The notes beneath the pieces are model-generated. The model did no database searches. It was not told where the DNA came from and was given only the letters and a program-made list of their open reading frames with translations. A DNA stretch of 64,000 nucleotides from an uncultured Sphingomonadaceae bacterium (lineage in GTDB: Bacteria; Pseudomonadota; Alphaproteobacteria; Sphingomonadales; Sphingomonadaceae): NCBI GenBank assembly GCA_947499255.1, contig CANMNF010000001.1, forward strand, positions 496,001 to 560,000, in the 5' to 3' direction. Positions 1 through 64,000 of the stretch are shown here, piece by piece; positions within the stretch are counted from its first letter, which is position 1, and each line of letters begins with the position of its first letter. The translations under genes were made by a program, and so were the position numbers.

Positions 1-411
1 CAAAACTTCACCTCGCATATCACCACCAAGGTGGAAGCGGCGCCGTGGCCATATATCCCTGCCGATTTGCTGCCGATCTTTATCGCGCTTGGCGTACGGG
101 CAGATGGGCAGACGATGTTCTGGAACAAAGTTTATGAAGGCGGTCTGACGTGGCATACCGAGCTATCGCTGTTCGGTGCGCATACGTTGCTGTGCGATCC
201 GCATCGCTTAATCACGTTTGGCGGCGATAAGCTGCGACCGGGAACGGTTACCAGCCCCTATATCATCCGGGTCGCAATCGCGATGTTGATGGTGGCAAGC
301 TCGATCGAAGGCGAATCGACTATTCTCGATGCCGATCCGATCCGCCGTGCGCATCCTGATTTTGTGGCGAACATCGATAGCCTTGGCGTCGATGTTGAAT
401 GGGACGATTAA
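1..411 (+). CDS. MurA-family (EPSP synthase fold) enolpyruvyl transferase, C-terminal part
   Basis: The reading frame is open from the first base, so the 5' part lies outside the window; 136 residues remain. The segment APWPYIPADL near the start matches the MurA region carrying the catalytic aspartate (PxPGFPTD in UDP-GlcNAc enolpyruvyl transferases), and DKLRPGTV aligns with the LRASA-type Arg loop. MurA makes UDP-GlcNAc-enolpyruvate, the first committed peptidoglycan precursor, in the cytoplasm. The tail (SPYIIRVAIAM through the final GVDVEWDD) departs from the usual RGYERLEEKL ending of housekeeping MurA, so this may be a diverged paralogue rather than the main murA. Family placement is fairly secure; exact function is inferred. 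Confidence 0.7.
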   Translation, partial: QNFTSHITTKVEAAPWPYIPADLLPIFIALGVRADGQTMFWNKVYEGGLTWHTELSLFGAHTLLCDPHRLITFGGDKLRPGTVTSPYIIRVAIAMLMVASSIEGESTILDADPIRRAHPDFVANIDSLGVDVEWDD

Positions 412-437
412 GGCAGTCCCTAAAACTTAAAGCTCGC

Positions 438-686
438 CTATTCAGCGGGCTGCTGAACAGCTTGCTCGGCAGAAGTCTCAGCATCAGTTTCAGCGGCCTG
501 ACGCGCGGCTTTTTCTTTCTCAAGCTGTTCGCGTTGCATGGCAACTGCGCGGGCTTGATCAGCAAGTGCCTGCCATGTTTTTTGCGCGCGCAGTTCACGC
601 TCGCGGACATTGGCAAGGGTAGCTTTCTTGGCTGCTTCACCGGCAGCTACGGCACGCTCGGTGCAGGTTTTGTATGTGTCAGCCAT
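438..686 (-). CDS. small Ala/Glu/Gln-rich coiled-coil protein
   Basis: An 82-residue protein of unknown function. It starts at an ATG preceded by AGGAG at a spacing of 6 bases. After MADTYKTCTERAVAAGE the sequence is a continuous, highly charged helix-former (Ala, Glu, Gln, Arg, Lys) with no Gly or Pro until the end, suggesting a single long helix or coiled coil. There is no signal peptide or membrane segment, and a single Cys at position 8. It is convergent with the MurA-family gene (26 bases between stops) and lies downstream of a cold-shock gene on the same strand, but a terminator-like hairpin separates the two. I do not recognise a family. Confidence 0.65.
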   Translation of the reverse strand: MADTYKTCTERAVAAGEAAKKATLANVRERELRAQKTWQALADQARAVAMQREQLEKEKAARQAAETDAETSAEQAVQQPAE

Positions 687-712
687 TCAGGGCTCCTGCC
701 TGTGCGGTAGAG

Positions 713-747
713 AAAAGTAGGGTGCGACGCCCGAAGCCGCCGCACCC
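713..747 (-). terminator. probable intrinsic terminator after the cold-shock gene
   Basis: The arms GGGTGCG (720-726) and CGCACCC (741-747) pair perfectly. On the minus strand they are followed by CTACTTTTCTC. The hairpin sits 12 bases past the stop of the cold-shock gene, the expected place for its terminator. Confidence 0.6.
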
Positions 748-758
748 AACAAATAGGA

Positions 759-971
759 TTAGTCAGCAGCCGAAAGGTTTACGGCGCTATCCTTGCCATT
801 ACGGCCAGTTTCGATTTCGTAGTTGAGACGCTGCTCTTTATCGAGCGTCTGCATACCAGCGGCCTGAACCGCAGAGATGTGCACGAAGCTATCGTTCGAG
901 CCATCGTCAGGCTGGATGAAACCATAGCCTTTGTCTTGGTTGAAGAATTTTACGGTGCCTGTCTTAGACAT
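759..971 (-). CDS. cold-shock domain protein (CspA family)
   Basis: A 70-residue single OB-fold cold-shock protein that binds single-stranded RNA/DNA and melts mRNA structure. It opens MSKTGTVKFFNQDKGYGFI with the RNP1 motif KGYGFI, followed by the RNP2-like FVHIS. The start at 971 was chosen over an upstream in-frame codon (1004) because AAGGAA lies about 10 bases before it and because it matches the family N-terminus. The C-terminal half (GRNGKDSAVNLSAAD) agrees with alphaproteobacterial CspA proteins. It is monocistronic, with a terminator downstream and a roughly 260-base upstream region typical of cold-shock genes. Confidence 0.93.
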   Translation of the reverse strand: MSKTGTVKFFNQDKGYGFIQPDDGSNDSFVHISAVQAAGMQTLDKEQRLNYEIETGRNGKDSAVNLSAAD

Positions 972-1233
972 AAGGGTGTTCCTTTCGAGAACGTGTCTTG
1001 CCACCAGGCGGAAATGCCTGTTGGTCGTGCGTCAAATCGTCCGATGAAAGGAAGTCGTCGTCTTATTTGTGCCAAGGTATCGAGCAAAAACTCTATTCCA
1101 AAGGCACATGGCAAATTTCGAAGTCCGTCGCATATTTCGACGTCAGCGGCAGCTACATAGCAATGATTTGCGAAAATTGCGAGGATTTAGTTTTTTCGGC
1201 TATTTCAATAGGCAATCTTTACGAAACCGCACA
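972..1233 (-). promoter_or_regulatory. long upstream/leader region of the cold-shock gene
   Basis: No credible gene is present in these 262 bases. They lie between the cold-shock start codon and the terminator of the peroxiredoxin gene, and should hold the promoter and 5' leader. Cold-shock mRNAs often carry long structured leaders, but I could not pick out a convincing -35/-10 pair or cold-box, so the assignment rests on position. Confidence 0.35.
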
Positions 1234-1266
1234 AACGAAAAAGGGCGCCACAACGGGCGCCCTTCG
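1234..1266 (-). terminator. intrinsic terminator of the peroxiredoxin gene
   Basis: A perfect 9-bp stem, AAGGGCGCC (1241-1249) with GGCGCCCTT (1256-1264), has a 6-base loop. On the minus strand it is followed by a run of T (CCCTTTTTCG). It begins about 30 bases downstream of the peroxiredoxin stop codon. The stem is strong and well placed. Confidence 0.85.
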
Positions 1267-1291
1267 TCATTTCATCGCCTTACAGCTTTGA

Positions 1292-1771
1292 TTAAAGCTG
1301 GCCGAGCATATGCTCTGCGGTTGAGACTTTGAATTCGCCGGCTTCTTCGACATTCACTTCCTCGACCACGCCATCATTGACGATCATCGAGAAGCGCTGG
1401 CCGCGTGTGCCCATGCCAAAACCGTTGAAATCGGCATCAAGGCCGATGGCTTTGACAAAATCGCCATTGCCATCGGACAACATCGTCACATCGCTGCCAC
1501 CATCTTTGTCATTCCATGCCTGCATTACAAAAGCATCGTTGACTGCGGTACAAGCGATTTCATCAACGCCTTTGGCTTTAAGATCAGCGGCTTTCTCAAC
1601 GAATCCGGGCAGATGCTTGGCCGAACAAGTCGGTGTGAAAGCGCCAGGGACTGAGAACAGGGCAACTTTTTTGCCAGCGAAGAAATCGCTGGATTGCACG
1701 GCATCGGGGCCTTCGGGGGTTGCTTTGACCAGCTTTACGTCGGGAAGCTTATCGCCTTTGGAAATTGTCAT
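1292..1771 (-). CDS. peroxiredoxin, Prx5 type (AhpC/TSA superfamily)
   Basis: A 159-residue cytosolic thiol peroxidase that reduces hydrogen peroxide and organic hydroperoxides. The peroxidatic cysteine is Cys49 in PGAFTPTCSAKHLPGF, the Prx5 signature. The other Cys lies in EIACTAVND, so a resolving thiol may be this one or an external glutathione/glutaredoxin. Length and the ending (AEHMLGQL) fit bacterial Prx5 proteins. CAGGAGA lies just upstream of the ATG. The gene is divergent from ahcY and ends in its own terminator. Confidence 0.94.
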   Translation of the reverse strand: MTISKGDKLPDVKLVKATPEGPDAVQSSDFFAGKKVALFSVPGAFTPTCSAKHLPGFVEKAADLKAKGVDEIACTAVNDAFVMQAWNDKDGGSDVTMLSDGNGDFVKAIGLDADFNGFGMGTRGQRFSMIVNDGVVEEVNVEEAGEFKVSTAEHMLGQL

Positions 1772-1845
1772 GAGAAATGTCTCCTGTTGGGTTTCGCAGT
1801 TTCAGATAGGGCATCGTAGCGGGCAGACAAGCAAAAGCGGGCGCT

Positions 1846-1875
1846 TTGCTCGGTATGCGGCTGTAACACTATAGT
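1846..1875 (+). promoter_or_regulatory. candidate promoter for ahcY
   Basis: TTGCTC (1846-1851) and TATAGT (1870-1875) are separated by 18 bases. The -10 matches consensus at 5 of 6 positions; the -35 is weak. It would give a leader of about 100 bases before the ahcY start, containing the hairpin at 1930-1954. Confidence 0.35.
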
Positions 1876-1929
1876 CCGAAGTTGGGGTTGCTGTGATGCA
1901 GCGCTGCGCCTATGCCTGCGCCTACATCG

Positions 1930-1954
1930 GCAATGCACGGAGCCCCGGCATTGC
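1930..1954 (+). promoter_or_regulatory. stem-loop in the ahcY leader
   Basis: GCAATGC (1930-1936) pairs perfectly with GCATTGC (1948-1954) around an 11-base loop, 29 bases before the GTG start. A second self-complementary element, GCAGCGCTGC, lies a little upstream. It could be a regulatory RNA fold, but I cannot match it to a known SAM- or SAH-sensing riboswitch. Confidence 0.35.
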
Positions 1955-1983
1955 TTCAGCCTGACATCACAGGAGAATTTTCC

Positions 1984-3402
1984 GTGGCCACTTCCGCTGC
2001 CCAGACCGATTACATCATCGCCGATATCGCGCTTGCCAATTATGGCCGCGCGGAAATCAATATCGCTGAAACCGAAATGCCTGGCCTGATGGCAACGCGT
2101 GAAGAATATGGGCCGTCACAGCCTTTGAAAGGTGCACGCATCACCGGCTCGTTGCATATGACGATCCAAACCGCGGTCCTGATGGAAACGCTAACCGCTT
2201 TGGGCGCTGATCTGCGTTGGGCCACCTGCAATATCTTTTCAACGCAAGATCATGCAGCCGCGGCTATGGCAGAAGCAGGCATTCCGACTTTTGCCATTAA
2301 AGGTGAAAGTCTTGCCGATTATTGGGATTATGTTGGCCGGATCTTTGATTGGTCAACGCCAGACAATCCTGATCAAACCGCCAATATTATCCTCGATGAT
2401 GGCGGTGATGCGACGATGTTCGCTTTGTGGGGCGCGCGGGTTGAAGCTGGTGAAGAATTGCCTGAGCCTGCCAATGCCGAGGAAATCGAATTTCAGCGCG
2501 CTTTGAAGAATTACCTGAAGGAAAAGCCGGGTTATCTGACCAAATCGGTGCAGAACATTGTCGGCGTATCGGAAGAAACCACAACGGGCGTCCACCGCCT
2601 CTATCACCTCGCCAAACAAGGCAAATTGCCTTTCCCTGCGATCAATGTGAACGATTCTGTCACCAAGTCGAAGTTCGATAACCTTTATGGCTGCCGCGAA
2701 TCGCTGGTCGATGCGATCCGCCGGGCGACTGACGTAATGCTGTCTGGCAAAGTCGCTTGCGTTGCTGGCTATGGCGATGTGGGCAAAGGCTCTGCAGATT
2801 CGCTGCGTAATGGCGGCGCACGTGTTCTGGTGACTGAAATCGATCCGATCTGCGCGCTTCAGGCTGCGATGGAAGGGTATGAAGTTGTAACCATGGATGA
2901 AGCCGTCAAACGCGCCGATATCTTTGTGACGGCTACAGGCAATGAAAATGTCATCACCGCCGAACACATGAAATCGATGAAGCATATGAGCATCGTTTCC
3001 AATATCGGCCACTTCGACAGCGAAATTCAAATCTCCGCGCTCGACAATTATGAGTGGACTGAATTGAAGCCGGGCACTGATCTGGTCAAATTCCCCGATG
3101 GAAAAGAAATCATCATCCTTGCCAAAGGCCGTCTGGTGAACCTGGCTTGCGCAACGGGCCATCCCAGCTTTGTGATGAGCTGTTCTTTCACCAATCAGGT
3201 GCTGGCTCAGATTGAGCTGTATACCAAAGGCGATGATTACAAGAACGATGTCTATGTTCTGCCCAAGCATCTTGATGAAAAGGTCGCTGCTTTGCATCTC
3301 GATAAGCTGGGCGCGAAATTGACCGTGTTGAGCGAAACACAGGCCAATTACATCGGTGTTCCTGCCGCTGGTCCGTTCAAGCCTGAGCATTATCGCTACT
3401 AA
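1984..3402 (+). CDS. ahcY: S-adenosylhomocysteine hydrolase
   Basis: A 472-residue cytosolic NAD-dependent enzyme that splits S-adenosylhomocysteine into adenosine and homocysteine, keeping methyltransferases active. Recognisable parts are [13 protein letters not shown] at the N-terminus, the substrate-domain block [10 protein letters not shown] and [13 protein letters not shown], the Rossmann NAD site [12 protein letters not shown], and the C-terminus KPEHYRY. It contains the roughly 40-residue insert ([25 protein letters not shown] vicinity) of bacterial and plant long forms. I chose the GTG at 1984 because AGGAGA lies 9 bases upstream; the open frame extends 24 codons further but without a ribosome site. 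Confidence 0.97.
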
Positions 3403-3453
3403 TCCCGATTGCATCATTGCATCGCGAGCCGTCGGTGAATAGCTGGTGAGGGT

Positions 3454-5793
3454 ATGGAACTGTCACCAACTGCACTGGCGTTACTTGGGCTGCTTTTGGC
3501 GGCCTGGACGTTTGGTGCGATTTGGCTGGTAATTGCGGCGCAGAACCGGGCGCGTGATGCGCGCGGGGCACAAAAGAACCTGCGCCGCCTCTCCCGCCTG
3601 ATCGAAGAATCACCGGCAGTCCCGCTGCTGGTGAAAAGCGATGGCAAGTTGGAAGGTTCGGACAGGCTGGCCGCGTGGCTCGGCTTGGATGCGCTGCCCG
3701 ATTATTTGAGCGAACTGGCCCAAAGCAATACAGGCTTGGCCGAAGAAGAGCTGCAAAACCTCACCGAAGCTGTGCGGCGCACGCAGAAAACGACCGCACC
3801 ATTTACGCTCAGCCTGACGCCACATGGATCGCGCCGCAGCCTTGCTGTGCAGGGCCAGTTGGCCGATGGCGCGATTGCCAGTGGCGGGGCGGTGTTGCTA
3901 TGGTGGTTCGATTTCTCCGATAGTGAAAGCGAACTTAGCCAGCTGCGCGAAGAAACTGCGCGAGCCAAAAAGGATTTTGCCGCTCTTGTTGGTCTTATCG
4001 AAGCGGCTCCCATGCCGATGTGGTTCCGTGGGCCGGATATGCAGCTGCGCCTTGTAAACAGCGCTTACGTCGAAGCAGTGGGTGCAAAAGATGCCAATGA
4101 AGCTGTGCAGGGCCAGATAGAGCTGGTCGAAGCGGTCGATGGCCTGTCCGCTGCGCAAATTGCCGAACAGGCGCAGGGCCGCGACACGCCGGTTCATCGC
4201 GAAGTGCAGGTAACCGTTGGCACACAGCGCCGCACTGTGCGCGTCTCGGATTTGCCTTTGGGTGACGAGGGCGTGGCCGGTTACGCCATCGACATCGAAG
4301 ACATGGAAGAACAAGCGCGCGCCTTCCGCGCTTTCCGCGCAGCGCAACGCTCCATGCTGGATCAGCTTTCCGTGGGTGTGGCGCAGTTTGATAGTGACAA
4401 ACGCCTTGCCTTTATCAATCAGCCGTTCTCGCGCATTTTTGCCTTGCCCGGTTCCGCGCAAATCGATTTGCCGGACTTTGATCGTTTCCTAGATCTGGCG
4501 CGCGACAAAGGCCGGCTGCCTGAAACGCGCGATTTTCCGCAATGGCGCGAAGAATTGCACGATTGGTTCCAGATCGGCCATCCATTGGAAGATGCTTGGA
4601 CATTATCGGACAACACGCATTTGCGCATAGTTGCACAGCCTATGCCTGATGGCGGCCTGGTGCTGGTAGCAGAGGATCGTTCTGAACAGCTCGCTTTGTC
4701 GGCAACGCGCGACACTTTGCTGCGCACACGGACAGCGACATTCGATTCGCTGTTTGAATCGCTGGCGGTTTTTGCCCCCAATGGCCGCACCCAATTGTGG
4801 AACCGCAGCTTTCCCGAGATCTGGGGCCTGCCGGGCGAGTTCTTTGACGAACACCCGCATATCGATGCGCTGCTTGAGAAAATGGGCGAAAGACTGGCTA
4901 GGCCCGGCCAACGCAAAGCGATTGGCGAAGTCGTGCGCGCCGCCACCTTGGATCGCAAACAGCGCGGTGGCCGGGTGATCTTGTCTGATGGTCGCACGCT
5001 GGAATTTGCCGGTGTTCCGTTGCCCGATGGCAATGGCTTGCTGACCGTAATGGATGTGACCGATTCCACCAAAGCAGAAGAAGCTTTGCGAGGCCGGGCA
5101 CAGGCTTTGGAAGAGGCGGACAAAGTCAAAACGCGCTTCCTTGCCAACATGTCCTATGAATTCCGCACCCCGCTCACCTCAATCGGCGGATTTGCTGAAT
5201 TGTTGCAAGAAGGCGTAGCAGGCGAATTGACCCCGCAAGCCAGCGAATATGTGGCAGCGATTGTGGCATCGGTTGAGCGGCTTTCTCAACAGATCGAAAG
5301 CGTCCTTGATCTCACGCAAAGCGAAGTGGGTCTGCTGCCTATTGCGACGGAGAGTATCAGCCTGATCGCCTTTACCACCGACGTGGTCCGCCAGCGCGAG
5401 GACGCGATTGAGAAGAAGAGCCTGACGCTGGATCTGCGCGGGGATCGCGGAGCTGGAAAGGTCAAAGCGGATAAGCGGCAATTGGGCAAGGCGCTGGGCA
5501 ATGTGCTCGACAATGCGATAAGCGCAACGCCTGTAGGTGGCCGCATTCTTGTCGCCTTGTCGCGAACCAAATCGGGCGCGCGCATCGTGGTGTCGGACAA
5601 TGGCGATGGCATGTCGCCAAGTGAACTGGCGCGCGCGCTGGATGGGTATTCCCTGGATGGTGACACCGAAGGGAAGAGCCAGCGCGGCCTCGGCCTGCCG
5701 CTCGCCCGGCAATTGATCGATGCGCATGGTGGCAGGCTGGAAATCCAGTCGGAGAAGGGCGCAGGCACAACCGCGACGATCCTGCTGCCGTGA
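3454..5793 (+). CDS. divL: DivL-type PAS/histidine-kinase-like cell-cycle protein with Tyr in the H-box
   Basis: A 779-residue membrane-anchored sensor. One N-terminal transmembrane segment (about residues 7-29) is followed by several PAS-like regions to about residue 540, then a HisKA-like helix and an HATPase_c domain with an N-box (GNVLDNAI), DNGDGM and GLGLPLA. In the H-box, LANMSYEFRTPLTS, the phospho-accepting His is replaced by Tyr568 (TAT at 5155-5157). That substitution, the length (Caulobacter DivL is 769 residues) and the multi-PAS layout identify DivL, which in Caulobacter works with CckA and DivK in the CtrA pathway rather than as an ordinary histidine kinase. A good ribosome site (GGTGAGGGT) precedes the ATG. 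It is translationally coupled to tsaE by GTGA. Confidence 0.88.
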   Translation: MELSPTALALLGLLLAAWTFGAIWLVIAAQNRARDARGAQKNLRRLSRLIEESPAVPLLVKSDGKLEGSDRLAAWLGLDALPDYLSELAQSNTGLAEEELQNLTEAVRRTQKTTAPFTLSLTPHGSRRSLAVQGQLADGAIASGGAVLLWWFDFSDSESELSQLREETARAKKDFAALVGLIEAAPMPMWFRGPDMQLRLVNSAYVEAVGAKDANEAVQGQIELVEAVDGLSAAQIAEQAQGRDTPVHREVQVTVGTQRRTVRVSDLPLGDEGVAGYAIDIEDMEEQARAFRAFRAAQRSMLDQLSVGVAQFDSDKRLAFINQPFSRIFALPGSAQIDLPDFDRFLDLARDKGRLPETRDFPQWREELHDWFQIGHPLEDAWTLSDNTHLRIVAQPMPDGGLVLVAEDRSEQLALSATRDTLLRTRTATFDSLFESLAVFAPNGRTQLWNRSFPEIWGLPGEFFDEHPHIDALLEKMGERLARPGQRKAIGEVVRAATLDRKQRGGRVILSDGRTLEFAGVPLPDGNGLLTVMDVTDSTKAEEALRGRAQALEEADKVKTRFLANMSYEFRTPLTSIGGFAELLQEGVAGELTPQASEYVAAIVASVERLSQQIESVLDLTQSEVGLLPIATESISLIAFTTDVVRQREDAIEKKSLTLDLRGDRGAGKVKADKRQLGKALGNVLDNAISATPVGGRILVALSRTKSGARIVVSDNGDGMSPSELARALDGYSLDGDTEGKSQRGLGLPLARQLIDAHGGRLEIQSEKGAGTTATILLP

Positions 5794-6227
5794 TTGTCGA
5801 TCTGCCGGATTTGCCTGCAATGGTGCGCTTTGGTGCGCGGATAGCTGCGATGCTGCGGGCAGGCGATGTGGTGGCGCTTAATGGCGGGTTGGGCGCTGGC
5901 AAGACAACGCTGGCGCGCGCGATTATCGAAACGCTCGGGCACAAAGGCGAAGTGCCATCGCCCACATTCACCATTGTCGAAGCTTATGACGACACACAGC
6001 CGCCTATCGTCCATGCTGATTTTTACCGGTTGAATGATCCGGGTGAAGCGGAGCAGATCGGCTTGGACGAATATCGCGAAGGTGCAGCGTTGATCGCAGA
6101 ATGGCCAGCCAATGCCGGCGGCTTTGCGCATGAGGCAGGCTGCCTTTCAATTATGCTGGAAATCGTGGGTGACGGGCGCAAAGCGATTGTCGAATCTGGT
6201 GCAGATTGGCAAAGCCGGTGGTCATGA
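5790..6227 (+). CDS. tsaE: tRNA t6A37 biosynthesis ATPase TsaE
   Basis: A 145-residue P-loop ATPase acting with TsaB, TsaD and TsaC in threonylcarbamoyladenosine formation at tRNA position 37. The Walker A motif GGLGAGKTT is at residues 32-40. The blocks VPSPTFTIVEAY and IVHADFYRL are the family hallmarks, and EYREGAALIAEWPANA matches the region around the conserved Glu/Trp. It starts at GTG inside the divL stop (GTGA) and ends in ATGA with amgK, so it is clearly part of a coupled operon. Confidence 0.94.
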   Translation: MIVDLPDLPAMVRFGARIAAMLRAGDVVALNGGLGAGKTTLARAIIETLGHKGEVPSPTFTIVEAYDDTQPPIVHADFYRLNDPGEAEQIGLDEYREGAALIAEWPANAGGFAHEAGCLSIMLEIVGDGRKAIVESGADWQSRWS

Positions 6228-7216
6228 GCAAAGCGTTGCCCGAGGGGCTTGATACATTTCTCACCGAAGCAGGATGGGGCGGAGCTGAAATAGAGCCGCT
6301 GCCCGGTGATGCGAGCTTTCGCCGGTATTTCCGCATTCGCGATGGCGAGCGCAGTGCGATGTTGATGGACGCACCTCCACCAGAAGAAGATCCCAAGCCC
6401 TTTATCGATGTCGGCAATTGGCTGTGCGGCCAAGGATTGCGGGCACCTGTAATCCATGCCGCACGGGCCGAACAAGGCTTGGTTTTGATTGAGGATTTTG
6501 GTGCGAACCGGATGCGCGATTGGTTGGATAACAACCCCGCCCAGGAAAGCCGTGTTTACGCCAAGGCAATCGAGGCTCTGGCGCAGCTGCATCGCTGTCC
6601 GCCCGGACCATTTTCGCTATATGATATGGCGGTGTATCACCGCGAAGCGATGCTTTTTCCCGACTGGTTTTGTCCAGCCGCCGGGATTGCGGTGGATACC
6701 GATAGTTATAACCAAGCATGGGACGAAGCGCTCACCCCAATGCTCGCCCGGCAAAAGCCCGGCGTTACTGTTTTGCGCGATTATCATGCAGAAAACATTA
6801 TGTTGCTTGATCCCGATGCAAGCGATGGCGGGGAACAGGGTCTGATTGATTTTCAAGACGCATTGGTGGGCCACCGCGCTTATGATCTGGTGTCCTTATT
6901 GCAGGATGCCCGCCGTGATGTATCGCCCCAATTGGAAACGCAAATGCTGGCCCATTATGCCAAATTGATCGGATGTGATGATGATTTTGCGGCGGATTAT
7001 GCAAGGCTGGGTGCGCAGCGCAATGCCAAGATTGTGGGCATCTTCGCCCGCCTTTGGAAACGCGATGGAAAGCCGCGCTATCTCGACATGATCCCGCGCG
7101 TTTGGGAAGCGATGGAGCGTGATCTTGCCCATCCCGCAATGGCTCCGGTGGCGCGGTGGTTTGATGCCAATGTCCCGCCAGAAATACGCGCCAATCGCGG
7201 CGGAGGTTTGGGATGA
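6224..7216 (+). CDS. amgK: N-acetylmuramate/N-acetylglucosamine anomeric kinase AmgK
   Basis: A 330-residue cytosolic sugar kinase of the aminoglycoside phosphotransferase fold. AmgK phosphorylates the anomeric hydroxyl of MurNAc in the peptidoglycan-recycling route that bypasses de novo UDP-MurNAc synthesis. The catalytic loop is RDYHAEN (Asp186, Asn191) and the metal-binding Asp is in LIDFQDAL (Asp209). N-lobe features GDASFRRYFRI and EDFGANRMRDWL are typical. The start at 6224 was chosen for the ATGA overlap with tsaE. Adjacency to murU makes the AmgK assignment, rather than a generic phosphotransferase, convincing. Confidence 0.92.
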   Translation: MSKALPEGLDTFLTEAGWGGAEIEPLPGDASFRRYFRIRDGERSAMLMDAPPPEEDPKPFIDVGNWLCGQGLRAPVIHAARAEQGLVLIEDFGANRMRDWLDNNPAQESRVYAKAIEALAQLHRCPPGPFSLYDMAVYHREAMLFPDWFCPAAGIAVDTDSYNQAWDEALTPMLARQKPGVTVLRDYHAENIMLLDPDASDGGEQGLIDFQDALVGHRAYDLVSLLQDARRDVSPQLETQMLAHYAKLIGCDDDFAADYARLGAQRNAKIVGIFARLWKRDGKPRYLDMIPRVWEAMERDLAHPAMAPVARWFDANVPPEIRANRGGGLG

Positions 7217-7929
7217 CCAAACTGGCGAGCGATACTGCGATGGTCCTTGCTGCAGGGCTGGGCAAACGCATGCGGCCTCTCACAGCTTCTCAGCCAAAGC
7301 CGATGGTGCGCGTGGCTGGAAAACCTCTGATCGACCATGCGTTAGACCGTCTGGCAGCCGCGGGATTGGCGCGCGCAGTCGTAAACGCACATTACCGCGC
7401 CGATACCATCGAAGCGCATCTGGCCAAACGCAAGATACCCGAAATCACGATCTCTGATGAGCGTGAAAAGCTGCTGGAAACAGGCGGCGGGATGATCAAG
7501 GCGAGCGACAATTTGCCCGATCCGTTCTTCTGCTTGAATAGCGACAATATCTGGCTTGATGGACCGCGCGATTGCTTTCACGATCTTAGCCGGGTGTGGG
7601 ATGCAGACCGGATGGATGCGCTGCTGCTGCTGGTTCCTCATACCAAAGCGATCAATTGTCGCGGGCTTGGCGATTTCCATATGGACAGTGCCGGTCGGCT
7701 GACCCGGCGTGGCCCTTCGCGAATTGCGCCTTACATCTTCACCGGCATTCAACTGGTATCAAAACGGCTTTTGCGTGACCCGCCACAAGGATCGTTTTCG
7801 ACCAACGTCCTGTGGGATCGCGCACGCGAGGAAGGCCGCTTGTTCGGGCTCGCTTTCACCGGACAATGGTTCGAAGTTGGCACACCCGAAGCGATAGCGC
7901 CCACCGAAGCGGCGCTGCGTGATGTCTGA
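7213..7929 (+). CDS. murU: N-acetylmuramate alpha-1-phosphate uridylyltransferase MurU
   Basis: A 238-residue nucleotidyltransferase that joins UTP to MurNAc-1-phosphate to give UDP-MurNAc. The N-terminal signature LAAGLGKRMRPLT (residues 12-24) and KPMVRVAGKPLIDHAL match the sugar-nucleotidyltransferase superfamily. ETGGGMIKA and LNSDNIWLDGP are the base- and metal-site loops, and GQWFEVGTPEAI is the usual end of the fold. It overlaps amgK by 4 bases and addB by 8, and forms with amgK the complete anomeric recycling pair. Confidence 0.93.
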   Translation: MTKLASDTAMVLAAGLGKRMRPLTASQPKPMVRVAGKPLIDHALDRLAAAGLARAVVNAHYRADTIEAHLAKRKIPEITISDEREKLLETGGGMIKASDNLPDPFFCLNSDNIWLDGPRDCFHDLSRVWDADRMDALLLLVPHTKAINCRGLGDFHMDSAGRLTRRGPSRIAPYIFTGIQLVSKRLLRDPPQGSFSTNVLWDRAREEGRLFGLAFTGQWFEVGTPEAIAPTEAALRDV

Positions 7930-10879
7930 GGCCGCGCGGCCCAATATCTATTCCATCGCCGCTCATCGCGGTTTTGCCGATGCGCTCGTGGCCGGTTTGG
8001 TGCCGCGTTATGCCGAAGGCGATTTTGGCCTCGCGCGGCTGACACTGCTGCTGCCATCATCGCGCGCCGCTCGCACGATTTCCGAAGCTTTCATTCGTCA
8101 TGCAGGCGAGACGGGCGGCAAAGGTCTGTTCATGCCGCGCATGATGCTGGTGGGCGATCTTGATCTTGATGAGGCAATGGGGCCGTTGTTCGATTCGCTG
8201 GGTGCGGGAAGCGCCATACCGCCCGCCGCCGATCCCACGCGCCGCTGGTTGCGCCTCGCTGCATTGGTTGCGCAGCATTATGACGATCCCCCACGCGGCA
8301 GCGCTTTGCTGCAACTTGCCTTTGAAGTTGGCCGCACGATTGATCGCCTGCTGGTGGAGGACAAGACCTATACCGATCTGCTTGATCAAGATGTGATCGG
8401 CATGACGCAGGAACAGGCAAACCATTGGCAAAACAGCCTGCGCAATTTTGCCAAGGTGCAGGCTGCATGGTCGCTTGAATTGGAAGACAGCGGCGAGATT
8501 GATGCAGCGGATCGTCGCAATCGCCTGTTTCGCGAAGCTGCGCGGCGATTGCGCGATGATCCTCCTGTAACGCCTTTTGTTGCAGCAGGCGTCACCAGTG
8601 CCGCGCCTTCTTTGGCCGAGCTTTTGCGCACAGTGAGTGAGCTTCCCAAAGGTGCGGTGATCCTGCCTGATTTCGATCTTACGATGGAACCGGCAGTTTG
8701 GGACGAATTGGGCAATGCCGATGGCCGCGATGCCGCCATGCCTTTTGCCAAGGATGACGCGGTCACGCATCCGCAATATCATCTCAAATTGCTGCTTAAC
8801 CGGATGGGTATTGCGCGCGGCGAAGTGCAGGCATGGCATCGCGCAGGGATAGGCAAAGGCCCGCCGGAACGCAGCCACGCGATCTCCAGCCTGTTTCTTC
8901 CACCAGAAGCGAGCAAGGCATGGGTGACTTTGCCCAAAAAGAAGCGCCAGCTTTCGGGTGTGCGCTTGCTGGAAGCGGCCAATCCAGAAGAAGAAGCGCA
9001 AGCCATCGCATTGCTCGTGCGCGAAGCTTTGGAAGAGCCAGAGCGCCGCGTTGCCGTGGTTACACCTGACCGCGGATTGGCTGCGCGTGTAGTGCAGCAT
9101 TTGCGACGGTGGAAAATTACGGCTGATGATTCCGCAGGTCGCCCACTGCCGCAAACCGCTGCGGGGCGAGTATTGCTATTGCTGGCGGAGCTTACGGCGG
9201 AAAAGGCAGCGCCAGTGCCATTGATGGCATTGCTGCAGCATCCTTTGGTCAAAGCTGGCGATGCCCGCGCGGATTGGCTGGCGGCGACGCGCAAGTTGGA
9301 GCTGGAACTGCGCGGCCCGCGTATTGCTTCGGGTCTTGATCCTATCGCGAAGAAGGCTGCAAAAGCTGATTTGGCGCAATGGTGGCACGAAGTTTCGGCC
9401 ATACTCGAACCCATATTGGCCAAGGAAGACGAGCGCGGCCTTGCCGATTGGCTCGACAGCCTTGCCCATGCTGGCGAAGCGTTATGCGGAGAAGGCTTGT
9501 GGGCGCGCGAAGATGGGCGCGCCTTGGCCGGGTTTGTTGAGGAATTGCGGCTGCACGCCCGCGATGCAGCGATTGCTTTGACCACTGCCGATCTGCCAAC
9601 AGCTTTGCGTGAAGCGATGGACCGGGTGGCGGTGCGCCCCGCTTATGGTTCGCATCCGCGTGTGGCGATTTATGGTCTGCTTGAAGCGCGCATGACGCGG
9701 GCTGATCTGGTGATTTGTGCAGGGTTGAACGAAGGCATTTGGCCACCAAAACCAACCACTGATCCGCTGCTTGCTCCTGCCGTTTTGCGTGCGCTTGGTG
9801 TGCCGGGCGCCGATTTTCGCATCGGCCTATCAGCGCACGATCTCGCTGGCGCAATGGGCGCGCCCGATGTGGTGCTCAGCCGAGCGCGGCGCGATGTCGG
9901 TGGCCCTACGATTGCTTCGCGGTTTTTGCTGCGGGTGCGGGCCTTGCTTGGCGATGATCTGGTCAAGAATTACGAAGATGAGTTTCCCATCGCGCTGGCC
10001 CATGCGCTGGACCCGCCGCCCGAAACTGTGCCGCTTTATCCGCGTCCAGCGCCCGAACCTTCATCCCAGCAGCGCCGCCACAAGATAAGCGTCACCGCGC
10101 TCGACCGGCTGCGTTCGGACCCGTATCAATTCTATGCCTCCATCATATTGCGCCTGCGCGAATTGGACACTTTGGACGCAGCGCCAACGGCAGCATGGCA
10201 AGGCTCTCTTGCGCATAAGATTATTGAGCAATGGCATGGCGGCCAAGGAACGCTGGCGCAGCTGACGGATCGACACCTCACCGAAATGGATGCGCACCCA
10301 TTGCAACGCGCACTGTGGCGGCCACGTTTGCTCAAAGCGCTGGAATGGGTGGAGTTGCAGTTGGAAGAGGCCGGGCGTGAGATCGTTGGCGTTGAGGCCA
10401 AAGGTGCGATGCAAATTGGCGGAATTACGATTGAAGGACGCGCGGACAGAATTGATCGCTTGGCCGATGGCACGCTGGGCGTGGTCGATTACAAAACCGG
10501 CACTCCGCCAAGCGCGGCGCGGGTGGAAGCGGGCTTCACTCTGCAATTGGGCACGCTAGGCCTGATCTTGGGCGCGGAGGGTTTTGACGGGATCGATGGG
10601 CATGCCACCGCCTTTGAATACTGGTCGCTGGGGCGCAGCAAGGATAGCGCGACAGGCTTTGGCTATGTCACCTCACCGGTTAAAACAGGCAATAAGCGCA
10701 GCGGCCTGCCGCCCGAAGATTTCCTCCCGGTGATGAGCGAGTTTTTGAATGAAGCGCTAGACCGATATATCCTTGGTTCTGAACCGTTTACCGCGCGCGA
10801 AAATCCCGATGCGCCTGTTTATGACACCTATGATCAGCTGATGCGGTTGACCGAATGGTTGGGGCGCGAAGAGACATGA
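7922..10879 (+). CDS. addB: double-strand-break repair helicase-nuclease subunit AddB
   Basis: A protein of about 985 residues, the alphaproteobacterial AddB form. AddAB resects double-strand DNA ends and loads RecA; AddB carries an inactivated helicase fold and one nuclease. Seen here are an N-terminal region with LLPSSRAARTISEAF in place of a canonical Walker A, a central ICAGLNEGIWPPKP block, and a C-terminal RecB-like nuclease with GRADRIDR (about residue 840) and VVDYKTGTPP (about 855). Both a GTG (7919) and an ATG (7922) fit; I took the ATG. No Fe-S cysteine quartet is evident, unlike Bacillus AddB. The stop overlaps the addA start (ATGA). Confidence 0.93.
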   Translation: MSEAARPNIYSIAAHRGFADALVAGLVPRYAEGDFGLARLTLLLPSSRAARTISEAFIRHAGETGGKGLFMPRMMLVGDLDLDEAMGPLFDSLGAGSAIPPAADPTRRWLRLAALVAQHYDDPPRGSALLQLAFEVGRTIDRLLVEDKTYTDLLDQDVIGMTQEQANHWQNSLRNFAKVQAAWSLELEDSGEIDAADRRNRLFREAARRLRDDPPVTPFVAAGVTSAAPSLAELLRTVSELPKGAVILPDFDLTMEPAVWDELGNADGRDAAMPFAKDDAVTHPQYHLKLLLNRMGIARGEVQAWHRAGIGKGPPERSHAISSLFLPPEASKAWVTLPKKKRQLSGVRLLEAANPEEEAQAIALLVREALEEPERRVAVVTPDRGLAARVVQHLRRWKITADDSAGRPLPQTAAGRVLLLLAELTAEKAAPVPLMALLQHPLVKAGDARADWLAATRKLELELRGPRIASGLDPIAKKAAKADLAQWWHEVSAILEPILAKEDERGLADWLDSLAHAGEALCGEGLWAREDGRALAGFVEELRLHARDAAIALTTADLPTALREAMDRVAVRPAYGSHPRVAIYGLLEARMTRADLVICAGLNEGIWPPKPTTDPLLAPAVLRALGVPGADFRIGLSAHDLAGAMGAPDVVLSRARRDVGGPTIASRFLLRVRALLGDDLVKNYEDEFPIALAHALDPPPETVPLYPRPAPEPSSQQRRHKISVTALDRLRSDPYQFYASIILRLRELDTLDAAPTAAWQGSLAHKIIEQWHGGQGTLAQLTDRHLTEMDAHPLQRALWRPRLLKALEWVELQLEEAGREIVGVEAKGAMQIGGITIEGRADRIDRLADGTLGVVDYKTGTPPSAARVEAGFTLQLGTLGLILGAEGFDGIDGHATAFEYWSLGRSKDSATGFGYVTSPVKTGNKRSGLPPEDFLPVMSEFLNEALDRYILGSEPFTARENPDAPVYDTYDQLMRLTEWLGREET

Positions 10880-13800
10880 GCGCAGCCGTCTATCAACTGC
10901 AGGACAATCAGGCCAAAGCGGTCAAACCGCTGGATAGCGTGTGGCTGTCCGCCTCTGCTGGAACGGGCAAGACACAGGTGCTGTCCGCGCGTGTTTTGCG
11001 GCTATTGTTGGAAGAGGACGTTCGGCCAGAGCAGATCTTATGCCTTACCTTCACCAAAGCAGGCGCAGCGGAAATGGCAACGCGCGTCAATGATGTTCTG
11101 GCAGGCTGGGTGCGGCATGGTGATGAAGCGCTCAGCAAAGATTTGATCGCCATCGGTGCAAAGAACAATCCGGCCACGATAGCGCGGGCGCGCAGCCTGT
11201 TTGCTTCTGTGCTCGATTGTCCAGGTGGAGGCTTGCGGATAGATACGATCCACGCCTTTGCACAATGGCTGTTGGGCGCATTTCCCGAAGAAGCGGGCCT
11301 TATTCCGGGCACCAAGGCGATGGAAGATCGCGATCGTGAGGCGCTGTCGCAGCGTGTCTTGAGCGAGCAATTGTCGATCTGGGAAAAGAGCGATCCGCAA
11401 GCGATGGCAACGCTCGAAATGCTAAGCCTTGCCAAAGGGCCTGATGGCGCGCGCAAATGGCTGGCGCGATGTGCGGGTGAGCGGGATTTATGGATCGGGC
11501 CGGGCGGTTGGCAATCGCCTATGGTGGACCGGGTGAAGCGCCTTATCGGCCTTGGCGCGGATGTGACAGCAGAAGATATCGCCGCGATGGGCGTGGCACC
11601 GCGCTTTGATGAAGCGCCATTGCGCGCAGTGCTTGCGGCCTATGAGGCGTGGGGGACCAAATCCGCGCTGAAATATACGCCTGCGATCAGCGCGTGGCTG
11701 GCTGCTAATGGGGCGGAGCGGGCCGCGACTGTCACCGACTTGCTTAGCGCCGTTTACAACAAAGAGGGCGAGGCGAAATACGGCAAGAATATCGAGAAAG
11801 TCGAACCCGGAATTGGCGTGATCGCAGGGCAGGCGCGCGAAGCTCTTGAAGCCATTCGCGATCAGCAGCTCCTATTAGATCTTGCCAACTTCATCGCGCC
11901 CGCATTGGAGCTGGGCCGCAAATATGCGCTGGCTTGGGATGATGCGAAAGCGCGCGAGGGTTTGGTCGATTTTGATGACCTGATCGAACGTGCCGCAGGT
12001 TTGCTGAATACCGCGGCGATGGGCGATTGGATCCGTTACAAATTGGACCGGCAAATCGATCACGTACTGATTGATGAAGCGCAAGATACCAATGCCGCGC
12101 AATGGGATATTATCGACGCGCTCACCGGCGATTTCTTCACCGGGGAAGGGCAGGCAGGAGAGCGCAACCGGACCATTTTTGTGGTGGGCGATTACAAGCA
12201 GGCGATTTTCGGGTTCCAAGGCACCAGTCCTGAAAACTTTGCCGCTGCGCGCAAACGTTATGCTGAATTGCTGCACGTCCGCAAAGCCAATGCCGAACAG
12301 CTGCGCCTCAATCACAGCTATGATATTTTGCAGGAATTGCCGCTGGGCCGCAGTTATCGCACGGCCAAACCGGTGCTGGAATTTGTCGACCGGGCGATTG
12401 ATGCGATCGGGCATGACAATATCGGTCTCGACCGGAAGCCTGATCTGCATTTCGGCGATGATCGTCCGGGCCTTGTCACATTGTGGAAGCCGGTGCCCGG
12501 GCAGGATGATAGCGACGAGAATGACGGCGACGGTGATGGCGATAGCGGGGTGCAATTGCGCACCACGAAATCGGATCGCCGCATGGCTGACAGGATCGCA
12601 GCGCAAGTTAAAGAATGGATCGACCGGGGCTTTCCCCTCGCCAAAGGAAAACCGCGCAATGCGACACCGGGCGATATCATGGTGCTGGTGCGCAAACGGG
12701 CGGAATTGGCCGGGCTGATCGTGGCGCGCCTCCATGCGGCCGGTGTTAAAGTGGCTGGTGTTGATCGGTTGCGTTTGGGCGCGCCTTTGGCGGTGAAGGA
12801 TTTGCTGGCCGCGCTGCGCTTTGCCGTGCAGCCGCGCGATGATTTGAGCCTTGCTTGCCTGCTTGTTTCACCATTGATCGGGTGGACGCAGGAGCAATTG
12901 CTCGAACACGGTTATCGTGAAGGCCGCGTAACCTTGTGGCGGCATCTGCAATTCAGCGATCACCCTGACGCAATGGCAGCGGTTGCGATGCTGAAAGAGC
13001 TGCTCTCCAACGCTGATTATGAACCGCCGCAAGCTTTGCTGCATTGGATGCTGGTCGGTCCGTGGAAAGGGCGGGGCAAGCTGCTGGCACGGTTGGGCAG
13101 CGAAGCGGGTGATCAGATTGACGAACTTCTCAATGCCGCGCACCAATTTGCGGCCAATCATACGCCGAGCCTGCAAGGCTTTATCCATTGGTTCGACAGC
13201 GACGATAGCGAGCTGAAACGCGAGGCAGAAGGCCCCGGTGGCCTTGTCCGCGTGATGACGGTGCATGGTTCCAAAGGATTGCAGGCACCGCTTGTTATCC
13301 TCGCCGATGCTTGCGGTGATCCTGAAAGATCACGCGCACGCGATTTGACCCTTACCGAGGCAGAGACGAAGCGCGATGTCCCTATTCCCGACCTTGCGAC
13401 AGATCAGCGTGTCGGCCGCATTCAACGCGATTACGATGCCGCCAAAGCGAGCGAAATGCAGGAGCATTGGCGGCTGCTTTATGTCGCCATGACCCGCGCG
13501 GAAGAGGCGCTGTTTATCGGCGGGGCGCTGGGCAAGAAACAGACCGAAGCGCCTGATGCGAGCTGGTATGCGATGCTCGCCCCGCTATTTGCCGGCGAAG
13601 CGATTGCCGATGATCGCTGGGGTGAGCGGTTTGAGATCGGAACGCGCGCGCCCGAAGTGACCAAGCGCGCGCAATCCGAACTCGCAATCCTGCCCGGACT
13701 GCCTGCGTGGGCGAAGCAGCCGATTGGCGAAGAACCACGGCCACCGCGCCCCTTGGCACCATCCGGCATGGGTGAGGATTTGAGCGCTGATCCGCCGTTG

Positions 13801-14331
13801 CCTGCTGAACAAGCGGCCATTGCGGCGCGGCGCGGCGTTCTGATCCACGCTTTGCTCGAGCGCTTGCCCGACGTACCTTTAGATTTGCGCGAGGCGAGCG
13901 GGCGTGCTTGGCTCAAGCGCCAAGGCAGGGAATTGTCAGAGGCGGAACGCGAGGAGATGTTGGCCCGCGCGATAAGCGTTCTGGATGAAGAGCAATGGCG
14001 CGACTTGTTTGGCCCCAATGCCCTTGCCGAAGTGCCCATTGCGGCCACTGTGGGGCACGATGTGATTGCCGGCACGATTGATCGGCTTTTGATCAAGGAT
14101 GCCCGCATTCTGGTCGCCGATTTCAAAACCGCGCGCCGCCCGCCCAGCGATGTCAGTGGCATTCCCGATGCCACGTTGAAACAAATGGCAGCTTATGTGG
14201 CCGCGCTGGAAGTCATCTATCCCAAGCGCCTGATAGAGGCCGCAATTCTCTATACCCAAACCCCGCAACTCATCGCGTTGCCCGATGAATTGCTGGCAGT
14301 GCACAAGCCGGGATTGGCCAAGGCACAATAA
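10876..14331 (+). CDS. addA: double-strand-break repair helicase-nuclease subunit AddA
   Basis: A UvrD/RecB-type helicase fused to a nuclease, 1151 residues. Walker A is SASAGTGKTQ (about residues 25-34). Later motifs include LVDFDDLIERA, VLIDEAQDTNAAQ, VVGDYKQAIFGFQG, VMTVHGSKGLQAPLV and LYVAMTRAEEALF, all superfamily 1 helicase signatures. The C-terminal nuclease shows GTIDRLLI and LVADFKTAR (about residue 1070). The start at 10876 forms ATGA with addB. An acidic Asp/Gly run at residues 544-557 is an unusual local insertion. It is the last gene of the divL-to-addA coupled run; trxA follows after 72 bases. Confidence 0.95.
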   Translation: MSAAVYQLQDNQAKAVKPLDSVWLSASAGTGKTQVLSARVLRLLLEEDVRPEQILCLTFTKAGAAEMATRVNDVLAGWVRHGDEALSKDLIAIGAKNNPATIARARSLFASVLDCPGGGLRIDTIHAFAQWLLGAFPEEAGLIPGTKAMEDRDREALSQRVLSEQLSIWEKSDPQAMATLEMLSLAKGPDGARKWLARCAGERDLWIGPGGWQSPMVDRVKRLIGLGADVTAEDIAAMGVAPRFDEAPLRAVLAAYEAWGTKSALKYTPAISAWLAANGAERAATVTDLLSAVYNKEGEAKYGKNIEKVEPGIGVIAGQAREALEAIRDQQLLLDLANFIAPALELGRKYALAWDDAKAREGLVDFDDLIERAAGLLNTAAMGDWIRYKLDRQIDHVLIDEAQDTNAAQWDIIDALTGDFFTGEGQAGERNRTIFVVGDYKQAIFGFQGTSPENFAAARKRYAELLHVRKANAEQLRLNHSYDILQELPLGRSYRTAKPVLEFVDRAIDAIGHDNIGLDRKPDLHFGDDRPGLVTLWKPVPGQDDSDENDGDGDGDSGVQLRTTKSDRRMADRIAAQVKEWIDRGFPLAKGKPRNATPGDIMVLVRKRAELAGLIVARLHAAGVKVAGVDRLRLGAPLAVKDLLAALRFAVQPRDDLSLACLLVSPLIGWTQEQLLEHGYREGRVTLWRHLQFSDHPDAMAAVAMLKELLSNADYEPPQALLHWMLVGPWKGRGKLLARLGSEAGDQIDELLNAAHQFAANHTPSLQGFIHWFDSDDSELKREAEGPGGLVRVMTVHGSKGLQAPLVILADACGDPERSRARDLTLTEAETKRDVPIPDLATDQRVGRIQRDYDAAKASEMQEHWRLLYVAMTRAEEALFIGGALGKKQTEAPDASWYAMLAPLFAGEAIADDRWGERFEIGTRAPEVTKRAQSELAILPGLPAWAKQPIGEEPRPPRPLAPSGMGEDLSADPPLPAEQAAIAARRGVLIHALLERLPDVPLDLREASGRAWLKRQGRELSEAEREEMLARAISVLDEEQWRDLFGPNALAEVPIAATVGHDVIAGTIDRLLIKDARILVADFKTARRPPSDVSGIPDATLKQMAAYVAALEVIYPKRLIEAAILYTQTPQLIALPDELLAVHKPGLAKAQ

Positions 14332-14403
14332 TCCTTTGCGGATGGGATATTGCACGGCGCTGATGCGTCTCTAAGTTAAAGATCAATCAAGGAGACATCC
14401 AAA

Positions 14404-14724
14404 ATGGCGACTGTAACCGTAACCGATGCCAGCTTTCAGGCTGACGTGCTTGACGCTGATAAGCCAGTGCTGGTGGATTTCTGGGCCGATTGGTGTGGTC
14501 CGTGCAAAATGATCGCGCCTGCGCTTGAAGAAATCAGCGAAGAATTGGGTGAGAAAGTCACTATCGCCAAGATGGACATCATGGAGAATCCTGATGTGCC
14601 CGGCAAAATGGGTGTGCAATCAATCCCGTTCCTCGTGCTGTTCAAAGACGGTCAGCCCGTCGCACAGCAAATGGGCGCAGCGCCCAAGGGCCAGCTTAAA
14701 GGTTGGCTCGAAGGCGAATTGTAA
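14404..14724 (+). CDS. trxA: thioredoxin
   Basis: A 106-residue cytosolic dithiol-disulfide oxidoreductase. The active site WCGPCK has Cys31 and Cys34. VDFWADWCGPCKMIAP, the cis-Pro in VQSIPFLVLFKDG and the length are those of classical thioredoxin 1. AAGGAG stands 8 bases before the ATG. It lies downstream of addA, a frequent alphaproteobacterial arrangement, and is convergent with the phosphatase gene, leaving only 3 bases between stops. Confidence 0.97.
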   Translation: MATVTVTDASFQADVLDADKPVLVDFWADWCGPCKMIAPALEEISEELGEKVTIAKMDIMENPDVPGKMGVQSIPFLVLFKDGQPVAQQMGAAPKGQLKGWLEGEL

Positions 14725-14727
14725 GGA

Positions 14728-15543
14728 TTAATTGGCGGCAGGCTCATACCCAATGGCGTTGAGCTTTGCCGCCAATTCTTCAAACAAAGCCGGATTGGCC
14801 GCTGCAACCATGCCTTTGCGGCCATCGTCCACACGATACACCGATCCGTCGAGCCTGTGACACGCGCCGCCTGCTTCGTTGAGAAACAGGCACCCGGCGG
14901 CGTGATCCCACGGCAAAGTCCGCTCATAAATCGCCAGATCGTGCTGCCCTGTTGCGGTGAGCGGATATTGCTCTGCTGCACATCCAGGCGCTGTGACGAG
15001 GGAATAGTGCGGTTCGATCTCCGCTTCGAAAATGTCGCGTTGATCAGGCAGCATAAAGCGTTTCATCGCGGCAAGTGTAGCCGGATCCTGCCCAGAAGCG
15101 CGCGCGACGAGTTTCTCACCATTGATTGTTGCGCCTTCGCCGCGCCTTGCGACACACAGCCGATCACGCTGGGGATCGTAAATCCACCCGGCAACCGCTT
15201 CGCCTGCATCGGCCAGGGCGACCATGATCGCGAAATGCCCATCGCCCTTTGCAAAATTGCTCGTCCCGTCAATCGGATCGATGATCCAGCACGCGTCTGA
15301 CAGTTTCTCCATGATGGAAGCATCTTCATGCACCGCCTCTTCCCCCACGACAGCGATATCGGGCGCTAACTTGTTCAGCGCTTCGGTGAGGAAAATCTCG
15401 GTCTCCTTATCGGCTACAGTGACGAAATCGTCCTTCGCCTTTTCCTCAACCTCATTCTCCGCCAGATTGCGCCAACGCGGCATGATCACTCGCTGCGATA
15501 CAAAGCGGAAGATATCGCGCAATTCGTTATCAAGCGCGCTCAT
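14728..15543 (-). CDS. inositol monophosphatase family phosphatase
   Basis: A 271-residue Mg-dependent, Li-sensitive-type phosphatase. The metal-site motif WIIDPIDGTSNF gives Asp89 and Asp92, with Glu68 in VGEEAV. The second motif is LPWDHAAGCLFLNEAGG. The start at 15543 was chosen because its ATG overlaps the argJ stop (ATGA). Substrates of the family include inositol phosphates, histidinol phosphate (HisN type) and 3'-phosphoadenosine 5'-phosphate. The coupling with argJ suggests amino-acid metabolism, so a HisN role is possible but not shown. Confidence 0.88.
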   Translation of the reverse strand: MSALDNELRDIFRFVSQRVIMPRWRNLAENEVEEKAKDDFVTVADKETEIFLTEALNKLAPDIAVVGEEAVHEDASIMEKLSDACWIIDPIDGTSNFAKGDGHFAIMVALADAGEAVAGWIYDPQRDRLCVARRGEGATINGEKLVARASGQDPATLAAMKRFMLPDQRDIFEAEIEPHYSLVTAPGCAAEQYPLTATGQHDLAIYERTLPWDHAAGCLFLNEAGGACHRLDGSVYRVDDGRKGMVAAANPALFEELAAKLNAIGYEPAAN

Positions 15544-16766
15544 GATCGGTAATCCGCATTGATCGAAATGTAGCCATGCGTGAGATCGCAGGTCCAAATG
15601 GTTGCGCGGCCTTCTCCCATGCCCAGATCCACGGCGATATCGACCTCACGCCCTTCGAGATGTTTGGCGACAGGTGCCTCATCGTAATTAGCCACGGGCA
15701 GGCCATCGCGCGCAGCCCAGATGCCGCCAAAAGCGATGGAGAGCTTGTCACGATCCGCAGGCTCACCCGCTTTGCCAACCGCCATGACTACGCGGCCCCA
15801 ATTGGCATCGCCGCCAGCAATTGCGGTCTTCACCAAAGGCGAATTCGCGATAGCCAGGCCGACGCGCCGGGCGCTTTCATCGTCTGCTGCGCCTGAAACG
15901 CTAACGCTGATAAATTTCTGTGCCCCTTCGCCATCGCGCACAACCAAATGCGCAAGTTGGCGGCACATATCTTCCATCGCGGCCATAAAGGCATCGGCCC
16001 CCGGATCATCGAAAGAGGTGAGGGGAGCATTGCCCGCTTTGGCGGTTGCAAAGGCGAGGACCGTATCGCTGGTCGAGGTGTCGCTATCTACCGTGATGCA
16101 AGAGAATGTGCGTTTGTTTGCAACAGAAAGGCAATGTTGCAGGAAGGCAGGCTCCACCGCGGCATCGGTGAAGATATAGCCCAGCATCGTGGCCATATCG
16201 GGCGCGATCATGCCGCTGCCTTTGATGATCCCGGCAAAGGCCACGCGGTGTTCGCCCACCATCGCCGCGGTAATTGCGCCCTTTGCAAAGGTATCGGTGG
16301 TGCCAATCGCGTTGGTCGCATCTTCCCAGCTTACCGGGGTAGCGTTCAACACATTGGCCACGCCATCGCGCGCCTTATCCTTGGGCAAAGGCACGCCGAT
16401 CACGCCGGTGGAGGAAACAAACACATCAGACGGCGCGCAATCCAGATGCGCGGCGACTTGCGCCATGATCTGCTCCACCGCTTCACGCCCGCGATATCCG
16501 GTAAAAGCATTGGAATTACCCGCATTGACGATCAGTGCGCGCGCATGGCCGAGCTTGACTTGCTCGCGCCCAAGCTCAACCTCACTTGAGGAACAGACAT
16601 TTTGCGTGAATACGCCCGCAACCACCGTTTCAGGTACCAATTCCACGAAGGTCAGATCAGCCCGGTCCCAATCCCTGTAATGCGCGCGCGCCACGCGCAG
16701 CGTCACGCCACCAATGGGCGGAATATCGGGAAAAGGCCGGGCGAGGGGCGAGCGTTCAAGGTCCAT
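15540..16766 (-). CDS. argJ: bifunctional ornithine acetyltransferase / N-acetylglutamate synthase
   Basis: A 408-residue enzyme of the cyclic arginine pathway that moves the acetyl group from N-acetylornithine to glutamate. The precursor self-cleaves before Thr193 in MIAPDMATMLGYIFTD; this conserved motif is intact. Other hallmarks are LIVNAGNSNAFTG, VSSTGVIGVPLP and, near the C-terminus, IAGGDANWGRVVMAVG. The N-terminal SPLARPFPDIPPIGGV is typical. It is the first gene of a two-gene operon with the phosphatase, divergent from the small secreted protein and secA. Confidence 0.96.
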   Translation of the reverse strand: MDLERSPLARPFPDIPPIGGVTLRVARAHYRDWDRADLTFVELVPETVVAGVFTQNVCSSSEVELGREQVKLGHARALIVNAGNSNAFTGYRGREAVEQIMAQVAAHLDCAPSDVFVSSTGVIGVPLPKDKARDGVANVLNATPVSWEDATNAIGTTDTFAKGAITAAMVGEHRVAFAGIIKGSGMIAPDMATMLGYIFTDAAVEPAFLQHCLSVANKRTFSCITVDSDTSTSDTVLAFATAKAGNAPLTSFDDPGADAFMAAMEDMCRQLAHLVVRDGEGAQKFISVSVSGAADDESARRVGLAIANSPLVKTAIAGGDANWGRVVMAVGKAGEPADRDKLSIAFGGIWAARDGLPVANYDEAPVAKHLEGREVDIAVDLGMGEGRATIWTCDLTHGYISINADYRS

Positions 16767-16883
16767 ACCACGCGCGCTTAATAGCTTGCCCGCGCCATCG
16801 CAATCATCAGATGGGGTTAAAGGTAGCGATCCGAAGGGCTGCTAACTGGACTTTAGGGGGTTAGTCGCTATTTGCACTGGGAC

Positions 16884-17141
16884 ATGCTTCGCCAAGTCCT
16901 CACCTTGCTGGCCGTTATATCGGGTCTCACGCTTGTGGCAGAGCCTGCCCGCGCGCTGGATACCGATATTGTCAGCATTGCCGAGGCGGCTGACAATGAT
17001 TGCGAACTCAAAGGTGCGCGGCCTGCTGAACTGATCAGCGGCGTCATCGCCCGGGCCGAACGGGATAAGCCGTGCCCAAAGGCGACGTTGGTTGTCTGGT
17101 TCCCGCCTGTCATCCTTCAGGTAGACCGCGCGCACGAATAG
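16884..17141 (+). CDS. small secreted protein of unknown function
   Basis: An 85-residue protein. Residues 1-25 ([20 protein letters not shown], then PARA) form a signal peptide with cleavage likely after Ala-Arg-Ala. The mature part of about 60 residues holds two Cys (NDCEL, KPCPK) that could form a periplasmic disulfide. The start at 16884 is preferred for the signal peptide; a TTG 12 bases earlier is better placed behind AGGGGG and is possible. I recognise no family. It lies between divergent argJ and codirectional secA, with 94 bases before secA. Confidence 0.55.
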
Positions 17142-17163
17142 CCCACCGGCTTTCTCCCATCGC

Positions 17164-17169
17164 TATAAT
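17164..17169 (+). promoter_or_regulatory. candidate -10 box for secA
   Basis: A perfect TATAAT lies 67 bases before the secA start codon. No good -35 hexamer is present at 16-18 bases upstream, so it may be a weak or activator-dependent promoter, or chance. Confidence 0.3.
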
Positions 17170-17235
17170 ACCTTTCCGGGTGCGCTCAAAAGAAGCGCTC
17201 CTGCACTCTCATTACAGATTAGGAATCCGCCCCCC

Positions 17236-19986
17236 ATGTGGCAGTCCCTCAAAAAGACATTTCTTGGTTCATCCAATGACCGTTACGTTCGTTCGCTCGA
17301 CAAAATCGTTGCGCGTATCAATGCGTTGGAAGAACAATTGCTTGATTTCTCTGATGAGGAATTGAAGGCGCAAACTCTTAAATTCCGCAAGCAGATCGAA
17401 GAAGACGGTAAAACGCTGGACGATATTCTGCCCGAAGCTTTTGCCACGGTGCGTGAGGCGTCAAAGCGTGTTTTGGGAATGCGGCATTTCGATGTGCAGA
17501 TGGTGGGCGGCATTGTCCTGCATCGCGGCGAAATTTCGGAAATGAAAACGGGTGAAGGCAAAACGTTGGTGGCAACGCTGGCCACCTATCTCAACGCGAT
17601 TGAAGGCAAAGGCGTCCACGTTGTTACCGTGAACGATTATCTCGCCGCGCGCGATGCGGAATGGATGGGGCAACTGTATAACTTCCTGGGCCTCACAACC
17701 GGCGTAATTGTGCCCAATCTTCCCGAACAAGCGCGGCGTGCCGCATATGAAGCGGATATCACTTACTCGACCAACAATGAGCTGGGTTTTGATTATCTGC
17801 GCGACAATATGAAGCAATCGCGCAGCCAAATGGTGCAGCGCCCGTTCAATTACGCGATTGTCGATGAAGTCGATTCGATCCTGATCGATGAAGCGCGAAC
17901 TCCGCTGATTATCTCTGGCCCGACCGAAGACAGATCTGAACTGTACGTGGCCATCGATGCCATCGTGAAAGAGCTTGAGGAAGAGTATTACGAGAAAGAC
18001 GAGAAAACCAAAGCCGTCCAGCTAACTGAAGATGGCGTTGAGGAAGCTGAAAAGCGTCTGCTCGCTGCCGGTCTGCTGGAAAGCGATAACCTTTACGATG
18101 TCGAGAACACGCAGGTCGTTCACCATCTTGATCAGGCATTGCGCGCGGTGGTGATGTTCAAGCGCGATACCGACTATATCGTGAAAGACGATAAGGTTGT
18201 AATCATCGATGAATTCACCGGCCGCATGATGGATGGCCGCCGCTGGTCTAACGGTTTGCATCAAGCCGTGGAAGCCAAAGAAGGCGTGAAGATTGAGCCG
18301 GAGAACCAAACGCTCGCTTCAATCACTTTCCAGAACTATTTCCGCATGTATCCCAAGCTTTCCGGCATGACCGGCACCGCGGCCACCGAGGCAAGCGAAT
18401 TTTGGGATATCTACAAGCTCAACGTCGTGGAAATCCCAACCAATGTGCCAGTGCAGCGCATCGATGAAGACGATGAGTTTTACAAGAACACGCAAGACAA
18501 GTTCAAAGCCATCGCCAAAGCGATTGCTGAGAAGAACCAGATTGGTCAGCCGGTCCTTGTGGGCACGGTGTCCATCGAAAAGTCTGAATTGCTTAGCGAA
18601 TTTCTCAAGCAAGAAGGCGTGAAACATGAAGTGCTCAACGCCCGGATGCATGAGCGAGAGGCGCATATCGTGGCGCAGGCGGGCCGGCTTAACGCTGTTA
18701 CCATCGCGACGAACATGGCGGGCCGTGGCACCGATATTCAGCTAGGCGGCAATGTGGAATTTCGCACCGGCGATGAGCTTGGCGAGATGGAAGATGGCGC
18801 GGCCAAGGATGAAGCCATCGCCAAGATCGTGGCCCAAGTAGAAGCGGAAAAGCAGAAAGTTCTGGAAGCGGGCGGTCTGTTCGTTTTGGGCACAGAGCGG
18901 CATGAAAGCCGCCGGATCGATAACCAGCTGCGTGGCCGTTCGGGCCGTCAGGGTGATCCGGGTCTGTCGCGCTTTTACCTGTGTCTTGAAGATGATCTGT
19001 TGCGCATTTTTGGCCCCGATACGCTGTTCTCCAAGATGATGAATTCCAATCTGGAAGATGGTGAGGCAATCGGCTCCAAATGGCTCTCAAAAGCGATTGA
19101 AACGGCGCAGAAGAAGGTTGAAGCGCGCAATTACGAAGTGCGTAAGCAGGTCGTCCAATACGATGACGTGATGAATGATCAGCGTAAGGTCGTTTATGAA
19201 CAGCGCGCTGAAATCATGGACGCGGATGCCGTAGGCGATGTTGTTGAAGATATGCGCCGCGATGCGATCAATTCCATCGTGGTTACGCATTGTCCTCCGG
19301 GGTCATATCCAGAGCAGTGGAACATCGAAGGCTTGAAAGAGCAAGTCGATGAAGTGCTGGACCTGCAGCCTGATTTTGATGCGTGGATGGAAGAAGACGC
19401 GCTCGAACCTGAAATCATCGAAGAACGTTTGCAGACGCAGGCCGAAGAAAAACTAGTCAGCCGTAGCGCCGATTTCCCGGAAGCGGATTGGCAGCGGGTT
19501 GAGAAATCGATCCTGCTCGACCGGCTCGATCACAATTGGAAAGAACATCTCTCAACTCTGGATGCCCTGCGACAGGTGGTTGGCTTGCGTGCTTATGCGC
19601 AAAAGCAACCCATCAACGAATATAAGCAAGAAGCATTTGGCCTGTTTGAAACCATGCTCGATACAATCCGCGAGGATGTGACGAAAGTGATGTTGACCGC
19701 AGAATTCCGCGCCGCAGCGCCTCCGCCAAGCGGACTGCCGGACTTGCCTGACTTTATGACCGGTCACCTCAATCCGCTGACAGGTGAAGACAATTCGCGC
19801 GACAGCGATGGTTCTGCCGCCCGCGCGCCCTTGTTCGGCACGCTGGCAGGCTCTCCGATGGCGGAAACGGGCATGGGGCGCGGGCAGGGCAAGGATCCTT
19901 ATGCAGATCAGAATGTGAGCCGCAATGCGCCTTGTCCGTGCGGTTCTGGCAGCAAATACAAACATTGCCACGGGGCAGCGGTATGA
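17236..19986 (+). CDS. secA: preprotein translocase motor ATPase SecA
   Basis: A 916-residue ATPase driving post-translational export through SecYEG. Present are the Walker A region [13 protein letters not shown] (about residue 104), the Walker B/DEAD-like [16 protein letters not shown] (about residue 210), [14 protein letters not shown] of the second ATPase fold, and [11 protein letters not shown]. The C-terminal zinc finger has Cys900, Cys902, Cys911 and His912 (SecB/lipid-binding tail). The start is the ATG at 17236 with AGGA upstream. A strong hairpin terminator follows. Confidence 0.98.
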
Positions 19987-20010
19987 CCACCCCAGCCTGA
20001 CACAAAGAAG

Positions 20011-20039
20011 GAGCGTCAGACCGGGTCTGGCGCTCTTTT
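20011..20039 (+). terminator. intrinsic terminator of secA
   Basis: GAGCGTCAGAC (20011-20021) pairs with GTCTGGCGCTC through 11 bp with one G-T wobble and a 3-base loop, and is followed directly by TTTT. It lies 24 bases after the secA stop. Confidence 0.85.
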
Positions 20040-20061
20040 CATATGTGTTGAAGAGAAGAAA

Positions 20062-20136
20062 TGGCTCCCCGAGTAGGATTCGAACCTACGGCCAAGTGAT
20101 TAACAGTCACCTACTCTACCGCTGAGCTATCGGGGA
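20062..20136 (-). tRNA. tRNA-Asn (GTT)
   Basis: Read on the minus strand, a 75-base cloverleaf begins TCCCCGATAGCTCAG. It has the anticodon loop CTGTTAA, the T-loop GGTTCGAATCC and the closing TCGGGGA plus discriminator G. The CCA end is encoded (TGG at 20062-20064). The 7-bp acceptor stem is perfect. The anticodon GTT gives asparagine. It stands alone between secA and nadK. Confidence 0.97.
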
Positions 20137-20170
20137 GCAGCCCCCGAGCGGTATTTGGGGGCGAAGCGGG

Positions 20171-20199
20171 CCTATATGGCGGCGCTGGATGTTTGGCAA
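20171..20199 (-). promoter_or_regulatory. promoter of tRNA-Asn
   Basis: On the minus strand TTGCCA (20199-20194) and TATAGG (20176-20171) are separated by exactly 17 bases. Transcription would begin about 28 bases before the tRNA 5' end. Spacing and position make this a good sigma-70-type promoter. Confidence 0.6.
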
Positions 20200-20221
20200 G
20201 AGGCCAATGTGCCCCTTTTCC

Positions 20222-21031
20222 TCAGGTTGCGAATTGTTCGGTGACAATGCGCTCATCCAGCGCATGCCCTGGATCAAACAACAAGGTCATTTCCAGCTCT
20301 CTGGCGATGGCCACCTTCACCTCTGCAACGTCGCGCACTTCGTTCATATCGCCCACGGCCGCAACGGGACGCTTGTCAGGCTCACGAACGCGGAATGTGA
20401 CGGTGCTGGCTTCTGGTAAAACAGCGCCGCGCCAGCGACGCGGGCGGAACGGGCTGATCGGGGTGAGGGCGAGCATGCGCGAATCAAGCGGCAGGATCGG
20501 ACCATTGGCGGACAGATTATACGCGGTCGATCCAACGGGCGTGGACAAAAGGATGCCGTCTCCTGCCAGCTCTGGAATGCGCACTTTGCCATTAACTGAG
20601 ACTTCGATCTTGGCGGTTTGGCGCGTTTCCCGCAGCAGGCTGACTTCGTTCACAGCATAAAAGCTGCTTATTTTGCCGTCTTGCGTGCTCGCTTCCATGC
20701 GCAAAGGTGCAACCGTCAGAGGTTTGGCCGCCGTAATGCGCTCCACCACATCACCGGACCCATGATAGCGGTTCATCAAAAAACCAACAGTGCCAAGATT
20801 CAATCCGAATACGGGCATCAAACGGCCGGTATTGAGCATATCATGCAGCGCATCGAGCATTGTGCCGTCGCCGCCCAGCGCCACCAGCGCATCAGCTTCG
20901 GCAAGCGGGACAAATTTGATCCGCGCGCACAATTCGCTGGCTGCCTTGCGTGCACGATCGCTGCGGGAATAGATCAGCGCGAGTCGATCTGGCCGAATTT
21001 CGGGCTTTGCAGGCGTAACTGGCTGATTCAT
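20222..21031 (-). CDS. nadK: NAD kinase
   Basis: A 269-residue cytosolic enzyme phosphorylating NAD to NADP. The GGDGT motif is at residues 53-57 (VALGGDGTML). The glycine-rich segments FGLNLGTVGFLMN and ELAGDGILLSTPVGSTAYNLSANGPI are those of bacterial NadK, and TPISPFRPRRWRGAVLP matches the C-terminal core. The ATG at 21031 is preceded by GGGGGAA; the open frame extends much further upstream but lacks homology-like sequence. Divergent from the EAL gene with 24 bases between starts. Confidence 0.95.
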   Translation of the reverse strand: MNQPVTPAKPEIRPDRLALIYSRSDRARKAASELCARIKFVPLAEADALVALGGDGTMLDALHDMLNTGRLMPVFGLNLGTVGFLMNRYHGSGDVVERITAAKPLTVAPLRMEASTQDGKISSFYAVNEVSLLRETRQTAKIEVSVNGKVRIPELAGDGILLSTPVGSTAYNLSANGPILPLDSRMLALTPISPFRPRRWRGAVLPEASTVTFRVREPDKRPVAAVGDMNEVRDVAEVKVAIARELEMTLLFDPGHALDERIVTEQFAT

Positions 21032-21055
21032 TAAATTCCCCCTTGAGACGTTCCT

Positions 21056-22441
21056 ATGGAGCGGCGTCCCGATTTGCAACGCGCTTCGCAAGAGCCAAGA
21101 TTTGCTGCAATAAGTCCGCCATGGGCCGCACTGATGTTGGAGAAGACTATTTTGGATGGGCGTGACACCCTCACAGGGCTGATCGATGGTGATTGTGCTA
21201 TTGAGGAGATTGCCCGGTGGCAGGCCAACGCCATGCCCGGTCAAACCCCGCCAATTCACGCCATGCTGCTCACACTAAAGCGATTTTCCGCGGTCAATCT
21301 GGCTTATGGACCGGCGGCCGGTGACGCGGCCTTGGCAACAATTGCCGGGCGCATTGTGCAATTTGCCCGGGATGAATTTGATCGCGAATGGCTTGTTGCC
21401 CGCATTCGGGGTGGCACGTTTTTACTGGCGGCGAATGAAGCTTGTAGCCGGGAACGCTGGCAATGGATTGCTGAGGAGCTGGCGTTGGAAATAGCGCGGC
21501 CCATCAATGATCTTGGTAGCAACAGCAATGTCCGATTATGGCCGCGACTGGCCTTGCTGCGCGCGCTGAAAGAAGAATCGCCAGCTCGCATGATGTCGCG
21601 CCTTGGCGAGGCATTGGAAAGCGGCCGGCATAACCCGGGAGAACGGTTTTGCTGGGTTGATGGCGATATTTCCCTGCCTGGCAGGCCAGCGCAACAGCTT
21701 GAAGCTGATCTGATTTCTGCGCTGGATCGCGATGAGATCAAGGTTTTGTATCAACCGCAATATTCGTGCGAAGATGGCCGCGTTGTCGGTGCCGAAGCGT
21801 TGACCCGTTGGCAGCATCCAGAACTTGGCCGCATTGGCGCTGGCCCTTTATTTGCGATTGCGGAGCGCGCCGATCATGTCGGGCAGTTATCGCGCAGCAT
21901 CGCGCGGCAGGCTTTGCGCGAAGCGGCAACGTGGCCGCCGCATTTGCGTCTTTCGCTCAATATCACCTCCGCCGATTTGGCGAGCCGTGATTTTGCCGAT
22001 GCGATGGCCGAAGTGCTGTTCGAAACCGGCTTTGCCCCGGAGCGTCTTACACTTGAGATCACTGAACAGGCTTTGCTGGCCCAGCTGGACCGTGCGGCGG
22101 ACCGATTGGGCAGGCTGGCTGACTTGGGTGTGCAGATCGCACTCGATGATTTTGGCGCGGGGTTTTGCAACTTTCGATATTTGAAGATCCTGCCGCTCGA
22201 TGCGCTAAAGCTGGACCGATCAATGATCGAAGGGGTGATCGATGATAAGCGTGACCTTGCCGTTTTGCGCGCGATACTGGCGATGGCAAAGGCGCTTGAG
22301 CTTAAAGTGATTGCAGAGGGCATCGAAACACCCGCTCAGCGCGATATTGTGGCGCGCGAAGGATGTGAATTTTGGCAAGGATTTCTGGGCGCACATGCTA
22401 TGCAGGGCGCTGAGTTTGTCGCTTCACCGATGCAGGTCTAG
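21056..22441 (+). CDS. EAL-domain c-di-GMP phosphodiesterase with degenerate GGDEF domain
   Basis: A 461-residue soluble protein. An N-terminal GGDEF-like domain begins DGRDTLTGLIDG, but its signature is RIRGGTFLLAANE (residues 117-129), lacking the catalytic acidic residues. The EAL domain from about residue 214 is intact: GAEALTRW (EAL at 247-249), LNITSADL, LEITEQAL, ALDDFGAGFCNF, LKLDRSM and AEGIET carry the metal and base residues. It should therefore hydrolyse c-di-GMP, with the GGDEF part possibly a GTP sensor. No membrane segment or PAS is visible. The exact start is uncertain; an ATG at 21134 is an alternative. Confidence 0.87.
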   Translation: MERRPDLQRASQEPRFAAISPPWAALMLEKTILDGRDTLTGLIDGDCAIEEIARWQANAMPGQTPPIHAMLLTLKRFSAVNLAYGPAAGDAALATIAGRIVQFARDEFDREWLVARIRGGTFLLAANEACSRERWQWIAEELALEIARPINDLGSNSNVRLWPRLALLRALKEESPARMMSRLGEALESGRHNPGERFCWVDGDISLPGRPAQQLEADLISALDRDEIKVLYQPQYSCEDGRVVGAEALTRWQHPELGRIGAGPLFAIAERADHVGQLSRSIARQALREAATWPPHLRLSLNITSADLASRDFADAMAEVLFETGFAPERLTLEITEQALLAQLDRAADRLGRLADLGVQIALDDFGAGFCNFRYLKILPLDALKLDRSMIEGVIDDKRDLAVLRAILAMAKALELKVIAEGIETPAQRDIVAREGCEFWQGFLGAHAMQGAEFVASPMQV

Positions 22442-22443
22442 AG

Positions 22444-22483
22444 CAGATTTAAGGGCAGGTTTAGCCCGGCTTCAGGAAATCTG
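22444..22483. terminator. possible bidirectional transcription-end hairpin
   Basis: CAGATTT (22444-22450) pairs with AAATCTG (22477-22483), enclosing an inner GGGC/GCCC pairing. It lies between the convergent EAL gene and the small Arg-rich gene, overlapping the 3' end of the latter. No T tract follows, so terminator function is tentative. Confidence 0.3.
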
Positions 22484-22621
22484 TGTCCTCTGCTTCGCGC
22501 GGCGATCATCTCCAGTGCGACGTTGTCCCTCGCGGCGATCTGGAAATGCCACAGGCGTTGTGTCTTGGCGCCGATCTGCGCCGCGACGGTCTTTCATCCG
22601 CTTGTCTGATGACGATGCCAT
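22472..22621 (-). CDS. tiny Arg/Asp-rich protein with repeated DRR motifs
   Basis: A 49-residue hydrophilic protein with KDRRGADRRQ, PDRREGQRR and DDRRAKQR, i.e. four DRR units in about 35 residues. A perfect ribosome site GGAGGAA lies 5 bases before the ATG at 22621, which argues for a real gene; a further in-frame ATG (22633) is less well served. Unknown function; I recognise no fold. Similar charged mini-proteins occur in sphingomonads, but I cannot name a family. It lies 100 bases downstream of the membrane glycosyltransferase on the same strand. Confidence 0.55.
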   Translation of the reverse strand: MASSSDKRMKDRRGADRRQDTTPVAFPDRREGQRRTGDDRRAKQRTQIS

Positions 22622-22720
22622 TTCTTCCTCCATAAATCCGCCACTAATCTTGGAGGTATTGGGTAAATCTTTTGTTAAAGGCACCTCAACCTAAGCATAG
22701 AAATGCACGGAGGTGCGTAT

Positions 22721-24295
22721 TTATTCAATTCTTACAATAGCCTGAGTGTCAACATCACCCTCAGTATTTTTACGAAATACTTTTACATCTCCAAAGTCAG
22801 CGTCTAAGGTATAGTTGGTCTCGAACCATGCCTCGCTATTGGTGACAGAGGTGCGGAACCAATGCATCAGCCAACCATCCAGCACTAGGGAGCCTGTCAC
22901 GATGATGTCGGGTGGCATGTCCAAAATACGCTGAAGTTCGCCAGGGCCAACATAGCCCGATTGCGCCATCACTTGCGTGACCGATGGGCGCACCAGATTG
23001 CTGGGATGGGTGCCGATTGGCGACAGGGGTGGGCGGTCCAGATACCACAGCACGAGGTGTTGATAGAGGACGTAAATGTTTTCATCGGGCGCAACCGTTG
23101 CCTCCAAATGCCGCGCTGCTTGCAACATCGGATCAGATTGGAAAGAGAAATCGGGATTGTGGACCAGATCCGCTGTACTTTGCGCGTGCAGGGAGAATGC
23201 AGCAAGCGCCATCAGCCCGCTGGCCAGAACTGCGACCGGTCGGCCAAGCTTCAAAGTTCCCATCCAACCTAATGCAAGACCAACAAGCAATGCGATGAAG
23301 GGCAGCAATTGCAGCCAATAATGCAAATATGGCTCACCCGACATCACGATCGACAAGACAATCCCAGCCACTGTGACAGCTGGCAAAAGAAGCTCCCAAG
23401 CAAACCATCGCGCCCCAGCACGCCCGATCACCCATGCACGCCACACACCGATGGCTACCAACGCGCAGACCGGCCCCATAAAGCCAATATTCTGCCAGCC
23501 AAATCGCGCGAATGTGATTGCCAGATAATACAGATCGGTAAGCAGACTATCATCCTTGGCATAAGCCAGCGGCACCCCGATCAAAGCTGGGACGAGAACA
23601 TCAGCTTGCCCAAACCAGGCATAGATCATGACCATCACTGCAGGCGGCACAAGCCCGGCGATACCAAACGCCACAAATCCCCATCGCGGAATGCAAAAAC
23701 GCAGATACGGAGCGACCATCATCAGCAAGCCAACCAGCAACATGGCAATCGCCAGATTAGTCCGGGTCAACACAGCCAAAGCCATCATAAACCCCGCAAG
23801 CGCGCAATGCCCCATCGTCACATTGGGTTTGGTCAAGACTAGACACGCGATCCCGATAAAGGCGGCAGCTGGGTATTCGCTCAAGGTCGCTTGCGCATAA
23901 TCGGGCGCGCAAAATGCAGCCGCTGCCACTCCGCCAGCAAGAGCGGCCCAATTCCCAACGTACCGCCGCGCGAAGAACACTCCGGTCGCAATGGCCAGGA
24001 TAAGGCTGAGATCGCCGAACACTCTGACGGCGAGCAGGCTCTTTTCAAACACGTACAAAACGGCGCCCAGCATCGCGAATAGGAGCGGCGGCTTATTGTC
24101 ATAAATGCGGGTGTATGGCAGCCACCCATCGGCAACTTCCTGTGCCATCAAGATGAAGGTGTACTCATCCTCAGCAAAGCTGACGCTGCGATAGGAATTG
24201 GCCTGAAGCAGCAGGACAATCACGCCAATCGCCAACACCACCAGCATAGCGGAGCGTTTAGAATATGCGTTTGGTTGAATGGCTTGTCCCGTCAC
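22721..24295 (-). CDS. multi-pass membrane glycosyltransferase (GT39/ArnT-like, GT-C fold)
   Basis: A 524-residue inner-membrane protein with about 10-12 hydrophobic segments. After the first transmembrane helix comes FAEDEYTFILMAQEVADG with an acidic pair, then YTRIYDNKPPLLFAML, the pattern of GT-C mannosyl/arabinosyltransferases using polyprenyl-phosphate sugars at the periplasmic face. The C-terminal soluble part (PDIIVTGSLVLDGW) is a periplasmic domain. The start is GTG at 24295; an ATG at 24247 would also leave the first helix intact. Sampled stretches are visibly AT-richer than the flanking mfd gene, hinting at transfer. Substrate unknown. Confidence 0.75.
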   Translation of the reverse strand: MTGQAIQPNAYSKRSAMLVVLAIGVIVLLLQANSYRSVSFAEDEYTFILMAQEVADGWLPYTRIYDNKPPLLFAMLGAVLYVFEKSLLAVRVFGDLSLILAIATGVFFARRYVGNWAALAGGVAAAAFCAPDYAQATLSEYPAAAFIGIACLVLTKPNVTMGHCALAGFMMALAVLTRTNLAIAMLLVGLLMMVAPYLRFCIPRWGFVAFGIAGLVPPAVMVMIYAWFGQADVLVPALIGVPLAYAKDDSLLTDLYYLAITFARFGWQNIGFMGPVCALVAIGVWRAWVIGRAGARWFAWELLLPAVTVAGIVLSIVMSGEPYLHYWLQLLPFIALLVGLALGWMGTLKLGRPVAVLASGLMALAAFSLHAQSTADLVHNPDFSFQSDPMLQAARHLEATVAPDENIYVLYQHLVLWYLDRPPLSPIGTHPSNLVRPSVTQVMAQSGYVGPGELQRILDMPPDIIVTGSLVLDGWLMHWFRTSVTNSEAWFETNYTLDADFGDVKVFRKNTEGDVDTQAIVRIE

Positions 24296-24356
24296 GCGAT
24301 CTGCCTAGCTGGCGGCATGGGGCTTCGCAACTTTGGCCTGAACATTGCAGGCAGCG

Positions 24357-27300
24357 TCAGCTGGCCTTTTGCGCGATCCGGCTTAATCCTTTAGTGAGCT
24401 GGAACAGGCCATTTAGGCGGCTTTGTGGATCGCCCCAATTGCGATTGACCACCAGCTTCATATCCGGACGCAATTTCGCTGTGCCTTTGAGCCTGTCTAC
24501 ATAGGCCAGAAGCCCCATTGGATCAGGGAATTCATCCTTGTGGAAAGTGACAAGTGTTCCGCGCGCGCCCACATCGATTTTCGAGATATTCGCACCAATC
24601 GCCTGATGCTTGATTTCGATAAGACGGATCAGGTTCTTGGTTGCATCGGGAAGGTCGCCAAACCTGTCGATCATTTCAGCGGCCATAGCTTCGATCTCAG
24701 CTTTGTCGGCGGCGTCGTTCAGGCGGCGATATAGCGCCATGCGCACGGCAAGATCAGGCACATAATCTTCAGGGATCATAATCGGTGCATCAACGGTGAT
24801 TTGCGGGCTTAGCCCGGTGCGATCCGCTTCGAGCCCAGCTTCGCCAGCTTTGGCCGCAAGGATCGCTTCCTCCAACATCGATTGGTACAGTTCAAACCCG
24901 ACTTCGCGGATATGGCCCGATTGCTCATCACCCAGCAAATTGCCAGCGCCGCGAATGTCCAGATCGTGGCTGGCCAATTGGAACCCAGCCCCCAGCGAAT
25001 CCAGATCACCGAGCACCTTGAGGCGCTTTTCCGCAACTTCAGAAAGCTGCGTGTCGGCAGGTGTCGTCAGATAGGAATAGGCTCTGATTTTGGAGCGACC
25101 AACACGCCCTCGCAGCTGATAAAGCTGGGCAAGGCCAAAGCGATCAGCGCGGTGGATGATAATGGTGTTCGCACTAGGCAGATCAAGCCCGCTTTCCACA
25201 ATCGTGGTGGAGAGCAGCACTTCATATTTGCCTTCGTAAAACGCACTCATCCGTTCTTCGATTTCGCTTGGCGACATTTGCCCATGCGCGGTGACAAAGC
25301 GCACTTCAGGCACGGTTTCGCGCAACCATTCTTCCAGCTGCTCCATATCCGCAATGCGCGGCACGACGACAAAGCTTTGCCCTCCGCGATGATGTTCGCG
25401 CAGCAAGGCTTCGCGCAGGATCATATCGTCCCATTCCATCACATAAGTGCGCACCGCAAGACGATCGACGGGCGGAGTTTGGATGGTGGAAAGCTCGCGC
25501 AGGCCCGTCATTGCCATTTGCAATGTGCGGGGGATCGGCGTTGCGGTGAGGGTGAGAACGTGCACATCAGCGCGCAGCTGTTTCAGCTTTTCCTTGTGGG
25601 TTACGCCAAACCGCTGTTCTTCATCGACGATAACAAGGCCCAGATCCTTGAACTTGGTGTTTTTGGACAGGATCGCATGGGTGCCGATCACGATATCAAC
25701 CGTGCCGTCGGCAAGCCCTTCGCGCGTCGCTTTCATCTCGGTAGAGGAGACAAGCCGCGAGAGCCGACCAATTTTGAGCGGGAAGCCGGAGAAACGTTCA
25801 GAGAAGTTTTGAAAATGCTGACGGGCAAGCAAGGTTGTGGGGGCGACCATGGCGACTTGCTCGCCGTTCATCGCCGTCACAAAGGCTGCGCGCAAAGCAA
25901 CTTCGGTTTTGCCAAAGCCCACATCGCCGCAGACAAGCCGGTCCATCGGGCGGCCACTTTCCAGATCGCGCAGGACATCGGCAATCGCCTGATCCTGATC
26001 CTCGGTTTCTTCCCAGGGGAAGCGGTCCTGAAATTGTCCGTAGCTTGCTGGATCAGCCGCCAAAACGGGCGCTTTGCGCAATGCTCTGGCCGCTGCTGTT
26101 TCCATCAGTTCACCGGCAATGGCGCGGATGCGCTCTTTCAGCTTGGCGCGGCGTTTCTGCCATGCCTCGCCGCCCAATCGATCCAGCGGCACGCTTTCTT
26201 CAGCAGAGCCATAGCGCGATAGAACATCGATATTCTCAACGGGAATATAGAGCCTGTCGCCGCCTGCATATTCCAACATCACGCAATCATGCTGGCTTTT
26301 GCCAACAGGGATGGGTTCAAGGCCCAGATATTTGCCGATGCCGTGGTCCAGATGCACCACCAGATCACCGCGCGCCAGTGCCTGCAATTCAGCAAGGAAC
26401 GCGTCGGCATCCTTCTTTTTCTTGCGCCGCCGGACAAGCCGATCACCCAGCAAATCCTGCTCGGTCAACAGTTCCAGCGTCTCATCCGCAAAGCCGGTAT
26501 CCAATGGCAAGACCATCGCGGCCGCTTTGCCTTTGGCACCAAGGCCAAGCGCGTCTTGCCAGCTTTCCGCTTTGGCAACGGGCGTTCCGGCTTCCTCGAT
26601 GATTGAGCAGATACGGCTGAGCGAGCCAGCGGAATAGGCTGCGATGAGCGGCTTCTTGCCTGCTTTGCTCAGCGCTTTGAGGTGCTTGGCCGCCGCATCA
26701 TAAACATTCGCGCCTTGGCCACGTTCCGGGGTGAAATCACGGGCAGAACGAAAGCCAAAATCAAGGACGCGGTCGCTCTCCGGCTCTGCGAAGATCACCG
26801 ATTTGTGGATCGGGCGTTCGGCAAGCTGGGTACGCCATTCCTCTTGCGTCAAATACAGCTCGGCAGCTTCAAGCCGGCGGTAACTTCCTTTGGCTTGGCC
26901 CGCGATTTGGCCGCGTTGCTTGTGATAATCGGCGATATCAGAAAGGCGTTCCTCGCCTGCCGACATCGCGCCTGCATCCACGACCACCAGATCATCATCC
27001 GATAGGTGATCGAATACGGTCGCCAGCTTTTCTTCAAACAGCGGCAGCCAATGCTCCATGCCTGCAAGCCGGCGACCTTCGCTGACCGCTTCATAAAGCG
27101 GATCTTGCGTCGCATCTGCGCCGAATTGTGAGCGATACCGGCTGCGGAACCGTTTGATTGTATCGGGATCGAGCAGGGCTTCGCTGGCGGGCAGCAACAA
27201 ATGCTGTTCGATAACTTCGGTGGTGCGCTGTGTGGAGGGATCAAACAGGCGCAGGCTTTCCAGCTCATCACCAAAGAAATCCAAGCGCAGGCCCGCTTCC

Positions 27301-27839
27301 AAGCCGCTGGGATAGATATCAAAGATCGAGCCGCGCACCGCAAATTCGCCAGTATCAACTACGGTATCCGTGCGCGAATAGCCTTGGCGTTGGAGCAGGC
27401 TGGAAAGGCTTTCATGGCCGATTTCCACACCGGCCTTTAACTCACGAACAGATTCGCGAATGCGGAACGGGGTTAGGACGCGCTGCAACACGGCATTGGC
27501 TGTCGTCACGATCAGCTGACTGGCTGATTTGCTGGCCGCCTTGCTCGCCTGCATTTGATAGAGCGCGGATAGGCGCTGTGCGTTAATGCTTAAAGCAGGG
27601 CTGGCGCGGTCAAACGGCAGGCAATCCCATGCCGGAAATTCGATAACTTGCACTTCGGGTGCGAAGAAGCGCGCCGCATCCGCCACACCGCGCATCGCGG
27701 CGTCATCGGGCGCGATAAAAACAGCGCGGCCCTTTGCTGCGCGCGCCAGATCGCCCATCACCAATGGCTGCGCGCCGCGCGGCAAAGAGGCGAGCGTCAG
27801 CGGTGTTTCGGCAGAAAGGATGCGGTTCAGATCGGGCAT
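24357..27839 (-). CDS. mfd: transcription-repair coupling factor Mfd
   Basis: A 1160-residue superfamily 2 translocase that removes stalled RNA polymerase and recruits UvrA. In order: UvrB-like N-terminal domains (FPAWDCLPFDRASP), an RNA-polymerase-interacting CarD-like domain (LVVHLDHGIGKYLGL), and a RecG-like motor with GDVGFGKTEVALRAAF (about residue 636) and VDEEQRFGVTHKEKL (about 737). Further on are TATPIPRTLQMA and QLRGRVGRS, then the C-terminal TRCF domain. The start at 27839 (MPDLNRIL) is the more family-like; a codon 22 residues upstream is possible. It ends 61 bases before the glycosyltransferase start on the same strand. Confidence 0.96.
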   Translation of the reverse strand: MPDLNRILSAETPLTLASLPRGAQPLVMGDLARAAKGRAVFIAPDDAAMRGVADAARFFAPEVQVIEFPAWDCLPFDRASPALSINAQRLSALYQMQASKAASKSASQLIVTTANAVLQRVLTPFRIRESVRELKAGVEIGHESLSSLLQRQGYSRTDTVVDTGEFAVRGSIFDIYPSGLEAGLRLDFFGDELESLRLFDPSTQRTTEVIEQHLLLPASEALLDPDTIKRFRSRYRSQFGADATQDPLYEAVSEGRRLAGMEHWLPLFEEKLATVFDHLSDDDLVVVDAGAMSAGEERLSDIADYHKQRGQIAGQAKGSYRRLEAAELYLTQEEWRTQLAERPIHKSVIFAEPESDRVLDFGFRSARDFTPERGQGANVYDAAAKHLKALSKAGKKPLIAAYSAGSLSRICSIIEEAGTPVAKAESWQDALGLGAKGKAAAMVLPLDTGFADETLELLTEQDLLGDRLVRRRKKKKDADAFLAELQALARGDLVVHLDHGIGKYLGLEPIPVGKSQHDCVMLEYAGGDRLYIPVENIDVLSRYGSAEESVPLDRLGGEAWQKRRAKLKERIRAIAGELMETAAARALRKAPVLAADPASYGQFQDRFPWEETEDQDQAIADVLRDLESGRPMDRLVCGDVGFGKTEVALRAAFVTAMNGEQVAMVAPTTLLARQHFQNFSERFSGFPLKIGRLSRLVSSTEMKATREGLADGTVDIVIGTHAILSKNTKFKDLGLVIVDEEQRFGVTHKEKLKQLRADVHVLTLTATPIPRTLQMAMTGLRELSTIQTPPVDRLAVRTYVMEWDDMILREALLREHHRGGQSFVVVPRIADMEQLEEWLRETVPEVRFVTAHGQMSPSEIEERMSAFYEGKYEVLLSTTIVESGLDLPSANTIIIHRADRFGLAQLYQLRGRVGRSKIRAYSYLTTPADTQLSEVAEKRLKVLGDLDSLGAGFQLASHDLDIRGAGNLLGDEQSGHIREVGFELYQSMLEEAILAAKAGEAGLEADRTGLSPQITVDAPIMIPEDYVPDLAVRMALYRRLNDAADKAEIEAMAAEMIDRFGDLPDATKNLIRLIEIKHQAIGANISKIDVGARGTLVTFHKDEFPDPMGLLAYVDRLKGTAKLRPDMKLVVNRNWGDPQSRLNGLFQLTKGLSRIAQKAS

Positions 27840-27930
27840 AGGGCGGGCTTGGCGAAGGGTTGCTGGCGAGCGGCGCTCAATGGCCTTGCAATCACGGTCT
27901 GGCAAGCCTCTCTATCGTGCAGGGTGCAGC

Positions 27931-28221
27931 TTAATAGATTTCGACGTAATCCAGCTTGCGAAAAGCGTCCAAGATCTTACCTTGAATCTGCTCGGGCGCG
28001 TCTTCTTTGCCCATCGCCCATGCCATGATCTCGACATCATCAAAATCGAGCAACGCTTCGAACCAAACCAGCTCTTCTTCGCCCCATTCTTTCGCATAAC
28101 GATCGAAGAAACCGCCGATCATATAATCGGCTTCGCGGGTTCCCCTGTGCCATCCGCGAAATTTTGCACGGGCAAGGCGGGCTTCGAATGGGCGAGCTTC
28201 GAATGAGTGTTTTGATGACAT
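27931..28221 (-). CDS. sdhE: FAD assembly factor SdhE (DUF339 family)
   Basis: A 96-residue cytosolic protein required for covalent FAD attachment to the flavoprotein subunit of succinate dehydrogenase. The RGxxE motif is present as RGTRE (residues 26-30), followed by ADYMIGGFFDRY and WFEALLDFDDVEIMAWAMG, the family core. AGGAGG stands 9 bases before the ATG. It shares a 49-base divergent region with recG, an arrangement seen in other alphaproteobacteria. Mfd follows 91 bases downstream on the same strand, so the two may be cotranscribed. Confidence 0.93.
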   Translation of the reverse strand: MSSKHSFEARPFEARLARAKFRGWHRGTREADYMIGGFFDRYAKEWGEEELVWFEALLDFDDVEIMAWAMGKEDAPEQIQGKILDAFRKLDYVEIY

Positions 28222-28270
28222 AGCGCGTGCCTCCTACCGCCCCGCGCTCACTTGCGCTAGGGGGGACAAA

Positions 28271-30337
28271 ATGCGGCCCGATATCCTCAATCCCCTTTTT
28301 GCTGAAACGGACACGCTGGACGGCGTTGGTCCGAAGCTGAAAAAGCCGTTGGAGCGGCTTGGCCTGACGCGCATCCGTGATCTGGCATATCATTTGCCAG
28401 ATCGGTTTGTGACGCGGCGCATGGTGGCTGATCTGGATAATGCGCAAGTGGGTGAGCAGGTGATCATCGCGCTGACTGTGGCGGAACATCGCAGTGGGTC
28501 CAGTGGCCGCGCGCCGTTCCGCGTGTTTGCGCATGATGCCAAGGGCAACGCTTGCGCACTCACGTATTTTGGACGCTCCAGCTATACGGCGAAAAAGCAG
28601 CTTCCTGTGGGTGAGCAGCGCTGGATTGCCGGGCGGCTCGATCAATATGGCGATATGTTGCAGATTGTGCATCCCGATCATGTCGCGAAAGAAAGTACCG
28701 GTGCGATGGGTCGGCAGGTGGAGCCGATCTATCGCCTTGCCGAAGGGCTGACACAGCCGCGCATTGGCGGGATGATTGAGCAGGCCTTGGAGCGCGCACC
28801 AGAACTGCTTGAGTGGATCGATCCAAGTGTTTTGGACAAGCAAGGCTGGCCACAATGGCGCAATGCCTTGACGCTCGCCCATCGCAGCGAAAATGGCAAA
28901 GCGCGCGATCGGCTGGCTTATGATGAACTGTTCGCCAATGCGCTTGCACTGATGCTGGTGCGGGCGAGCAACCGGGCGCGCAAAGGACAAGCGTTGCATG
29001 GCAATGGGCATCTGCGCGACAAGTTGAAATTGCCATTCCCGTTAACCGGCGCGCAGCAGCGTTCCATCACTGAGATCACCGGCGATATGGCGCAGCCATC
29101 GCCGATGCTGCGCCTGCTGCAAGGCGATGTGGGCGCAGGCAAGACGGTGGTGGCATTAGAAGCTATGTTAGCAGCGGTCGAAGCAGGCGCGCAGACGGCG
29201 TTGCTGGCCCCGACAGAGCTTCTTTCCCGCCAACATTTTGAAACTTTGCGCAAAATGGCCGCGCCAACGGGTGTTGAAATCGCGCTTCTCACCGGACGCG
29301 ATAAAGGCAAAGCGCGTGAGAGCATTTTGATGGGTCTGCTCGATGGCAGCATCAATATTGTCGTGGGCACCCATGCAATTTTTCAAGACACGGTGGCCTA
29401 TAAGAATTTGGGTCTGGTGGTGATCGATGAACAGCACCGCTTTGGTGTTTCACAACGGCTGCTGCTCACGCAAAAAGGCAAGGTGACGCCGCACACCCTT
29501 GCGATGACAGCAACGCCAATCCCGCGTACGTTGGTACTGGCGCAACATGGCGAAATGGAAGTCAGCCAGCTGGATGAGCTGCCGCCGGGCAGACAAGCGA
29601 TTGATACGCGTGTCGTGCCGCTGGAACGGATGGACGATATTGTCGCCGGATTATCGCGTCATGTCAGTGGCGGCGGGCAAGCGTATTGGGTGTGCCCAAT
29701 GGTGCGCGGATCAGAGAATGAAAACGAAGATCTGGCCGCTGCCGAGGCCCGCTATGCTGCGCTGAAAAAACATTTTGACGAAGATGTAGTGATGGTGCAC
29801 GGCCAACTCGCGCCGGAATTGAAAGATGCCGGTATGGCGCGCTTTGCCAATGGGGATGCCAAGGTTTTGGTCGCCACAACCGTGATCGAGGTCGGCGTAG
29901 ATGTGCCTAATGCAACGCTGATGGTCATCGAACAGGCCGAACGGTTTGGCTTGGCCCAACTCCACCAGCTGCGTGGCCGCGTGGGACGGGGCAGCGCAAA
30001 GTCGGTGTGCGTACTGCTGCGCGTTGCAGAATTGAGCGAGACGGGCAAACAAAGGCTCGCTTTGATGCGCGAAAGTCAGGATGGCTTTCGTTTGGCAGAA
30101 GAAGATTTGAAACTGCGCGGTGGCGGCGAATTGCTGGGCACCAGGCAATCGGGCGAAGAAGGATTTCGCATCGCCACGCTGGAGCAAACGCAGAAATTTG
30201 CCGAAATGGCGCAGGATGAAGCGAAACTCCTTGTCGAACGCGATGGCGGGCTGGAAGGAAAACGCGGCGAAGCGGCGCGCATGCTTTTATATCTGTTAGA
30301 ACGCGATTGGGGCGTGAAGACGCTGCGCGGCGGGTGA
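28271..30337 (+). CDS. recG: ATP-dependent DNA helicase RecG
   Basis: A 688-residue superfamily 2 helicase that reverses stalled replication forks and branch-migrates Holliday junctions. It has an N-terminal wedge/OB domain (VGPKLKKPLERLGLTRIRDLAYHLP region), Walker A QGDVGAGKTVVAL (about residue 284), DEQHRFGVSQR (about 385), TATPIPRTLVLAQ, VIEVGVDVPNAT and QLRGRVGRG. AGGGGGGA precedes the ATG. Length is normal. A gene-free stretch of 123 bases follows, in which I see no clear terminator. Confidence 0.97.
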   Translation: MRPDILNPLFAETDTLDGVGPKLKKPLERLGLTRIRDLAYHLPDRFVTRRMVADLDNAQVGEQVIIALTVAEHRSGSSGRAPFRVFAHDAKGNACALTYFGRSSYTAKKQLPVGEQRWIAGRLDQYGDMLQIVHPDHVAKESTGAMGRQVEPIYRLAEGLTQPRIGGMIEQALERAPELLEWIDPSVLDKQGWPQWRNALTLAHRSENGKARDRLAYDELFANALALMLVRASNRARKGQALHGNGHLRDKLKLPFPLTGAQQRSITEITGDMAQPSPMLRLLQGDVGAGKTVVALEAMLAAVEAGAQTALLAPTELLSRQHFETLRKMAAPTGVEIALLTGRDKGKARESILMGLLDGSINIVVGTHAIFQDTVAYKNLGLVVIDEQHRFGVSQRLLLTQKGKVTPHTLAMTATPIPRTLVLAQHGEMEVSQLDELPPGRQAIDTRVVPLERMDDIVAGLSRHVSGGGQAYWVCPMVRGSENENEDLAAAEARYAALKKHFDEDVVMVHGQLAPELKDAGMARFANGDAKVLVATTVIEVGVDVPNATLMVIEQAERFGLAQLHQLRGRVGRGSAKSVCVLLRVAELSETGKQRLALMRESQDGFRLAEEDLKLRGGGELLGTRQSGEEGFRIATLEQTQKFAEMAQDEAKLLVERDGGLEGKRGEAARMLLYLLERDWGVKTLRGG

Positions 30338-30460
30338 GGGCTTTGCATCAAACCCGGCTTCGACATGGGGGATAGCGTAAAGCCATTCATTGCAGCACAA
30401 GGTACTGCTTCCTAAACGGCTTGCTCATCCGCTCGCCATAAAACAAGGCCAACACCGCCC

Positions 30461-31702
30461 GTGATCCTCTCCCCTTTCGAATGGACCATTGCCAAGCGAT
30501 ACATGCTGCCCGGTCGCGGGGAAGCGGTGATCGCATTGGTCGCGGGCATTTCCATCGGCGTTGTCATGCTGTCAGTCGCCATGCTGGTCATCGTGATGAG
30601 CGTAATGAACGGCTTTCGGGCAGAGCTGACTGACAGGATAACAGGCCTGAATGGCCATGCGGTTATTCAAGGATATGATGGCAGGCTGGCCAATTGGCAG
30701 GATGTCTTGGCCGATGTGCAAGCCACAGATGGCGTCACCAGCGCATCGCCTTTTATCGAACAACCTTTGCTGGCCAGCTTTAACGGACGCGCCGAAGCGA
30801 TCCTTATGCGCGGAAGTGCGCAGGAAGACATTGCCGATCTGCAGGATAAAGTGCTTATCGGATCCATGGCTACACTTGCGGTGGGCGAACGCAAAGTGGC
30901 GATGGGATCTCGGCTCGCCAGCAATCTGGGCCTGCGCATTGGCGACACCGTCACCATTATCAACCCACAAGGCCGCACCACGCCATTTGGCACTGTGCCA
31001 CGGCAAATCGGTTACGAGGTAACCGCGATTTTTGAGCTGGGCGTTTACGATTTCGATGAACGTTTCGTCGTCATGCCCATTCCCAACGCGCAGACATTGC
31101 TATTGTCAGGCGACAATATCGGCATGATCGAAGTGCAAACAGAAGACCCGGACCGCGTCGATGAAATCCTCCGGCCATTGGGTCAACAATTGAGCGACAG
31201 AGCCCTGATCACCGATTGGCGCAGCATGAATGCCGCTTTGTTCGAAGCCTTGCAGGTTGAACGCGTGGCGATGGCTTTTGCGCTGGGTATTATCGTGTTG
31301 GTGGCAGCCTTCAATATTCTGTCTTCGCTGGTGATGCTGGTGCGCAGCAAGACGCGCGACATTGCGATTATGCGTACGATGGGGGCACGGCGGCAAAGCC
31401 TGCTCAAGATATTTGTTACAACGGGTTCTGTGATCGGCGCCATAGGGACATTTGCCGGGATAGCCTTGGGATTGATTGTGCTGTTTTTCCGGCAATCGAT
31501 TGCCAATGGGATACAGCGGTTAACCGGTGCAGAATTGTGGGATCCTTCGGTGCGGTTTTTAACAGAACTGCCATCGCGAACTGATCCGTTCGAGGTGTTG
31601 GCGATTGCGGGGATGGCGATGGGGCTTTCCTTCCTCGCAACGCTGTATCCCGCATATCGTGCGGCCAATACCGATCCTGTGGAGGTGCTGCGCTATGAGT
31701 GA
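30461..31702 (+). CDS. lolC: lipoprotein-releasing ABC transporter permease (LolC/LolE type)
   Basis: A 413-residue inner-membrane permease that, with LolD, extracts outer-membrane lipoproteins and passes them to LolA. The N-terminal [19 protein letters not shown] and the first transmembrane helix (about residues 22-51, ending MSVMNGF) are characteristic. A long periplasmic domain follows, then three C-terminal helices with [17 protein letters not shown] (the FtsX-type coupling region). Only one permease gene is present, as common in alphaproteobacteria where LolC/E is a homodimer. GTG start. It overlaps lolD by 8 bases. Confidence 0.93.
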
Positions 31703-32375
31703 TGCGGTGGTCCATCTCACCAATGTTGCGCGCAGTTTTGAACAAGGCGGCGTAACGATTGAAGTCCTGCGCGGTGTCAATCTGACTGTCGCACCGGGAG
31801 AAATTGTGGCGTTGCTGGGGCCGTCAGGTTCAGGCAAATCGACGATGCTGCAAGCGGTTGGTTTGCTGGAAGGCGGTTTTTCAGGATCGATCAGCATTGC
31901 CGGGACACAGGCGAGTGATCTTTCGGCTGCTGAGCGCACCACTTTGCGCCGCGATCATCTGGGATTTATTTATCAATTCCACCATTTGCTGCCCGATTTC
32001 AGCGCTTTGGAAAATGTTATACTGCCGCAATTGTTGATCGGCGTGAAACGCAAAGCTGCCGCCGATAGGGCAGAAGAACTGCTCACCGCGCTTGGCCTTG
32101 AGCACCGGATGACGCACCGCCCAAGCCAGCTTTCGGGCGGGGAGCAACAACGTGTCGCGGTTGCGCGCGCGCTGGCCAACAAACCGCAATTGGTCTTGGC
32201 AGATGAGCCTACGGGCAATCTGGATGAGGCCACATCAGACCGCGTGCTGGGTGAATTTCTTGAATTGGTGCGCGGGCAAGGCAGCTCTGCTTTGGTGGCG
32301 ACACATAATGAACGCCTCGCCGCGCGCATGGACCGGGTTGTAAGGCTGCATGAGGGTCGGCTCCAAGAAGGTTGA
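31695..32375 (+). CDS. lolD: lipoprotein-releasing system ATPase LolD
   Basis: A 226-residue ABC ATPase powering LolC/E. Walker [10 protein letters not shown] is at residues 42-50, the signature LSGGEQQ at 146-152 and Walker B LVLADE at 166-171. The Q-loop [12 protein letters not shown], with the HHLLP extension, is characteristic of LolD. The start at 31695 lies within the end of lolC, so translation is coupled. Confidence 0.96.
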
Positions 32376-32391
32376 AACAGGAGGCAAAACG

Positions 32392-32922
32392 ATGTTCACG
32401 CCATTGATTGCAAGTCTATTGTTCGCACAACAAGCAGCATCGCCCGCCGGTGCACCCGCCGCTGCACCCCCGCCGCCTTGTGCCAGCGAAGCGCATAGCG
32501 AATTCGATTTCTGGGTTGGCGAATGGGAAGTCTTTCCAAACGGGTCCGACACCAAAGTCGCCAACAGTTCCATCGCGCGGATGCACAATGGCTGCGCGGT
32601 GCGCGAACATTGGCAGCCTTTGCGCGGAGGTGGAGGGTCCTCGCTCAACTCGCTCGATCCTGTAACGGGGCGCTGGCATCAAACATGGGTTGGCTCTGGT
32701 GGCGGAAGGGTTGAGTTTGTTGGCGCAGCTGTTGCGGGCGGCATCGTGTTGCAGGGTTTTTGGCCCAATATCGGCGGGCCTGGCAAAGATGGTTTGGTCC
32801 GCATGACCTATAAGCCCAATCCTGATGGATCGGTGCGCCAACATGGTGAAGCAAGCTTCGATGAAGGGCTTACCTGGGCGACCAGTTTCGATCTGATTTA
32901 CAGGCCACGAACCGCGCAATGA
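32392..32922 (+). CDS. secreted protein with DUF1579-like FDFWVGEW motif
   Basis: A 176-residue protein. AGGAGG stands 10 bases before the ATG. The N-terminus [18 protein letters not shown] followed by an Ala/Pro run is a signal-peptide-like leader and linker. The mature part begins [20 protein letters not shown], and FDFWVGxW is the opening of DUF1579-like lipocalin-type domains. A Gly-rich [11 protein letters not shown] and a Trp-rich beta pattern ([14 protein letters not shown]) follow. Probable periplasmic beta-barrel; function unknown. It follows lolD by 16 bases and could be cotranscribed. Confidence 0.65.
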
Positions 32923-32987
32923 TCGCACACAAGTAACCAACTGTGCCCATATGGCGAAACACTGGGCAGAGTATACAGGAGGTCACA

Positions 32988-33341
32988 ATGTTAGAAGCGA
33001 TCAATGAATGGATCTTGGCGCAAGGCGCGCAATACGGGGTCAATCCGTATATTTTTGTGGCGATTTATGTCGGCGCGATCCCTTGCTTTCTCGCTTCTGT
33101 GGCGTGGTTGGTGAAACGCGCCAGAGCAGGGCAATCAACCGTATTGCCGACGATGGTGGCCGGGTTCTTCTTCGTTTCCGCTTATCTGTATCTCGGCATA
33201 TTTGGTCAGGATATTCCGGTGTGGGTTTGGATTTTTCTCGCCGCTCTGATCGCTTACGGCGCATTTTCAACCATCCGCGATACACGCAAGAAAATCGCCG
33301 TGGCCAAAGCGGCTGAAGAGGCGGGGGACAGCGTAAGCTAA
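32988..33341 (+). CDS. small integral membrane protein of unknown function
   Basis: A 117-residue protein. AGGAGG lies 6 bases before the ATG. Three hydrophobic stretches are seen: about residues 20-40 (IFVAIYVGAIPCFLASVAWL), 55-73 (MVAGFFFVSAYLYLGIFG) and 77-93 (VWVWIFLAALIAYGAF). A charged cytoplasmic tail follows (RDTRKKIAVAKAAEEAG). I recognise no family. It lies between the DUF1579-like gene and dnaE on the same strand, 39 bases before dnaE. Confidence 0.7.
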   Translation: MLEAINEWILAQGAQYGVNPYIFVAIYVGAIPCFLASVAWLVKRARAGQSTVLPTMVAGFFFVSAYLYLGIFGQDIPVWVWIFLAALIAYGAFSTIRDTRKKIAVAKAAEEAGDSVS

Positions 33342-33380
33342 TCCCTTGGCTATTTGCGCCGGTGTTCGCATATTGGCAAT

Positions 33381-36300
33381 ATGCGATTTGCCCCCTTTGT
33401 CCCTTTACGAGTCCTTTCAAGCTTTTCGATGCTCGAAGGGGCAATCGATCCAAAAGGCATTGCCAAGCTAGCGAAAGAACGCGGCTTTCCCGCTATCGCG
33501 ATTTGTGACCGCAATGGCCTTTACGGCTCTACCGCGTTTGCCGCCGCCGCGATTTCGGAAGGGATCCAGCCCATCATTGCAACGCTGCTTGGCGTATCAC
33601 GCGGTGATGGGGAGCCGGTCGATTACTTGCCGCTCTATGCTCAAGATGAGGCGGGGTGGAACAATCTGTGCCACCTTGTCAGCGCGGCGCATTTGGATCG
33701 TCCATTAGAGCTTCAGCCGCATGTCAATATGGCAGACCTTGCAGGCCACACCGATGGCCTGATCGCATTGACCGGCGCGGGTGAAGGCGCAGTGACGCGG
33801 TTGCTCGCAGATGGCAAGATGGAGCGCGCCTCCGCATTGCTGGGCGAACTGGCGGCATTGTTCCCGGATCGGCTCTATGTTGAGCTGGCAAGGCGCGGTG
33901 ATGCGGTGGAGCAGGCGGCGGAAAGCGCGCTGATCGATCTTGCTTACATGCTTGAGCTGCCGTTGGTGGCAACCAACCCTGCCAAATTTGGTGAGCCGCA
34001 TATGCACAGCGCGCATGACGCAATGCTGTGCATCGCCAATTCCAGCCAGCTCGACAGCGCCGATCGCCCGCGTTCGCGTGATCAGGATTTCGTAAAATCC
34101 TCCAAGATGATGGAAGAGCTGTTCGCAGACCTTCCAGAGGCAACGGCCAATACGCTGGTGATTGCCCAAAGGTGCGCTTTCGCACCGCCCAAACGCGATC
34201 CAATCCTCCCCAGCCTTGCAGGTGATCTGGAAGGGGAAGAGCGGATGCTGGAAGATGACGCGCGCAAAGGCCTTGATGCGCGTCTGGCCGTTTATGAAGA
34301 ACTGAGCGAGGAAGAGCGCCAAGTCTATCTCGAACGGCTTGATTATGAAGTTGGCATTATCAAACGGATGGGTTTTCCGGGCTATTTCCTGATCGTTGCC
34401 GACTTCATCAAATGGGCCAAAGGGCAAGGCATTCCTGTGGGGCCGGGCCGTGGTTCAGGCGCGGGTTCACTGGTTGCTTGGGCGTTGACGATTACTGATC
34501 TTGATCCGATCCGATTGGGCCTGCTGTTTGAGCGGTTTTTGAACCCCGAACGTGTTTCCATGCCTGACTTCGATATCGACTTTTGTGAAACGCGCCGCGG
34601 CGAAGTCATCCGCTATGTGCAGGATCGTTATGGCCACGATAAGGTCGCGCAGATCATCACCTTTGGTAAGCTGAAAGCGCGCGCCGTTTTGCGCGATTGC
34701 GGTCGCATTTTGCAAATGCCATATGGGCAAGTGGATCGCCTGACAAAGATGGTGCCCAACCATCCAACCGACCCTTGGACATTGCCGCGCGCTTTGAACG
34801 GGGCATCGGATTTCAAACGTGAATACAATAACGATAATGAGGTGAAACGCCTCGTCGATCTGGCGATGCAGCTGGAAGGTTTTCCGCGCAATTCTTCCAC
34901 GCATGCAGCCGGCGTTGTGATCGGTGACAGGCCCTTGTCACAATTGGTGCCGCTTTACCGTGATCCGCGTTCGGACATGCCGGTGACGCAGTTTGACATG
35001 AAGCATGTTGAAGATAGCGGGCTGGTCAAATTCGACTTTCTTGGCCTCAAAACTTTGTCTGTCTTACGCAAGGCTGTCGATCTGCTGGCGCGGCGCGGGA
35101 TCACAGTCGATCTGGATGGCCTCGCTTGGGATGATGAAGGCGTTTACGATCTGCTCAAACGCGGTGATACCGTAGGTGTTTTTCAGCTTGAATCGGAAGG
35201 CATGCGCCGCACGCTCACGGCCGTGAAGCCCACGCGGTTTGAGGACATTATCGCGCTCGTCTCACTCTATCGTCCGGGGCCGATGGACAACATTCCAAGT
35301 TTTGGCAAACGCAAAGCTGGCGAAGAAGAGATCATCTACCCCCATGCCAAGCTGGAAGAGATTCTGTCCGAAACTTACGGCATTTTCGTCTATCAAGAAC
35401 AGGTGATGCAGGCCGCGCAGATCCTTGCGGGATATTCGCTGGGTGATGCCGATTTGCTGCGCCGCGCGATGGGCAAAAAGAACCAGGATGAAATGGACAA
35501 GCAGCGCGCCATTTTCGTGGCCGGGTGCAAAACCGTTTCGGACATTGATGCCACCAAAGCGAATGAGCTGTTTGATTTGATCAACAAGTTTGCAGGCTAT
35601 GGCTTTAACAAATCACACGCGGCTGCATACGCCTTGCTTAGCTATCAAACGGCATGGCTCAAAACGCATTATCCCGAAGAGTTTTACGCCGCTTCCATGT
35701 GTTTCGACATGCACCAATCGGAAAAGCTGGCGATCTTTGTCGATGATATGCGCAAAAACTCCATCGCACTGCTCGGCCCTGATATCAACGCGTCTGAACC
35801 CCAGTTTTCGGTCGAACAAACCGATGAAGGGCACGCGGTTCGTTTTGCTTTGGCAGGCATTCGCAATGTCGGTGAAAAGGCGATGGCTGAAATTGTGGCC
35901 GAGAGGGAAAAATCCGGGCCTTTTGAGAACCTGGAAGACTTGTTCCAGCGTATGCCAGCAGGGGCGATGAACCGTCGTCAGCTTGAAGGGCTGGGCGGGG
36001 CTGGTGCGTTTGATGGCTTGGAAGCGAACCGCGCCAAGGTTTTGGCCAATGCCGATATGCTTTTGGCAGTGGCCGATGCAGCTTCGCGAGAACGCACCTC
36101 AGGGCAAGCTGGGTTGTTCGGCGGGGAAGATCAGACAGAGCAAACGCTACGTCTCGCCGATGCGGACCCATGGTCGCGCGCAGATCAAATGGCGGCTGAG
36201 CGCGAAACTTTTGGCTTCTATTTCGCAGCGCATCCTGTGACGGAATATAAGATGGCGGCGTCCTCCCAAGGCGCGCGATCCTATGCGTCCTTAATGGAAA

Positions 36301-36851
36301 GCGGGGTTTCAGGCGGACGATCGCCCGCAGTCATGGCGGCCATGGTGGAAAGCGTGAACAAAGGCCGCACCAAACGCGGGGCGGAATTTATTCGCGCTGA
36401 TTTCTCTGATCAATCAGGGCAATTCAGCGCGGCATGTTTTGAAGAAGGTTTGGTAGAGAGCTTTCAACGCTGGGCTGATGATGGCACCTGCATCCTTTTG
36501 AATGTAGAGCTGGATGCGCCCAACCCCGATGATCCCCCGCGCGTCACCGTGCGCGGTGCAAAGCCGCTATCCGAAGTGACCAGTGCAGCGCGGATGCGGC
36601 TGACGGCGGTGGTTCATGATATTGGCGCGCTGGCACAGCTTCAGCCGCTGCTTCACCCTGGCAAGCCGGGTCACGGCGAAGTATTGGTGCGCATGATGCT
36701 GGGTGATGGGCAAGATAGCGTATTGATGCGTCTGGGCAGTGATTTCGCGCTTGAAGGCGGGCTGGTAGATGCGTTGGCCGCGATGAACGGGATAGATGAT
36801 GTGCAACTTTCCCCTATCCGGGAGAAAGGGCATTTGCGCGTCGCTGCGTAA
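33381..36851 (+). CDS. dnaE: DNA polymerase III alpha subunit
   Basis: A 1156-residue replicative polymerase. The N-terminal PHP domain (FVPLRVLSSFSMLEGAI) has lost the His of the usual LHVHSxYS motif. The catalytic centre PDFDIDF starts at residue 395, with PGRGSGAGSLVAWAL before it. HAAGVVIGD, KFDFLGLKTLSVL, VSLYRPGPMDNIPSF and FNKSHAAAYALLSYQTAWLK are DnaE hallmarks. An OB fold and a short C-terminal domain end the protein. The start at 33381 matches the family N-terminus; an in-frame codon 27 bases upstream exists. Confidence 0.97.
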   Translation: MRFAPFVPLRVLSSFSMLEGAIDPKGIAKLAKERGFPAIAICDRNGLYGSTAFAAAAISEGIQPIIATLLGVSRGDGEPVDYLPLYAQDEAGWNNLCHLVSAAHLDRPLELQPHVNMADLAGHTDGLIALTGAGEGAVTRLLADGKMERASALLGELAALFPDRLYVELARRGDAVEQAAESALIDLAYMLELPLVATNPAKFGEPHMHSAHDAMLCIANSSQLDSADRPRSRDQDFVKSSKMMEELFADLPEATANTLVIAQRCAFAPPKRDPILPSLAGDLEGEERMLEDDARKGLDARLAVYEELSEEERQVYLERLDYEVGIIKRMGFPGYFLIVADFIKWAKGQGIPVGPGRGSGAGSLVAWALTITDLDPIRLGLLFERFLNPERVSMPDFDIDFCETRRGEVIRYVQDRYGHDKVAQIITFGKLKARAVLRDCGRILQMPYGQVDRLTKMVPNHPTDPWTLPRALNGASDFKREYNNDNEVKRLVDLAMQLEGFPRNSSTHAAGVVIGDRPLSQLVPLYRDPRSDMPVTQFDMKHVEDSGLVKFDFLGLKTLSVLRKAVDLLARRGITVDLDGLAWDDEGVYDLLKRGDTVGVFQLESEGMRRTLTAVKPTRFEDIIALVSLYRPGPMDNIPSFGKRKAGEEEIIYPHAKLEEILSETYGIFVYQEQVMQAAQILAGYSLGDADLLRRAMGKKNQDEMDKQRAIFVAGCKTVSDIDATKANELFDLINKFAGYGFNKSHAAAYALLSYQTAWLKTHYPEEFYAASMCFDMHQSEKLAIFVDDMRKNSIALLGPDINASEPQFSVEQTDEGHAVRFALAGIRNVGEKAMAEIVAEREKSGPFENLEDLFQRMPAGAMNRRQLEGLGGAGAFDGLEANRAKVLANADMLLAVADAASRERTSGQAGLFGGEDQTEQTLRLADADPWSRADQMAAERETFGFYFAAHPVTEYKMAASSQGARSYASLMESGVSGGRSPAVMAAMVESVNKGRTKRGAEFIRADFSDQSGQFSAACFEEGLVESFQRWADDGTCILLNVELDAPNPDDPPRVTVRGAKPLSEVTSAARMRLTAVVHDIGALAQLQPLLHPGKPGHGEVLVRMMLGDGQDSVLMRLGSDFALEGGLVDALAAMNGIDDVQLSPIREKGHLRVAA

Positions 36852-36852
36852 A

Positions 36853-37383
36853 TCAGGTCTCTTTAAGCCGCGGCATCAGCTCTACAAAATTGCATGGGGA
36901 GTGGCGGCTGTCGAGCTGGTATTGCAGGATCATATCCCACCCATCTTTCACCGCGCCGCGCGATCCGGGCAGCGCGAAGATGTAGGTGCCACCCGCCAAG
37001 ACTGCGCAGGCACGCGATTGGATCGTGCTGGTGCCGATATTTTGATAGCTCAGCATCCGAAACAGTTCACCAAATCCGGGAATATCCTTGTCGGCAACCA
37101 TGGCCAATGCCTCTGGCGTAACATCGCGCCCGGTAAGGCCCGTACCGCCCGTTGTGATCACGGCATCTATGCCTTCAATAGCAGTCCAATCGCGTAATCG
37201 TTGCGCGATTTCTTTCGCGTCATCGCGCAACAATTCTCGATAAGCCAGATTGTGGCCAGCACCGGTAATGCGTTCAGCAAGAATGTCCCCCGAAGTGTCT
37301 TCGGCCAAGCTGCGCGTGTCAGAAACCGTGAGCAGTGCGATATTGATCGGAATAAAGGTGCGCGCTTCATCAATGCCGCTCAT
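36853..37383 (-). CDS. moaB: molybdenum cofactor biosynthesis protein MoaB
   Basis: A 176-residue MoaB/MogA-fold protein of molybdopterin synthesis (adenylylation/MPT binding). Motifs are VSDTRSLAEDTSGDIL, DAVITTGGTGLTGRDVTPEA and IFALPGSRGAVKDGWDMIL. The C-terminus (DSRHSPCNFVELMPRL) is typical. It starts at the ATG at 37383, overlapping the stop of the upstream transglycosylase by one base, behind GGGGGTGA. It is convergent with dnaE, leaving one base between the two genes. No other Mo-cofactor gene lies nearby. Confidence 0.93.
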   Translation of the reverse strand: MSGIDEARTFIPINIALLTVSDTRSLAEDTSGDILAERITGAGHNLAYRELLRDDAKEIAQRLRDWTAIEGIDAVITTGGTGLTGRDVTPEALAMVADKDIPGFGELFRMLSYQNIGTSTIQSRACAVLAGGTYIFALPGSRGAVKDGWDMILQYQLDSRHSPCNFVELMPRLKET

Positions 37384-39134
37384 CACTCACCCCCGCTTGA
37401 AAGCCAAACGCGGCCATCGGATGTGCCTTCGCCTGGGAATGCAGGCCATTCATTCTGCGCCAGAGCAACGCGGCTCATCGATTGCGCCCCTGCCTGGCGT
37501 TCATACATCCAGTAATTCCCGATGACGATCTGCGTGTAATATCGCGTCTCCCAATATGGGATCGCCTCCATCCACAATAGCGGATCGTTCTGATCATTGA
37601 TCTCATCGTCCCAGCGCGTGACAGGGGTAAGGCCCGCATTATAGGCAGCGATGATCTTGGGCAGCTTGTCACGTGTCGCAGAGGTGTCTTGCAACATTTG
37701 CAAATTGCATTGACCCAAAGCGAGGTTCGTTTCGGGGTCAAATACATCAATGGATCCAAGGGAGCGGCCGATGCAGGGCACGTGCTGGCGCACCGTAGGC
37801 GGTGTAATTTGCATCAAACCCTGCGCGCGCGCCGGGCTAACAGCATCGCGGCGAAACACCGATTCCTGCAAGATATGCGCAAAGGCGAGAGCTGGATCGA
37901 CGCGCCAGCCCCCTTCGGGGACCCAGCCAGAAGCAGGGAAAAAGGCCGCAGGATCAGCGCGCCCGCCAGCAGGCGCTGAAAGCGCCATCGCGATTTGCGT
38001 ACGCGGGAAACCAAGCGCGCGGGCAAGGCGCGACAAAGGCGCATAAAGCGCAGGATCACCGGTGCGCGCCGTGTGCAGCAAAATCTGGCTGGCGAGAATA
38101 TCGCGATCAATTTCAGCAAGCGCGATGGATTGGCGGATCGTATTCAAATCACGCACTGCGCGCCAATCGTCATCCGTAAAATCGGCATTTTCCACCCGGT
38201 CTGGCAGAGTGCGGCCAAGTGCTTTTGTTGCCAGCATTCCGTAAAGCGTGGTGTCACTACCCGCTGCATCCTGCAGCAATTGCGTGGCTAAAGCCGGCTG
38301 ACGGCATCGCATTGCGGCACGGTGAGCCCAATACAAGCTTGCCGAACGCAGTGATACATCCACAGCTCCAAACGAGGCGCGGCGGAAATGATCCAGAGCA
38401 AGCTCACAATCGCCAAGGCGCCATGCGGCAAGACCTGCGGAAAAGTCGCCTTCCGCGACCCAGGGGCCGCTGCCTGCTGCCACGCTTTGCGCCAGTGCCA
38501 AAGCCTGCGCGTCCTGATTTTCGATGAAGTAACTCCACGCAACCTTTTGCCGCCATTCGGCCCGCGTTTCCGGGCTTAGCCCCGCATCAACACCATCAAG
38601 GATCAGGCGCGCACCATCGGGATCATCATTGACTATGCGCTCTTGAATGGCTGCAGCGATTTCGCTTGAGATTGAGCCATCATTGATGCTGCGCGGCCTG
38701 CTGCGTTTTGGCATCGGAGATTGCCGCCGCATGTCGCGCAGTCGCGGCAGGCGCGGTGCATCTTCCAGACCACGCCTTTGCCCCAAGCGCACAATTTGCG
38801 GGGCCTGCGGAAGCTCTACGCCTGTTTCCAGCCACTCCTCGATCTGCTGGAGTTCAACGCGCGGGCTTGTTGCCGCCAGATAATATTCTGCCAGCGCTAC
38901 ATCATGCAGTGGGCCATCTTCACGCTCTTGCAAAAGAGCCGCCACTTCGCTCCAGCGCGCATCCTCAATCGCAGCAAACAAAGCACCGTAATAGGCGCGA
39001 TCATTTGCATCCAGGATCGTGGGAACCTCATCCGCATAAGGCATCGCCGTGAAATAAGTGCGCGTATCCTGTGCGGTGGCCGGTACGGCGATGGCGAAGC
39101 TGGCTGCAAAAGCCAAAAGCAGACGCATAATCAT
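37383..39134 (-). CDS. soluble lytic murein transglycosylase
   Basis: A 583-residue periplasmic enzyme that cleaves peptidoglycan glycan strands with 1,6-anhydro-MurNAc formation. The signal peptide is MIMRLLLAFAASFAIAV, cleaved after ATA. A long alpha-helical superhelix with TPR-like repeats follows (DPDGARLIL, LGDCELALDHFRRA). The C-terminal SLT domain contains AFAHILQESVFRRDAVSPA with catalytic Glu at about residue 424, then ARAQGLMQITPPT and PKIIAAYNAGLTPV. The start forms ATGA with the upstream gene. Its muropeptide products would feed the AmgK/MurU recycling pair found elsewhere in the window. Confidence 0.9.
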   Translation of the reverse strand: MIMRLLLAFAASFAIAVPATAQDTRTYFTAMPYADEVPTILDANDRAYYGALFAAIEDARWSEVAALLQEREDGPLHDVALAEYYLAATSPRVELQQIEEWLETGVELPQAPQIVRLGQRRGLEDAPRLPRLRDMRRQSPMPKRSRPRSINDGSISSEIAAAIQERIVNDDPDGARLILDGVDAGLSPETRAEWRQKVAWSYFIENQDAQALALAQSVAAGSGPWVAEGDFSAGLAAWRLGDCELALDHFRRASFGAVDVSLRSASLYWAHRAAMRCRQPALATQLLQDAAGSDTTLYGMLATKALGRTLPDRVENADFTDDDWRAVRDLNTIRQSIALAEIDRDILASQILLHTARTGDPALYAPLSRLARALGFPRTQIAMALSAPAGGRADPAAFFPASGWVPEGGWRVDPALAFAHILQESVFRRDAVSPARAQGLMQITPPTVRQHVPCIGRSLGSIDVFDPETNLALGQCNLQMLQDTSATRDKLPKIIAAYNAGLTPVTRWDDEINDQNDPLLWMEAIPYWETRYYTQIVIGNYWMYERQAGAQSMSRVALAQNEWPAFPGEGTSDGRVWLSSGGE

Positions 39135-39874
39135 TCCATCCATTCTAATAGGCGATGCCACAGGAGTTTGCGTTGCCGCGCATGACCCAACAATCGATCA
39201 GGCGCAAAGCTGGTAAGGACAGGCAGCTTGCCTGCCGATGAATCGATGTCCACCAGATTTTCGGGCGCGGCATCTGCGCCATGGCCCAATAAAAGCGGCA
39301 ATCCACGCCCGAGCAACAGCACGCGCTTGGGTTGAGCTAAACCGATATGGTGAGCCAGCACCGTTCCAAGCCCTTGGCGGTGCAAATCGTTCCAGTCAGG
39401 TTCGGCCATTGCGCCGGGCAAGGCGCTGGCGAGATAGCTGTCGCTTTGCGCGATATTCAAAGCGCGCAATATATTCGCGACCAATACGCCTTGCGCTCCT
39501 TCGAGCAATTGCGACCGGTCTTGCATTTCAGGGCTGGGCACGATTACCATCAACTGCGCGCCAACATCCCCGCGCGGCGCGAGGCGGCGCCCGGTCGCGC
39601 CCGGAATAGCGTTCGCCTGATCACACCACCATTGGTGAAACGCGCCCAGATCTTTGGGCAAGTCTTCGCTCTGGATTGCAGGTTTTGCGGGCTCTGGCGG
39701 CGGCGCATCTTCCACCTTGGCCACAGATCGCGGTGCTGGCGCGGCTTCAACCTCTTTTTCTTTCAGCCACGGTTTGGCCTCATCACAATAGTCATATTCC
39801 ACGCCCACACCGCGCCACCATTCCTGCGCTGCAGCAAGCCCTTCGGAGAGCGACATTTCTCGGTGGTTGTTCAT
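39131..39874 (-). CDS. degenerate uracil-DNA-glycosylase-superfamily protein
   Basis: A 247-residue protein. Residues 1-85 hold a short helical region and a Pro/Ala/Glu linker; residues about 85-247 align in pattern with family 4-type uracil-DNA glycosylases (GVLVANILRALNI, LAHHIGLAQPKRVLLLGRGLPLLLG, and a C-terminal LLGHARQRKLLWHRL). The usual catalytic GExPG is replaced by VPSPEMQD, the HPSxLLR motif is reduced to APDRLLG, and the four Fe-S cysteines are absent. It is probably not an active glycosylase; a DNA- or nucleotide-binding role is possible. It is coupled (ATGA) to the lytic transglycosylase gene. Confidence 0.6.
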   Translation of the reverse strand: MNNHREMSLSEGLAAAQEWWRGVGVEYDYCDEAKPWLKEKEVEAAPAPRSVAKVEDAPPPEPAKPAIQSEDLPKDLGAFHQWWCDQANAIPGATGRRLAPRGDVGAQLMVIVPSPEMQDRSQLLEGAQGVLVANILRALNIAQSDSYLASALPGAMAEPDWNDLHRQGLGTVLAHHIGLAQPKRVLLLGRGLPLLLGHGADAAPENLVDIDSSAGKLPVLTSFAPDRLLGHARQRKLLWHRLLEWME

Positions 39875-39959
39875 AGTGTGACCAAGGCTGGTCTTGACCT
39901 CTTAGCAGTGAGGTTTCAAGCCCGGTCACGATGAGAGAACACAAATACGGGGCGTAACA

Positions 39960-41606
39960 ATGAGTGAACGCGAATCCATGCCATGCGATGTGGTGATTGT
40001 TGGCGGTGGTCCAGCAGGCCTGTCGGCGGCAATTCGGCTAAAGCAGCTGAATGAAGAGCTGGAAGTTGTCGTGTTGGAGAAGGGCTCTGAAATTGGGGCG
40101 CATATCCTGTCAGGCGCAGTGGTTGATCCTAAGGCTTTGGACGAGCTAATTCCCGATTGGCGCGATCAGGATTGCCCGATGGCGCAAACACCTGTGACGG
40201 ACAATTGGCACTGGGTGCTCAGCAAAGGCGGAAAGACCTCGCTGCCGCACCTGTTTATGCCGCCTTTGATGAGCAATGATGGCTGTTACACAGGCTCTCT
40301 TGGCAATCTCACCCGCTGGCTGGGTGAAAAGGCGGAGGAGCTGGGCGTGATGGTCTTCCCCGGTTTCCCGGCATCGGAAGTGATGTTTAACGAAGCGGGC
40401 GCTGTCACCGGCGTGATAACGCAAGATATGGGCATTGGCCCCGATGGCGAGCGCAAACCGGAATTCCAACCCGGCATGGAGATTGAGGCGAAATACACCC
40501 TGTTTGCAGAAGGCGCACGCGGCAATCTAACCAAGCAGATGAAGGCGAAATATGACCTTGAGGCCAATTGTGAGCCGCAGGTTTATGGCCTTGGGATCAA
40601 GGAATTGTGGGACATTGATCCCGAATTGCATGAACCGGGCCGGGTAATTCATACGCAAGGCTGGCCACTAACCGAAAGCGATAGCTGGGGCGGGGGCTTC
40701 CTGTATCATCAGGCAAGCGGCCAAGTGGCCTTGGGTTTTGTGACGGGCCTTGATTACAAGAACCCGCATGTCTCCCCGTTTCAGGAATTCCAGCGGTGGA
40801 AAACGCACCCCGCAATCCGCGAATATCTCGAAGGCGGCAAACGTGTTGCTTATGGCGCGCGCGCGATCAATGAAGGCGGTTGGCAATCAGTGCCCAAGCT
40901 CGCCTTCCCCGGCGGCGCGCTGATCGGTTGTGCGGCGGGCTTTGTGAATGTCCCGCGCATTAAAGGCAGCCATACGGCGATGAAGTCCGGCATGCTGGCG
41001 GCGGAAAGTATCGCTGCGGCAATCGGCGCTGATCGCGAACACGATGAGGTTGCTGACTATGAAGCGACGTTGCGGGAAAGCTGGATCGCCAAGGAATTGA
41101 AGCTGGTGAAAAACGCGCAGCCCGCTGTGGCGAAGTTCGGCGGCGATATCGGCACGGTGCTGGCAGGCGCGGATATGTGGATGCGCACGCTGAAAATCGG
41201 TCTGCCGTTCAGCATGAAGCATGAGCCTGATTACACGCTGACGGGCCGCGCCGACCTGTTCCCCAAGATCGATTATCCCAAGCCCGACGGCGAAATCAGC
41301 TTCGACCGTCTCACCAGCGTCTCTTTCAGCTTCACCAACCATGAGGAAGAGCAGCCCAGCCACCTGCAAGTCGCCAACCTCGAATTGCAGCGGCAAAGCG
41401 AGCTGGGCGTCTATGGCGGACCCTCAACGAACTATTGCCCCGCAGGCGTCTATGAATGGCTGATCGAGCCGGGCGAAGAGCCGAAATTCGTAATCAACGC
41501 GCAAAACTGCGTGCACTGTAAGACTTGCGACATCAAAGACCCGAACCAGAATATCAACTGGGTGACGCCTGAAGGTGGCGGCGGGCCGAACTATCCGAAT
41601 ATGTGA
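39960..41606 (+). CDS. electron transfer flavoprotein-ubiquinone oxidoreductase
   Basis: A 548-residue membrane-associated flavoprotein passing electrons from ETF (fatty-acid and amino-acid dehydrogenation) to ubiquinone. The FAD Rossmann motif VVIVGGGPAGLSAAI starts near residue 12. GFVNVPRIKGSHTAMKSGMLAAE is the characteristic ETF-QO block. The C-terminal [4Fe-4S] site has Cys493, Cys517, Cys520 and Cys523 (NAQNCVHCKTCDIKDP). Length and ending (GGGPNYPNM) are standard. Divergent from the UDG-like gene across 85 bases that must hold both promoters. Confidence 0.97.
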   Translation: MSERESMPCDVVIVGGGPAGLSAAIRLKQLNEELEVVVLEKGSEIGAHILSGAVVDPKALDELIPDWRDQDCPMAQTPVTDNWHWVLSKGGKTSLPHLFMPPLMSNDGCYTGSLGNLTRWLGEKAEELGVMVFPGFPASEVMFNEAGAVTGVITQDMGIGPDGERKPEFQPGMEIEAKYTLFAEGARGNLTKQMKAKYDLEANCEPQVYGLGIKELWDIDPELHEPGRVIHTQGWPLTESDSWGGGFLYHQASGQVALGFVTGLDYKNPHVSPFQEFQRWKTHPAIREYLEGGKRVAYGARAINEGGWQSVPKLAFPGGALIGCAAGFVNVPRIKGSHTAMKSGMLAAESIAAAIGADREHDEVADYEATLRESWIAKELKLVKNAQPAVAKFGGDIGTVLAGADMWMRTLKIGLPFSMKHEPDYTLTGRADLFPKIDYPKPDGEISFDRLTSVSFSFTNHEEEQPSHLQVANLELQRQSELGVYGGPSTNYCPAGVYEWLIEPGEEPKFVINAQNCVHCKTCDIKDPNQNINWVTPEGGGGPNYPNM

Positions 41607-41615
41607 GGGGTGCGC

Positions 41616-42035
41616 GTGGCCGACGAAATCCAAGCTTGGAACAACTTCGTGATAAACAGCCATCACTCCGACTGTAAGAAGGGGAGCGAAAGACGAGCCG
41701 CTGCGATTGCCAACACTTTTATGGGTTTGGCCAATAATGGCGGGTTGAACTACTTTCTGACCTATAGCTTCGATCTGGATGCTAGAGAGGTAGTCACATC
41801 GCTTGAGATGCTGGGCGCTCGCGCGGCCGCCGCTCAGCTTCGATCCATCCTTGATGGCTTGGAAATCGAATTGGTCGTTCAGTCTGAAGACGAACGGTGG
41901 GACTTGCTGGAACAGCATTGGACCGACGGCTTGGATGATCATGATGTCTTTGGCGGCTTGGCACACAAACAGCTACTTTCAGCCTTGGAGAAGCATGTTT
42001 CCAAGAATAGGCTGTTTTACCTAGATCTTGTTTGA
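41616..42035 (+). CDS. DUF4375-like protein, AT-richer than neighbours
   Basis: A 139-residue cytosolic protein. The core NTFMGLANNGGLNYFLTYSFD followed by LEMLGARAAAAQL resembles DUF4375/DMP19-type proteins, where an NGG-F-Y motif is typical; function unknown. I prefer the GTG at 41616 because GAGGGG lies 5 bases upstream; another GTG at 41610 is possible. In one sampled 60-base stretch GC is about 45 percent, well below the flanking genes, and codon choice differs, suggesting later acquisition between the ETF-QO gene and ispE. It keeps the orientation of its neighbours, with a 9-base gap to ispE. Confidence 0.6.
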   Translation: MADEIQAWNNFVINSHHSDCKKGSERRAAAIANTFMGLANNGGLNYFLTYSFDLDAREVVTSLEMLGARAAAAQLRSILDGLEIELVVQSEDERWDLLEQHWTDGLDDHDVFGGLAHKQLLSALEKHVSKNRLFYLDLV

Positions 42036-42044
42036 CGAGATTCG

Positions 42045-42854
42045 ATGTCAGTCCAAACCGCCTACGCCAAAATCAACCTCGCTTTGCATGTCCGCAAGCG
42101 GCGTGATGATGGCTATCACGAACTCGAAACGCTCTTCGCCTTCGTGGATGCGGGCGACACGCTTATCGCCAAACCGGCGAAGCAAGACACGCTCCACACC
42201 ATCGGCGAATTCGCCACCACGCTCGACAATCCGCTCGACAATATCGTGATGCAGGCGCTCACCGTACTGCCGCGCCCTCAAGGCCTCGCGATTACCCTCG
42301 AAAAGAACTTGCCCGTTGCCGCGGGGCTTGGCGGCGGCTCGGCAGATGCCGGCGCGTTTTTCCGCATTGTCCGTGAGTATCACGGTCTGCCCGATGACTG
42401 GCGCGAGCGGGCCGCCAAGCTTGGCGCGGATGTGCCAGCCTGTGTAGAAAGCCGCACTTGCATCGGGCGCGGCACGGGGACCGAGCTTGAGCCTATCGCC
42501 AATGACCTCGAAGGCATGCCCGTCCTGCTCGTCAATCCGCGTGTGGCCGTGCCGACCGGGTCGATCTTCAAAGCTTGGGACGGCGTGGATCGCGGTCCCA
42601 TGCCTGAAGGCCCGCCCAGCCACATCGCGCAAGCTGGCCGCAACGATCTGGAAGCACCTGCGCTTACTTTGCAGCCTGTTATCGGGGGCTGCCTCAAGGC
42701 GCTCAACGCCACAAAACCTTGGCTGGCGCGCATGTCAGGCTCTGGTGCAACGTGTTTCGCACTGTATGAAGAGGCCTCCACCCGCGACGCAGCCGCAAAA
42801 TCCATCCGCGCCGCGCATCCTGACTGGTGGCAAATGAGCGGGGCTTTACGGTGA
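42045..42854 (+). CDS. ispE: 4-diphosphocytidyl-2-C-methyl-D-erythritol kinase
   Basis: A 269-residue GHMP kinase of the non-mevalonate isoprenoid pathway. YAKINLAL with Lys9 and the ATP loop LPVAAGLGGGSADAGAFF (about 89-106, Asp101) are intact, as is the C-terminal MSGSGATCFALYE. It supplies isopentenyl diphosphate for quinones, carotenoids and bactoprenol. The GTG start of the next gene overlaps its stop. Confidence 0.96.
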   Translation: MSVQTAYAKINLALHVRKRRDDGYHELETLFAFVDAGDTLIAKPAKQDTLHTIGEFATTLDNPLDNIVMQALTVLPRPQGLAITLEKNLPVAAGLGGGSADAGAFFRIVREYHGLPDDWRERAAKLGADVPACVESRTCIGRGTGTELEPIANDLEGMPVLLVNPRVAVPTGSIFKAWDGVDRGPMPEGPPSHIAQAGRNDLEAPALTLQPVIGGCLKALNATKPWLARMSGSGATCFALYEEASTRDAAAKSIRAAHPDWWQMSGALR

Positions 42855-43579
42855 GCGAATTTCCTTTCCGCCTGATTGGCGAACCGACGCGCGGCGGCAT
42901 TGTCGCGGTGTGTGATCATGCATCAAATCATGTGCCAGAAGAGTTTGATCTGGGCATCCCGCCTGATGCGCGCGAAAAGCATATTGCATGGGATATTGGT
43001 GCCGCTGGCGTGGCAGAACGGCTTGCCCGGCGCCACAATATCCCTGCCTTTCTGGCCGAGGTCAGCCGCCTTGTGGTGGATTTACACCGCGAAGAAGATG
43101 TCGATGGTGTCATTCCAACACAAAGCGACGGCATCCTTGTTCCGGGCAATATCGGCGCCAATCGTGAAGCGCGGCTCGACCGGTATCATAGGCCCTATCA
43201 CAATGCGTTGGGCGCCTGGATTGCTGCGGTGGAGCCTTCCCTTATCCTTTCCATTCATAGCTTTACGCCGCAATTGGAAAGCGCAGCTGAGAAACGCCCT
43301 TGGGATGTGGGGCTGTTGTTTAACGAGGATGACCGCGCCGCGCGCCACGCCATGCGCCTGCTTAGCGAACAAGGGATGACGGTAGGCAAGAATGAGCCAT
43401 ATTCCGGCCGCGAACTCAACGCTACGATGAACCGCCATGCCGAGGCGCATGGCCGACCATATTGCGCAATTGAAATCCGCAATGACCTGATCACAACCGA
43501 GGCCGGACAAGCGCGTTGGGCCAAAACCATCGCGATGATGGCAGGGCAAGTCACCCTCGCGCTCAACGCTGGCTCTTGA
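42851..43579 (+). CDS. N-formylglutamate amidohydrolase family protein
   Basis: A 242-residue predicted zinc hydrolase. Features are GGIVAVCDHASNHVPEEF, DIGAAGVAERLARRHNIPAFLAEVSRLVVD with the following HREEDVDGVIP, LILSIHSFTP and YCAIEIRNDLI, the metal and substrate positions of the HutG-like family. Related proteins release formate from N-formylglutamate in histidine breakdown, but no hut genes are nearby, so the substrate is open. It starts at GTG within the ispE stop (GTGA). Confidence 0.85.
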   Translation: MSEFPFRLIGEPTRGGIVAVCDHASNHVPEEFDLGIPPDAREKHIAWDIGAAGVAERLARRHNIPAFLAEVSRLVVDLHREEDVDGVIPTQSDGILVPGNIGANREARLDRYHRPYHNALGAWIAAVEPSLILSIHSFTPQLESAAEKRPWDVGLLFNEDDRAARHAMRLLSEQGMTVGKNEPYSGRELNATMNRHAEAHGRPYCAIEIRNDLITTEAGQARWAKTIAMMAGQVTLALNAGS

Positions 43580-43630
43580 TTTGCAGGCCAATACGGCGCA
43601 ATCGGCCCCAAATAATTTCACGAGAAAATC

Positions 43631-45349
43631 ATGAACACATTCGATAAATCCAAACTTCCCAGTCGCCACGTTTCGGTAGGGCCTGAACGCGCGCCGCATC
43701 GCAGTTATTATTATGCGATGGGCATGACCGAGGAAGACATCGCGCGCCCCTTCGTCGCCGTGGCCTCTGCTGGCAATGACAGTGCGCCGTGCAACACCGC
43801 GCTTGATCCGCAGGCCGATATTTGCCGTCAAGGCGTGATTGAAGGAGGGGGCACACCGCGCCGGTTCAACACCATCACTGTTACCGATGGCATTGCGATG
43901 GGCCATCAGGGCATGAAAAGCTCTCTGGTGAGCCGCGAAGTTATTGCGGATTCGGTTGAGCTTTCTGTGCGCGGGCATTGCTATGACGCGCTGGTGACCT
44001 TTGCCGGGTGCGATAAGAGCTTGCCGGGCATGATGATGTCCATGCTGCGGCTCAATATCCCCTCGATCTTTGTTTACGGTGGATCAATCCTTCCGGGCAC
44101 TTTCAATGGCAAAGATGTCAATGTGAAGGATGTGTTTGAAGCTGTCGGCCAGTATGGCGCGGGCAATTGCCCTCTCAAACAGCTGACCGCTCTCGAAAAA
44201 GTGGCATGTCCCGGGCATGGCGCGTGTGGTGGCCAATTTACGGCGAACACGATGGCATGTGTTGGCGAAGCGATTGGTTTGTCGCTGCCAAACAGCAATA
44301 TGGCGCCTGCTCCTTACAAATCGCGCGAGGAAATTGCGCTGGCTGCTGGCAAGCAGGTTATGCAGCTTCTAGCCGACAATCTGCGGCCGCGCGATATCTG
44401 TACCAAGGCTGCGTTTGAAAATGCCGCGCGCGTGGTTGCGGCAACGGGTGGCTCCACCAATGCCGCGCTCCATCTGCCAGCGATGGCGAACGAAGCCGGT
44501 ATTAAATTTGATCTGTTTGATGTGGCGGAGATTTTCAAATCTACTCCATACATCGCCGATTTGCAGCCGGGCGGGCAATATGTTGCCAAGGATATGCATG
44601 ATGCAGGTGGGATCTACATGGCGATGAAAACCATGCTGGATGGCGGCTTCCTCAATCCAGAGCCGATGACGGTATCGGGCAAAACACTTGGCGAAAATAT
44701 CGAAGAGATCACCTGGAATCCTGATCAAAAGGTGATTTACGACGTTAAGACGCCGATCACACCCACAGGCGGCGTAGTCGGCCTTAAAGGTTCGCTGGCA
44801 CCGCTGGGTGCAATTGTGAAAGTTGCCGGGATGGAGCGTTTGCAATTCTCTGGCCCTGCGCGCGTTTTCGATTGTGAAGAAGATACGTTTGAGGCCGTCA
44901 AGAAACGCAGCATCAAAGAAGGCAGCGTCATCGTCATCCGCTATGAAGGCCCCAAAGGCGGGCCGGGCATGCGCGAAATGCTCTCCACTACCGCTGCGCT
45001 TTATGGTCAAGGCCTGGGTGAAAGCGTCGCGCTTATCACCGATGGCCGTTTTTCCGGCGCAACGCGTGGATTTTGCATTGGGCATGTCGGCCCCGAAGCC
45101 GCGGAAGGCGGGCCGATCGCTTTTGTCGAAAATGGCGATATCATCTCTATAGACGCCGAAGCAGGCACGATCGATCTCGAAGTGGACGAAGCCATTCTGG
45201 CAGAGCGGCGCAAGGTTTGGCAGCCGCGACAGCATGAATATCAATCTGGCGCCTTGTGGCGTTTTGCTCAGAACGTTGGCCCTGCGGTCAATGGTGCAGT
45301 AACCCATCCTGGCGCGAAGAAAGAAAAGCATGTTTACGCGGATATCTAG
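43631..45349 (+). CDS. ilvD: dihydroxy-acid dehydratase
   Basis: A 572-residue Fe-S dehydratase of branched-chain amino-acid and pantothenate synthesis, making 2-keto acids from dihydroxy-isovalerate and -methylvalerate. Cluster cysteines are Cys54 (SAPCNTAL), Cys127 ([11 protein letters not shown]) and Cys199 ([16 protein letters not shown]). [28 protein letters not shown] near the C-terminus contains the Ser/metal site. A CGAGAA site precedes the ATG. The last 20 bases overlap the following lipoprotein gene. Confidence 0.97.
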
Positions 45350-45665
45350 CGCGTTCACCGCCACTTTGGCGCTTGCCGCCTGTGGTGAGGCTGATCCGCA
45401 GCAACCCGGCGCAATGATTGAATGCGCGCTGGGCGGTGCGGCAGGATTTTCCGAGGAATGCACGATGGAACGCCAAACGCGTGAAACGTCAAGCCTGCTG
45501 ATCGTGCGGCATCCTGATGGCGGATTTCGTCGCTTTGAATTGGGCGTTGCGGGGCGCGGTATCATCACCGCAGACGGAGTTGAACAAGCTACAGTCGATC
45601 AAGGCGATGGTATCGTAGAACTCAGCGTGGGCGCGGATCGTTATCGGCTCCCGGTAGCGGAGTAG
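45330..45665 (+). CDS. small lipoprotein of unknown function
   Basis: A 111-residue protein with a lipoprotein signal: [20 protein letters not shown], lipobox LAAC with Cys18. The mature domain has two more Cys (MIECALG, EECTMER) that may bridge, then a short beta-rich part ending [16 protein letters not shown]. It starts 20 bases inside ilvD, behind GAAAGA, and is followed after 6 bases by nnr. I recognise no family, though small ilvD-linked lipoproteins of this kind are plausible in sphingomonads. Confidence 0.7.
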
Positions 45666-45671
45666 AGCGCT

Positions 45672-47060
45672 TTGGCTGCGCTTGATCAGGTGTTGACGGC
45701 GGCCCAAATGCAGGCTGCGGAACAAGCGCTGATCGATCAGGGCATATCTGTTGCAGAACTGATGGAGCGCGCCGGGAGAGGCGCTGCTGATTGGGTCTGG
45801 CGCATGGCCGCTGGACGCAAGGTTACGGTTCTTTGCGGGCCGGGCAATAATGGCGACGATGGCTATGTGATCGCGCGTGTTCTGGCAGAGCGTGGTTTAT
45901 CGGTTGAAGTGGTCGCGCCAATGCCTCCCACGACAGAGGCGGCAAAGGCAGCTTACAAGGCATGGGGCAAACAGCCTGTCACCAATGCTGAAGGCGATGT
46001 GCTGGTCGATTGCTTGTTTGGCACCGGGTTGCAGCGCGCCTTGTCCGAAGATTTGCTCGAGCTGCTTTCTGGTTTAACGGTGTGCCATGACCAGATCATC
46101 GCAGTCGATCTTTCAAGCGGCATCGATAGCGATTCGGGTGCTGCGCTCAATGATGGGCTGCCATCTGCCACCCTCACGCTGGCGCTGGGAAGTTGGAAGC
46201 GAGCGCATTGGTTGATGCCCGCAATGGCGCAGATGGGAAATTGCAAGCTGATTGATATCGGGATCGATGCAGTGGAGGGGGCTGCACATTTGACGCAAGG
46301 TCCAAAACTGTCCGCTCCATCACCCGATGCTCATAAATATACTCGCGGCCTTGTTGCTGTGGTGGGCGGCGCGATGCCGGGCGCTTCGATTATGGCAAGT
46401 ATGGCTGCCATGCGTGGCGGGGCAGGGTATGTAAAACTGCTTGCATCAAAAGCCATTGGCGATGTTCCGCATGATCTGGTCTTGGATCAGCGGTCGCTTC
46501 AAGAGGCTTTGAGCGAAGAGCGCATTCGGGCCATTCTTATCGGTCCGGGACTAGCGCGAGGGACTGAGGCGCAGTGCCAACTTGATCACGCGCTGGCCGC
46601 CGGTCTGCCTATGGTGATCGACGCTGATGCCCTCACATTGCTCAAACCAGAGATGATTGCGCAGCGTTCGACACCGCTTATCGCGACACCGCATCCGGGC
46701 GAATTTTTGACTCTATGCCAGACGTTTGGAATCGATACTTCAAACCGCGTCTCAGCTTGCCAAAACCTTGCCAATGCTATGCAAGCAACGGTGATTTCCA
46801 AAGGACCAGACACCATTATCGCATCACCCGAACAGCCTCTCACATTCATACCACCGGCACCAAGCTGGCTCAGCATTGCGGGCACTGGCGACATTTTGGC
46901 GGGCCTTTGCGCAAGCCAGCTCGCCACTGGCAAAGCGCCCCATAATGCCGCTGTCGCTGCAACCATGCTTCACGGCGAAGCTGCGCGCATCGCTGGCCCT
47001 GCATTCGCGGCATCTGACCTGATCAACCACATCCCCTCAGCCTATGCGCATTTCCTATGA
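45672..47060 (+). CDS. nnr: bifunctional NAD(P)H-hydrate epimerase / ADP-dependent NAD(P)H-hydrate dehydratase
   Basis: A 462-residue nicotinamide-nucleotide repair enzyme. The N-terminal YjeF_N epimerase domain has LMERAGRGAADW and VLCGPGNNGDDGYVIARVL (about residues 53-71). The C-terminal ribokinase-like dehydratase domain has ILIGPGLARG, DADALTLL, TPHPGEFLTL and IAGTGDILAGLCASQLA with the catalytic GTGD. Translation starts at TTG (45672), with the protein beginning at the expected DQVLTAAQM. The stop overlaps the methyltransferase start (ATGA). Confidence 0.93.
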   Translation: MAALDQVLTAAQMQAAEQALIDQGISVAELMERAGRGAADWVWRMAAGRKVTVLCGPGNNGDDGYVIARVLAERGLSVEVVAPMPPTTEAAKAAYKAWGKQPVTNAEGDVLVDCLFGTGLQRALSEDLLELLSGLTVCHDQIIAVDLSSGIDSDSGAALNDGLPSATLTLALGSWKRAHWLMPAMAQMGNCKLIDIGIDAVEGAAHLTQGPKLSAPSPDAHKYTRGLVAVVGGAMPGASIMASMAAMRGGAGYVKLLASKAIGDVPHDLVLDQRSLQEALSEERIRAILIGPGLARGTEAQCQLDHALAAGLPMVIDADALTLLKPEMIAQRSTPLIATPHPGEFLTLCQTFGIDTSNRVSACQNLANAMQATVISKGPDTIIASPEQPLTFIPPAPSWLSIAGTGDILAGLCASQLATGKAPHNAAVAATMLHGEAARIAGPAFAASDLINHIPSAYAHFL

Positions 47061-48274
47061 GCGAGGGTGACCTTATTGTGCGCTTGGCCGCGCGCGGTGA
47101 TGGTTTAACCGCCAGTGGTAAGCATGTTTCTAGAAGTGCGCCGGGTGATCTGGTGTTGCCTGACGGGACCCTCGAACATGGTCCCAACCACGTGGAGCCG
47201 CCATGCCGCCATTTTGGCAAATGTGGCGGTTGTGAGTTACAGCACGTTTCAGACGCTGAACTGGCCAAGTTTGTTAAAGAGCGGGTCGCCCATGCGGCGC
47301 AGGGGCAAGGTCTCACGCCAGCCATCATCACTGATGCCGCCATGTCACCACCACGCAGCCGCCGCCGCGCCAGCTTACAAGCGATAAATGGCGGTGGCAG
47401 ACCGCTTATCGGCTTTGCTCAGCGCGGGTCGCACAAGCTGGTTGATATGCGCGAATGCCACATCTTGCACCCGGCACTGTTCGGTTTGCTCGCGCCATTC
47501 CGCAGCTATTTTGCAAAGCTCAAGGGGCGCTATGGCATCGGGATAGAATTGGCGATGACCGATCAGGGACCGGGCGTCTCACTCAGCAATTTCGCACCAG
47601 AGGGGCTGGAAGCGACAGAAGGCTTGCTCGATTTTTGCCGCGAACATGGTTTGGCGCGATTGACGGTCGATCATGGCTTTGGCCCGGAGACTTTCTGGGA
47701 GCCTGATCGTGTGACGGTGACTTTGGGCGCGGTGCCAGTCGCGTACCCGGCAGGAGCATTCTTGCAAGCAACCCAGGATGGTGAAGCAGCTCTTATTGGT
47801 GCGGCCAAGGAGTGGCTGGCTGATTGCACGTCTATCGCAGACTTGTTCAGCGGGCTTGGCACGTTCGCTTTCGCGCTTGTGCAAACTGCCAAAGTCGTTG
47901 CGGTTGAGGCTGACAAGGCCGCCATTCTGGCTGCGAAACTGGCAGCAGCGCGCGGCAAGTTGCCGATGCAAACCATCCACCGCGATCTGTTCCGCAATCC
48001 CATGCGCCCGCAGGAATTGAGCGGTTTTGATGGCGTTGTGCTCGATCCGCCGCGCGCTGGTGCCAAGGCGCAGATTGAGCAATTGGCGCAAAGCGATGTG
48101 TCACGGATCGTCTATATCAGCTGCAACCCATCAAGCTGGTCACGCGATGCAGTGCAATTGTGCGACGCGGGTTATGAATTGCGCGAAGTGCGGCCTGTGG
48201 GTCAGTTCCATTGGTCAACGCATGTCGAGCTGGCGAGCCTGTTCGTGAAGCGCGCCGAGGATGGCGTCGAATAA
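47057..48274 (+). CDS. class I SAM-dependent RNA methyltransferase (RlmD/RumA family)
   Basis: A 405-residue TrmA/RumA-type 5-methyluridine methyltransferase. A [4Fe-4S] site is formed by Cys50, Cys56 and Cys59 (CRHFGKCGGCE) with Cys134 (MRECHILHP). The SAM domain has SIADLFSGLGTFAFAL, VVLDPPRAGAKAQ and the catalytic Cys356 in VYISCNPSSW. Compared with E. coli RlmD (433 residues) the N-terminal TRAM domain is shortened. The likely target is a uridine of 23S rRNA, but the exact base cannot be read from sequence. The last 60 bases overlap, tail to tail, the hydrolase 1 gene. Confidence 0.9.
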   Translation: MSEGDLIVRLAARGDGLTASGKHVSRSAPGDLVLPDGTLEHGPNHVEPPCRHFGKCGGCELQHVSDAELAKFVKERVAHAAQGQGLTPAIITDAAMSPPRSRRRASLQAINGGGRPLIGFAQRGSHKLVDMRECHILHPALFGLLAPFRSYFAKLKGRYGIGIELAMTDQGPGVSLSNFAPEGLEATEGLLDFCREHGLARLTVDHGFGPETFWEPDRVTVTLGAVPVAYPAGAFLQATQDGEAALIGAAKEWLADCTSIADLFSGLGTFAFALVQTAKVVAVEADKAAILAAKLAAARGKLPMQTIHRDLFRNPMRPQELSGFDGVVLDPPRAGAKAQIEQLAQSDVSRIVYISCNPSSWSRDAVQLCDAGYELREVRPVGQFHWSTHVELASLFVKRAEDGVE

Positions 48275-49018
48275 CCACGCGCGCGCAGCATCTGAGCTGA
48301 ACGCATGATCTGCATCGGCCAAAGCAGAGATGCGCGGATCGTCTTTTGGCCATGCAGCGGAAAAGGCCTGCGCAGTGCGATCACGCGCCGCAAGCAGGAT
48401 CTGCACTTCGCCGTCAAATTTGCTCAGCGACTGGGCGATCTCTTCGGCCAAAGAAGATGGCGCAGATTCAGAGGCAACCGCACCTTTCAGCCCACGCGTA
48501 AGCTTGCCCAAATCGACATTGCCGCGCAGCAATCGGCCCCATTCCTTGGGATCGCACAGCTTGCTTACATAGCGTGAGCGGATGGCCGCTGGTGGCGGCA
48601 GCGCATCGCTCACCTCATTGTCTGAAAAGGTCCACGGATTGGCCATGATCAGACCCGCACATCCCGCGCCGCTGCGCAAAGCCAATGCAGTTGCCGCATC
48701 ACAATTACCGAACGCGACGACGCGCGACAGCCCGGACGCCTCGGCCCGAAATGCTTCCAAAGCAGCCGCTATATCAGGACCGCTTGTGCGATACCCACCA
48801 TTCTCACCGGTTGAATCGCCAACCCCGCGCCTGTCAAAACGCATGACCGGGAAGCCACTTGCGGCGATTTTCGCAGCCAATTGCGCCTGACCTCCGAATG
48901 CCCCAGCACGAACTTCATTGCCTCCTGATACGATCAACAATCCCACCGGTGAGATGGCTTCATCGACCGTGCCCGACAGTTGCTCCCCAGAACACGGGAA
49001 TTGGAAATGACGCCGCAT
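48215..49018 (-). CDS. exosortase A system-associated hydrolase 1
   Basis: A 267-residue alpha/beta-hydrolase of the family known only beside XrtA exopolysaccharide loci. GLLIVSGGNEVRAGAFGGQAQLA, VMRFDRRGVGDSTGENGGY and a later IMANPWTF are family features. The nucleophile elbow reads AFGNCDAATAL, so Cys106 stands where hydrolases normally have Ser (GxSxG). It may be a thioesterase or acyltransferase acting on the adjacent acyl carrier protein (inference). The start overlaps the hydrolase 2 stop by one base. Confidence 0.87.
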   Translation of the reverse strand: MRRHFQFPCSGEQLSGTVDEAISPVGLLIVSGGNEVRAGAFGGQAQLAAKIAASGFPVMRFDRRGVGDSTGENGGYRTSGPDIAAALEAFRAEASGLSRVVAFGNCDAATALALRSGAGCAGLIMANPWTFSDNEVSDALPPPAAIRSRYVSKLCDPKEWGRLLRGNVDLGKLTRGLKGAVASESAPSSLAEEIAQSLSKFDGEVQILLAARDRTAQAFSAAWPKDDPRISALADADHAFSSDAARAWLFDAILGALHEQARQLDMR

Positions 49019-49698
49019 CAGCCGACCGCCTCGCTAACAATCGCGGCAAGTTTTTCCGCTTGTTCAGCATCGTGCGATGGCTCTGCGCGCAGCCACAAGG
49101 CACCGCCTCCAATCGCGCTTTGCGCCAAGCTCGTGGCCGCGCTATGCGGAAACTCTGCCTCTGCAAGCTGGGTGATCATTTGCGCGCCAAGCTCATAGCC
49201 GCCAAGCCTCAGGCCATTGCGCTTGCCATCTTCCAGCAACGCTTCGCGGTCGCTATTGATGCCTGCTTCGCGATCACTCATCACCCGGGCGCGCAGCATT
49301 GACTTGAGCACTCCTGCTCCATCAAGCGGCGCATAACGCAATCCCGCAATATTCCCCGGATCGAGCAAAGCGCTTGCGCGAACCGTCAGGATAAATGTTG
49401 CCCCAAAGTGCTCTGCCGCAGCGCGCGCTTGCTCTTGCCATGCTACAAGGGTCTGCGCGGCCATAGGTGCGATGCTTTCATTGCAGCCGGAAAAGTCGGG
49501 CAGGAAGCTATCAATACCGCGCTGCTTAAGCGCACGCATCACCTCGACGGTGAAATGGCGCAGCTTGTTACCTTCTTCAAACAAGGCTGGTAAAATGAGG
49601 ATGCGCGTATCGGACCCACTATCGCAGCTCAGCGCGAGTTCCGGTCCTGCATCACCGGGGCAAGGCCATGTCCCCAGCATATCAGGCGGCCGCGTCAA
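49018..49698 (-). CDS. exosortase A system-associated hydrolase 2
   Basis: A 226-residue protein related to alpha/beta-hydrolases. RILILPALFEEGNKLRHFTVEVMRAL near the N-terminus and SFLPDFSGCNES match the second hydrolase family of XrtA loci. The expected elbow region reads LTVRASALL, without a clear GxSxG, so activity is uncertain. The start is TTG at 49698, overlapping the carrier-protein stop (TTGA), or ATG at 49680. It is the third gene of a leftward operon. Confidence 0.82.
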   Translation of the reverse strand: MTRPPDMLGTWPCPGDAGPELALSCDSGSDTRILILPALFEEGNKLRHFTVEVMRALKQRGIDSFLPDFSGCNESIAPMAAQTLVAWQEQARAAAEHFGATFILTVRASALLDPGNIAGLRYAPLDGAGVLKSMLRARVMSDREAGINSDREALLEDGKRNGLRLGGYELGAQMITQLAEAEFPHSAATSLAQSAIGGGALWLRAEPSHDAEQAEKLAAIVSEAVG

Positions 49699-49988
49699 TC
49701 GGTCTGACGTTTGTCAGTGACAAAGGCGAGCAATCCGCCAAACGTTTCCAGCATTTCGCCATCGACATCATCATCCTCGATAAGGATATCGAGCCGATCC
49801 TCGATCTCTGTCAGCAAGCCTGCCACTGCCATCGAGTCCAATTCGGGCAAGTGACCAAACAGGCCGCTGTCCTCGTCCAATTCGGCCACTTGTTCTGGCG
49901 CAAGGCCCAGCACATCGGCGAGCACTTGACGAAGGACCGCTTCGGTCTCCTCCGCCTTGTCGATCTTTACGGGCAAGTTCGTGGCCAT
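49695..49988 (-). CDS. XrtA-associated acyl carrier protein
   Basis: A 97-residue four-helix carrier protein. Ser52 in LPELDSMAVAGLL is the 4'-phosphopantetheine attachment site; the surrounding helix is acidic (IEDRLDILIEDDDVDGEM), as in ACPs. The start at 49988 was preferred over an upstream codon. Carried substrates in XrtA loci are not established. Its neighbours (ligase, decarboxylase, GNAT, two hydrolases) suggest a dedicated carrier for a small acyl or aminoacyl group. Confidence 0.9.
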   Translation of the reverse strand: MATNLPVKIDKAEETEAVLRQVLADVLGLAPEQVAELDEDSGLFGHLPELDSMAVAGLLTEIEDRLDILIEDDDVDGEMLETFGGLLAFVTDKRQTD

Positions 49989-49999
49989 GGCGATTGGGA

Positions 50000-50986
50000 T
50001 TAGCCATTGCGGCGCTGCGTGACAAGATTGCGCATGCCCAAACGTACCAATAATGGCCAATTTCCGGGGAATTCAGGGCGAAGACAGGTCAAACTGTAAC
50101 GTTCTCGGACATTGTTCATCCAATCGCGTTTGTAGCTATCATCGCCCGTGCCAAAATCAACTTCGCGCACTTTGTCCTTATCAACCACGTGCCGAAATAG
50201 CGCTGCGGAAAGCGAGGTTCCCGCGGAAATCTTCTTGGATGCTTCAAGATGGGCGAGCTTGTGAATATAGGCGACGTCGCTCTCAACCGTCCAAAACTGC
50301 GCCGCCACCGGCTCACCTTCATGGCGCGCGATGCCAAAGCGGAGCTGGCCTTTTGCGCTTTGGGCCTCAGCAAAGCGGCGCAACATGGCAGGATCACCTT
50401 CTTCCGGCTTCCAACTGTGCGCATAGATCGCCTCATAAGCCTCCCAATCATCAGCCGAAAACTGATCCGTCACTGTGATATCGACAAGCTTGGCCTTGCG
50501 TTTGATCGTCGAACGCAATTGGCCGGGGAGCGAGGCGAAATATTCGGAGTAGGTTCGGCCATCAACACGCAGGAAATGATTAGTGTCACATGGCTCTTCG
50601 AACACCCGCCATCCCGCCTTGCGAAACGCGTCTTTGAAGTGGAGCAACGTGCCATTATCCAAGGGCAGCTTGGAGAAATGGATATGTTTGGCGTAATTGG
50701 CAATATCGCGCGCAATCGCTTCGAGTAATGCGGGCTTGGGGCCATCGCCGGTATATATCGCATGCCAAGTAAACGCATACCAATTGGTGCAAATTTCCAA
50801 TCTGTTGCCCGCGTTCTGCAACGGCAAAGCGAGGGCGTCTTCGCCATCTTGAGCCAGCGCAATCAAAGGCTTATGCCCGGCATCTTCCAGCATCTGGAAC
50901 CACGATAGGCGCGTGAAGGGATCATCCGCGCGCCAATCAAGGTCTTGCAGATCTTTAACTGTGTCGTGATAGCTGACCGCTGTCAC
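50000..50986 (-). CDS. GNAT/FemAB-like acyltransferase
   Basis: A 328-residue protein with a BcsL/CelD/FemAB-type GNAT fold: FTRLSWFQMLEDAG at the N-terminus, YFASLPGQLRSTIKRKAKL, GIARHEGEPVAAQFWTVESDVAYIHKLAH and VDFGTGDDSYKRDWM. Such proteins transfer acyl or aminoacyl groups to amines or sugars. The GTG start lies 26 bases from the divergent ligase start. It is the first gene of the leftward operon with the carrier protein, which is its plausible donor. Confidence 0.85.
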   Translation of the reverse strand: MTAVSYHDTVKDLQDLDWRADDPFTRLSWFQMLEDAGHKPLIALAQDGEDALALPLQNAGNRLEICTNWYAFTWHAIYTGDGPKPALLEAIARDIANYAKHIHFSKLPLDNGTLLHFKDAFRKAGWRVFEEPCDTNHFLRVDGRTYSEYFASLPGQLRSTIKRKAKLVDITVTDQFSADDWEAYEAIYAHSWKPEEGDPAMLRRFAEAQSAKGQLRFGIARHEGEPVAAQFWTVESDVAYIHKLAHLEASKKISAGTSLSAALFRHVVDKDKVREVDFGTGDDSYKRDWMNNVRERYSLTCLRPEFPGNWPLLVRLGMRNLVTQRRNG

Positions 50987-51012
50987 CGCCCTAACTTCTC
51001 CATAGGAGCCCC

Positions 51013-52527
51013 ATGCCCATCGCGCTTGATCCCCAGCCTTACCCGCTTGATCACCTTACACAATATGGTGACGATACGCGCGATGCTCTCGTGCTGCGCG
51101 GCGAAACGCTTAGCTGGCAGGACTTAAGAAGCCGTGTGGGCGCGCTTGCGGCATGGCTCGTGCAGCAAGTGCCGCAAAAGGGCACTCGTATTGCCAGCTG
51201 GGCCGCGAAGGGTGAGCTGACCTGTTTGCTGCCGCTGGCCGCAGCGCGGGCCGGGCTGGTGCATGTTCCGATCAACCCATTGCTGAAACGCGCGCAGGTT
51301 GCGCATATCTTGGGCGATTGCGATGCCAGTATGCTCATAGGTAATACAGCGCGCCTCAAGTCGTTGGATGATGGAGATACGCCCGATAACTGCGCGGTAA
51401 TCGAAGATAAGGTGGCGTTGAGCCAGGCGGCTGACTTGGATGCAAACTTGGCAATATCCGATGCTGATCCTGAAGAGCTTGTCGCTATCATGTACACCAG
51501 CGGCTCCACCGGTCGGCCCAAAGGCGTGATGCTAAGCCATGCGAATTTGTGGCTGGGTGCGGTGAGCGTGGCACATTATCTAAAAATGGAAGCCGATGAC
51601 CGGACGCTTGCCGTGCTGCCATTGAGCTTTGACTATGGGCAAAACCAGCTGCTTTCCACATGGCGCGCAGGGGGATGCGTGGTGCCGCTCGATTATCTGA
51701 TGCCGCGCGATGTCACCAAAGCTTGTGCCAAGTATCACATCACCACGCTGGCAGCTGTGCCGCCTTTATGGGTCCAGTTAACAGAGCAGGATTGGCCCGA
51801 AGAAGCCGCCACTAATATGCGCAGACTAACCAATAGCGGCGGCGCATTGACGACGGATTTGGTGCGCTATCTGCGCCGCCTTTTGCCCGATGCTGATCTT
51901 TATCCGATGTACGGGCTGACAGAAGCTTTCCGATCAACCTATCTCGATCCAGCATTGGTGGATACCAATCCCACCAGCATGGGCACAGCGATACCCTTTG
52001 CAGAAATACTGGTGGTGGATGAGGCAGGCGAAGTCACCGATGAGGGAGAACTGGTCCATTGCGGACCTTTGGTCGCGCAAGGATATTGGGACGATCCAGA
52101 ACGTACGGCGCGGCGGTTCAAACCAGCGCCCAAAGCGTCACAATATGGCGGAACAGCAGTTTTTTCCGGCGATACAGTGCAGCGCGATGGGCAAGGTTTG
52201 CTCTATTTCGTGGCGCGCGATGATGCCATGATAAAAAGCGCGGGCAACCGCATCAGCCCGCAGGAAATTGAGGAAGCGGTTTTGGCAACAAACTTGGTCA
52301 GCGAAGCGGTGGCATTCGGCATGCCAGATGATCGGCTTGGCCATGCCATCCATCTTGTGGTGCGCGGCGCGGTGAGCGAGAATGACCTTCGCAAAGCTCT
52401 CCGCATTGATCTGCCCAATTTTATGCAACCTGCCGATATTCGTATTGTTGATGCCATGCCGCTTAATCCCAATGGCAAGGTGGATCGTTCATTGCTGGCG
52501 AAAGAAGCTTTGGAGAAACTGGCGTGA
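51013..52527 (+). CDS. acyl-CoA ligase (AMP-forming), exosortase A system-associated
   Basis: A 504-residue adenylate-forming enzyme. The P-loop YTSGSTGRPKG is at residues 161-171, with YPMYGLTEAF, the SGDTVQRDGQGLLYFVARDDAMIK core region and the C-terminal Lys motif LNPNGKVDRSLL. It would activate a carboxylic acid as acyl-AMP and load it on CoA or, more likely here, the neighbouring carrier protein (inference). AGGAG precedes the ATG. It is coupled to the decarboxylase by GTGA. Confidence 0.9.
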   Translation: MPIALDPQPYPLDHLTQYGDDTRDALVLRGETLSWQDLRSRVGALAAWLVQQVPQKGTRIASWAAKGELTCLLPLAAARAGLVHVPINPLLKRAQVAHILGDCDASMLIGNTARLKSLDDGDTPDNCAVIEDKVALSQAADLDANLAISDADPEELVAIMYTSGSTGRPKGVMLSHANLWLGAVSVAHYLKMEADDRTLAVLPLSFDYGQNQLLSTWRAGGCVVPLDYLMPRDVTKACAKYHITTLAAVPPLWVQLTEQDWPEEAATNMRRLTNSGGALTTDLVRYLRRLLPDADLYPMYGLTEAFRSTYLDPALVDTNPTSMGTAIPFAEILVVDEAGEVTDEGELVHCGPLVAQGYWDDPERTARRFKPAPKASQYGGTAVFSGDTVQRDGQGLLYFVARDDAMIKSAGNRISPQEIEEAVLATNLVSEAVAFGMPDDRLGHAIHLVVRGAVSENDLRKALRIDLPNFMQPADIRIVDAMPLNPNGKVDRSLLAKEALEKLA

Positions 52528-53762
52528 AACCCACAGGCCCCATTCCTGCCGATTTCGCCGCAAAGGATGGCGAACTTGTCATCGGCGGCAAAACTGTCAG
52601 CGCTTTGGTGCGCGAGGCGGGGGATACGCCGCTTTTCGTCTATTCGCGCGAGATAATCGCCGCGCGCATCGCTGCGGTTCGCGCGGCAATGCCGGAACGC
52701 ATTGCTTTGCATTATGCAATGAAGGCAAACCCTTATCCGCCATTGCTGGAATGGATTGCAGATGAAGTCGATGGCCTCGACATCGCCTCTGGCGGGGAGC
52801 TGGAGCAAGCGCGCACGGCCGGATTTCTGCCGCGCGAAATAAGCTTTGCCGGACCGGGCAAACGTGACCGCGAATTGGAAGCCGCCATTGCAACAGGTGT
52901 CACGCTTAATGTGGAATCCGAGGGGGAGGCCAAGCGCGCCTTGAAAATCGGAGAACGGCGCGGCGTTGCTCCAAGGCTGGCAATACGGGTCAATCCGGGT
53001 TTTGAAATGCGCGGATCGGGCATGAAGATGGGTGGCGGCGCAAAACCATTTGGTATTGATGAAGATCGTGTGCCCGCACTGGCGCGCACCATTGTTGATG
53101 CCGGGGCACAATGGCGTGGATTTCACGTTTATTCTGGCAGCCAAGCTCTTGATCCTCAAGCGATTGTTGAAACCCAAGCCCAGGTGATCGCATTAACAGC
53201 CAAGCTGGCCGATGAAGCCGACGTGCCTGTCCCGCATCTCAATATGGGTGGCGGTTTTGGAATCCCCTATTTCAGTAGGGATACGCCGCTTGATCTGGCA
53301 CCGATCGGCGATGCTTTAGAGCAACAATTCGCGCAATTGCCGTCAGCTTTACAAGACACGCAATTCGCTATCGAATTGGGCCGGTATCTGGTTGGCGAAG
53401 CGGGCGTGTATCTCACCACCATTCTCGACCGCAAAGAGAGCCACGGCGTCACCTATCTCGTCACCGATGGCGGGCTGCATCATCAGCTCGCCGCTTCGGG
53501 TAATTTCGGCACAGTTGTACGCCGGAACTATCCCGTCGCCATCGCCAATCGCTTTGGCGAAGAGGCCACAGGGCAGGCAAGCGAGGAGGTCAGCGTTGTA
53601 GGGTGCCTGTGCACACCGCTGGATCGTTTGGCGGACAATGTAGCGCTTCCGCGCGCGGATGTGGGTGATATGGTCGCGGTGTTTTGCGCAGGCGCTTACG
53701 GAGCGAGCGCAAGCCCGGCAACGTTTCTGGGCCAAGGTCCAGCGCATGAGATGCTGGTTTAG
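52524..53762 (+). CDS. PLP-dependent decarboxylase, exosortase A system-associated
   Basis: A 412-residue fold-type III enzyme of the diaminopimelate/ornithine decarboxylase group. Lys67 in HYAMKANPYP binds PLP. GLDIASGGELEQA, RVNPGFEMRGSGMKMGGG and LNMGGGFGIPYF bind phosphate. At the C-terminus VSVVGCLCTPLDRLADNVALP holds the Cys and Asp of the partner-subunit active site, and VFCAGAYGASASP is also typical. This is the XrtA-linked subfamily, not lysA. Its substrate is probably an amino acid, free or carrier-bound (inference). Confidence 0.9.
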   Translation: MKPTGPIPADFAAKDGELVIGGKTVSALVREAGDTPLFVYSREIIAARIAAVRAAMPERIALHYAMKANPYPPLLEWIADEVDGLDIASGGELEQARTAGFLPREISFAGPGKRDRELEAAIATGVTLNVESEGEAKRALKIGERRGVAPRLAIRVNPGFEMRGSGMKMGGGAKPFGIDEDRVPALARTIVDAGAQWRGFHVYSGSQALDPQAIVETQAQVIALTAKLADEADVPVPHLNMGGGFGIPYFSRDTPLDLAPIGDALEQQFAQLPSALQDTQFAIELGRYLVGEAGVYLTTILDRKESHGVTYLVTDGGLHHQLAASGNFGTVVRRNYPVAIANRFGEEATGQASEEVSVVGCLCTPLDRLADNVALPRADVGDMVAVFCAGAYGASASPATFLGQGPAHEMLV

Positions 53763-53949
53763 GCCACGCTTATGTGTTGTCCCGTAGCGGGACAGTGGCG
53801 TAGAAAGGCTCGGATATCCGGCCTTTGCGGCAAAAGGCTAACGCTATATTAACCCTTCATCGCGAAAAGGTTCGATGGATCCATAGGCAGGTCCGCATTT
53901 GCGTGAAGAAACGCACTGCACTTGCCGCCATTCGCGAAGGACGCATTTG
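53763..53949 (+). promoter_or_regulatory. structured regulatory region before the polysaccharide export operon
   Basis: This is the only sizeable gap within the rightward XrtA genes. It holds a perfect 7-bp hairpin TGTCCCG-TAG-CGGGACA (53778-53794), the palindrome CGGATATCCG (53811-53820), and a hairpin GCCTTTG...CAAAAGGC (53821-53838), followed by AT-rich GCTATATTAACCC. It likely separates the ligase-decarboxylase pair from the export operon and holds the latter's promoter. No gene is seen here. Confidence 0.45.
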
Positions 53950-54591
53950 ATGCGCAACAATATTGTTACCAGGCTTTTCCTCGCGCTTGCGGGTATGACC
54001 CTCGCGCTTACCGGCTGCGCTAGCGGCAGTGGCAATGAGCTTGAGCCTGCACGCTTTGTCGCCATGCAGGAAGGTCCGGGCGAAGAATATGTGATTGGTC
54101 CGCTTGATAGTTTGACGATTCATGTCTGGCGCAATGATGAGCTGGGCGCCTCTGTTCAAGTGCGCCCCGATGGTCGCATCACCACGCCGCTGGTTTCCGA
54201 TATGCCTGCAGTTGGCAAAACGCCAACCATGCTTGCCGAAGACATCCGCTTGCAGCTCTCGCAATATATTTCAGAGCCGCTCGTTACCGTAATCGTGAAC
54301 GAATTTGCCGGTACTTTCAGCCAGCAAGTGCGCATTGTGGGCGCGACAGAAGCGCCTGCATCGCTGCCTTACCGTGCGAACATGACATTGCTTGATGCGA
54401 TGATCTCAGTCGGCGGTTTGAGCGAATTTGCCGCTGGCAACCGGGCAAAGCTAATCCGCTTTGACCGCGAAAGCGGGGAGCAGAAGGAATACAACATTCG
54501 CCTCAACGATCTGCTGCGCAAAGGCGATAGCGATGCGAATGTTCTGTTGATGCCGGGTGATGTGATCATCATTCCGGAAAGCATGTTCTAA
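53950..54591 (+). CDS. polysaccharide export outer-membrane lipoprotein (Wza-like, XrtA system)
   Basis: A 213-residue lipoprotein. The signal and lipobox LTGC place the lipid on Cys23. The Poly_export domain is EEYVIGPLDSLTIHVWRND, and a SLBB-like part follows (FSQQVRIVGATEAPASLPYRANMTLLDAMISVGGL); it ends VLLMPGDVIIIPESMF. It should form the outer-membrane pore for exopolysaccharide. It is shorter than Wza, having one SLBB repeat. The start at 53950 has AAGGACG upstream. First gene of the export operon. Confidence 0.93.
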   Translation: MRNNIVTRLFLALAGMTLALTGCASGSGNELEPARFVAMQEGPGEEYVIGPLDSLTIHVWRNDELGASVQVRPDGRITTPLVSDMPAVGKTPTMLAEDIRLQLSQYISEPLVTVIVNEFAGTFSQQVRIVGATEAPASLPYRANMTLLDAMISVGGLSEFAAGNRAKLIRFDRESGEQKEYNIRLNDLLRKGDSDANVLLMPGDVIIIPESMF

Positions 54592-54608
54592 ACAGGGGCT
54601 CTGGGGCA

Positions 54609-56126
54609 TTGAACCACCTTATTGAAGAATTGCGCGCAGCCATCTGGTCGGTCTGGAACCGCCGCTGGTTAGCTTTGGCAGTAGCCTGGGGCGTGTGCCT
54701 TTTGGGCTGGCTGGTCGTTGCGCTGATCCCGAATAGTTACGAGTCCGAGACCCGCATTTTTGTGCAATTGGATGATGTACTGGCCGAACAGATCGGTATC
54801 GGTTCAGGTGCGCGTGCGCGAGATATCGATCGTATCCGGCAAACGCTGGTGAGCGCGGTCAATCTTGAAAAAGTGGTCCGCACAACGCGGCTTGGCGATA
54901 CTGTAACGACCGCGGGCGAGATGGAGGCTGCGATTGGCGGCCTTTCTGATGACGTTAAAGTCGTTAGCCAGGGTGAAAATATCTTCGAAATCACCACGAC
55001 GATGGGGCGCAGTGATCTGTCCGATTCTGATAATGCGGAATTGGCGCAAATTGTCACCCAACGCATGATCGACATTTTTCGTGAGGAGAATCTGGGTGGT
55101 TCGCGCGGTGAAATGGCGGACTCTATCGAATTTCTCAATCAACAGCTGATCCAGCGCGAAGCTGAACTGGCTTCTGCCGAAGAACGCCGCCTGTCTTTCG
55201 AAGCGGCGAATCCGGAATTGGTCGGCGGCGCGCAAGCGATCTCACAAAAATTGAGCGCAACGCGTGCTGAATTGCGCAGTGTTGAAGCCGATCTGGCAGC
55301 TTCGCAAAGCGCGATGGCAGCTATTGAAGGTCAACTGGCCAGCACGCCGCGCTTTATCGTCACGCCTGGCTCTGGCGGGCCGCAGGCGAATTTGGCGCAG
55401 GCTGAAGCCAATCTAACATCTTTGCGCGCGCGTGGACTTACCGATGAGCATCCCGATATGGTGGCCGCGAAACGCACCGTGGCATCGTTGCGCGAACAGG
55501 CGCAGGCATCAAACGGGGCAGGGGGCACGCCCAATCCGGCCTACACGTCCTTGCAGTCGATCCGCGTGCAGCGTCTTGCCTCAGTGCAATCGCTGCAATC
55601 ACGCGTTTCGGCGTTGCGTGCTGAGATCGCATCGATCACCGCTGATCAAGCGCGTGAGCCAGGCGCTGCCGCTGAAGCGCAGCGCATCAGCCGCGATTAC
55701 GAAGTTCTGCGCCGCCAATATGATGAGCTGTTGCAAGACCGCGAGCAATTGCGCCTGCGCGGCCAAGTGGAAAGCGAACGCAGCGCAGTGCAATTCGAAG
55801 TGATCGATCCGCCAAGTACACCGCTATCACCTGCTGCTCCCAACCGTCCGATATTGCTTTTTGCAGTGCTGGTGCTTGGCCTTGGGGCAGGGGGCGGTGC
55901 AGCTTTTGCGATCAGTAAGCTGGGATCAACCTTTTCCACCGCAAGCCAGCTTGAGCGCAGTTTCGGCCTGCCTGTAATCGGCACCGTTTCACACACGTTG
56001 AGTGAGGCGGGACGGGCCATCCGCACGCGTCGGCTTAAGTATTTTGCAGCTGGTATTGCCGGTCTGGGCGCGCTGTTTTTCGTGCTGCTGGGCGTGGAAT
56101 TCGTCCAGCGCGGATTGGTTGCGTGA
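54609..56126 (+). CDS. Wzz-type chain-length determinant protein (XrtA system)
   Basis: A 505-residue inner-membrane co-polymerase. The N-terminal helix is at about residues 18-40 (WLALAVAWGVCLLGWLVVAL). A long periplasmic coiled-coil region follows (QQLIQREAELASAEERRLSF and later LRREYD-like DYEVLRRQYDELLQDREQLRL), then FEVIDPPSTPLSPAAPNRP and C-terminal helices. The tail carries an extra hydrophobic segment (YFAAGIAGLGALFFVLLGVEF). It begins at TTG, 17 bases after the lipoprotein gene. The kinase is a separate gene, as usual in XrtA loci. Confidence 0.9.
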   Translation: MNHLIEELRAAIWSVWNRRWLALAVAWGVCLLGWLVVALIPNSYESETRIFVQLDDVLAEQIGIGSGARARDIDRIRQTLVSAVNLEKVVRTTRLGDTVTTAGEMEAAIGGLSDDVKVVSQGENIFEITTTMGRSDLSDSDNAELAQIVTQRMIDIFREENLGGSRGEMADSIEFLNQQLIQREAELASAEERRLSFEAANPELVGGAQAISQKLSATRAELRSVEADLAASQSAMAAIEGQLASTPRFIVTPGSGGPQANLAQAEANLTSLRARGLTDEHPDMVAAKRTVASLREQAQASNGAGGTPNPAYTSLQSIRVQRLASVQSLQSRVSALRAEIASITADQAREPGAAAEAQRISRDYEVLRRQYDELLQDREQLRLRGQVESERSAVQFEVIDPPSTPLSPAAPNRPILLFAVLVLGLGAGGGAAFAISKLGSTFSTASQLERSFGLPVIGTVSHTLSEAGRAIRTRRLKYFAAGIAGLGALFFVLLGVEFVQRGLVA

Positions 56127-56136
56127 GGGGTATGGG

Positions 56137-57108
56137 ATGACTGAACAAAGCAAAATCCCGCCTGCTGGCGCTTCATCGATTGAGCGTGCTGACCAGAGCT
56201 TTGGTTCTGGCGAATTTGCGCCAGCGCCAGTGCCTGCAAAGTTGAAACGTCCGATCAATCGCCGTCCGTTGGCGAAAAAGATTGAGCAGCCTGCGCCTGC
56301 TCATGTGATTGAGACCGGTGCAAGTTCCAATGCGCCTCAAACAAAGCCGGAAGTGCCGGCGCTGCGTATTGATGGTGAAACCCACCCAATCGATCGTGAC
56401 ATGCTGGAAGTACACGGTTTGATCATCCCAGAGGCGCAAGTGAGCGGCCTATTGGAAGAGTTCCGCATTGTGAAACGCAGCGTGCTTAGCTCCATGCGAA
56501 AAGCACAAGAAGCAGGTTCTGGCGGTCAAGCACAACGCATTCTCGTCTCATCTCCATTGCCTGATGAGGGTAAGAGCTTTTGCGCCGTCAATCTCGCCAT
56601 TGCGCTTGCCGCGGAAAAGGACAGCGAAGTTCTTTTGGTCGATGCCGATTTTGCCAAACCATCGGTACTCTCCATGCTTGGCTTGCCCGGTGGCAATGGA
56701 TTGATGGATGTGCTGGCCAATCCCAAAATTCAGCTGGAAGATTGTGTTCTCAAAACCGATATTTCGGGCCTCAGCGTCCTGTCAGCAGGCAATCACACCA
56801 ATTCCGACAGTGAATTTCTTGCCAGCAACCGGACTGAACAAGTGCTCGATGCATTGACGCGCGGTGCGCCCAATCGCGTTGTGATTTTTGATAGTCCGCC
56901 AGCACTTGCCGCATCACCTGCGGCAGAGTTGGCGGATCATGTTGGGCAAGCGATTGTGATCGCTCGCGCTGACCGCACAGGGCAAAGCGCGCTGGAAGAT
57001 GCGCTAACGTTGCTCAGCACCTGTCCCGATATCAAATTGCTGCTCAACGCAGCGCATTTCAGCCCCAGTGGACGCCGCTTTGGCGCATATTATGGGCAGG
57101 ACGGATAG
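56137..57108 (+). CDS. XrtA-associated tyrosine autokinase (BY-kinase)
   Basis: A 323-residue cytoplasmic bacterial tyrosine kinase that phosphorylates itself and regulates polymerisation with the Wzz-like protein. Walker A SPLPDEGKS is at residues 139-147, Walker A' VLLVDADFAKPS at 165-176 and Walker B VVIFDSPP at 248-255. The first 100 residues are a Pro-rich, poorly conserved tail. The C-terminal tyrosine cluster is reduced to Tyr318 and Tyr319 (RRFGAYYGQDG). The start at 56137 follows GAGGGGTATGGG, 10 bases after the Wzz-like gene. Confidence 0.92.
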   Translation: MTEQSKIPPAGASSIERADQSFGSGEFAPAPVPAKLKRPINRRPLAKKIEQPAPAHVIETGASSNAPQTKPEVPALRIDGETHPIDRDMLEVHGLIIPEAQVSGLLEEFRIVKRSVLSSMRKAQEAGSGGQAQRILVSSPLPDEGKSFCAVNLAIALAAEKDSEVLLVDADFAKPSVLSMLGLPGGNGLMDVLANPKIQLEDCVLKTDISGLSVLSAGNHTNSDSEFLASNRTEQVLDALTRGAPNRVVIFDSPPALAASPAAELADHVGQAIVIARADRTGQSALEDALTLLSTCPDIKLLLNAAHFSPSGRRFGAYYGQDG

Positions 57109-57112
57109 AGCC

Positions 57113-58768
57113 ATGCGTAAGCTTTTATCATCTCTCACTGTGATCGGCTTGTTGGCAGCACCTCTCCCTCTGGCCGCGCAAGACGGCGGCACAGACGCCA
57201 GCGATGGCGGCGAGCGGTCCGAACGATCGCCGCGCCGCGCGCTTGAAGTGCAACCATATATCGAGGCTGCGCAAGTCATTTCGGCTGAACTTACGCCCGG
57301 CGATGATGTGGTCACCTATACCCAAATTGCTACAGGTGTGGACGCCGGATTTGGGGGTCGCAATTCAAGCGGCTCGGTCTCGCTGCGTTATGAACGCCGC
57401 ATTGGTTATGGCGATGCGAATGATGTGGATACTGTCAGCGGTATCGCGCGCGCATCGCTTGCACTTGTGCCGCGCGCGCTGTCATTCGAAATCGGCGGAT
57501 TGGCATCGCGCACCCGGATTGATGGCAATGGCGCCACCTCGGTCGGCGCGTTCGGCAATCAGGATGAAGCCACCAGCCAGATCTATTCCGTATTTGGCGG
57601 ACCAAGCTTCCAAACGCGGCAAGGCCCGGTGGAATTGAGCGGGTCATATCAGGCAGGCTATTCCCGTGTGGAATCGCCCAATGCTTTGGTGCTTGCGCCA
57701 GGTGATGACCCCGTGGACATTTTCGACGATAGCATCGTGCAAAATGCCAATGTGCGCGCTGGCATTGCGCCGCGTACGGTTTTGCCTGTTGGGCTGGGTC
57801 TTGGTGCGGGCTGGAATCGGCAGGATGTTGGCAACCTGGATCAGCGGGTGGACAACAAATATGTTCGCGGTGACGTGACCCTTCCGGTATCACGTACAGT
57901 GGCCCTTGTTGGCGGTGTTGGATACGAAGATGTCACCGTTTCAAGCCGCGATGCTATTCTTGATGATGCAGGCAATGCAGTGCTTGGCAGCGACGGGCGC
58001 TTTTTGACCGATACATCGCAACCACGCGAAATCGCTTTTGAAACTGACGGCTTGATTTGGGATGTGGGCGTTATGTGGCGCCCCAGCAACCGCACATCGT
58101 TGTCCGCAACGGTAGGTCGCCGATATGGCTCGACCACCTACTATGGCAACCTGTCCTATGCGCCCAATCCGCGCACCAATGTGAATGTCGCAGTGTATGA
58201 CAATTTGACCACCCTTGGCGGCCAGCTCAACAGCAATCTTGGCGGGCTTGGCACCAACTTCCAAGCTTTTCGTAATCCGATTTCGGGCGATCTGAATGGC
58301 TGTGTAGCAAGCGATGAAGGCGGCAATTGTGCGCTGGCGGGCATTGGTTCTTTGCGCAGCGCAGTGTTTCGCAATCGCGGTGTCACCGGCAGTGTGTCAC
58401 GCAATTTGGGTCGCACTACGCTTGGCGTTGGGCTTGGCTATGATCGGCGCAGCTATATCGCTGCGGCCGGTACAGTTTTTGCCGACATCGATGGCTTGAC
58501 CGAGGAAAACTACTGGGTTTCGGCCTATGGCAACCGTCAGCTTGATCGCCGATCGGGTGTAAACTTTGGCGCAACGGCAACTTGGTTCGAAAGTGGACTC
58601 GATAACTCTGGCGATGGCTTCGGATACAGCGCAAACATGTCTTACTACCGAGAGATCATTGACGGGTTGAGCGGCACGGCTGCTTTGGGCCTCGATGGGA
58701 TTTCACGTGATGAGGTTGATAACTTCGCGATTATTTCCGCGTTGCTCGGCCTGCGTTACACATTTTAA
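57113..58768 (+). CDS. XrtA-associated outer-membrane beta-barrel protein
   Basis: A 551-residue protein. The signal peptide is MRKLLSSLTVIGLLAAPLPL, cleaved after LAAQ. An acidic linker precedes a long series of alternating-hydrophobicity strands (SGSVSLRYERRIGYGD, GPVELSGSYQAGYSRVES, RTVALVGGVGYEDVTVSS). The last residue is an aromatic (LLGLRYTF), the usual outer-membrane barrel signature. It belongs to the large barrel family found in PEP-CTERM/XrtA loci; it may be the outer export channel or an anchor for the polymer. It starts 5 bases after the kinase. Confidence 0.87.
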   Translation: MRKLLSSLTVIGLLAAPLPLAAQDGGTDASDGGERSERSPRRALEVQPYIEAAQVISAELTPGDDVVTYTQIATGVDAGFGGRNSSGSVSLRYERRIGYGDANDVDTVSGIARASLALVPRALSFEIGGLASRTRIDGNGATSVGAFGNQDEATSQIYSVFGGPSFQTRQGPVELSGSYQAGYSRVESPNALVLAPGDDPVDIFDDSIVQNANVRAGIAPRTVLPVGLGLGAGWNRQDVGNLDQRVDNKYVRGDVTLPVSRTVALVGGVGYEDVTVSSRDAILDDAGNAVLGSDGRFLTDTSQPREIAFETDGLIWDVGVMWRPSNRTSLSATVGRRYGSTTYYGNLSYAPNPRTNVNVAVYDNLTTLGGQLNSNLGGLGTNFQAFRNPISGDLNGCVASDEGGNCALAGIGSLRSAVFRNRGVTGSVSRNLGRTTLGVGLGYDRRSYIAAAGTVFADIDGLTEENYWVSAYGNRQLDRRSGVNFGATATWFESGLDNSGDGFGYSANMSYYREIIDGLSGTAALGLDGISRDEVDNFAIISALLGLRYTF

Positions 58769-58791
58769 CGGGCACGAGGGAGAACCGGCCC

Positions 58792-59940
58792 ATGTTTGAT
58801 AATTTCTATGGCCTGACGGGCAAACCGTTTCAGCTGACGCCAGATCCGGATTTCTATTTCCGGTCCGCCACGCACAAAAAAGCTTTGTCCTATCTGGGAT
58901 ATGGCCTGGCGCAGGGTGAAGGCTTTATTGTTATTACAGGTGAGATTGGCGCGGGTAAATCCACGCTGGTCGCGCATATGATGGAAAATGTGGATTCGGC
59001 TCAACTGACCGTGGCGCAAGTCGTTACCAGCAAGCTGAATGAAGATGAGCTGATCCATGTGGTCGCGCGCAGCTTTGGCTTGTTGATCGATGGACATGAT
59101 AAAGCATCAGCGCTCAGCGAAATCGAAGCTTTCCTGCACGAAGAAGCGCGCGAGGGCCGGCGCTGCCTGTTGGTGGTGGACGAATCACAGAACCTTTCGG
59201 TGGGCGCTTTGGAAGAGCTGCGGATGCTGTCCAATTTCCAATTGGGCAATCATCCCCTCCTGCAAATCCTCTTGCTGGGTCAGCCGGAATTCCGTGATCT
59301 GGTAAAAAGCGATGCCGGACTTGAGCAATTGCGTCAGCGGATTATCGCCTCGCATCATCTTGGGCCGATGGAAAAGAGTGAGATCGAACCGTATCTCACA
59401 CATCGCCTTGGCCAAGTTGGGTGGGAAGGCAATCCCGCCTTTGACCAACGCGTCTTCCATGAGCTTTACGAATCGAGCGGTGGCATTCCGCGCAAAGTGA
59501 ACCAGATCGTCAACCGGGTGTTGTTGCTGGGCGCTGTTGAAGAACGTCAGAAAATTGATGCGGCATTGCTGCAACAAGTTCTTGAAGAGATGGCGGGCGA
59601 CAATTCTGCAGGTGCCACTGGCAAACCTGTCGAAGTAGCCAGCGCTCCTGTCATGGCCACTGGAGATGATGCGGTGGCACAGATCGACTTCTCCAAGTTC
59701 GAAACCGCGCTGGGTGAACGCGATGCGCAAATCTCGGAGCTGCAACAGGCTGTAGTCGAGCTGGCAAACGCGCAGGAAAGCAATTCCGCCGAAGGCCTGG
59801 ATCCGCAAATCGCGGCCCTCAACGAACAGATCGCCAAGCTGGAATCGCGCATGTTTGAACAAGAGCGTACTATCCGGCAGACCCTTTCGATGTTGATCGA
59901 ATGGATCGAAAGCGAAATGGAAGCTACCAAGGCGGCCTGA
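58792..59940 (+). CDS. XrtA-associated ExeA-like AAA ATPase
   Basis: A 382-residue ATPase. MFDNFYGLTGKPFQLTPDP is the classic opening of ExeA/GspA-type proteins. Walker A is GEIGAGKST (residues 50-58), Walker B LLVVDESQNLS, and there is an arginine-sensor region LRQRIIASHHLGPM. The last 120 residues form a Gln/Glu-rich coiled coil (ISELQQAVVELANAQES). No transmembrane helix is evident. It is found in XrtA loci beside the barrel protein; it probably helps assemble the export machinery. GAGGGAG precedes the ATG. Confidence 0.92.
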   Translation: MFDNFYGLTGKPFQLTPDPDFYFRSATHKKALSYLGYGLAQGEGFIVITGEIGAGKSTLVAHMMENVDSAQLTVAQVVTSKLNEDELIHVVARSFGLLIDGHDKASALSEIEAFLHEEAREGRRCLLVVDESQNLSVGALEELRMLSNFQLGNHPLLQILLLGQPEFRDLVKSDAGLEQLRQRIIASHHLGPMEKSEIEPYLTHRLGQVGWEGNPAFDQRVFHELYESSGGIPRKVNQIVNRVLLLGAVEERQKIDAALLQQVLEEMAGDNSAGATGKPVEVASAPVMATGDDAVAQIDFSKFETALGERDAQISELQQAVVELANAQESNSAEGLDPQIAALNEQIAKLESRMFEQERTIRQTLSMLIEWIESEMEATKAA

Positions 59941-59954
59941 AAGGAACCCTCGCC

Positions 59955-60866
59955 GTGAACGCGATCACTCCCAATGCTGACCGCGATAAGGCGCGAAACC
60001 TCGTCAACGGACTATCCGTGGACGTGGAGGACTGGTTTCAAGTCGGCGCGTTTGAAGACGTGATTGAACGGGACAATTGGGCCCAGCTAGATGACCGGGT
60101 CGAACGCAATACGCATGAAGTGCTCGCCCTGTTTGACGAAGCGGGTGTTTCTGCAACCTTCTTCACGCTTGGTTGGGTGGCCCAGCGGCACGGCCCATTG
60201 ATGCGCGCGGTGGTTGATGCAGGGCACGAAGTGGCAAGTCACGGTTGGGATCATCAACGCGTTTTCAATCTAGGCCAACAGGGGTTCGCAGAAGATATCG
60301 CAAAGGCGCGCAGCGTGTTGGAAGATGCGACTGGCCAAATGGTCGTGGGCTATCGCGCGCCAAGCTTCTCCATCGATCATCGCACGCCGTGGGCTTTTGA
60401 AGAACTTGCCGAGCAGGGCTACCTTTATTCCAGCAGTGTCGCGCCCGTTGCGCATGACCATTATGGCTGGGCCGACGCGCCGCGATTTGCTTTCAATCCT
60501 TTGCCGGGTTCTGATTTGGTAGAATTGCCTGTCACTACCGCGATGTTTGGCGGCAAACGTATGGCAGCAGGCGGGGGCGGGTTTTTCCGCGTGCTGCCTT
60601 ACGCTTTTAGCCGCTGGGCCATTCGTCAGGTTAATCGGGACGAGGGGCGCCCCGCCATGTTCTATTTCCATCCGTGGGAAATCGATCCGGGTCAACCACG
60701 CGTCGCCGGCGCTCCGATCAAATCGCGCCTGAGGCATTACACCAACCTTGATCGCATGGCTGATAAGCTGCGCCAATTGGTACATGATTTCGCATGGGGC
60801 AGGGTGGATCATATCGCGCAACGCGAAGCCGCCCGACTTTCTATTGAGGCGAAGGAGACGGCGTGA
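59955..60866 (+). CDS. XrtA-associated polysaccharide deacetylase (DUF3473)
   Basis: A 303-residue NodB-type deacetylase. NGLSVDVEDWFQVGAF holds the catalytic Asp and metal Asp (residues 23 and 26), EVASHGWDHQRVF the metal-binding histidines, and GYRAPSFSIDHRTPWAFEEL the conserved Arg. The C-terminal DUF3473 part has GGGGFFRVLPYAFSRWAI and FYFHPWEIDPGQPR. It would remove N-acetyl groups from the polymer or its precursor. I chose the GTG at 59955, behind AAGGAA; the stop overlaps the next gene (GTGA). Confidence 0.92.
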   Translation: MNAITPNADRDKARNLVNGLSVDVEDWFQVGAFEDVIERDNWAQLDDRVERNTHEVLALFDEAGVSATFFTLGWVAQRHGPLMRAVVDAGHEVASHGWDHQRVFNLGQQGFAEDIAKARSVLEDATGQMVVGYRAPSFSIDHRTPWAFEELAEQGYLYSSSVAPVAHDHYGWADAPRFAFNPLPGSDLVELPVTTAMFGGKRMAAGGGGFFRVLPYAFSRWAIRQVNRDEGRPAMFYFHPWEIDPGQPRVAGAPIKSRLRHYTNLDRMADKLRQLVHDFAWGRVDHIAQREAARLSIEAKETA

Positions 60867-61921
60867 ACATGCCGTTCGCCTTGAATCTTGAAACGGTGCG
60901 CGAAGCTGATTTGTCGCAGCCTGATGAGGTGCAGCGCATCGAAGGCTTTGTCGCAGCGCAAGGCGGCGCAGTGTTTCATCGCCCCGCATGGCTGCGCGCG
61001 GTTGAGGCAGGCACCGGGCAAATCGCAACGGGGCTGATCGCGGAAAGATCAGGCGAAATCACCGGGTGGCTTCCGCTAACCGTTGTGCATTCGGCGATCT
61101 TTGGCCGTGCATTGGCTTCCAGCGGGTTCGCCGTTGAAGGCGGCATTCTAGGCGCGGACGACGCGACAGGCACGGCTTTATGCCGCGCGGCAGAAGAACT
61201 CGCCCAGCGCCATTCTTGCACAACAATCGAATTGCGCGGCGGGTTTGCTCCAGCAAACTGGAACGTCACGACAGACAGCCATTGCGGCTTCATCACCGCT
61301 CTAGCTGAGGATGACGAAGCGCAGTTGATCGCTATCCCGCGTAAACAGCGAGCAGAAGTTCGCAAAAGCCTGAAAAACGATCTGACCGTTTCGGTTGGAC
61401 GCGACGTGGATGATCGCGCGGCGCATTATGCTGTTTATGCGGAAAGCGTCCGCAATTTGGGAACGCCTGTCTTTCCTAAAGCGCTTTTCAAACATGCGAT
61501 GGACGCATTGGATGCCGACATCCTCACCGTGCGCCATGACGGCAAACCTGTGGCCAGCGTACTATCGATTTATCATGATGGCGCCGTCATGCCTTATTGG
61601 GGCGGAGGCACCTGGGATGCGCGGCGTTTGCGCGCCAATGATCGGATGTATTACGCACTGATGTGCCATGCGCGCCAACGCGGGTGTGACAGGTTTGATT
61701 TTGGCCGCAGCAAAACGGGCAGCGGCGCCTATAGCTTCAAAAAGAATTGGGGTTTTGAACCTGAGCCGCTTTCTTATGCAAGCTGGACTGCACTTGGCCA
61801 CGAAGCGCGCGACACCAATCCCAATAGCGGACGGCACCAATCACGCATTGCGCTTTGGAAGAAGCTGCCTTTGCCCATCGCCAATCGCCTCGGCCCCTTC
61901 ATCGCCCGGGGCCTTGGATGA
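60863..61921 (+). CDS. XrtA-associated FemAB-like aminoacyl/acyltransferase
   Basis: A 352-residue GNAT-fold protein of the FemAB family found in PEP-CTERM loci. HRPAWLRAVEAGTG, AEDDEAQLIAIPRKQRAEVRKSL, VRHDGKPVASVLSIYHDGAVMPYWGGG and FDFGRSKTGSGAYSFKKNWGFEP are the conserved blocks. It probably adds an amino acid or acyl group to the polysaccharide or its lipid carrier. It starts at GTG overlapping the deacetylase stop, or at an ATG 6 bases on. This is a second GNAT/FemAB protein in the locus, besides the one at 50000-50986. Confidence 0.9.
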   Translation: MNMPFALNLETVREADLSQPDEVQRIEGFVAAQGGAVFHRPAWLRAVEAGTGQIATGLIAERSGEITGWLPLTVVHSAIFGRALASSGFAVEGGILGADDATGTALCRAAEELAQRHSCTTIELRGGFAPANWNVTTDSHCGFITALAEDDEAQLIAIPRKQRAEVRKSLKNDLTVSVGRDVDDRAAHYAVYAESVRNLGTPVFPKALFKHAMDALDADILTVRHDGKPVASVLSIYHDGAVMPYWGGGTWDARRLRANDRMYYALMCHARQRGCDRFDFGRSKTGSGAYSFKKNWGFEPEPLSYASWTALGHEARDTNPNSGRHQSRIALWKKLPLPIANRLGPFIARGLG

Positions 61922-63165
61922 GCAGCGACGTCCTGTTTCTGGCGCACCGCATACCATTCCCGCCTGATCGCGGGGACAAGATCCGCTCGCACCATATCCT
62001 CAAAGCGATTGCCGAGCTTGCGCCTGTGCATGTCGGCTGCCTTTCTGAAAGCGAAGAAGATACAGCGCATGAAGATGCTTTGTCCGATGTCGCGGCAAGT
62101 TATTGGATGCCGCCACGCTCTACTCCGCTGGCAGTAGCAGGCTTGCAAGCATTGCTATCAGGCACCCCGGTTAGCGTAACGGCCTTCCGCGAAAGCTCGC
62201 TCATACGTTGGGTCGAACAGGTCATCGCGGCGCATCAAATTGAAACGATCTACGTCTTCTCCGGACAGATGGGTCAGTATATCCCTGACGACTTTGACGG
62301 CCGCGTCGTGCTCGATCTGGTGGACGTGGATTCTGCTAAATTCGAAGCGTATGCCGATCAATGCAGTGGCCCAAAAAGGTGGCTTTATAAACGCGAAGGT
62401 CGATTGCTTTCTCAGGTTGAACATCAGCTTGTTTGCCGGGCACAAACCACTTTGCTGATCAGCGATGCAGAAGCCAAATTGCTGCAATCGCGGGTCGGCG
62501 AAGTCGGGGTCATTCGTGCGATGGGTAACGGTATTGATTGCCAACGATACTCCCCAACCGTGGCTCATGCCGTGCCTTCACCTTTCGAAGGTGAGGGCCC
62601 GCATTTCGTCTTTACCGGCCAGATGGATTATCCGCCGAACAGCGATGCCGTGATCCGCTTTGCAGAAGATATCTTTCCTGCAATTCGCAAGGAAAGCGCC
62701 AAAGCGCAGTTTCATATTGTTGGTCGTTCGCCTGTATCCTCGGTAGAGAAACTGGCGAGGGACGGATATGTGACCGTGCATGGTGCAGTTGACGATATGC
62801 TGCCATTTCTCGCCCATGCGGACCAAATCGTGGTGCCGCTAAAGATCGCGCGCGGTGTGCAAAACAAAGTGCTGGAAGCCATGTCGATGGCGCGTCCCGT
62901 CTTGCTATCTCCTGAAGCGGCGACAGGCATTGCTGCCAAACATGCTGAGCACTTCGTGATTTGTGAAACCGATGAAGCTTTCATCGAAGCAGCGCTAAGT
63001 CTGATCGATTGGCCGGACGATGCAGCAATTTTGGGAAAGAATGCGCGCAAATTCGTATGCGATTGGATGAGCTGGCCTGCCGCTCTTTCCGACCTGCCCG
63101 AACTGCTGGACCTGCCAAGCGATACAAGGCCTGCTCTGGCCGATGAAGAACGCAATGCAGCATGA
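61918..63165 (+). CDS. XrtA-system glycosyltransferase, GT4-like
   Basis: A 415-residue GT-B glycosyltransferase of the family associated with PEP-CTERM/XrtA clusters. The N-terminal block FLAHRIPFPPDRGDKIRSHHIL is diagnostic. The C-terminal half has HFVFTGQMDYPPNSDAVIRF, AKAQFHIVGR and the donor-binding DQIVVPLKIARGVQNKVLEAMSMARPVL. It starts at ATG overlapping the FemAB stop (ATGA). No transmembrane helix is seen. It likely adds one sugar to the undecaprenyl-linked repeat unit. Confidence 0.92.
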   Translation: MSSDVLFLAHRIPFPPDRGDKIRSHHILKAIAELAPVHVGCLSESEEDTAHEDALSDVAASYWMPPRSTPLAVAGLQALLSGTPVSVTAFRESSLIRWVEQVIAAHQIETIYVFSGQMGQYIPDDFDGRVVLDLVDVDSAKFEAYADQCSGPKRWLYKREGRLLSQVEHQLVCRAQTTLLISDAEAKLLQSRVGEVGVIRAMGNGIDCQRYSPTVAHAVPSPFEGEGPHFVFTGQMDYPPNSDAVIRFAEDIFPAIRKESAKAQFHIVGRSPVSSVEKLARDGYVTVHGAVDDMLPFLAHADQIVVPLKIARGVQNKVLEAMSMARPVLLSPEAATGIAAKHAEHFVICETDEAFIEAALSLIDWPDDAAILGKNARKFVCDWMSWPAALSDLPELLDLPSDTRPALADEERNAA

Positions 63166-64000
63166 GGCGATCTCACCGCGCCGCGCTTTGATTACAGAGC
63201 GCATTACACCGCATTGGCGCGCTGCTTTGTTGCGCTTGGCATTGTGCTGGGCAGGGCTGATTATGGTCTTCGCGTCCGATTGGGCCGAAATGGCAATGCA
63301 ATGGTGGGACAGCTCTACCTATAATCACATCTTGTTCGTGCCATTCATTATCGGTTGGCTGGTGGTGCAACGCGCGCGGGAGCTTGCAAAACTCACACCG
63401 CAAGCATGGTGGCCGGGCCTGATTGGAATGGTCGGCGCTTTATTGGTTTGGCTTCTTGGCGATATCTCAGGGCTTGCGACGGCTAGTCATCTGGGCGCAG
63501 TTTTGATGCTGCAAACCAGCGCGATTGCTTTGCTTGGTCCGCGTATCGCAGCAGGCTTGCTGTTCCCTCTTGCATACGGATTGTTCCTAGTGCCGATTGG
63601 TGATGAGCTGGTGCCTGGCTTGCAGATGATAACAGCGTTTCTGACAATCGCTTTGACCGAAGCCTCCGGCATTCCAGCCATTATTGATGGCGTGTTTATC
63701 GATACGCCCGTGGGCCTGTTTGAAGTAGCCGAAGCGTGTTCAGGGGTGAAGTTCCTCGTGGCGATGATCGCTTTAGGGGCACTGGTCGCTCATGTCTGTT
63801 ACCGCAGCTGGCCAAAACGCATCGCTTTTATGGCACTTGCAATAGCGCTGCCAATCCTTGCCAATGGCGTGCGCGCTTGGGGTACGATCTATATCGCGCA
63901 AAGCCAGGGCATCGCGTTTGCCGCAGGGTTTGATCACATCTTTTATGGATGGGTCTTTTTTGGGCTTGTGATGGCTGCACTTTTGGCAATCGGGTGGCGG
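63155..64000 (+). CDS. xrtA: exosortase A, 3' end beyond the window
   Basis: The frame is open from 63155 to the right edge, 282 residues so far. Hydrophobic helices alternate with short loops. The motif WWDSSTYNHI is the usual first conserved block. The transpeptidase triad is visible: Cys195 in EACSGVKFL, Arg in NGVRAWG, and His in FDHIFYGW. Exosortase A cleaves and sorts PEP-CTERM proteins in the inner membrane. An ATG at 63143 in the same frame is an alternative start; the ATG at 63162 is in another frame and stops after 9 codons. It overlaps the glycosyltransferase by 11 bases. Confidence 0.93.
   Translation, partial: MQHEAISPRRALITERITPHWRAALLRLALCWAGLIMVFASDWAEMAMQWWDSSTYNHILFVPFIIGWLVVQRARELAKLTPQAWWPGLIGMVGALLVWLLGDISGLATASHLGAVLMLQTSAIALLGPRIAAGLLFPLAYGLFLVPIGDELVPGLQMITAFLTIALTEASGIPAIIDGVFIDTPVGLFEVAEACSGVKFLVAMIALGALVAHVCYRSWPKRIAFMALAIALPILANGVRAWGTIYIAQSQGIAFAAGFDHIFYGWVFFGLVMAALLAIGWR

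Follow-up and report, generated by a model that had tools for sequence, protein, structure and literature searches.

A carrier-protein trio beside an exosortase A locus is a candidate substitute for aspartate decarboxylase PanD in sphingomonads

The window analysed here, a 64,000-nucleotide stretch from an uncultured Sphingomonadaceae bacterium, ends within an exosortase A (XrtA) gene, and a divergent group of six genes lies at the head of the polysaccharide locus that precedes it. Four tightly packed genes on the minus strand encode a GNAT-like protein, an acyl carrier protein (ACP) and two hydrolases, with a ligase and a decarboxylase on the plus strand; all six open frames are found where a preliminary description of this DNA had placed them. 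The features, in window positions, are as follows.

48215..49018, minus strand: hydrolase 1 (TIGR03100), with Cys106-Asp213-His238 (Cys codon 48701-48703); XrtA-linked add-on
49018..49698, minus strand: hydrolase 2, predicted alpha/beta-hydrolase fold with Arg107 (TIGR03101, under cut-off); XrtA-linked add-on
49695..49988, minus strand: acyl carrier protein (PF00550, 27.9 bits; ATG at 49988); core trio
49833-49835, minus strand: codon of Ser52, the phosphopantetheine site of the ACP, in an Asp-Ser motif
50000..50986, minus strand: GNAT-like protein, predicted FemABX-fold transferase (PF13480); XrtA-linked add-on
51013..52527, plus strand: predicted amino-acid:ACP ligase (TIGR03098, 621.5 bits, cut-off 592.35); core trio
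51631-51633 (Asp207, followed by Tyr208), 51835-51837 (Ser275) and 51931-51933 (Arg of Phe306/Arg307), plus strand: predicted substrate residues of the ligase, from the VinN alignment
52524..53762, plus strand: PLP decarboxylase, predicted BtrK type (TIGR03099, 579.7 bits, cut-off 478.45); core trio
52722-52724 (Lys67, presumed PLP lysine) and 53610-53612 (Cys363), plus strand: decarboxylase residues
53899..63165, plus strand: XrtA polysaccharide locus (export protein, chain length protein, tyrosine kinase, TIGR03016 outer-membrane protein, ATPase, deacetylase, FemAB, stp1)
59901-60866, plus strand: deacetylase of the XrtA locus
60863-61921, plus strand: FemAB of the XrtA locus
within 53899..63165, plus strand: glycosyltransferase stp1
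63236..64000, plus strand: exosortase A (TIGR03109, 331.4 bits, cut-off 208), match to 64009 (G000:C1:559236-560009)

The XrtA match (63236-64009) extends past the right edge of the window, and both the tyrosine kinase and the TIGR03016 protein of the locus score below their own cut-offs. Translation of the carrier from the ATG at 49988 puts the serine of the Asp-Ser motif at position 52, as had been claimed, and this serine is invariant in 68 of 68 rows of an alignment of the window with sphingomonad relatives and also, under the number 50, in 7 of 7 additional rows.

When the ligase was compared with the PDB, searches with the whole alignment or with a whole relative were dominated by multi-domain chains and did not display the VinN alignment, whereas the short segment of residues 185-335 gave VinN as the sole match at E≤1e-6. 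A phmmer alignment pairs Asp207, Tyr208, Ser275 and Phe306/Arg307 with VinN Asp230, Phe231, Ser299 and Lys330/Arg331; Arg307 sits gap-free at TE+3, as in VinN, and this arginine and loop spacing are missing in six control adenylating enzymes. VinN is described as acting on 3-methyl-aspartate and aspartate (PMC11253843), with Asp230 holding the amino group and Arg331, in the short beta13-beta14 loop, reading the alpha-carboxyl (PMC11253843, PMC7756342). Asp207, Tyr208 and Arg307 are each kept in 71 of 72 rows and Ser275 in 68 of 72, with Thr in three; outside the family, G107 and G019 carry Ala at the aromatic position and Thr at the serine, and G014 carries Ala at the serine. With the Asp, the bulky residue and Ser, and the short Arg loop all matching, the ligase is predicted to be a VinN-type enzyme that adenylates a side-chain carboxyl.

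The top PDB match of the decarboxylase is BtrK, an L-glutamyl-ACP decarboxylase (E 2e-66; runner-up 1e-41), with 35.2% identity, compared to 27.5% with LysA of the same genome. BtrK-like motifs, full or partial, occur in 15 relatives and not in the genome's own LysA. We take Lys67 to be the PLP lysine, and the role of Cys363 is likewise assigned from family knowledge. The enzyme is nearer to BtrK than to the diaminopimelate decarboxylases and is predicted to be of the ACP-linked, BtrK type. Among 20 neighbouring proteins scanned in nine stretches outside the family, only a methylaspartate mutase, encoded between ligase and decarboxylase in G014, was informative on the substrate. Given a ligase that shares VinN's substrate-reading residues and a decarboxylase most similar to BtrK, the product of the trio is probably beta-alanyl-ACP, made from L-aspartate loaded through its side-chain carboxyl. 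The sequences of these two enzymes thus lend support to the earlier proposal that an amino-acid-derived group is activated, loaded onto a carrier of its own and decarboxylated there.

Hydrolase 1 scores 226.4 bits against TIGR03100 (cut-off 168.45), and Cys106, Asp213 and His238 are found in 58, 59 and 59 of 59 rows. Hydrolase 2 reaches 44.1 bits against TIGR03101, far below the cut-off of 202.75; its model matches feruloyl esterase 7wwh (Z 17.9, rmsd 3.0, 197 aligned), and Arg107 takes the nucleophile-elbow site in 60 of 60 rows, as it does in 3 of 3 others, with no Ser or Cys. Of the two hydrolases described earlier, the first stands, with a Cys rather than a Ser triad, and the second is left without a nucleophile, which argues against a thioesterase and leaves an 'edit or release' step by hydrolase 2 unsupported. 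The GNAT protein had no match in NCBIfam at E≤1e-3, and a sequence search of the PDB with its profile gave no hit at E≤1. Its model (pLDDT 93.2) has a FemABX-type aminoacyl-transferase fold over the full length, with Sbb17 as top match (Z 21.4, rmsd 3.0, 268 aligned) and FemX and FemA at Z 19-20; in two of the three entries of Sbb17 and Sba18, the nearest folds, streptothrisamine is bound. The suggested transfer step survives as a fold likeness to enzymes that place aminoacyl groups on amines, and we propose an ACP thioester as the donor of this protein in place of aminoacyl-tRNA.

To follow the module across genomes, we took the best 80 of 573 relatives by decarboxylase similarity, a choice by which genomes that lost the trio along with XrtA are invisible. 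Twelve of the 80, with less than 6.5 kb upstream, were left out of presence counts, giving 68 scorable loci; genes in the fetched loci were called by a simple script, and the add-on genes were sought within loci, only hydrolase 1 being sought genome-wide, in a sample of 200 genomes. Hydrolase 1, hydrolase 2, ACP, GNAT protein, export protein, deacetylase and FemAB are all present in 46 of the 61 loci with both flanks long enough, so the linkage of the six-gene module with the XrtA-locus genes exceeds chance. The six genes do not, however, behave as the single closed kit that had been described, but split three and three: the ACP gene is found in 68 of 68 scorable loci, and ten of these have an intact trio and none of the three add-on genes. 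XrtA is over cut-off in none of the ten genomes concerned, and seven of the ten loci retain no labelled XrtA-locus gene. The trio without XrtA evolves under purifying selection (dN/dS 0.055-0.30 in six trio-only pairs, several with dS above 1 and unreliable). On a gene tree built by a quick method, the trio-only state involves six changes, at least five of them forced by starred branches; row L068, a long branch entered with the wrong ligase, is not among the trio-only rows. Two loci, L054 and L123, are exceptions to the rule that add-on genes accompany XrtA, having the former with no XrtA over cut-off. In the 200-genome sample, hydrolase 1 (E≤1e-30) occurs in eight genomes, exactly those with both XrtA and the decarboxylase over cut-off, and in the three genomes sampled outside the class with the module over cut-off (G019, G102, G126) XrtA accompanies it, which fits a polymer role. 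The recurrence with exosortase A, when checked by co-occurrence, is thus mostly a property of the add-on genes, while the trio also persists without XrtA.

FemAB and the deacetylase had been attached to the module as well. All ten XrtA genomes among the 200 sampled have both, even G007 and G015, where the decarboxylase is missing (the G007 FemAB lies half a bit below cut-off), and we rejected them as module-dependent genes. Ten proteins neighbouring the trio in five trio-only loci, scanned against Pfam, included no known polysaccharide gene. One gene family lies near the trio in eight trio-only loci; the member examined is a 4HBT thioesterase, and its position is probably ordinary synteny.

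None of the 19 module genomes encodes PanD. In a same-family sample of 119 genomes, 18 lack the module and all five PanD carriers are among those 18 (p 4.7e-5, by genus 2.2e-4, uncorrected for kinship), and outside the family PanD occurs in 0 of 4 genomes with the module against 123 of 190 without it (p 0.017); these p-values, with no species tree behind them, overstate the exclusion, and the exchanges may be few. In three of the five PanD-bearing genomes panD adjoins panB-panC. Below-cut-off relatives of the decarboxylase are accompanied by PanD in 5 of 13 cases. XrtA was considered as a confounder and rejected, since PanD is also missing from G155 and from nine more trio genomes without XrtA. 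Neither PanD nor the module is present in 13 of the 119 family genomes, so other beta-alanine sources or auxotrophy exist; the same holds for the XrtA genomes G007 and G015. Zymomonas mobilis ATCC 10988 (G242) has neither of the two. Zymomonas is also listed without the Aam and GabT transaminases (PMC7142369), and its pantothenate auxotrophy has been put down to the missing aspartate decarboxylase (as cited in PMC10370309). PanD is given as uncommon in Alphaproteobacteria, at 17% (PMC7142369). According to Table A2 of that paper, panB and panC are present in 20 of 20 sphingomonads, PanD in none and PYD3 in two, with Aam in 13 and GabT in seven; 16 of the 20 have none of PanD, PYD3 and GAD, and only three have none of PYD3, PanD, GAD, Aam and GabT. 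Erythrobacter SD-21, one of our XrtA-less trio genomes, is listed with panB and panC and none of these five sources. The transaminases are a possible alternative source of beta-alanine in many relatives, and because 13 of the 20 tabulated relatives have one, we put the proposal that the trio makes beta-alanine in place of PanD in sphingomonads at only slightly better than even. Persistence of the trio without XrtA, together with its lack of coexistence with PanD in the samples searched, points to beta-alanine supply.

Taken as a whole, a carrier-bound alpha-decarboxylation of aspartate by ACP, ligase and decarboxylase, standing in for PanD, seems to us moderately probable. Judging from its residues, the ligase would adenylate the beta-carboxyl of L-aspartate and load it onto Ser52 of the holo-carrier, and the PLP decarboxylase, by its kinship with BtrK, would strip the alpha-carboxyl to leave beta-alanyl-ACP. 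A putative release step would then supply free beta-alanine to PanC for pantothenate and CoA, the trio replacing PanD. Two counterpoints apply: hydrolases 1 and 2 are absent from trio-only loci, which bears on release, and a holo-ACP-dependent route to a CoA precursor is circular. Where XrtA is present, hydrolase 1, hydrolase 2 and the FemABX-fold transferase are joined to the trio and probably divert beta-alanyl groups onto polymer amines; decoration of the polymer with beta-alanyl groups by the add-on genes is a tentative proposal, just short of an even chance. The module probably came with the polysaccharide system and made PanD dispensable, after which PanD would have been lost and the trio retained even after loss of XrtA. 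Whether the trio is the missing vitamin-B5 step, ATP- and carrier-dependent, essential, replacing PanD and serving both CoA synthesis and exosortase polysaccharide decoration, we regard as evenly balanced.

Since the nearest solved decarboxylase, BtrK, works on glutamyl-ACP, glutamate might instead be loaded through its gamma-carboxyl to give GABA-ACP as in butirosin synthesis. This is quite improbable: the ligase residues follow VinN, an enzyme for 3-methyl-aspartate and aspartate, a methylaspartate mutase lies in the related locus G014, and the exclusion of PanD would be left unexplained. The general family names would also suit an ordinary fatty acyl-CoA ligase with a second diaminopimelate decarboxylase, a pairing that is barely credible given the separate LysA of this genome, the amino-acid Asp in motif A4 and VinN loop of the ligase, and the dedicated ACP in every scorable locus.

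The module could act on polysaccharide only: the deacetylase would free amines, and either hydrolase 1 or the FemABX-fold protein would attach a beta-alanyl or similar group to them, the PanD pattern being coincidental. The exact match of hydrolase 1 to genomes with XrtA and decarboxylase favours this, as do the streptothrisamine-bound fold neighbours, TIGR03006 in 9 of 10 decarboxylase genomes, and G107, which has no XrtA match at E≤1e-20 and whose trio has as neighbours a GT2, a deacetylase and a protein that matches Wzy_C below the cut-off. Such a restriction is nevertheless unlikely, because the trio is retained in ten genomes without XrtA over cut-off, mostly in loci bare of XrtA-locus genes, trio and PanD are mutually exclusive in the samples searched, and FemAB and the deacetylase also occur in XrtA genomes that lack the module. 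Slightly less probable again is that in XrtA-less genomes the trio serves to make some other conserved metabolite, the PanD exclusion going back to one old split in the family and beta-alanine coming from transaminases or other routes. The 13 genomes with neither PanD nor module, an exclusion counted without a species tree in a class where PanD is rare, and Aam in 13 of 20 tabulated relatives (PMC7142369) are in keeping with this; yet the exclusion recurs outside the family, the residues independently predict beta-alanyl-ACP, and Erythrobacter SD-21 has panB and panC with none of the five sources listed there.

If the substitution for PanD is true, the trio adds another way of making the precursor of a universal cofactor, carries the logic of antibiotic synthesis over into primary metabolism, and accounts for a gene set named only through its association with exosortase A. 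Those who work with the XrtA genes also learn that half of the module has no tie to protein sorting. In the literature searched, with most subscription journals outside its coverage so that earlier work may exist, nothing linked exosortase to BtrK, TIGR03098, TIGR03099 and 'exosortase A system' were not mentioned, and nothing joined exosortase A, exopolysaccharide, hydrolase and acyl-CoA ligase; exosortase, PEP-CTERM, decarboxylase and acyl carrier protein came together in a single paper, which deals with Acetobacteraceae metabolites. Six enzyme words sought in Haft 2006 had 0 occurrences, and among the matches listed for beta-alanine, panD, Sphingomonas and carrier proteins none concerned this module by title.

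A close parallel is VinN/VinL/VinO of vicenistatin synthesis, in which a side-chain carboxyl is loaded and the loaded amino acid is then decarboxylated (PMC11284099, PMC11253843, PMC7756342). Both systems have a stand-alone adenylating enzyme with the Asp, the bulky residue, Ser and the short-loop Arg, a stand-alone ACP and a PLP decarboxylase, as predicted here from sequence. Unlike the vicenistatin pathway, the window genes scanned include no polyketide synthase and no VinM, VinK or VinJ partner; the surroundings are of polysaccharide or housekeeping type, and the predicted product is free beta-alanine or a polymer substituent. The likeness to BtrJ/BtrI/BtrK of butirosin synthesis lies in the predicted decarboxylation of a carrier-bound amino acid and in BtrK, the closest solved structure by sequence, whereas the butirosin substrate is glutamate and its loading enzyme belongs to another family, the ATP-grasp enzymes. 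In the BolO/BolC/BolN system of bolagladins, the proposal is that a stand-alone ACP is loaded with aspartate, whose decarboxylation yields beta-alanyl-ACP; deletion of bolN is described as abolishing bolagladin, with no rescue by beta-alanine feeding (PMC7756342), so release of free beta-alanine is not a necessary feature of modules like these. The bolagladin module, in contrast to the trio, feeds an NRPS. Ligase, decarboxylase and hydrolase 1 all exceed the cut-offs of the NCBIfam families TIGR03098, TIGR03099 and TIGR03100 (exosortase A system-associated); TIGR03098-TIGR03101 are named by association only, and here the trio also occurs without XrtA and hydrolase 2 stays under the TIGR03101 cut-off. 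PanD, a single pyruvoyl enzyme that acts on free aspartate, belongs to a different protein family from the trio and carries out the same net conversion of aspartate to beta-alanine that we propose for it.

The six genes that the preliminary description had placed at the head of the exosortase A (XrtA) locus were borne out as intact frames in the window, which covers contig positions 496001-560000 of a genome of 2.96 Mb; in the gene tree, the ligase and decarboxylase of the window cluster with those of Erythrobacteraceae. The arrangement is as follows:

Leftward run: GNAT protein, acyl carrier protein (ACP), hydrolase 2 and hydrolase 1 (TIGR03100), with neighbouring frames separated or overlapping by no more than 11 bases
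Rightward: ligase (TIGR03098) and decarboxylase (TIGR03099), frames overlapping by 4 bases
Starting 136 bases downstream of the module: XrtA polysaccharide genes, with XrtA last, at the window edge
56002-57108: tyrosine kinase of the XrtA locus, scoring below the NCBIfam cut-off
57068-58768: TIGR03016 outer-membrane protein, scoring below the NCBIfam cut-off

A survey of 200 Pseudomonadota genomes, using profile cut-offs for XrtA, the decarboxylase and the ligase, detected XrtA in 10 and the decarboxylase in 10, with both in eight; XrtA occurred without the decarboxylase in G007 and G015, and the decarboxylase without XrtA in G155 and G107. The ligase was above its cut-off in nine genomes (G126 falls short, 548.7 versus 592.35 bits), and hydrolase 1 (E ≤ 1e-30) was present in eight, exactly the set with both XrtA and decarboxylase. 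Individual loci were sampled as the best 80 of 573 relatives by decarboxylase similarity, all with record titles of sphingomonads or unclassified Alpha-/Proteobacteria, and presence was counted in the 68 loci that extend 6.5 kb or more upstream from the decarboxylase. ACP was found in 68/68, hydrolases 1 and 2 in 58/68 and the GNAT protein in 57/68, and all three add-on genes (both hydrolases and the GNAT protein) were jointly absent in 10/68, leaving only the trio of ACP, ligase and decarboxylase. XrtA was above the cut-off in 0/10 trio-only genomes (weak matches of 124-145 bits in three), in 4/4 genomes having the add-on genes without an adjacent export gene, in 4/4 control genomes, and in neither of two exceptions, L054 (a metagenome bin) and L123. 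The add-on genes thus go mostly with XrtA; in 10 loci the trio also occurs in genomes where XrtA does not reach the cut-off. In G102, the ligase (L030:7951-9534) lies near an asparagine-synthase-type amidotransferase, while the decarboxylase, ACP and hydrolase 1 (L029:8623-11060) are ~1.9 Mb away, so the trio can be split.

A tree of ligase plus decarboxylase (71 rows, built by the quick method) requires six changes to account for the trio-only loci, at least five of them forced by starred branches. All 10 trio-only loci keep ligase Asp207, Tyr208, Arg307 and Lys489 and decarboxylase Lys67 and Cys363; ligase Ser275 is Ser in nine and Thr in one, and six trio-only pairs gave dN/dS of 0.055-0.30. 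Remnants of the XrtA locus persist in L057 (ATPase and deacetylase), L077 (ATPase) and L066 (a 76-residue ATPase piece), and no labelled XrtA-locus gene was found around the trio in the other seven; in L083, a protein of 214 residues gives an AAA match below the cut-off. Since the trio is intact and under purifying dN/dS where the polysaccharide genes have eroded, it appears to have a job independent of XrtA. Within a few kb of the trio, a 4HBT thioesterase (L065:13852-14307, the Pfam assignment being for this member only, with equivalents in seven other trio-only loci) is flanked by genes for an AFG1-like ATPase and an SdhB-like iron-sulfur protein; it is a candidate for the release step or may reflect mere synteny.

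The usual source of beta-alanine is the aspartate 1-decarboxylase PanD, and its replacement is the strongest comparative signal in these data. PanD was found in 0/19 genomes with the module. It occurs in 123 of the 200 Pseudomonadota genomes, in 0/10 of those with a decarboxylase above the cut-off and in 5/13 of those with more distant decarboxylases. Within the family of the window genome, 119 genomes were searched: the module is present in 101 (E ≤ 1e-120; 100 above the cut-off) and PanD in five, none has both and 13 have neither. One-sided Fisher tests of this exclusion gave 4.7e-5 by genome and 2.2e-4 by genus within the family, and 0.017 outside it, values that are too small because the genomes are related. 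The panD gene adjoins panB-panC in three of the five PanD genomes; in the other two, the one neighbour tested in each gave no match. A trio acting in place of PanD may be essential.

For 20 sphingomonads besides Zymomonas, the published tabulation consulted gives panB and panC in 20/20, PanD in 0/20, PYD3 and GAD in two each, Aam transaminase in 13 and GabT in seven, with none of PYD3, PanD, GAD, Aam and GabT in 3/20 (PMC7142369). Erythrobacter sp. SD-21, one of those three (PMC7142369), is the XrtA-less trio genome of L077. Zymomonas is a reported pantothenate auxotroph, ascribed to the missing aspartate decarboxylase (Gliessman 2017, whose title names strain ZM4, as cited in PMC10370309), and neither PanD nor the module was found in G242, Zymomonas mobilis ATCC 10988 (10 kb identical to plasmid NC_017181.1). 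This case alone cannot single out the trio, because Aam and GabT are listed as absent as well (PMC7142369).

The preliminary description had put forward exopolysaccharide decoration as one hypothesis for the module, which is at best half of its purpose; the main comparative signal points to PanD replacement. The locus FemAB protein and deacetylase are present in 10/10 XrtA genomes, whether or not these carry the module (FemAB in G007 half a bit below the cut-off), and the pair is therefore independent of the module. XrtA-type FemAB is above the cut-off in 39/200 genomes and the deacetylase in 43/200, against 10/200 for XrtA, which suggests that the two also function in other systems. A polymer role is plausible in genomes such as G107, where the neighbours of the trio include a glycosyltransferase, a deacetylase and a protein matching Wzy_C below the cut-off, and where XrtA had no match at E ≤ 1e-20. 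With a conserved Cys-Asp-His triad in hydrolase 1 and an invariant Arg at the nucleophile position of hydrolase 2, the two are predicted to be as likely to perform Cys-based acyl transfer, one of them as a non-catalytic partner, as hydrolysis. The GNAT protein was modelled with a FemABX-type transferase fold over its full length, and its best fold matches, Sbb17/Sba18 (Z 21.4, rmsd 3.0, 268 aligned), are aminoacyl-tRNA-dependent peptide synthases, with streptothrisamine in two of three entries.

To the extent that sequence can tell, the proposal that an amino-acid-derived group is built on the carrier names the right kind of chemistry, which can now be narrowed to an aspartate-type substrate and carrier-bound decarboxylation: the ligase would activate the side-chain carboxyl of an aspartate-type amino acid, and the decarboxylase would remove the alpha-carboxyl on the carrier, with beta-alanyl-ACP as the predicted product. 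Gene content, key residues, co-occurrence, exclusion with PanD within the genomes sampled and repeated retention of the trio are direct observations, from which the substrate, step order, release, essentiality and transfer to the polymer are deduced. The nearest solved relative of the decarboxylase by sequence in the PDB is BtrK, the L-glutamyl-ACP decarboxylase of butirosin. Its BtrK-like motifs are common, whole or in part, to 15 relatives from other loci (the His-His pair is absent in three, G130, G081 and G175), and GGxHH, RxNYP, CTPxD and SPxxFLGH are not in the window genome's own LysA (438.7 bits to TIGR01048). A decarboxylase relative at L033:1460-11547 lies beside an ABC exporter (Wzt C-terminal match below the cut-off) and homologues of chain-length and kinase proteins; the ligase has no match at E ≤ 1e-120 in that genome.

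A neighbour scan of 20 proteins from nine stretches included one informative on substrate, in G014 (L034:7797-13949), where the ligase, a methylaspartate mutase, the decarboxylase and a protein matching both PIG-L deacetylase and methyltransferase form one run, perhaps for a 3-methylaspartate-derived amide on a sugar. In G185 (L035:9515-15062), the run continues past the ligase and decarboxylase with a cobalamin-binding radical-SAM protein and a member of the aminoglycoside 3-N-acetyltransferase family, both beside the pair.

Closest to the window ligase are amino-acid-type adenylating enzymes, and the vicenistatin enzyme VinN was the sole PDB match of its core segment at E ≤ 1e-6. Asp207, Tyr208 and Arg307 are each present in 71/72 rows and Ser275 in 68/72 (window row counted); a further 17 rows all keep Asp207 and Arg307 (17/17 each), Tyr208 is replaced there by Ala in G107 and G019 and by Phe in G081, and Ser275 by Thr in six rows and by Ala in one. 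VinN acts on 3-methylaspartate, activating its beta-carboxyl, and the features singled out in a review are Asp230, Phe231, Ser299 and a loop that is shortened and bears Lys330/Arg331 (PMC11253843), Ser299/Arg331 being assigned elsewhere to the alpha-carboxyl (PMC7756342). Set against these, and in an arrangement absent from six further adenylating enzymes encoded in the same stretches, the window ligase carries Asp207, Tyr208, Ser275 and Phe306/Arg307, with loop spacing as in VinN.
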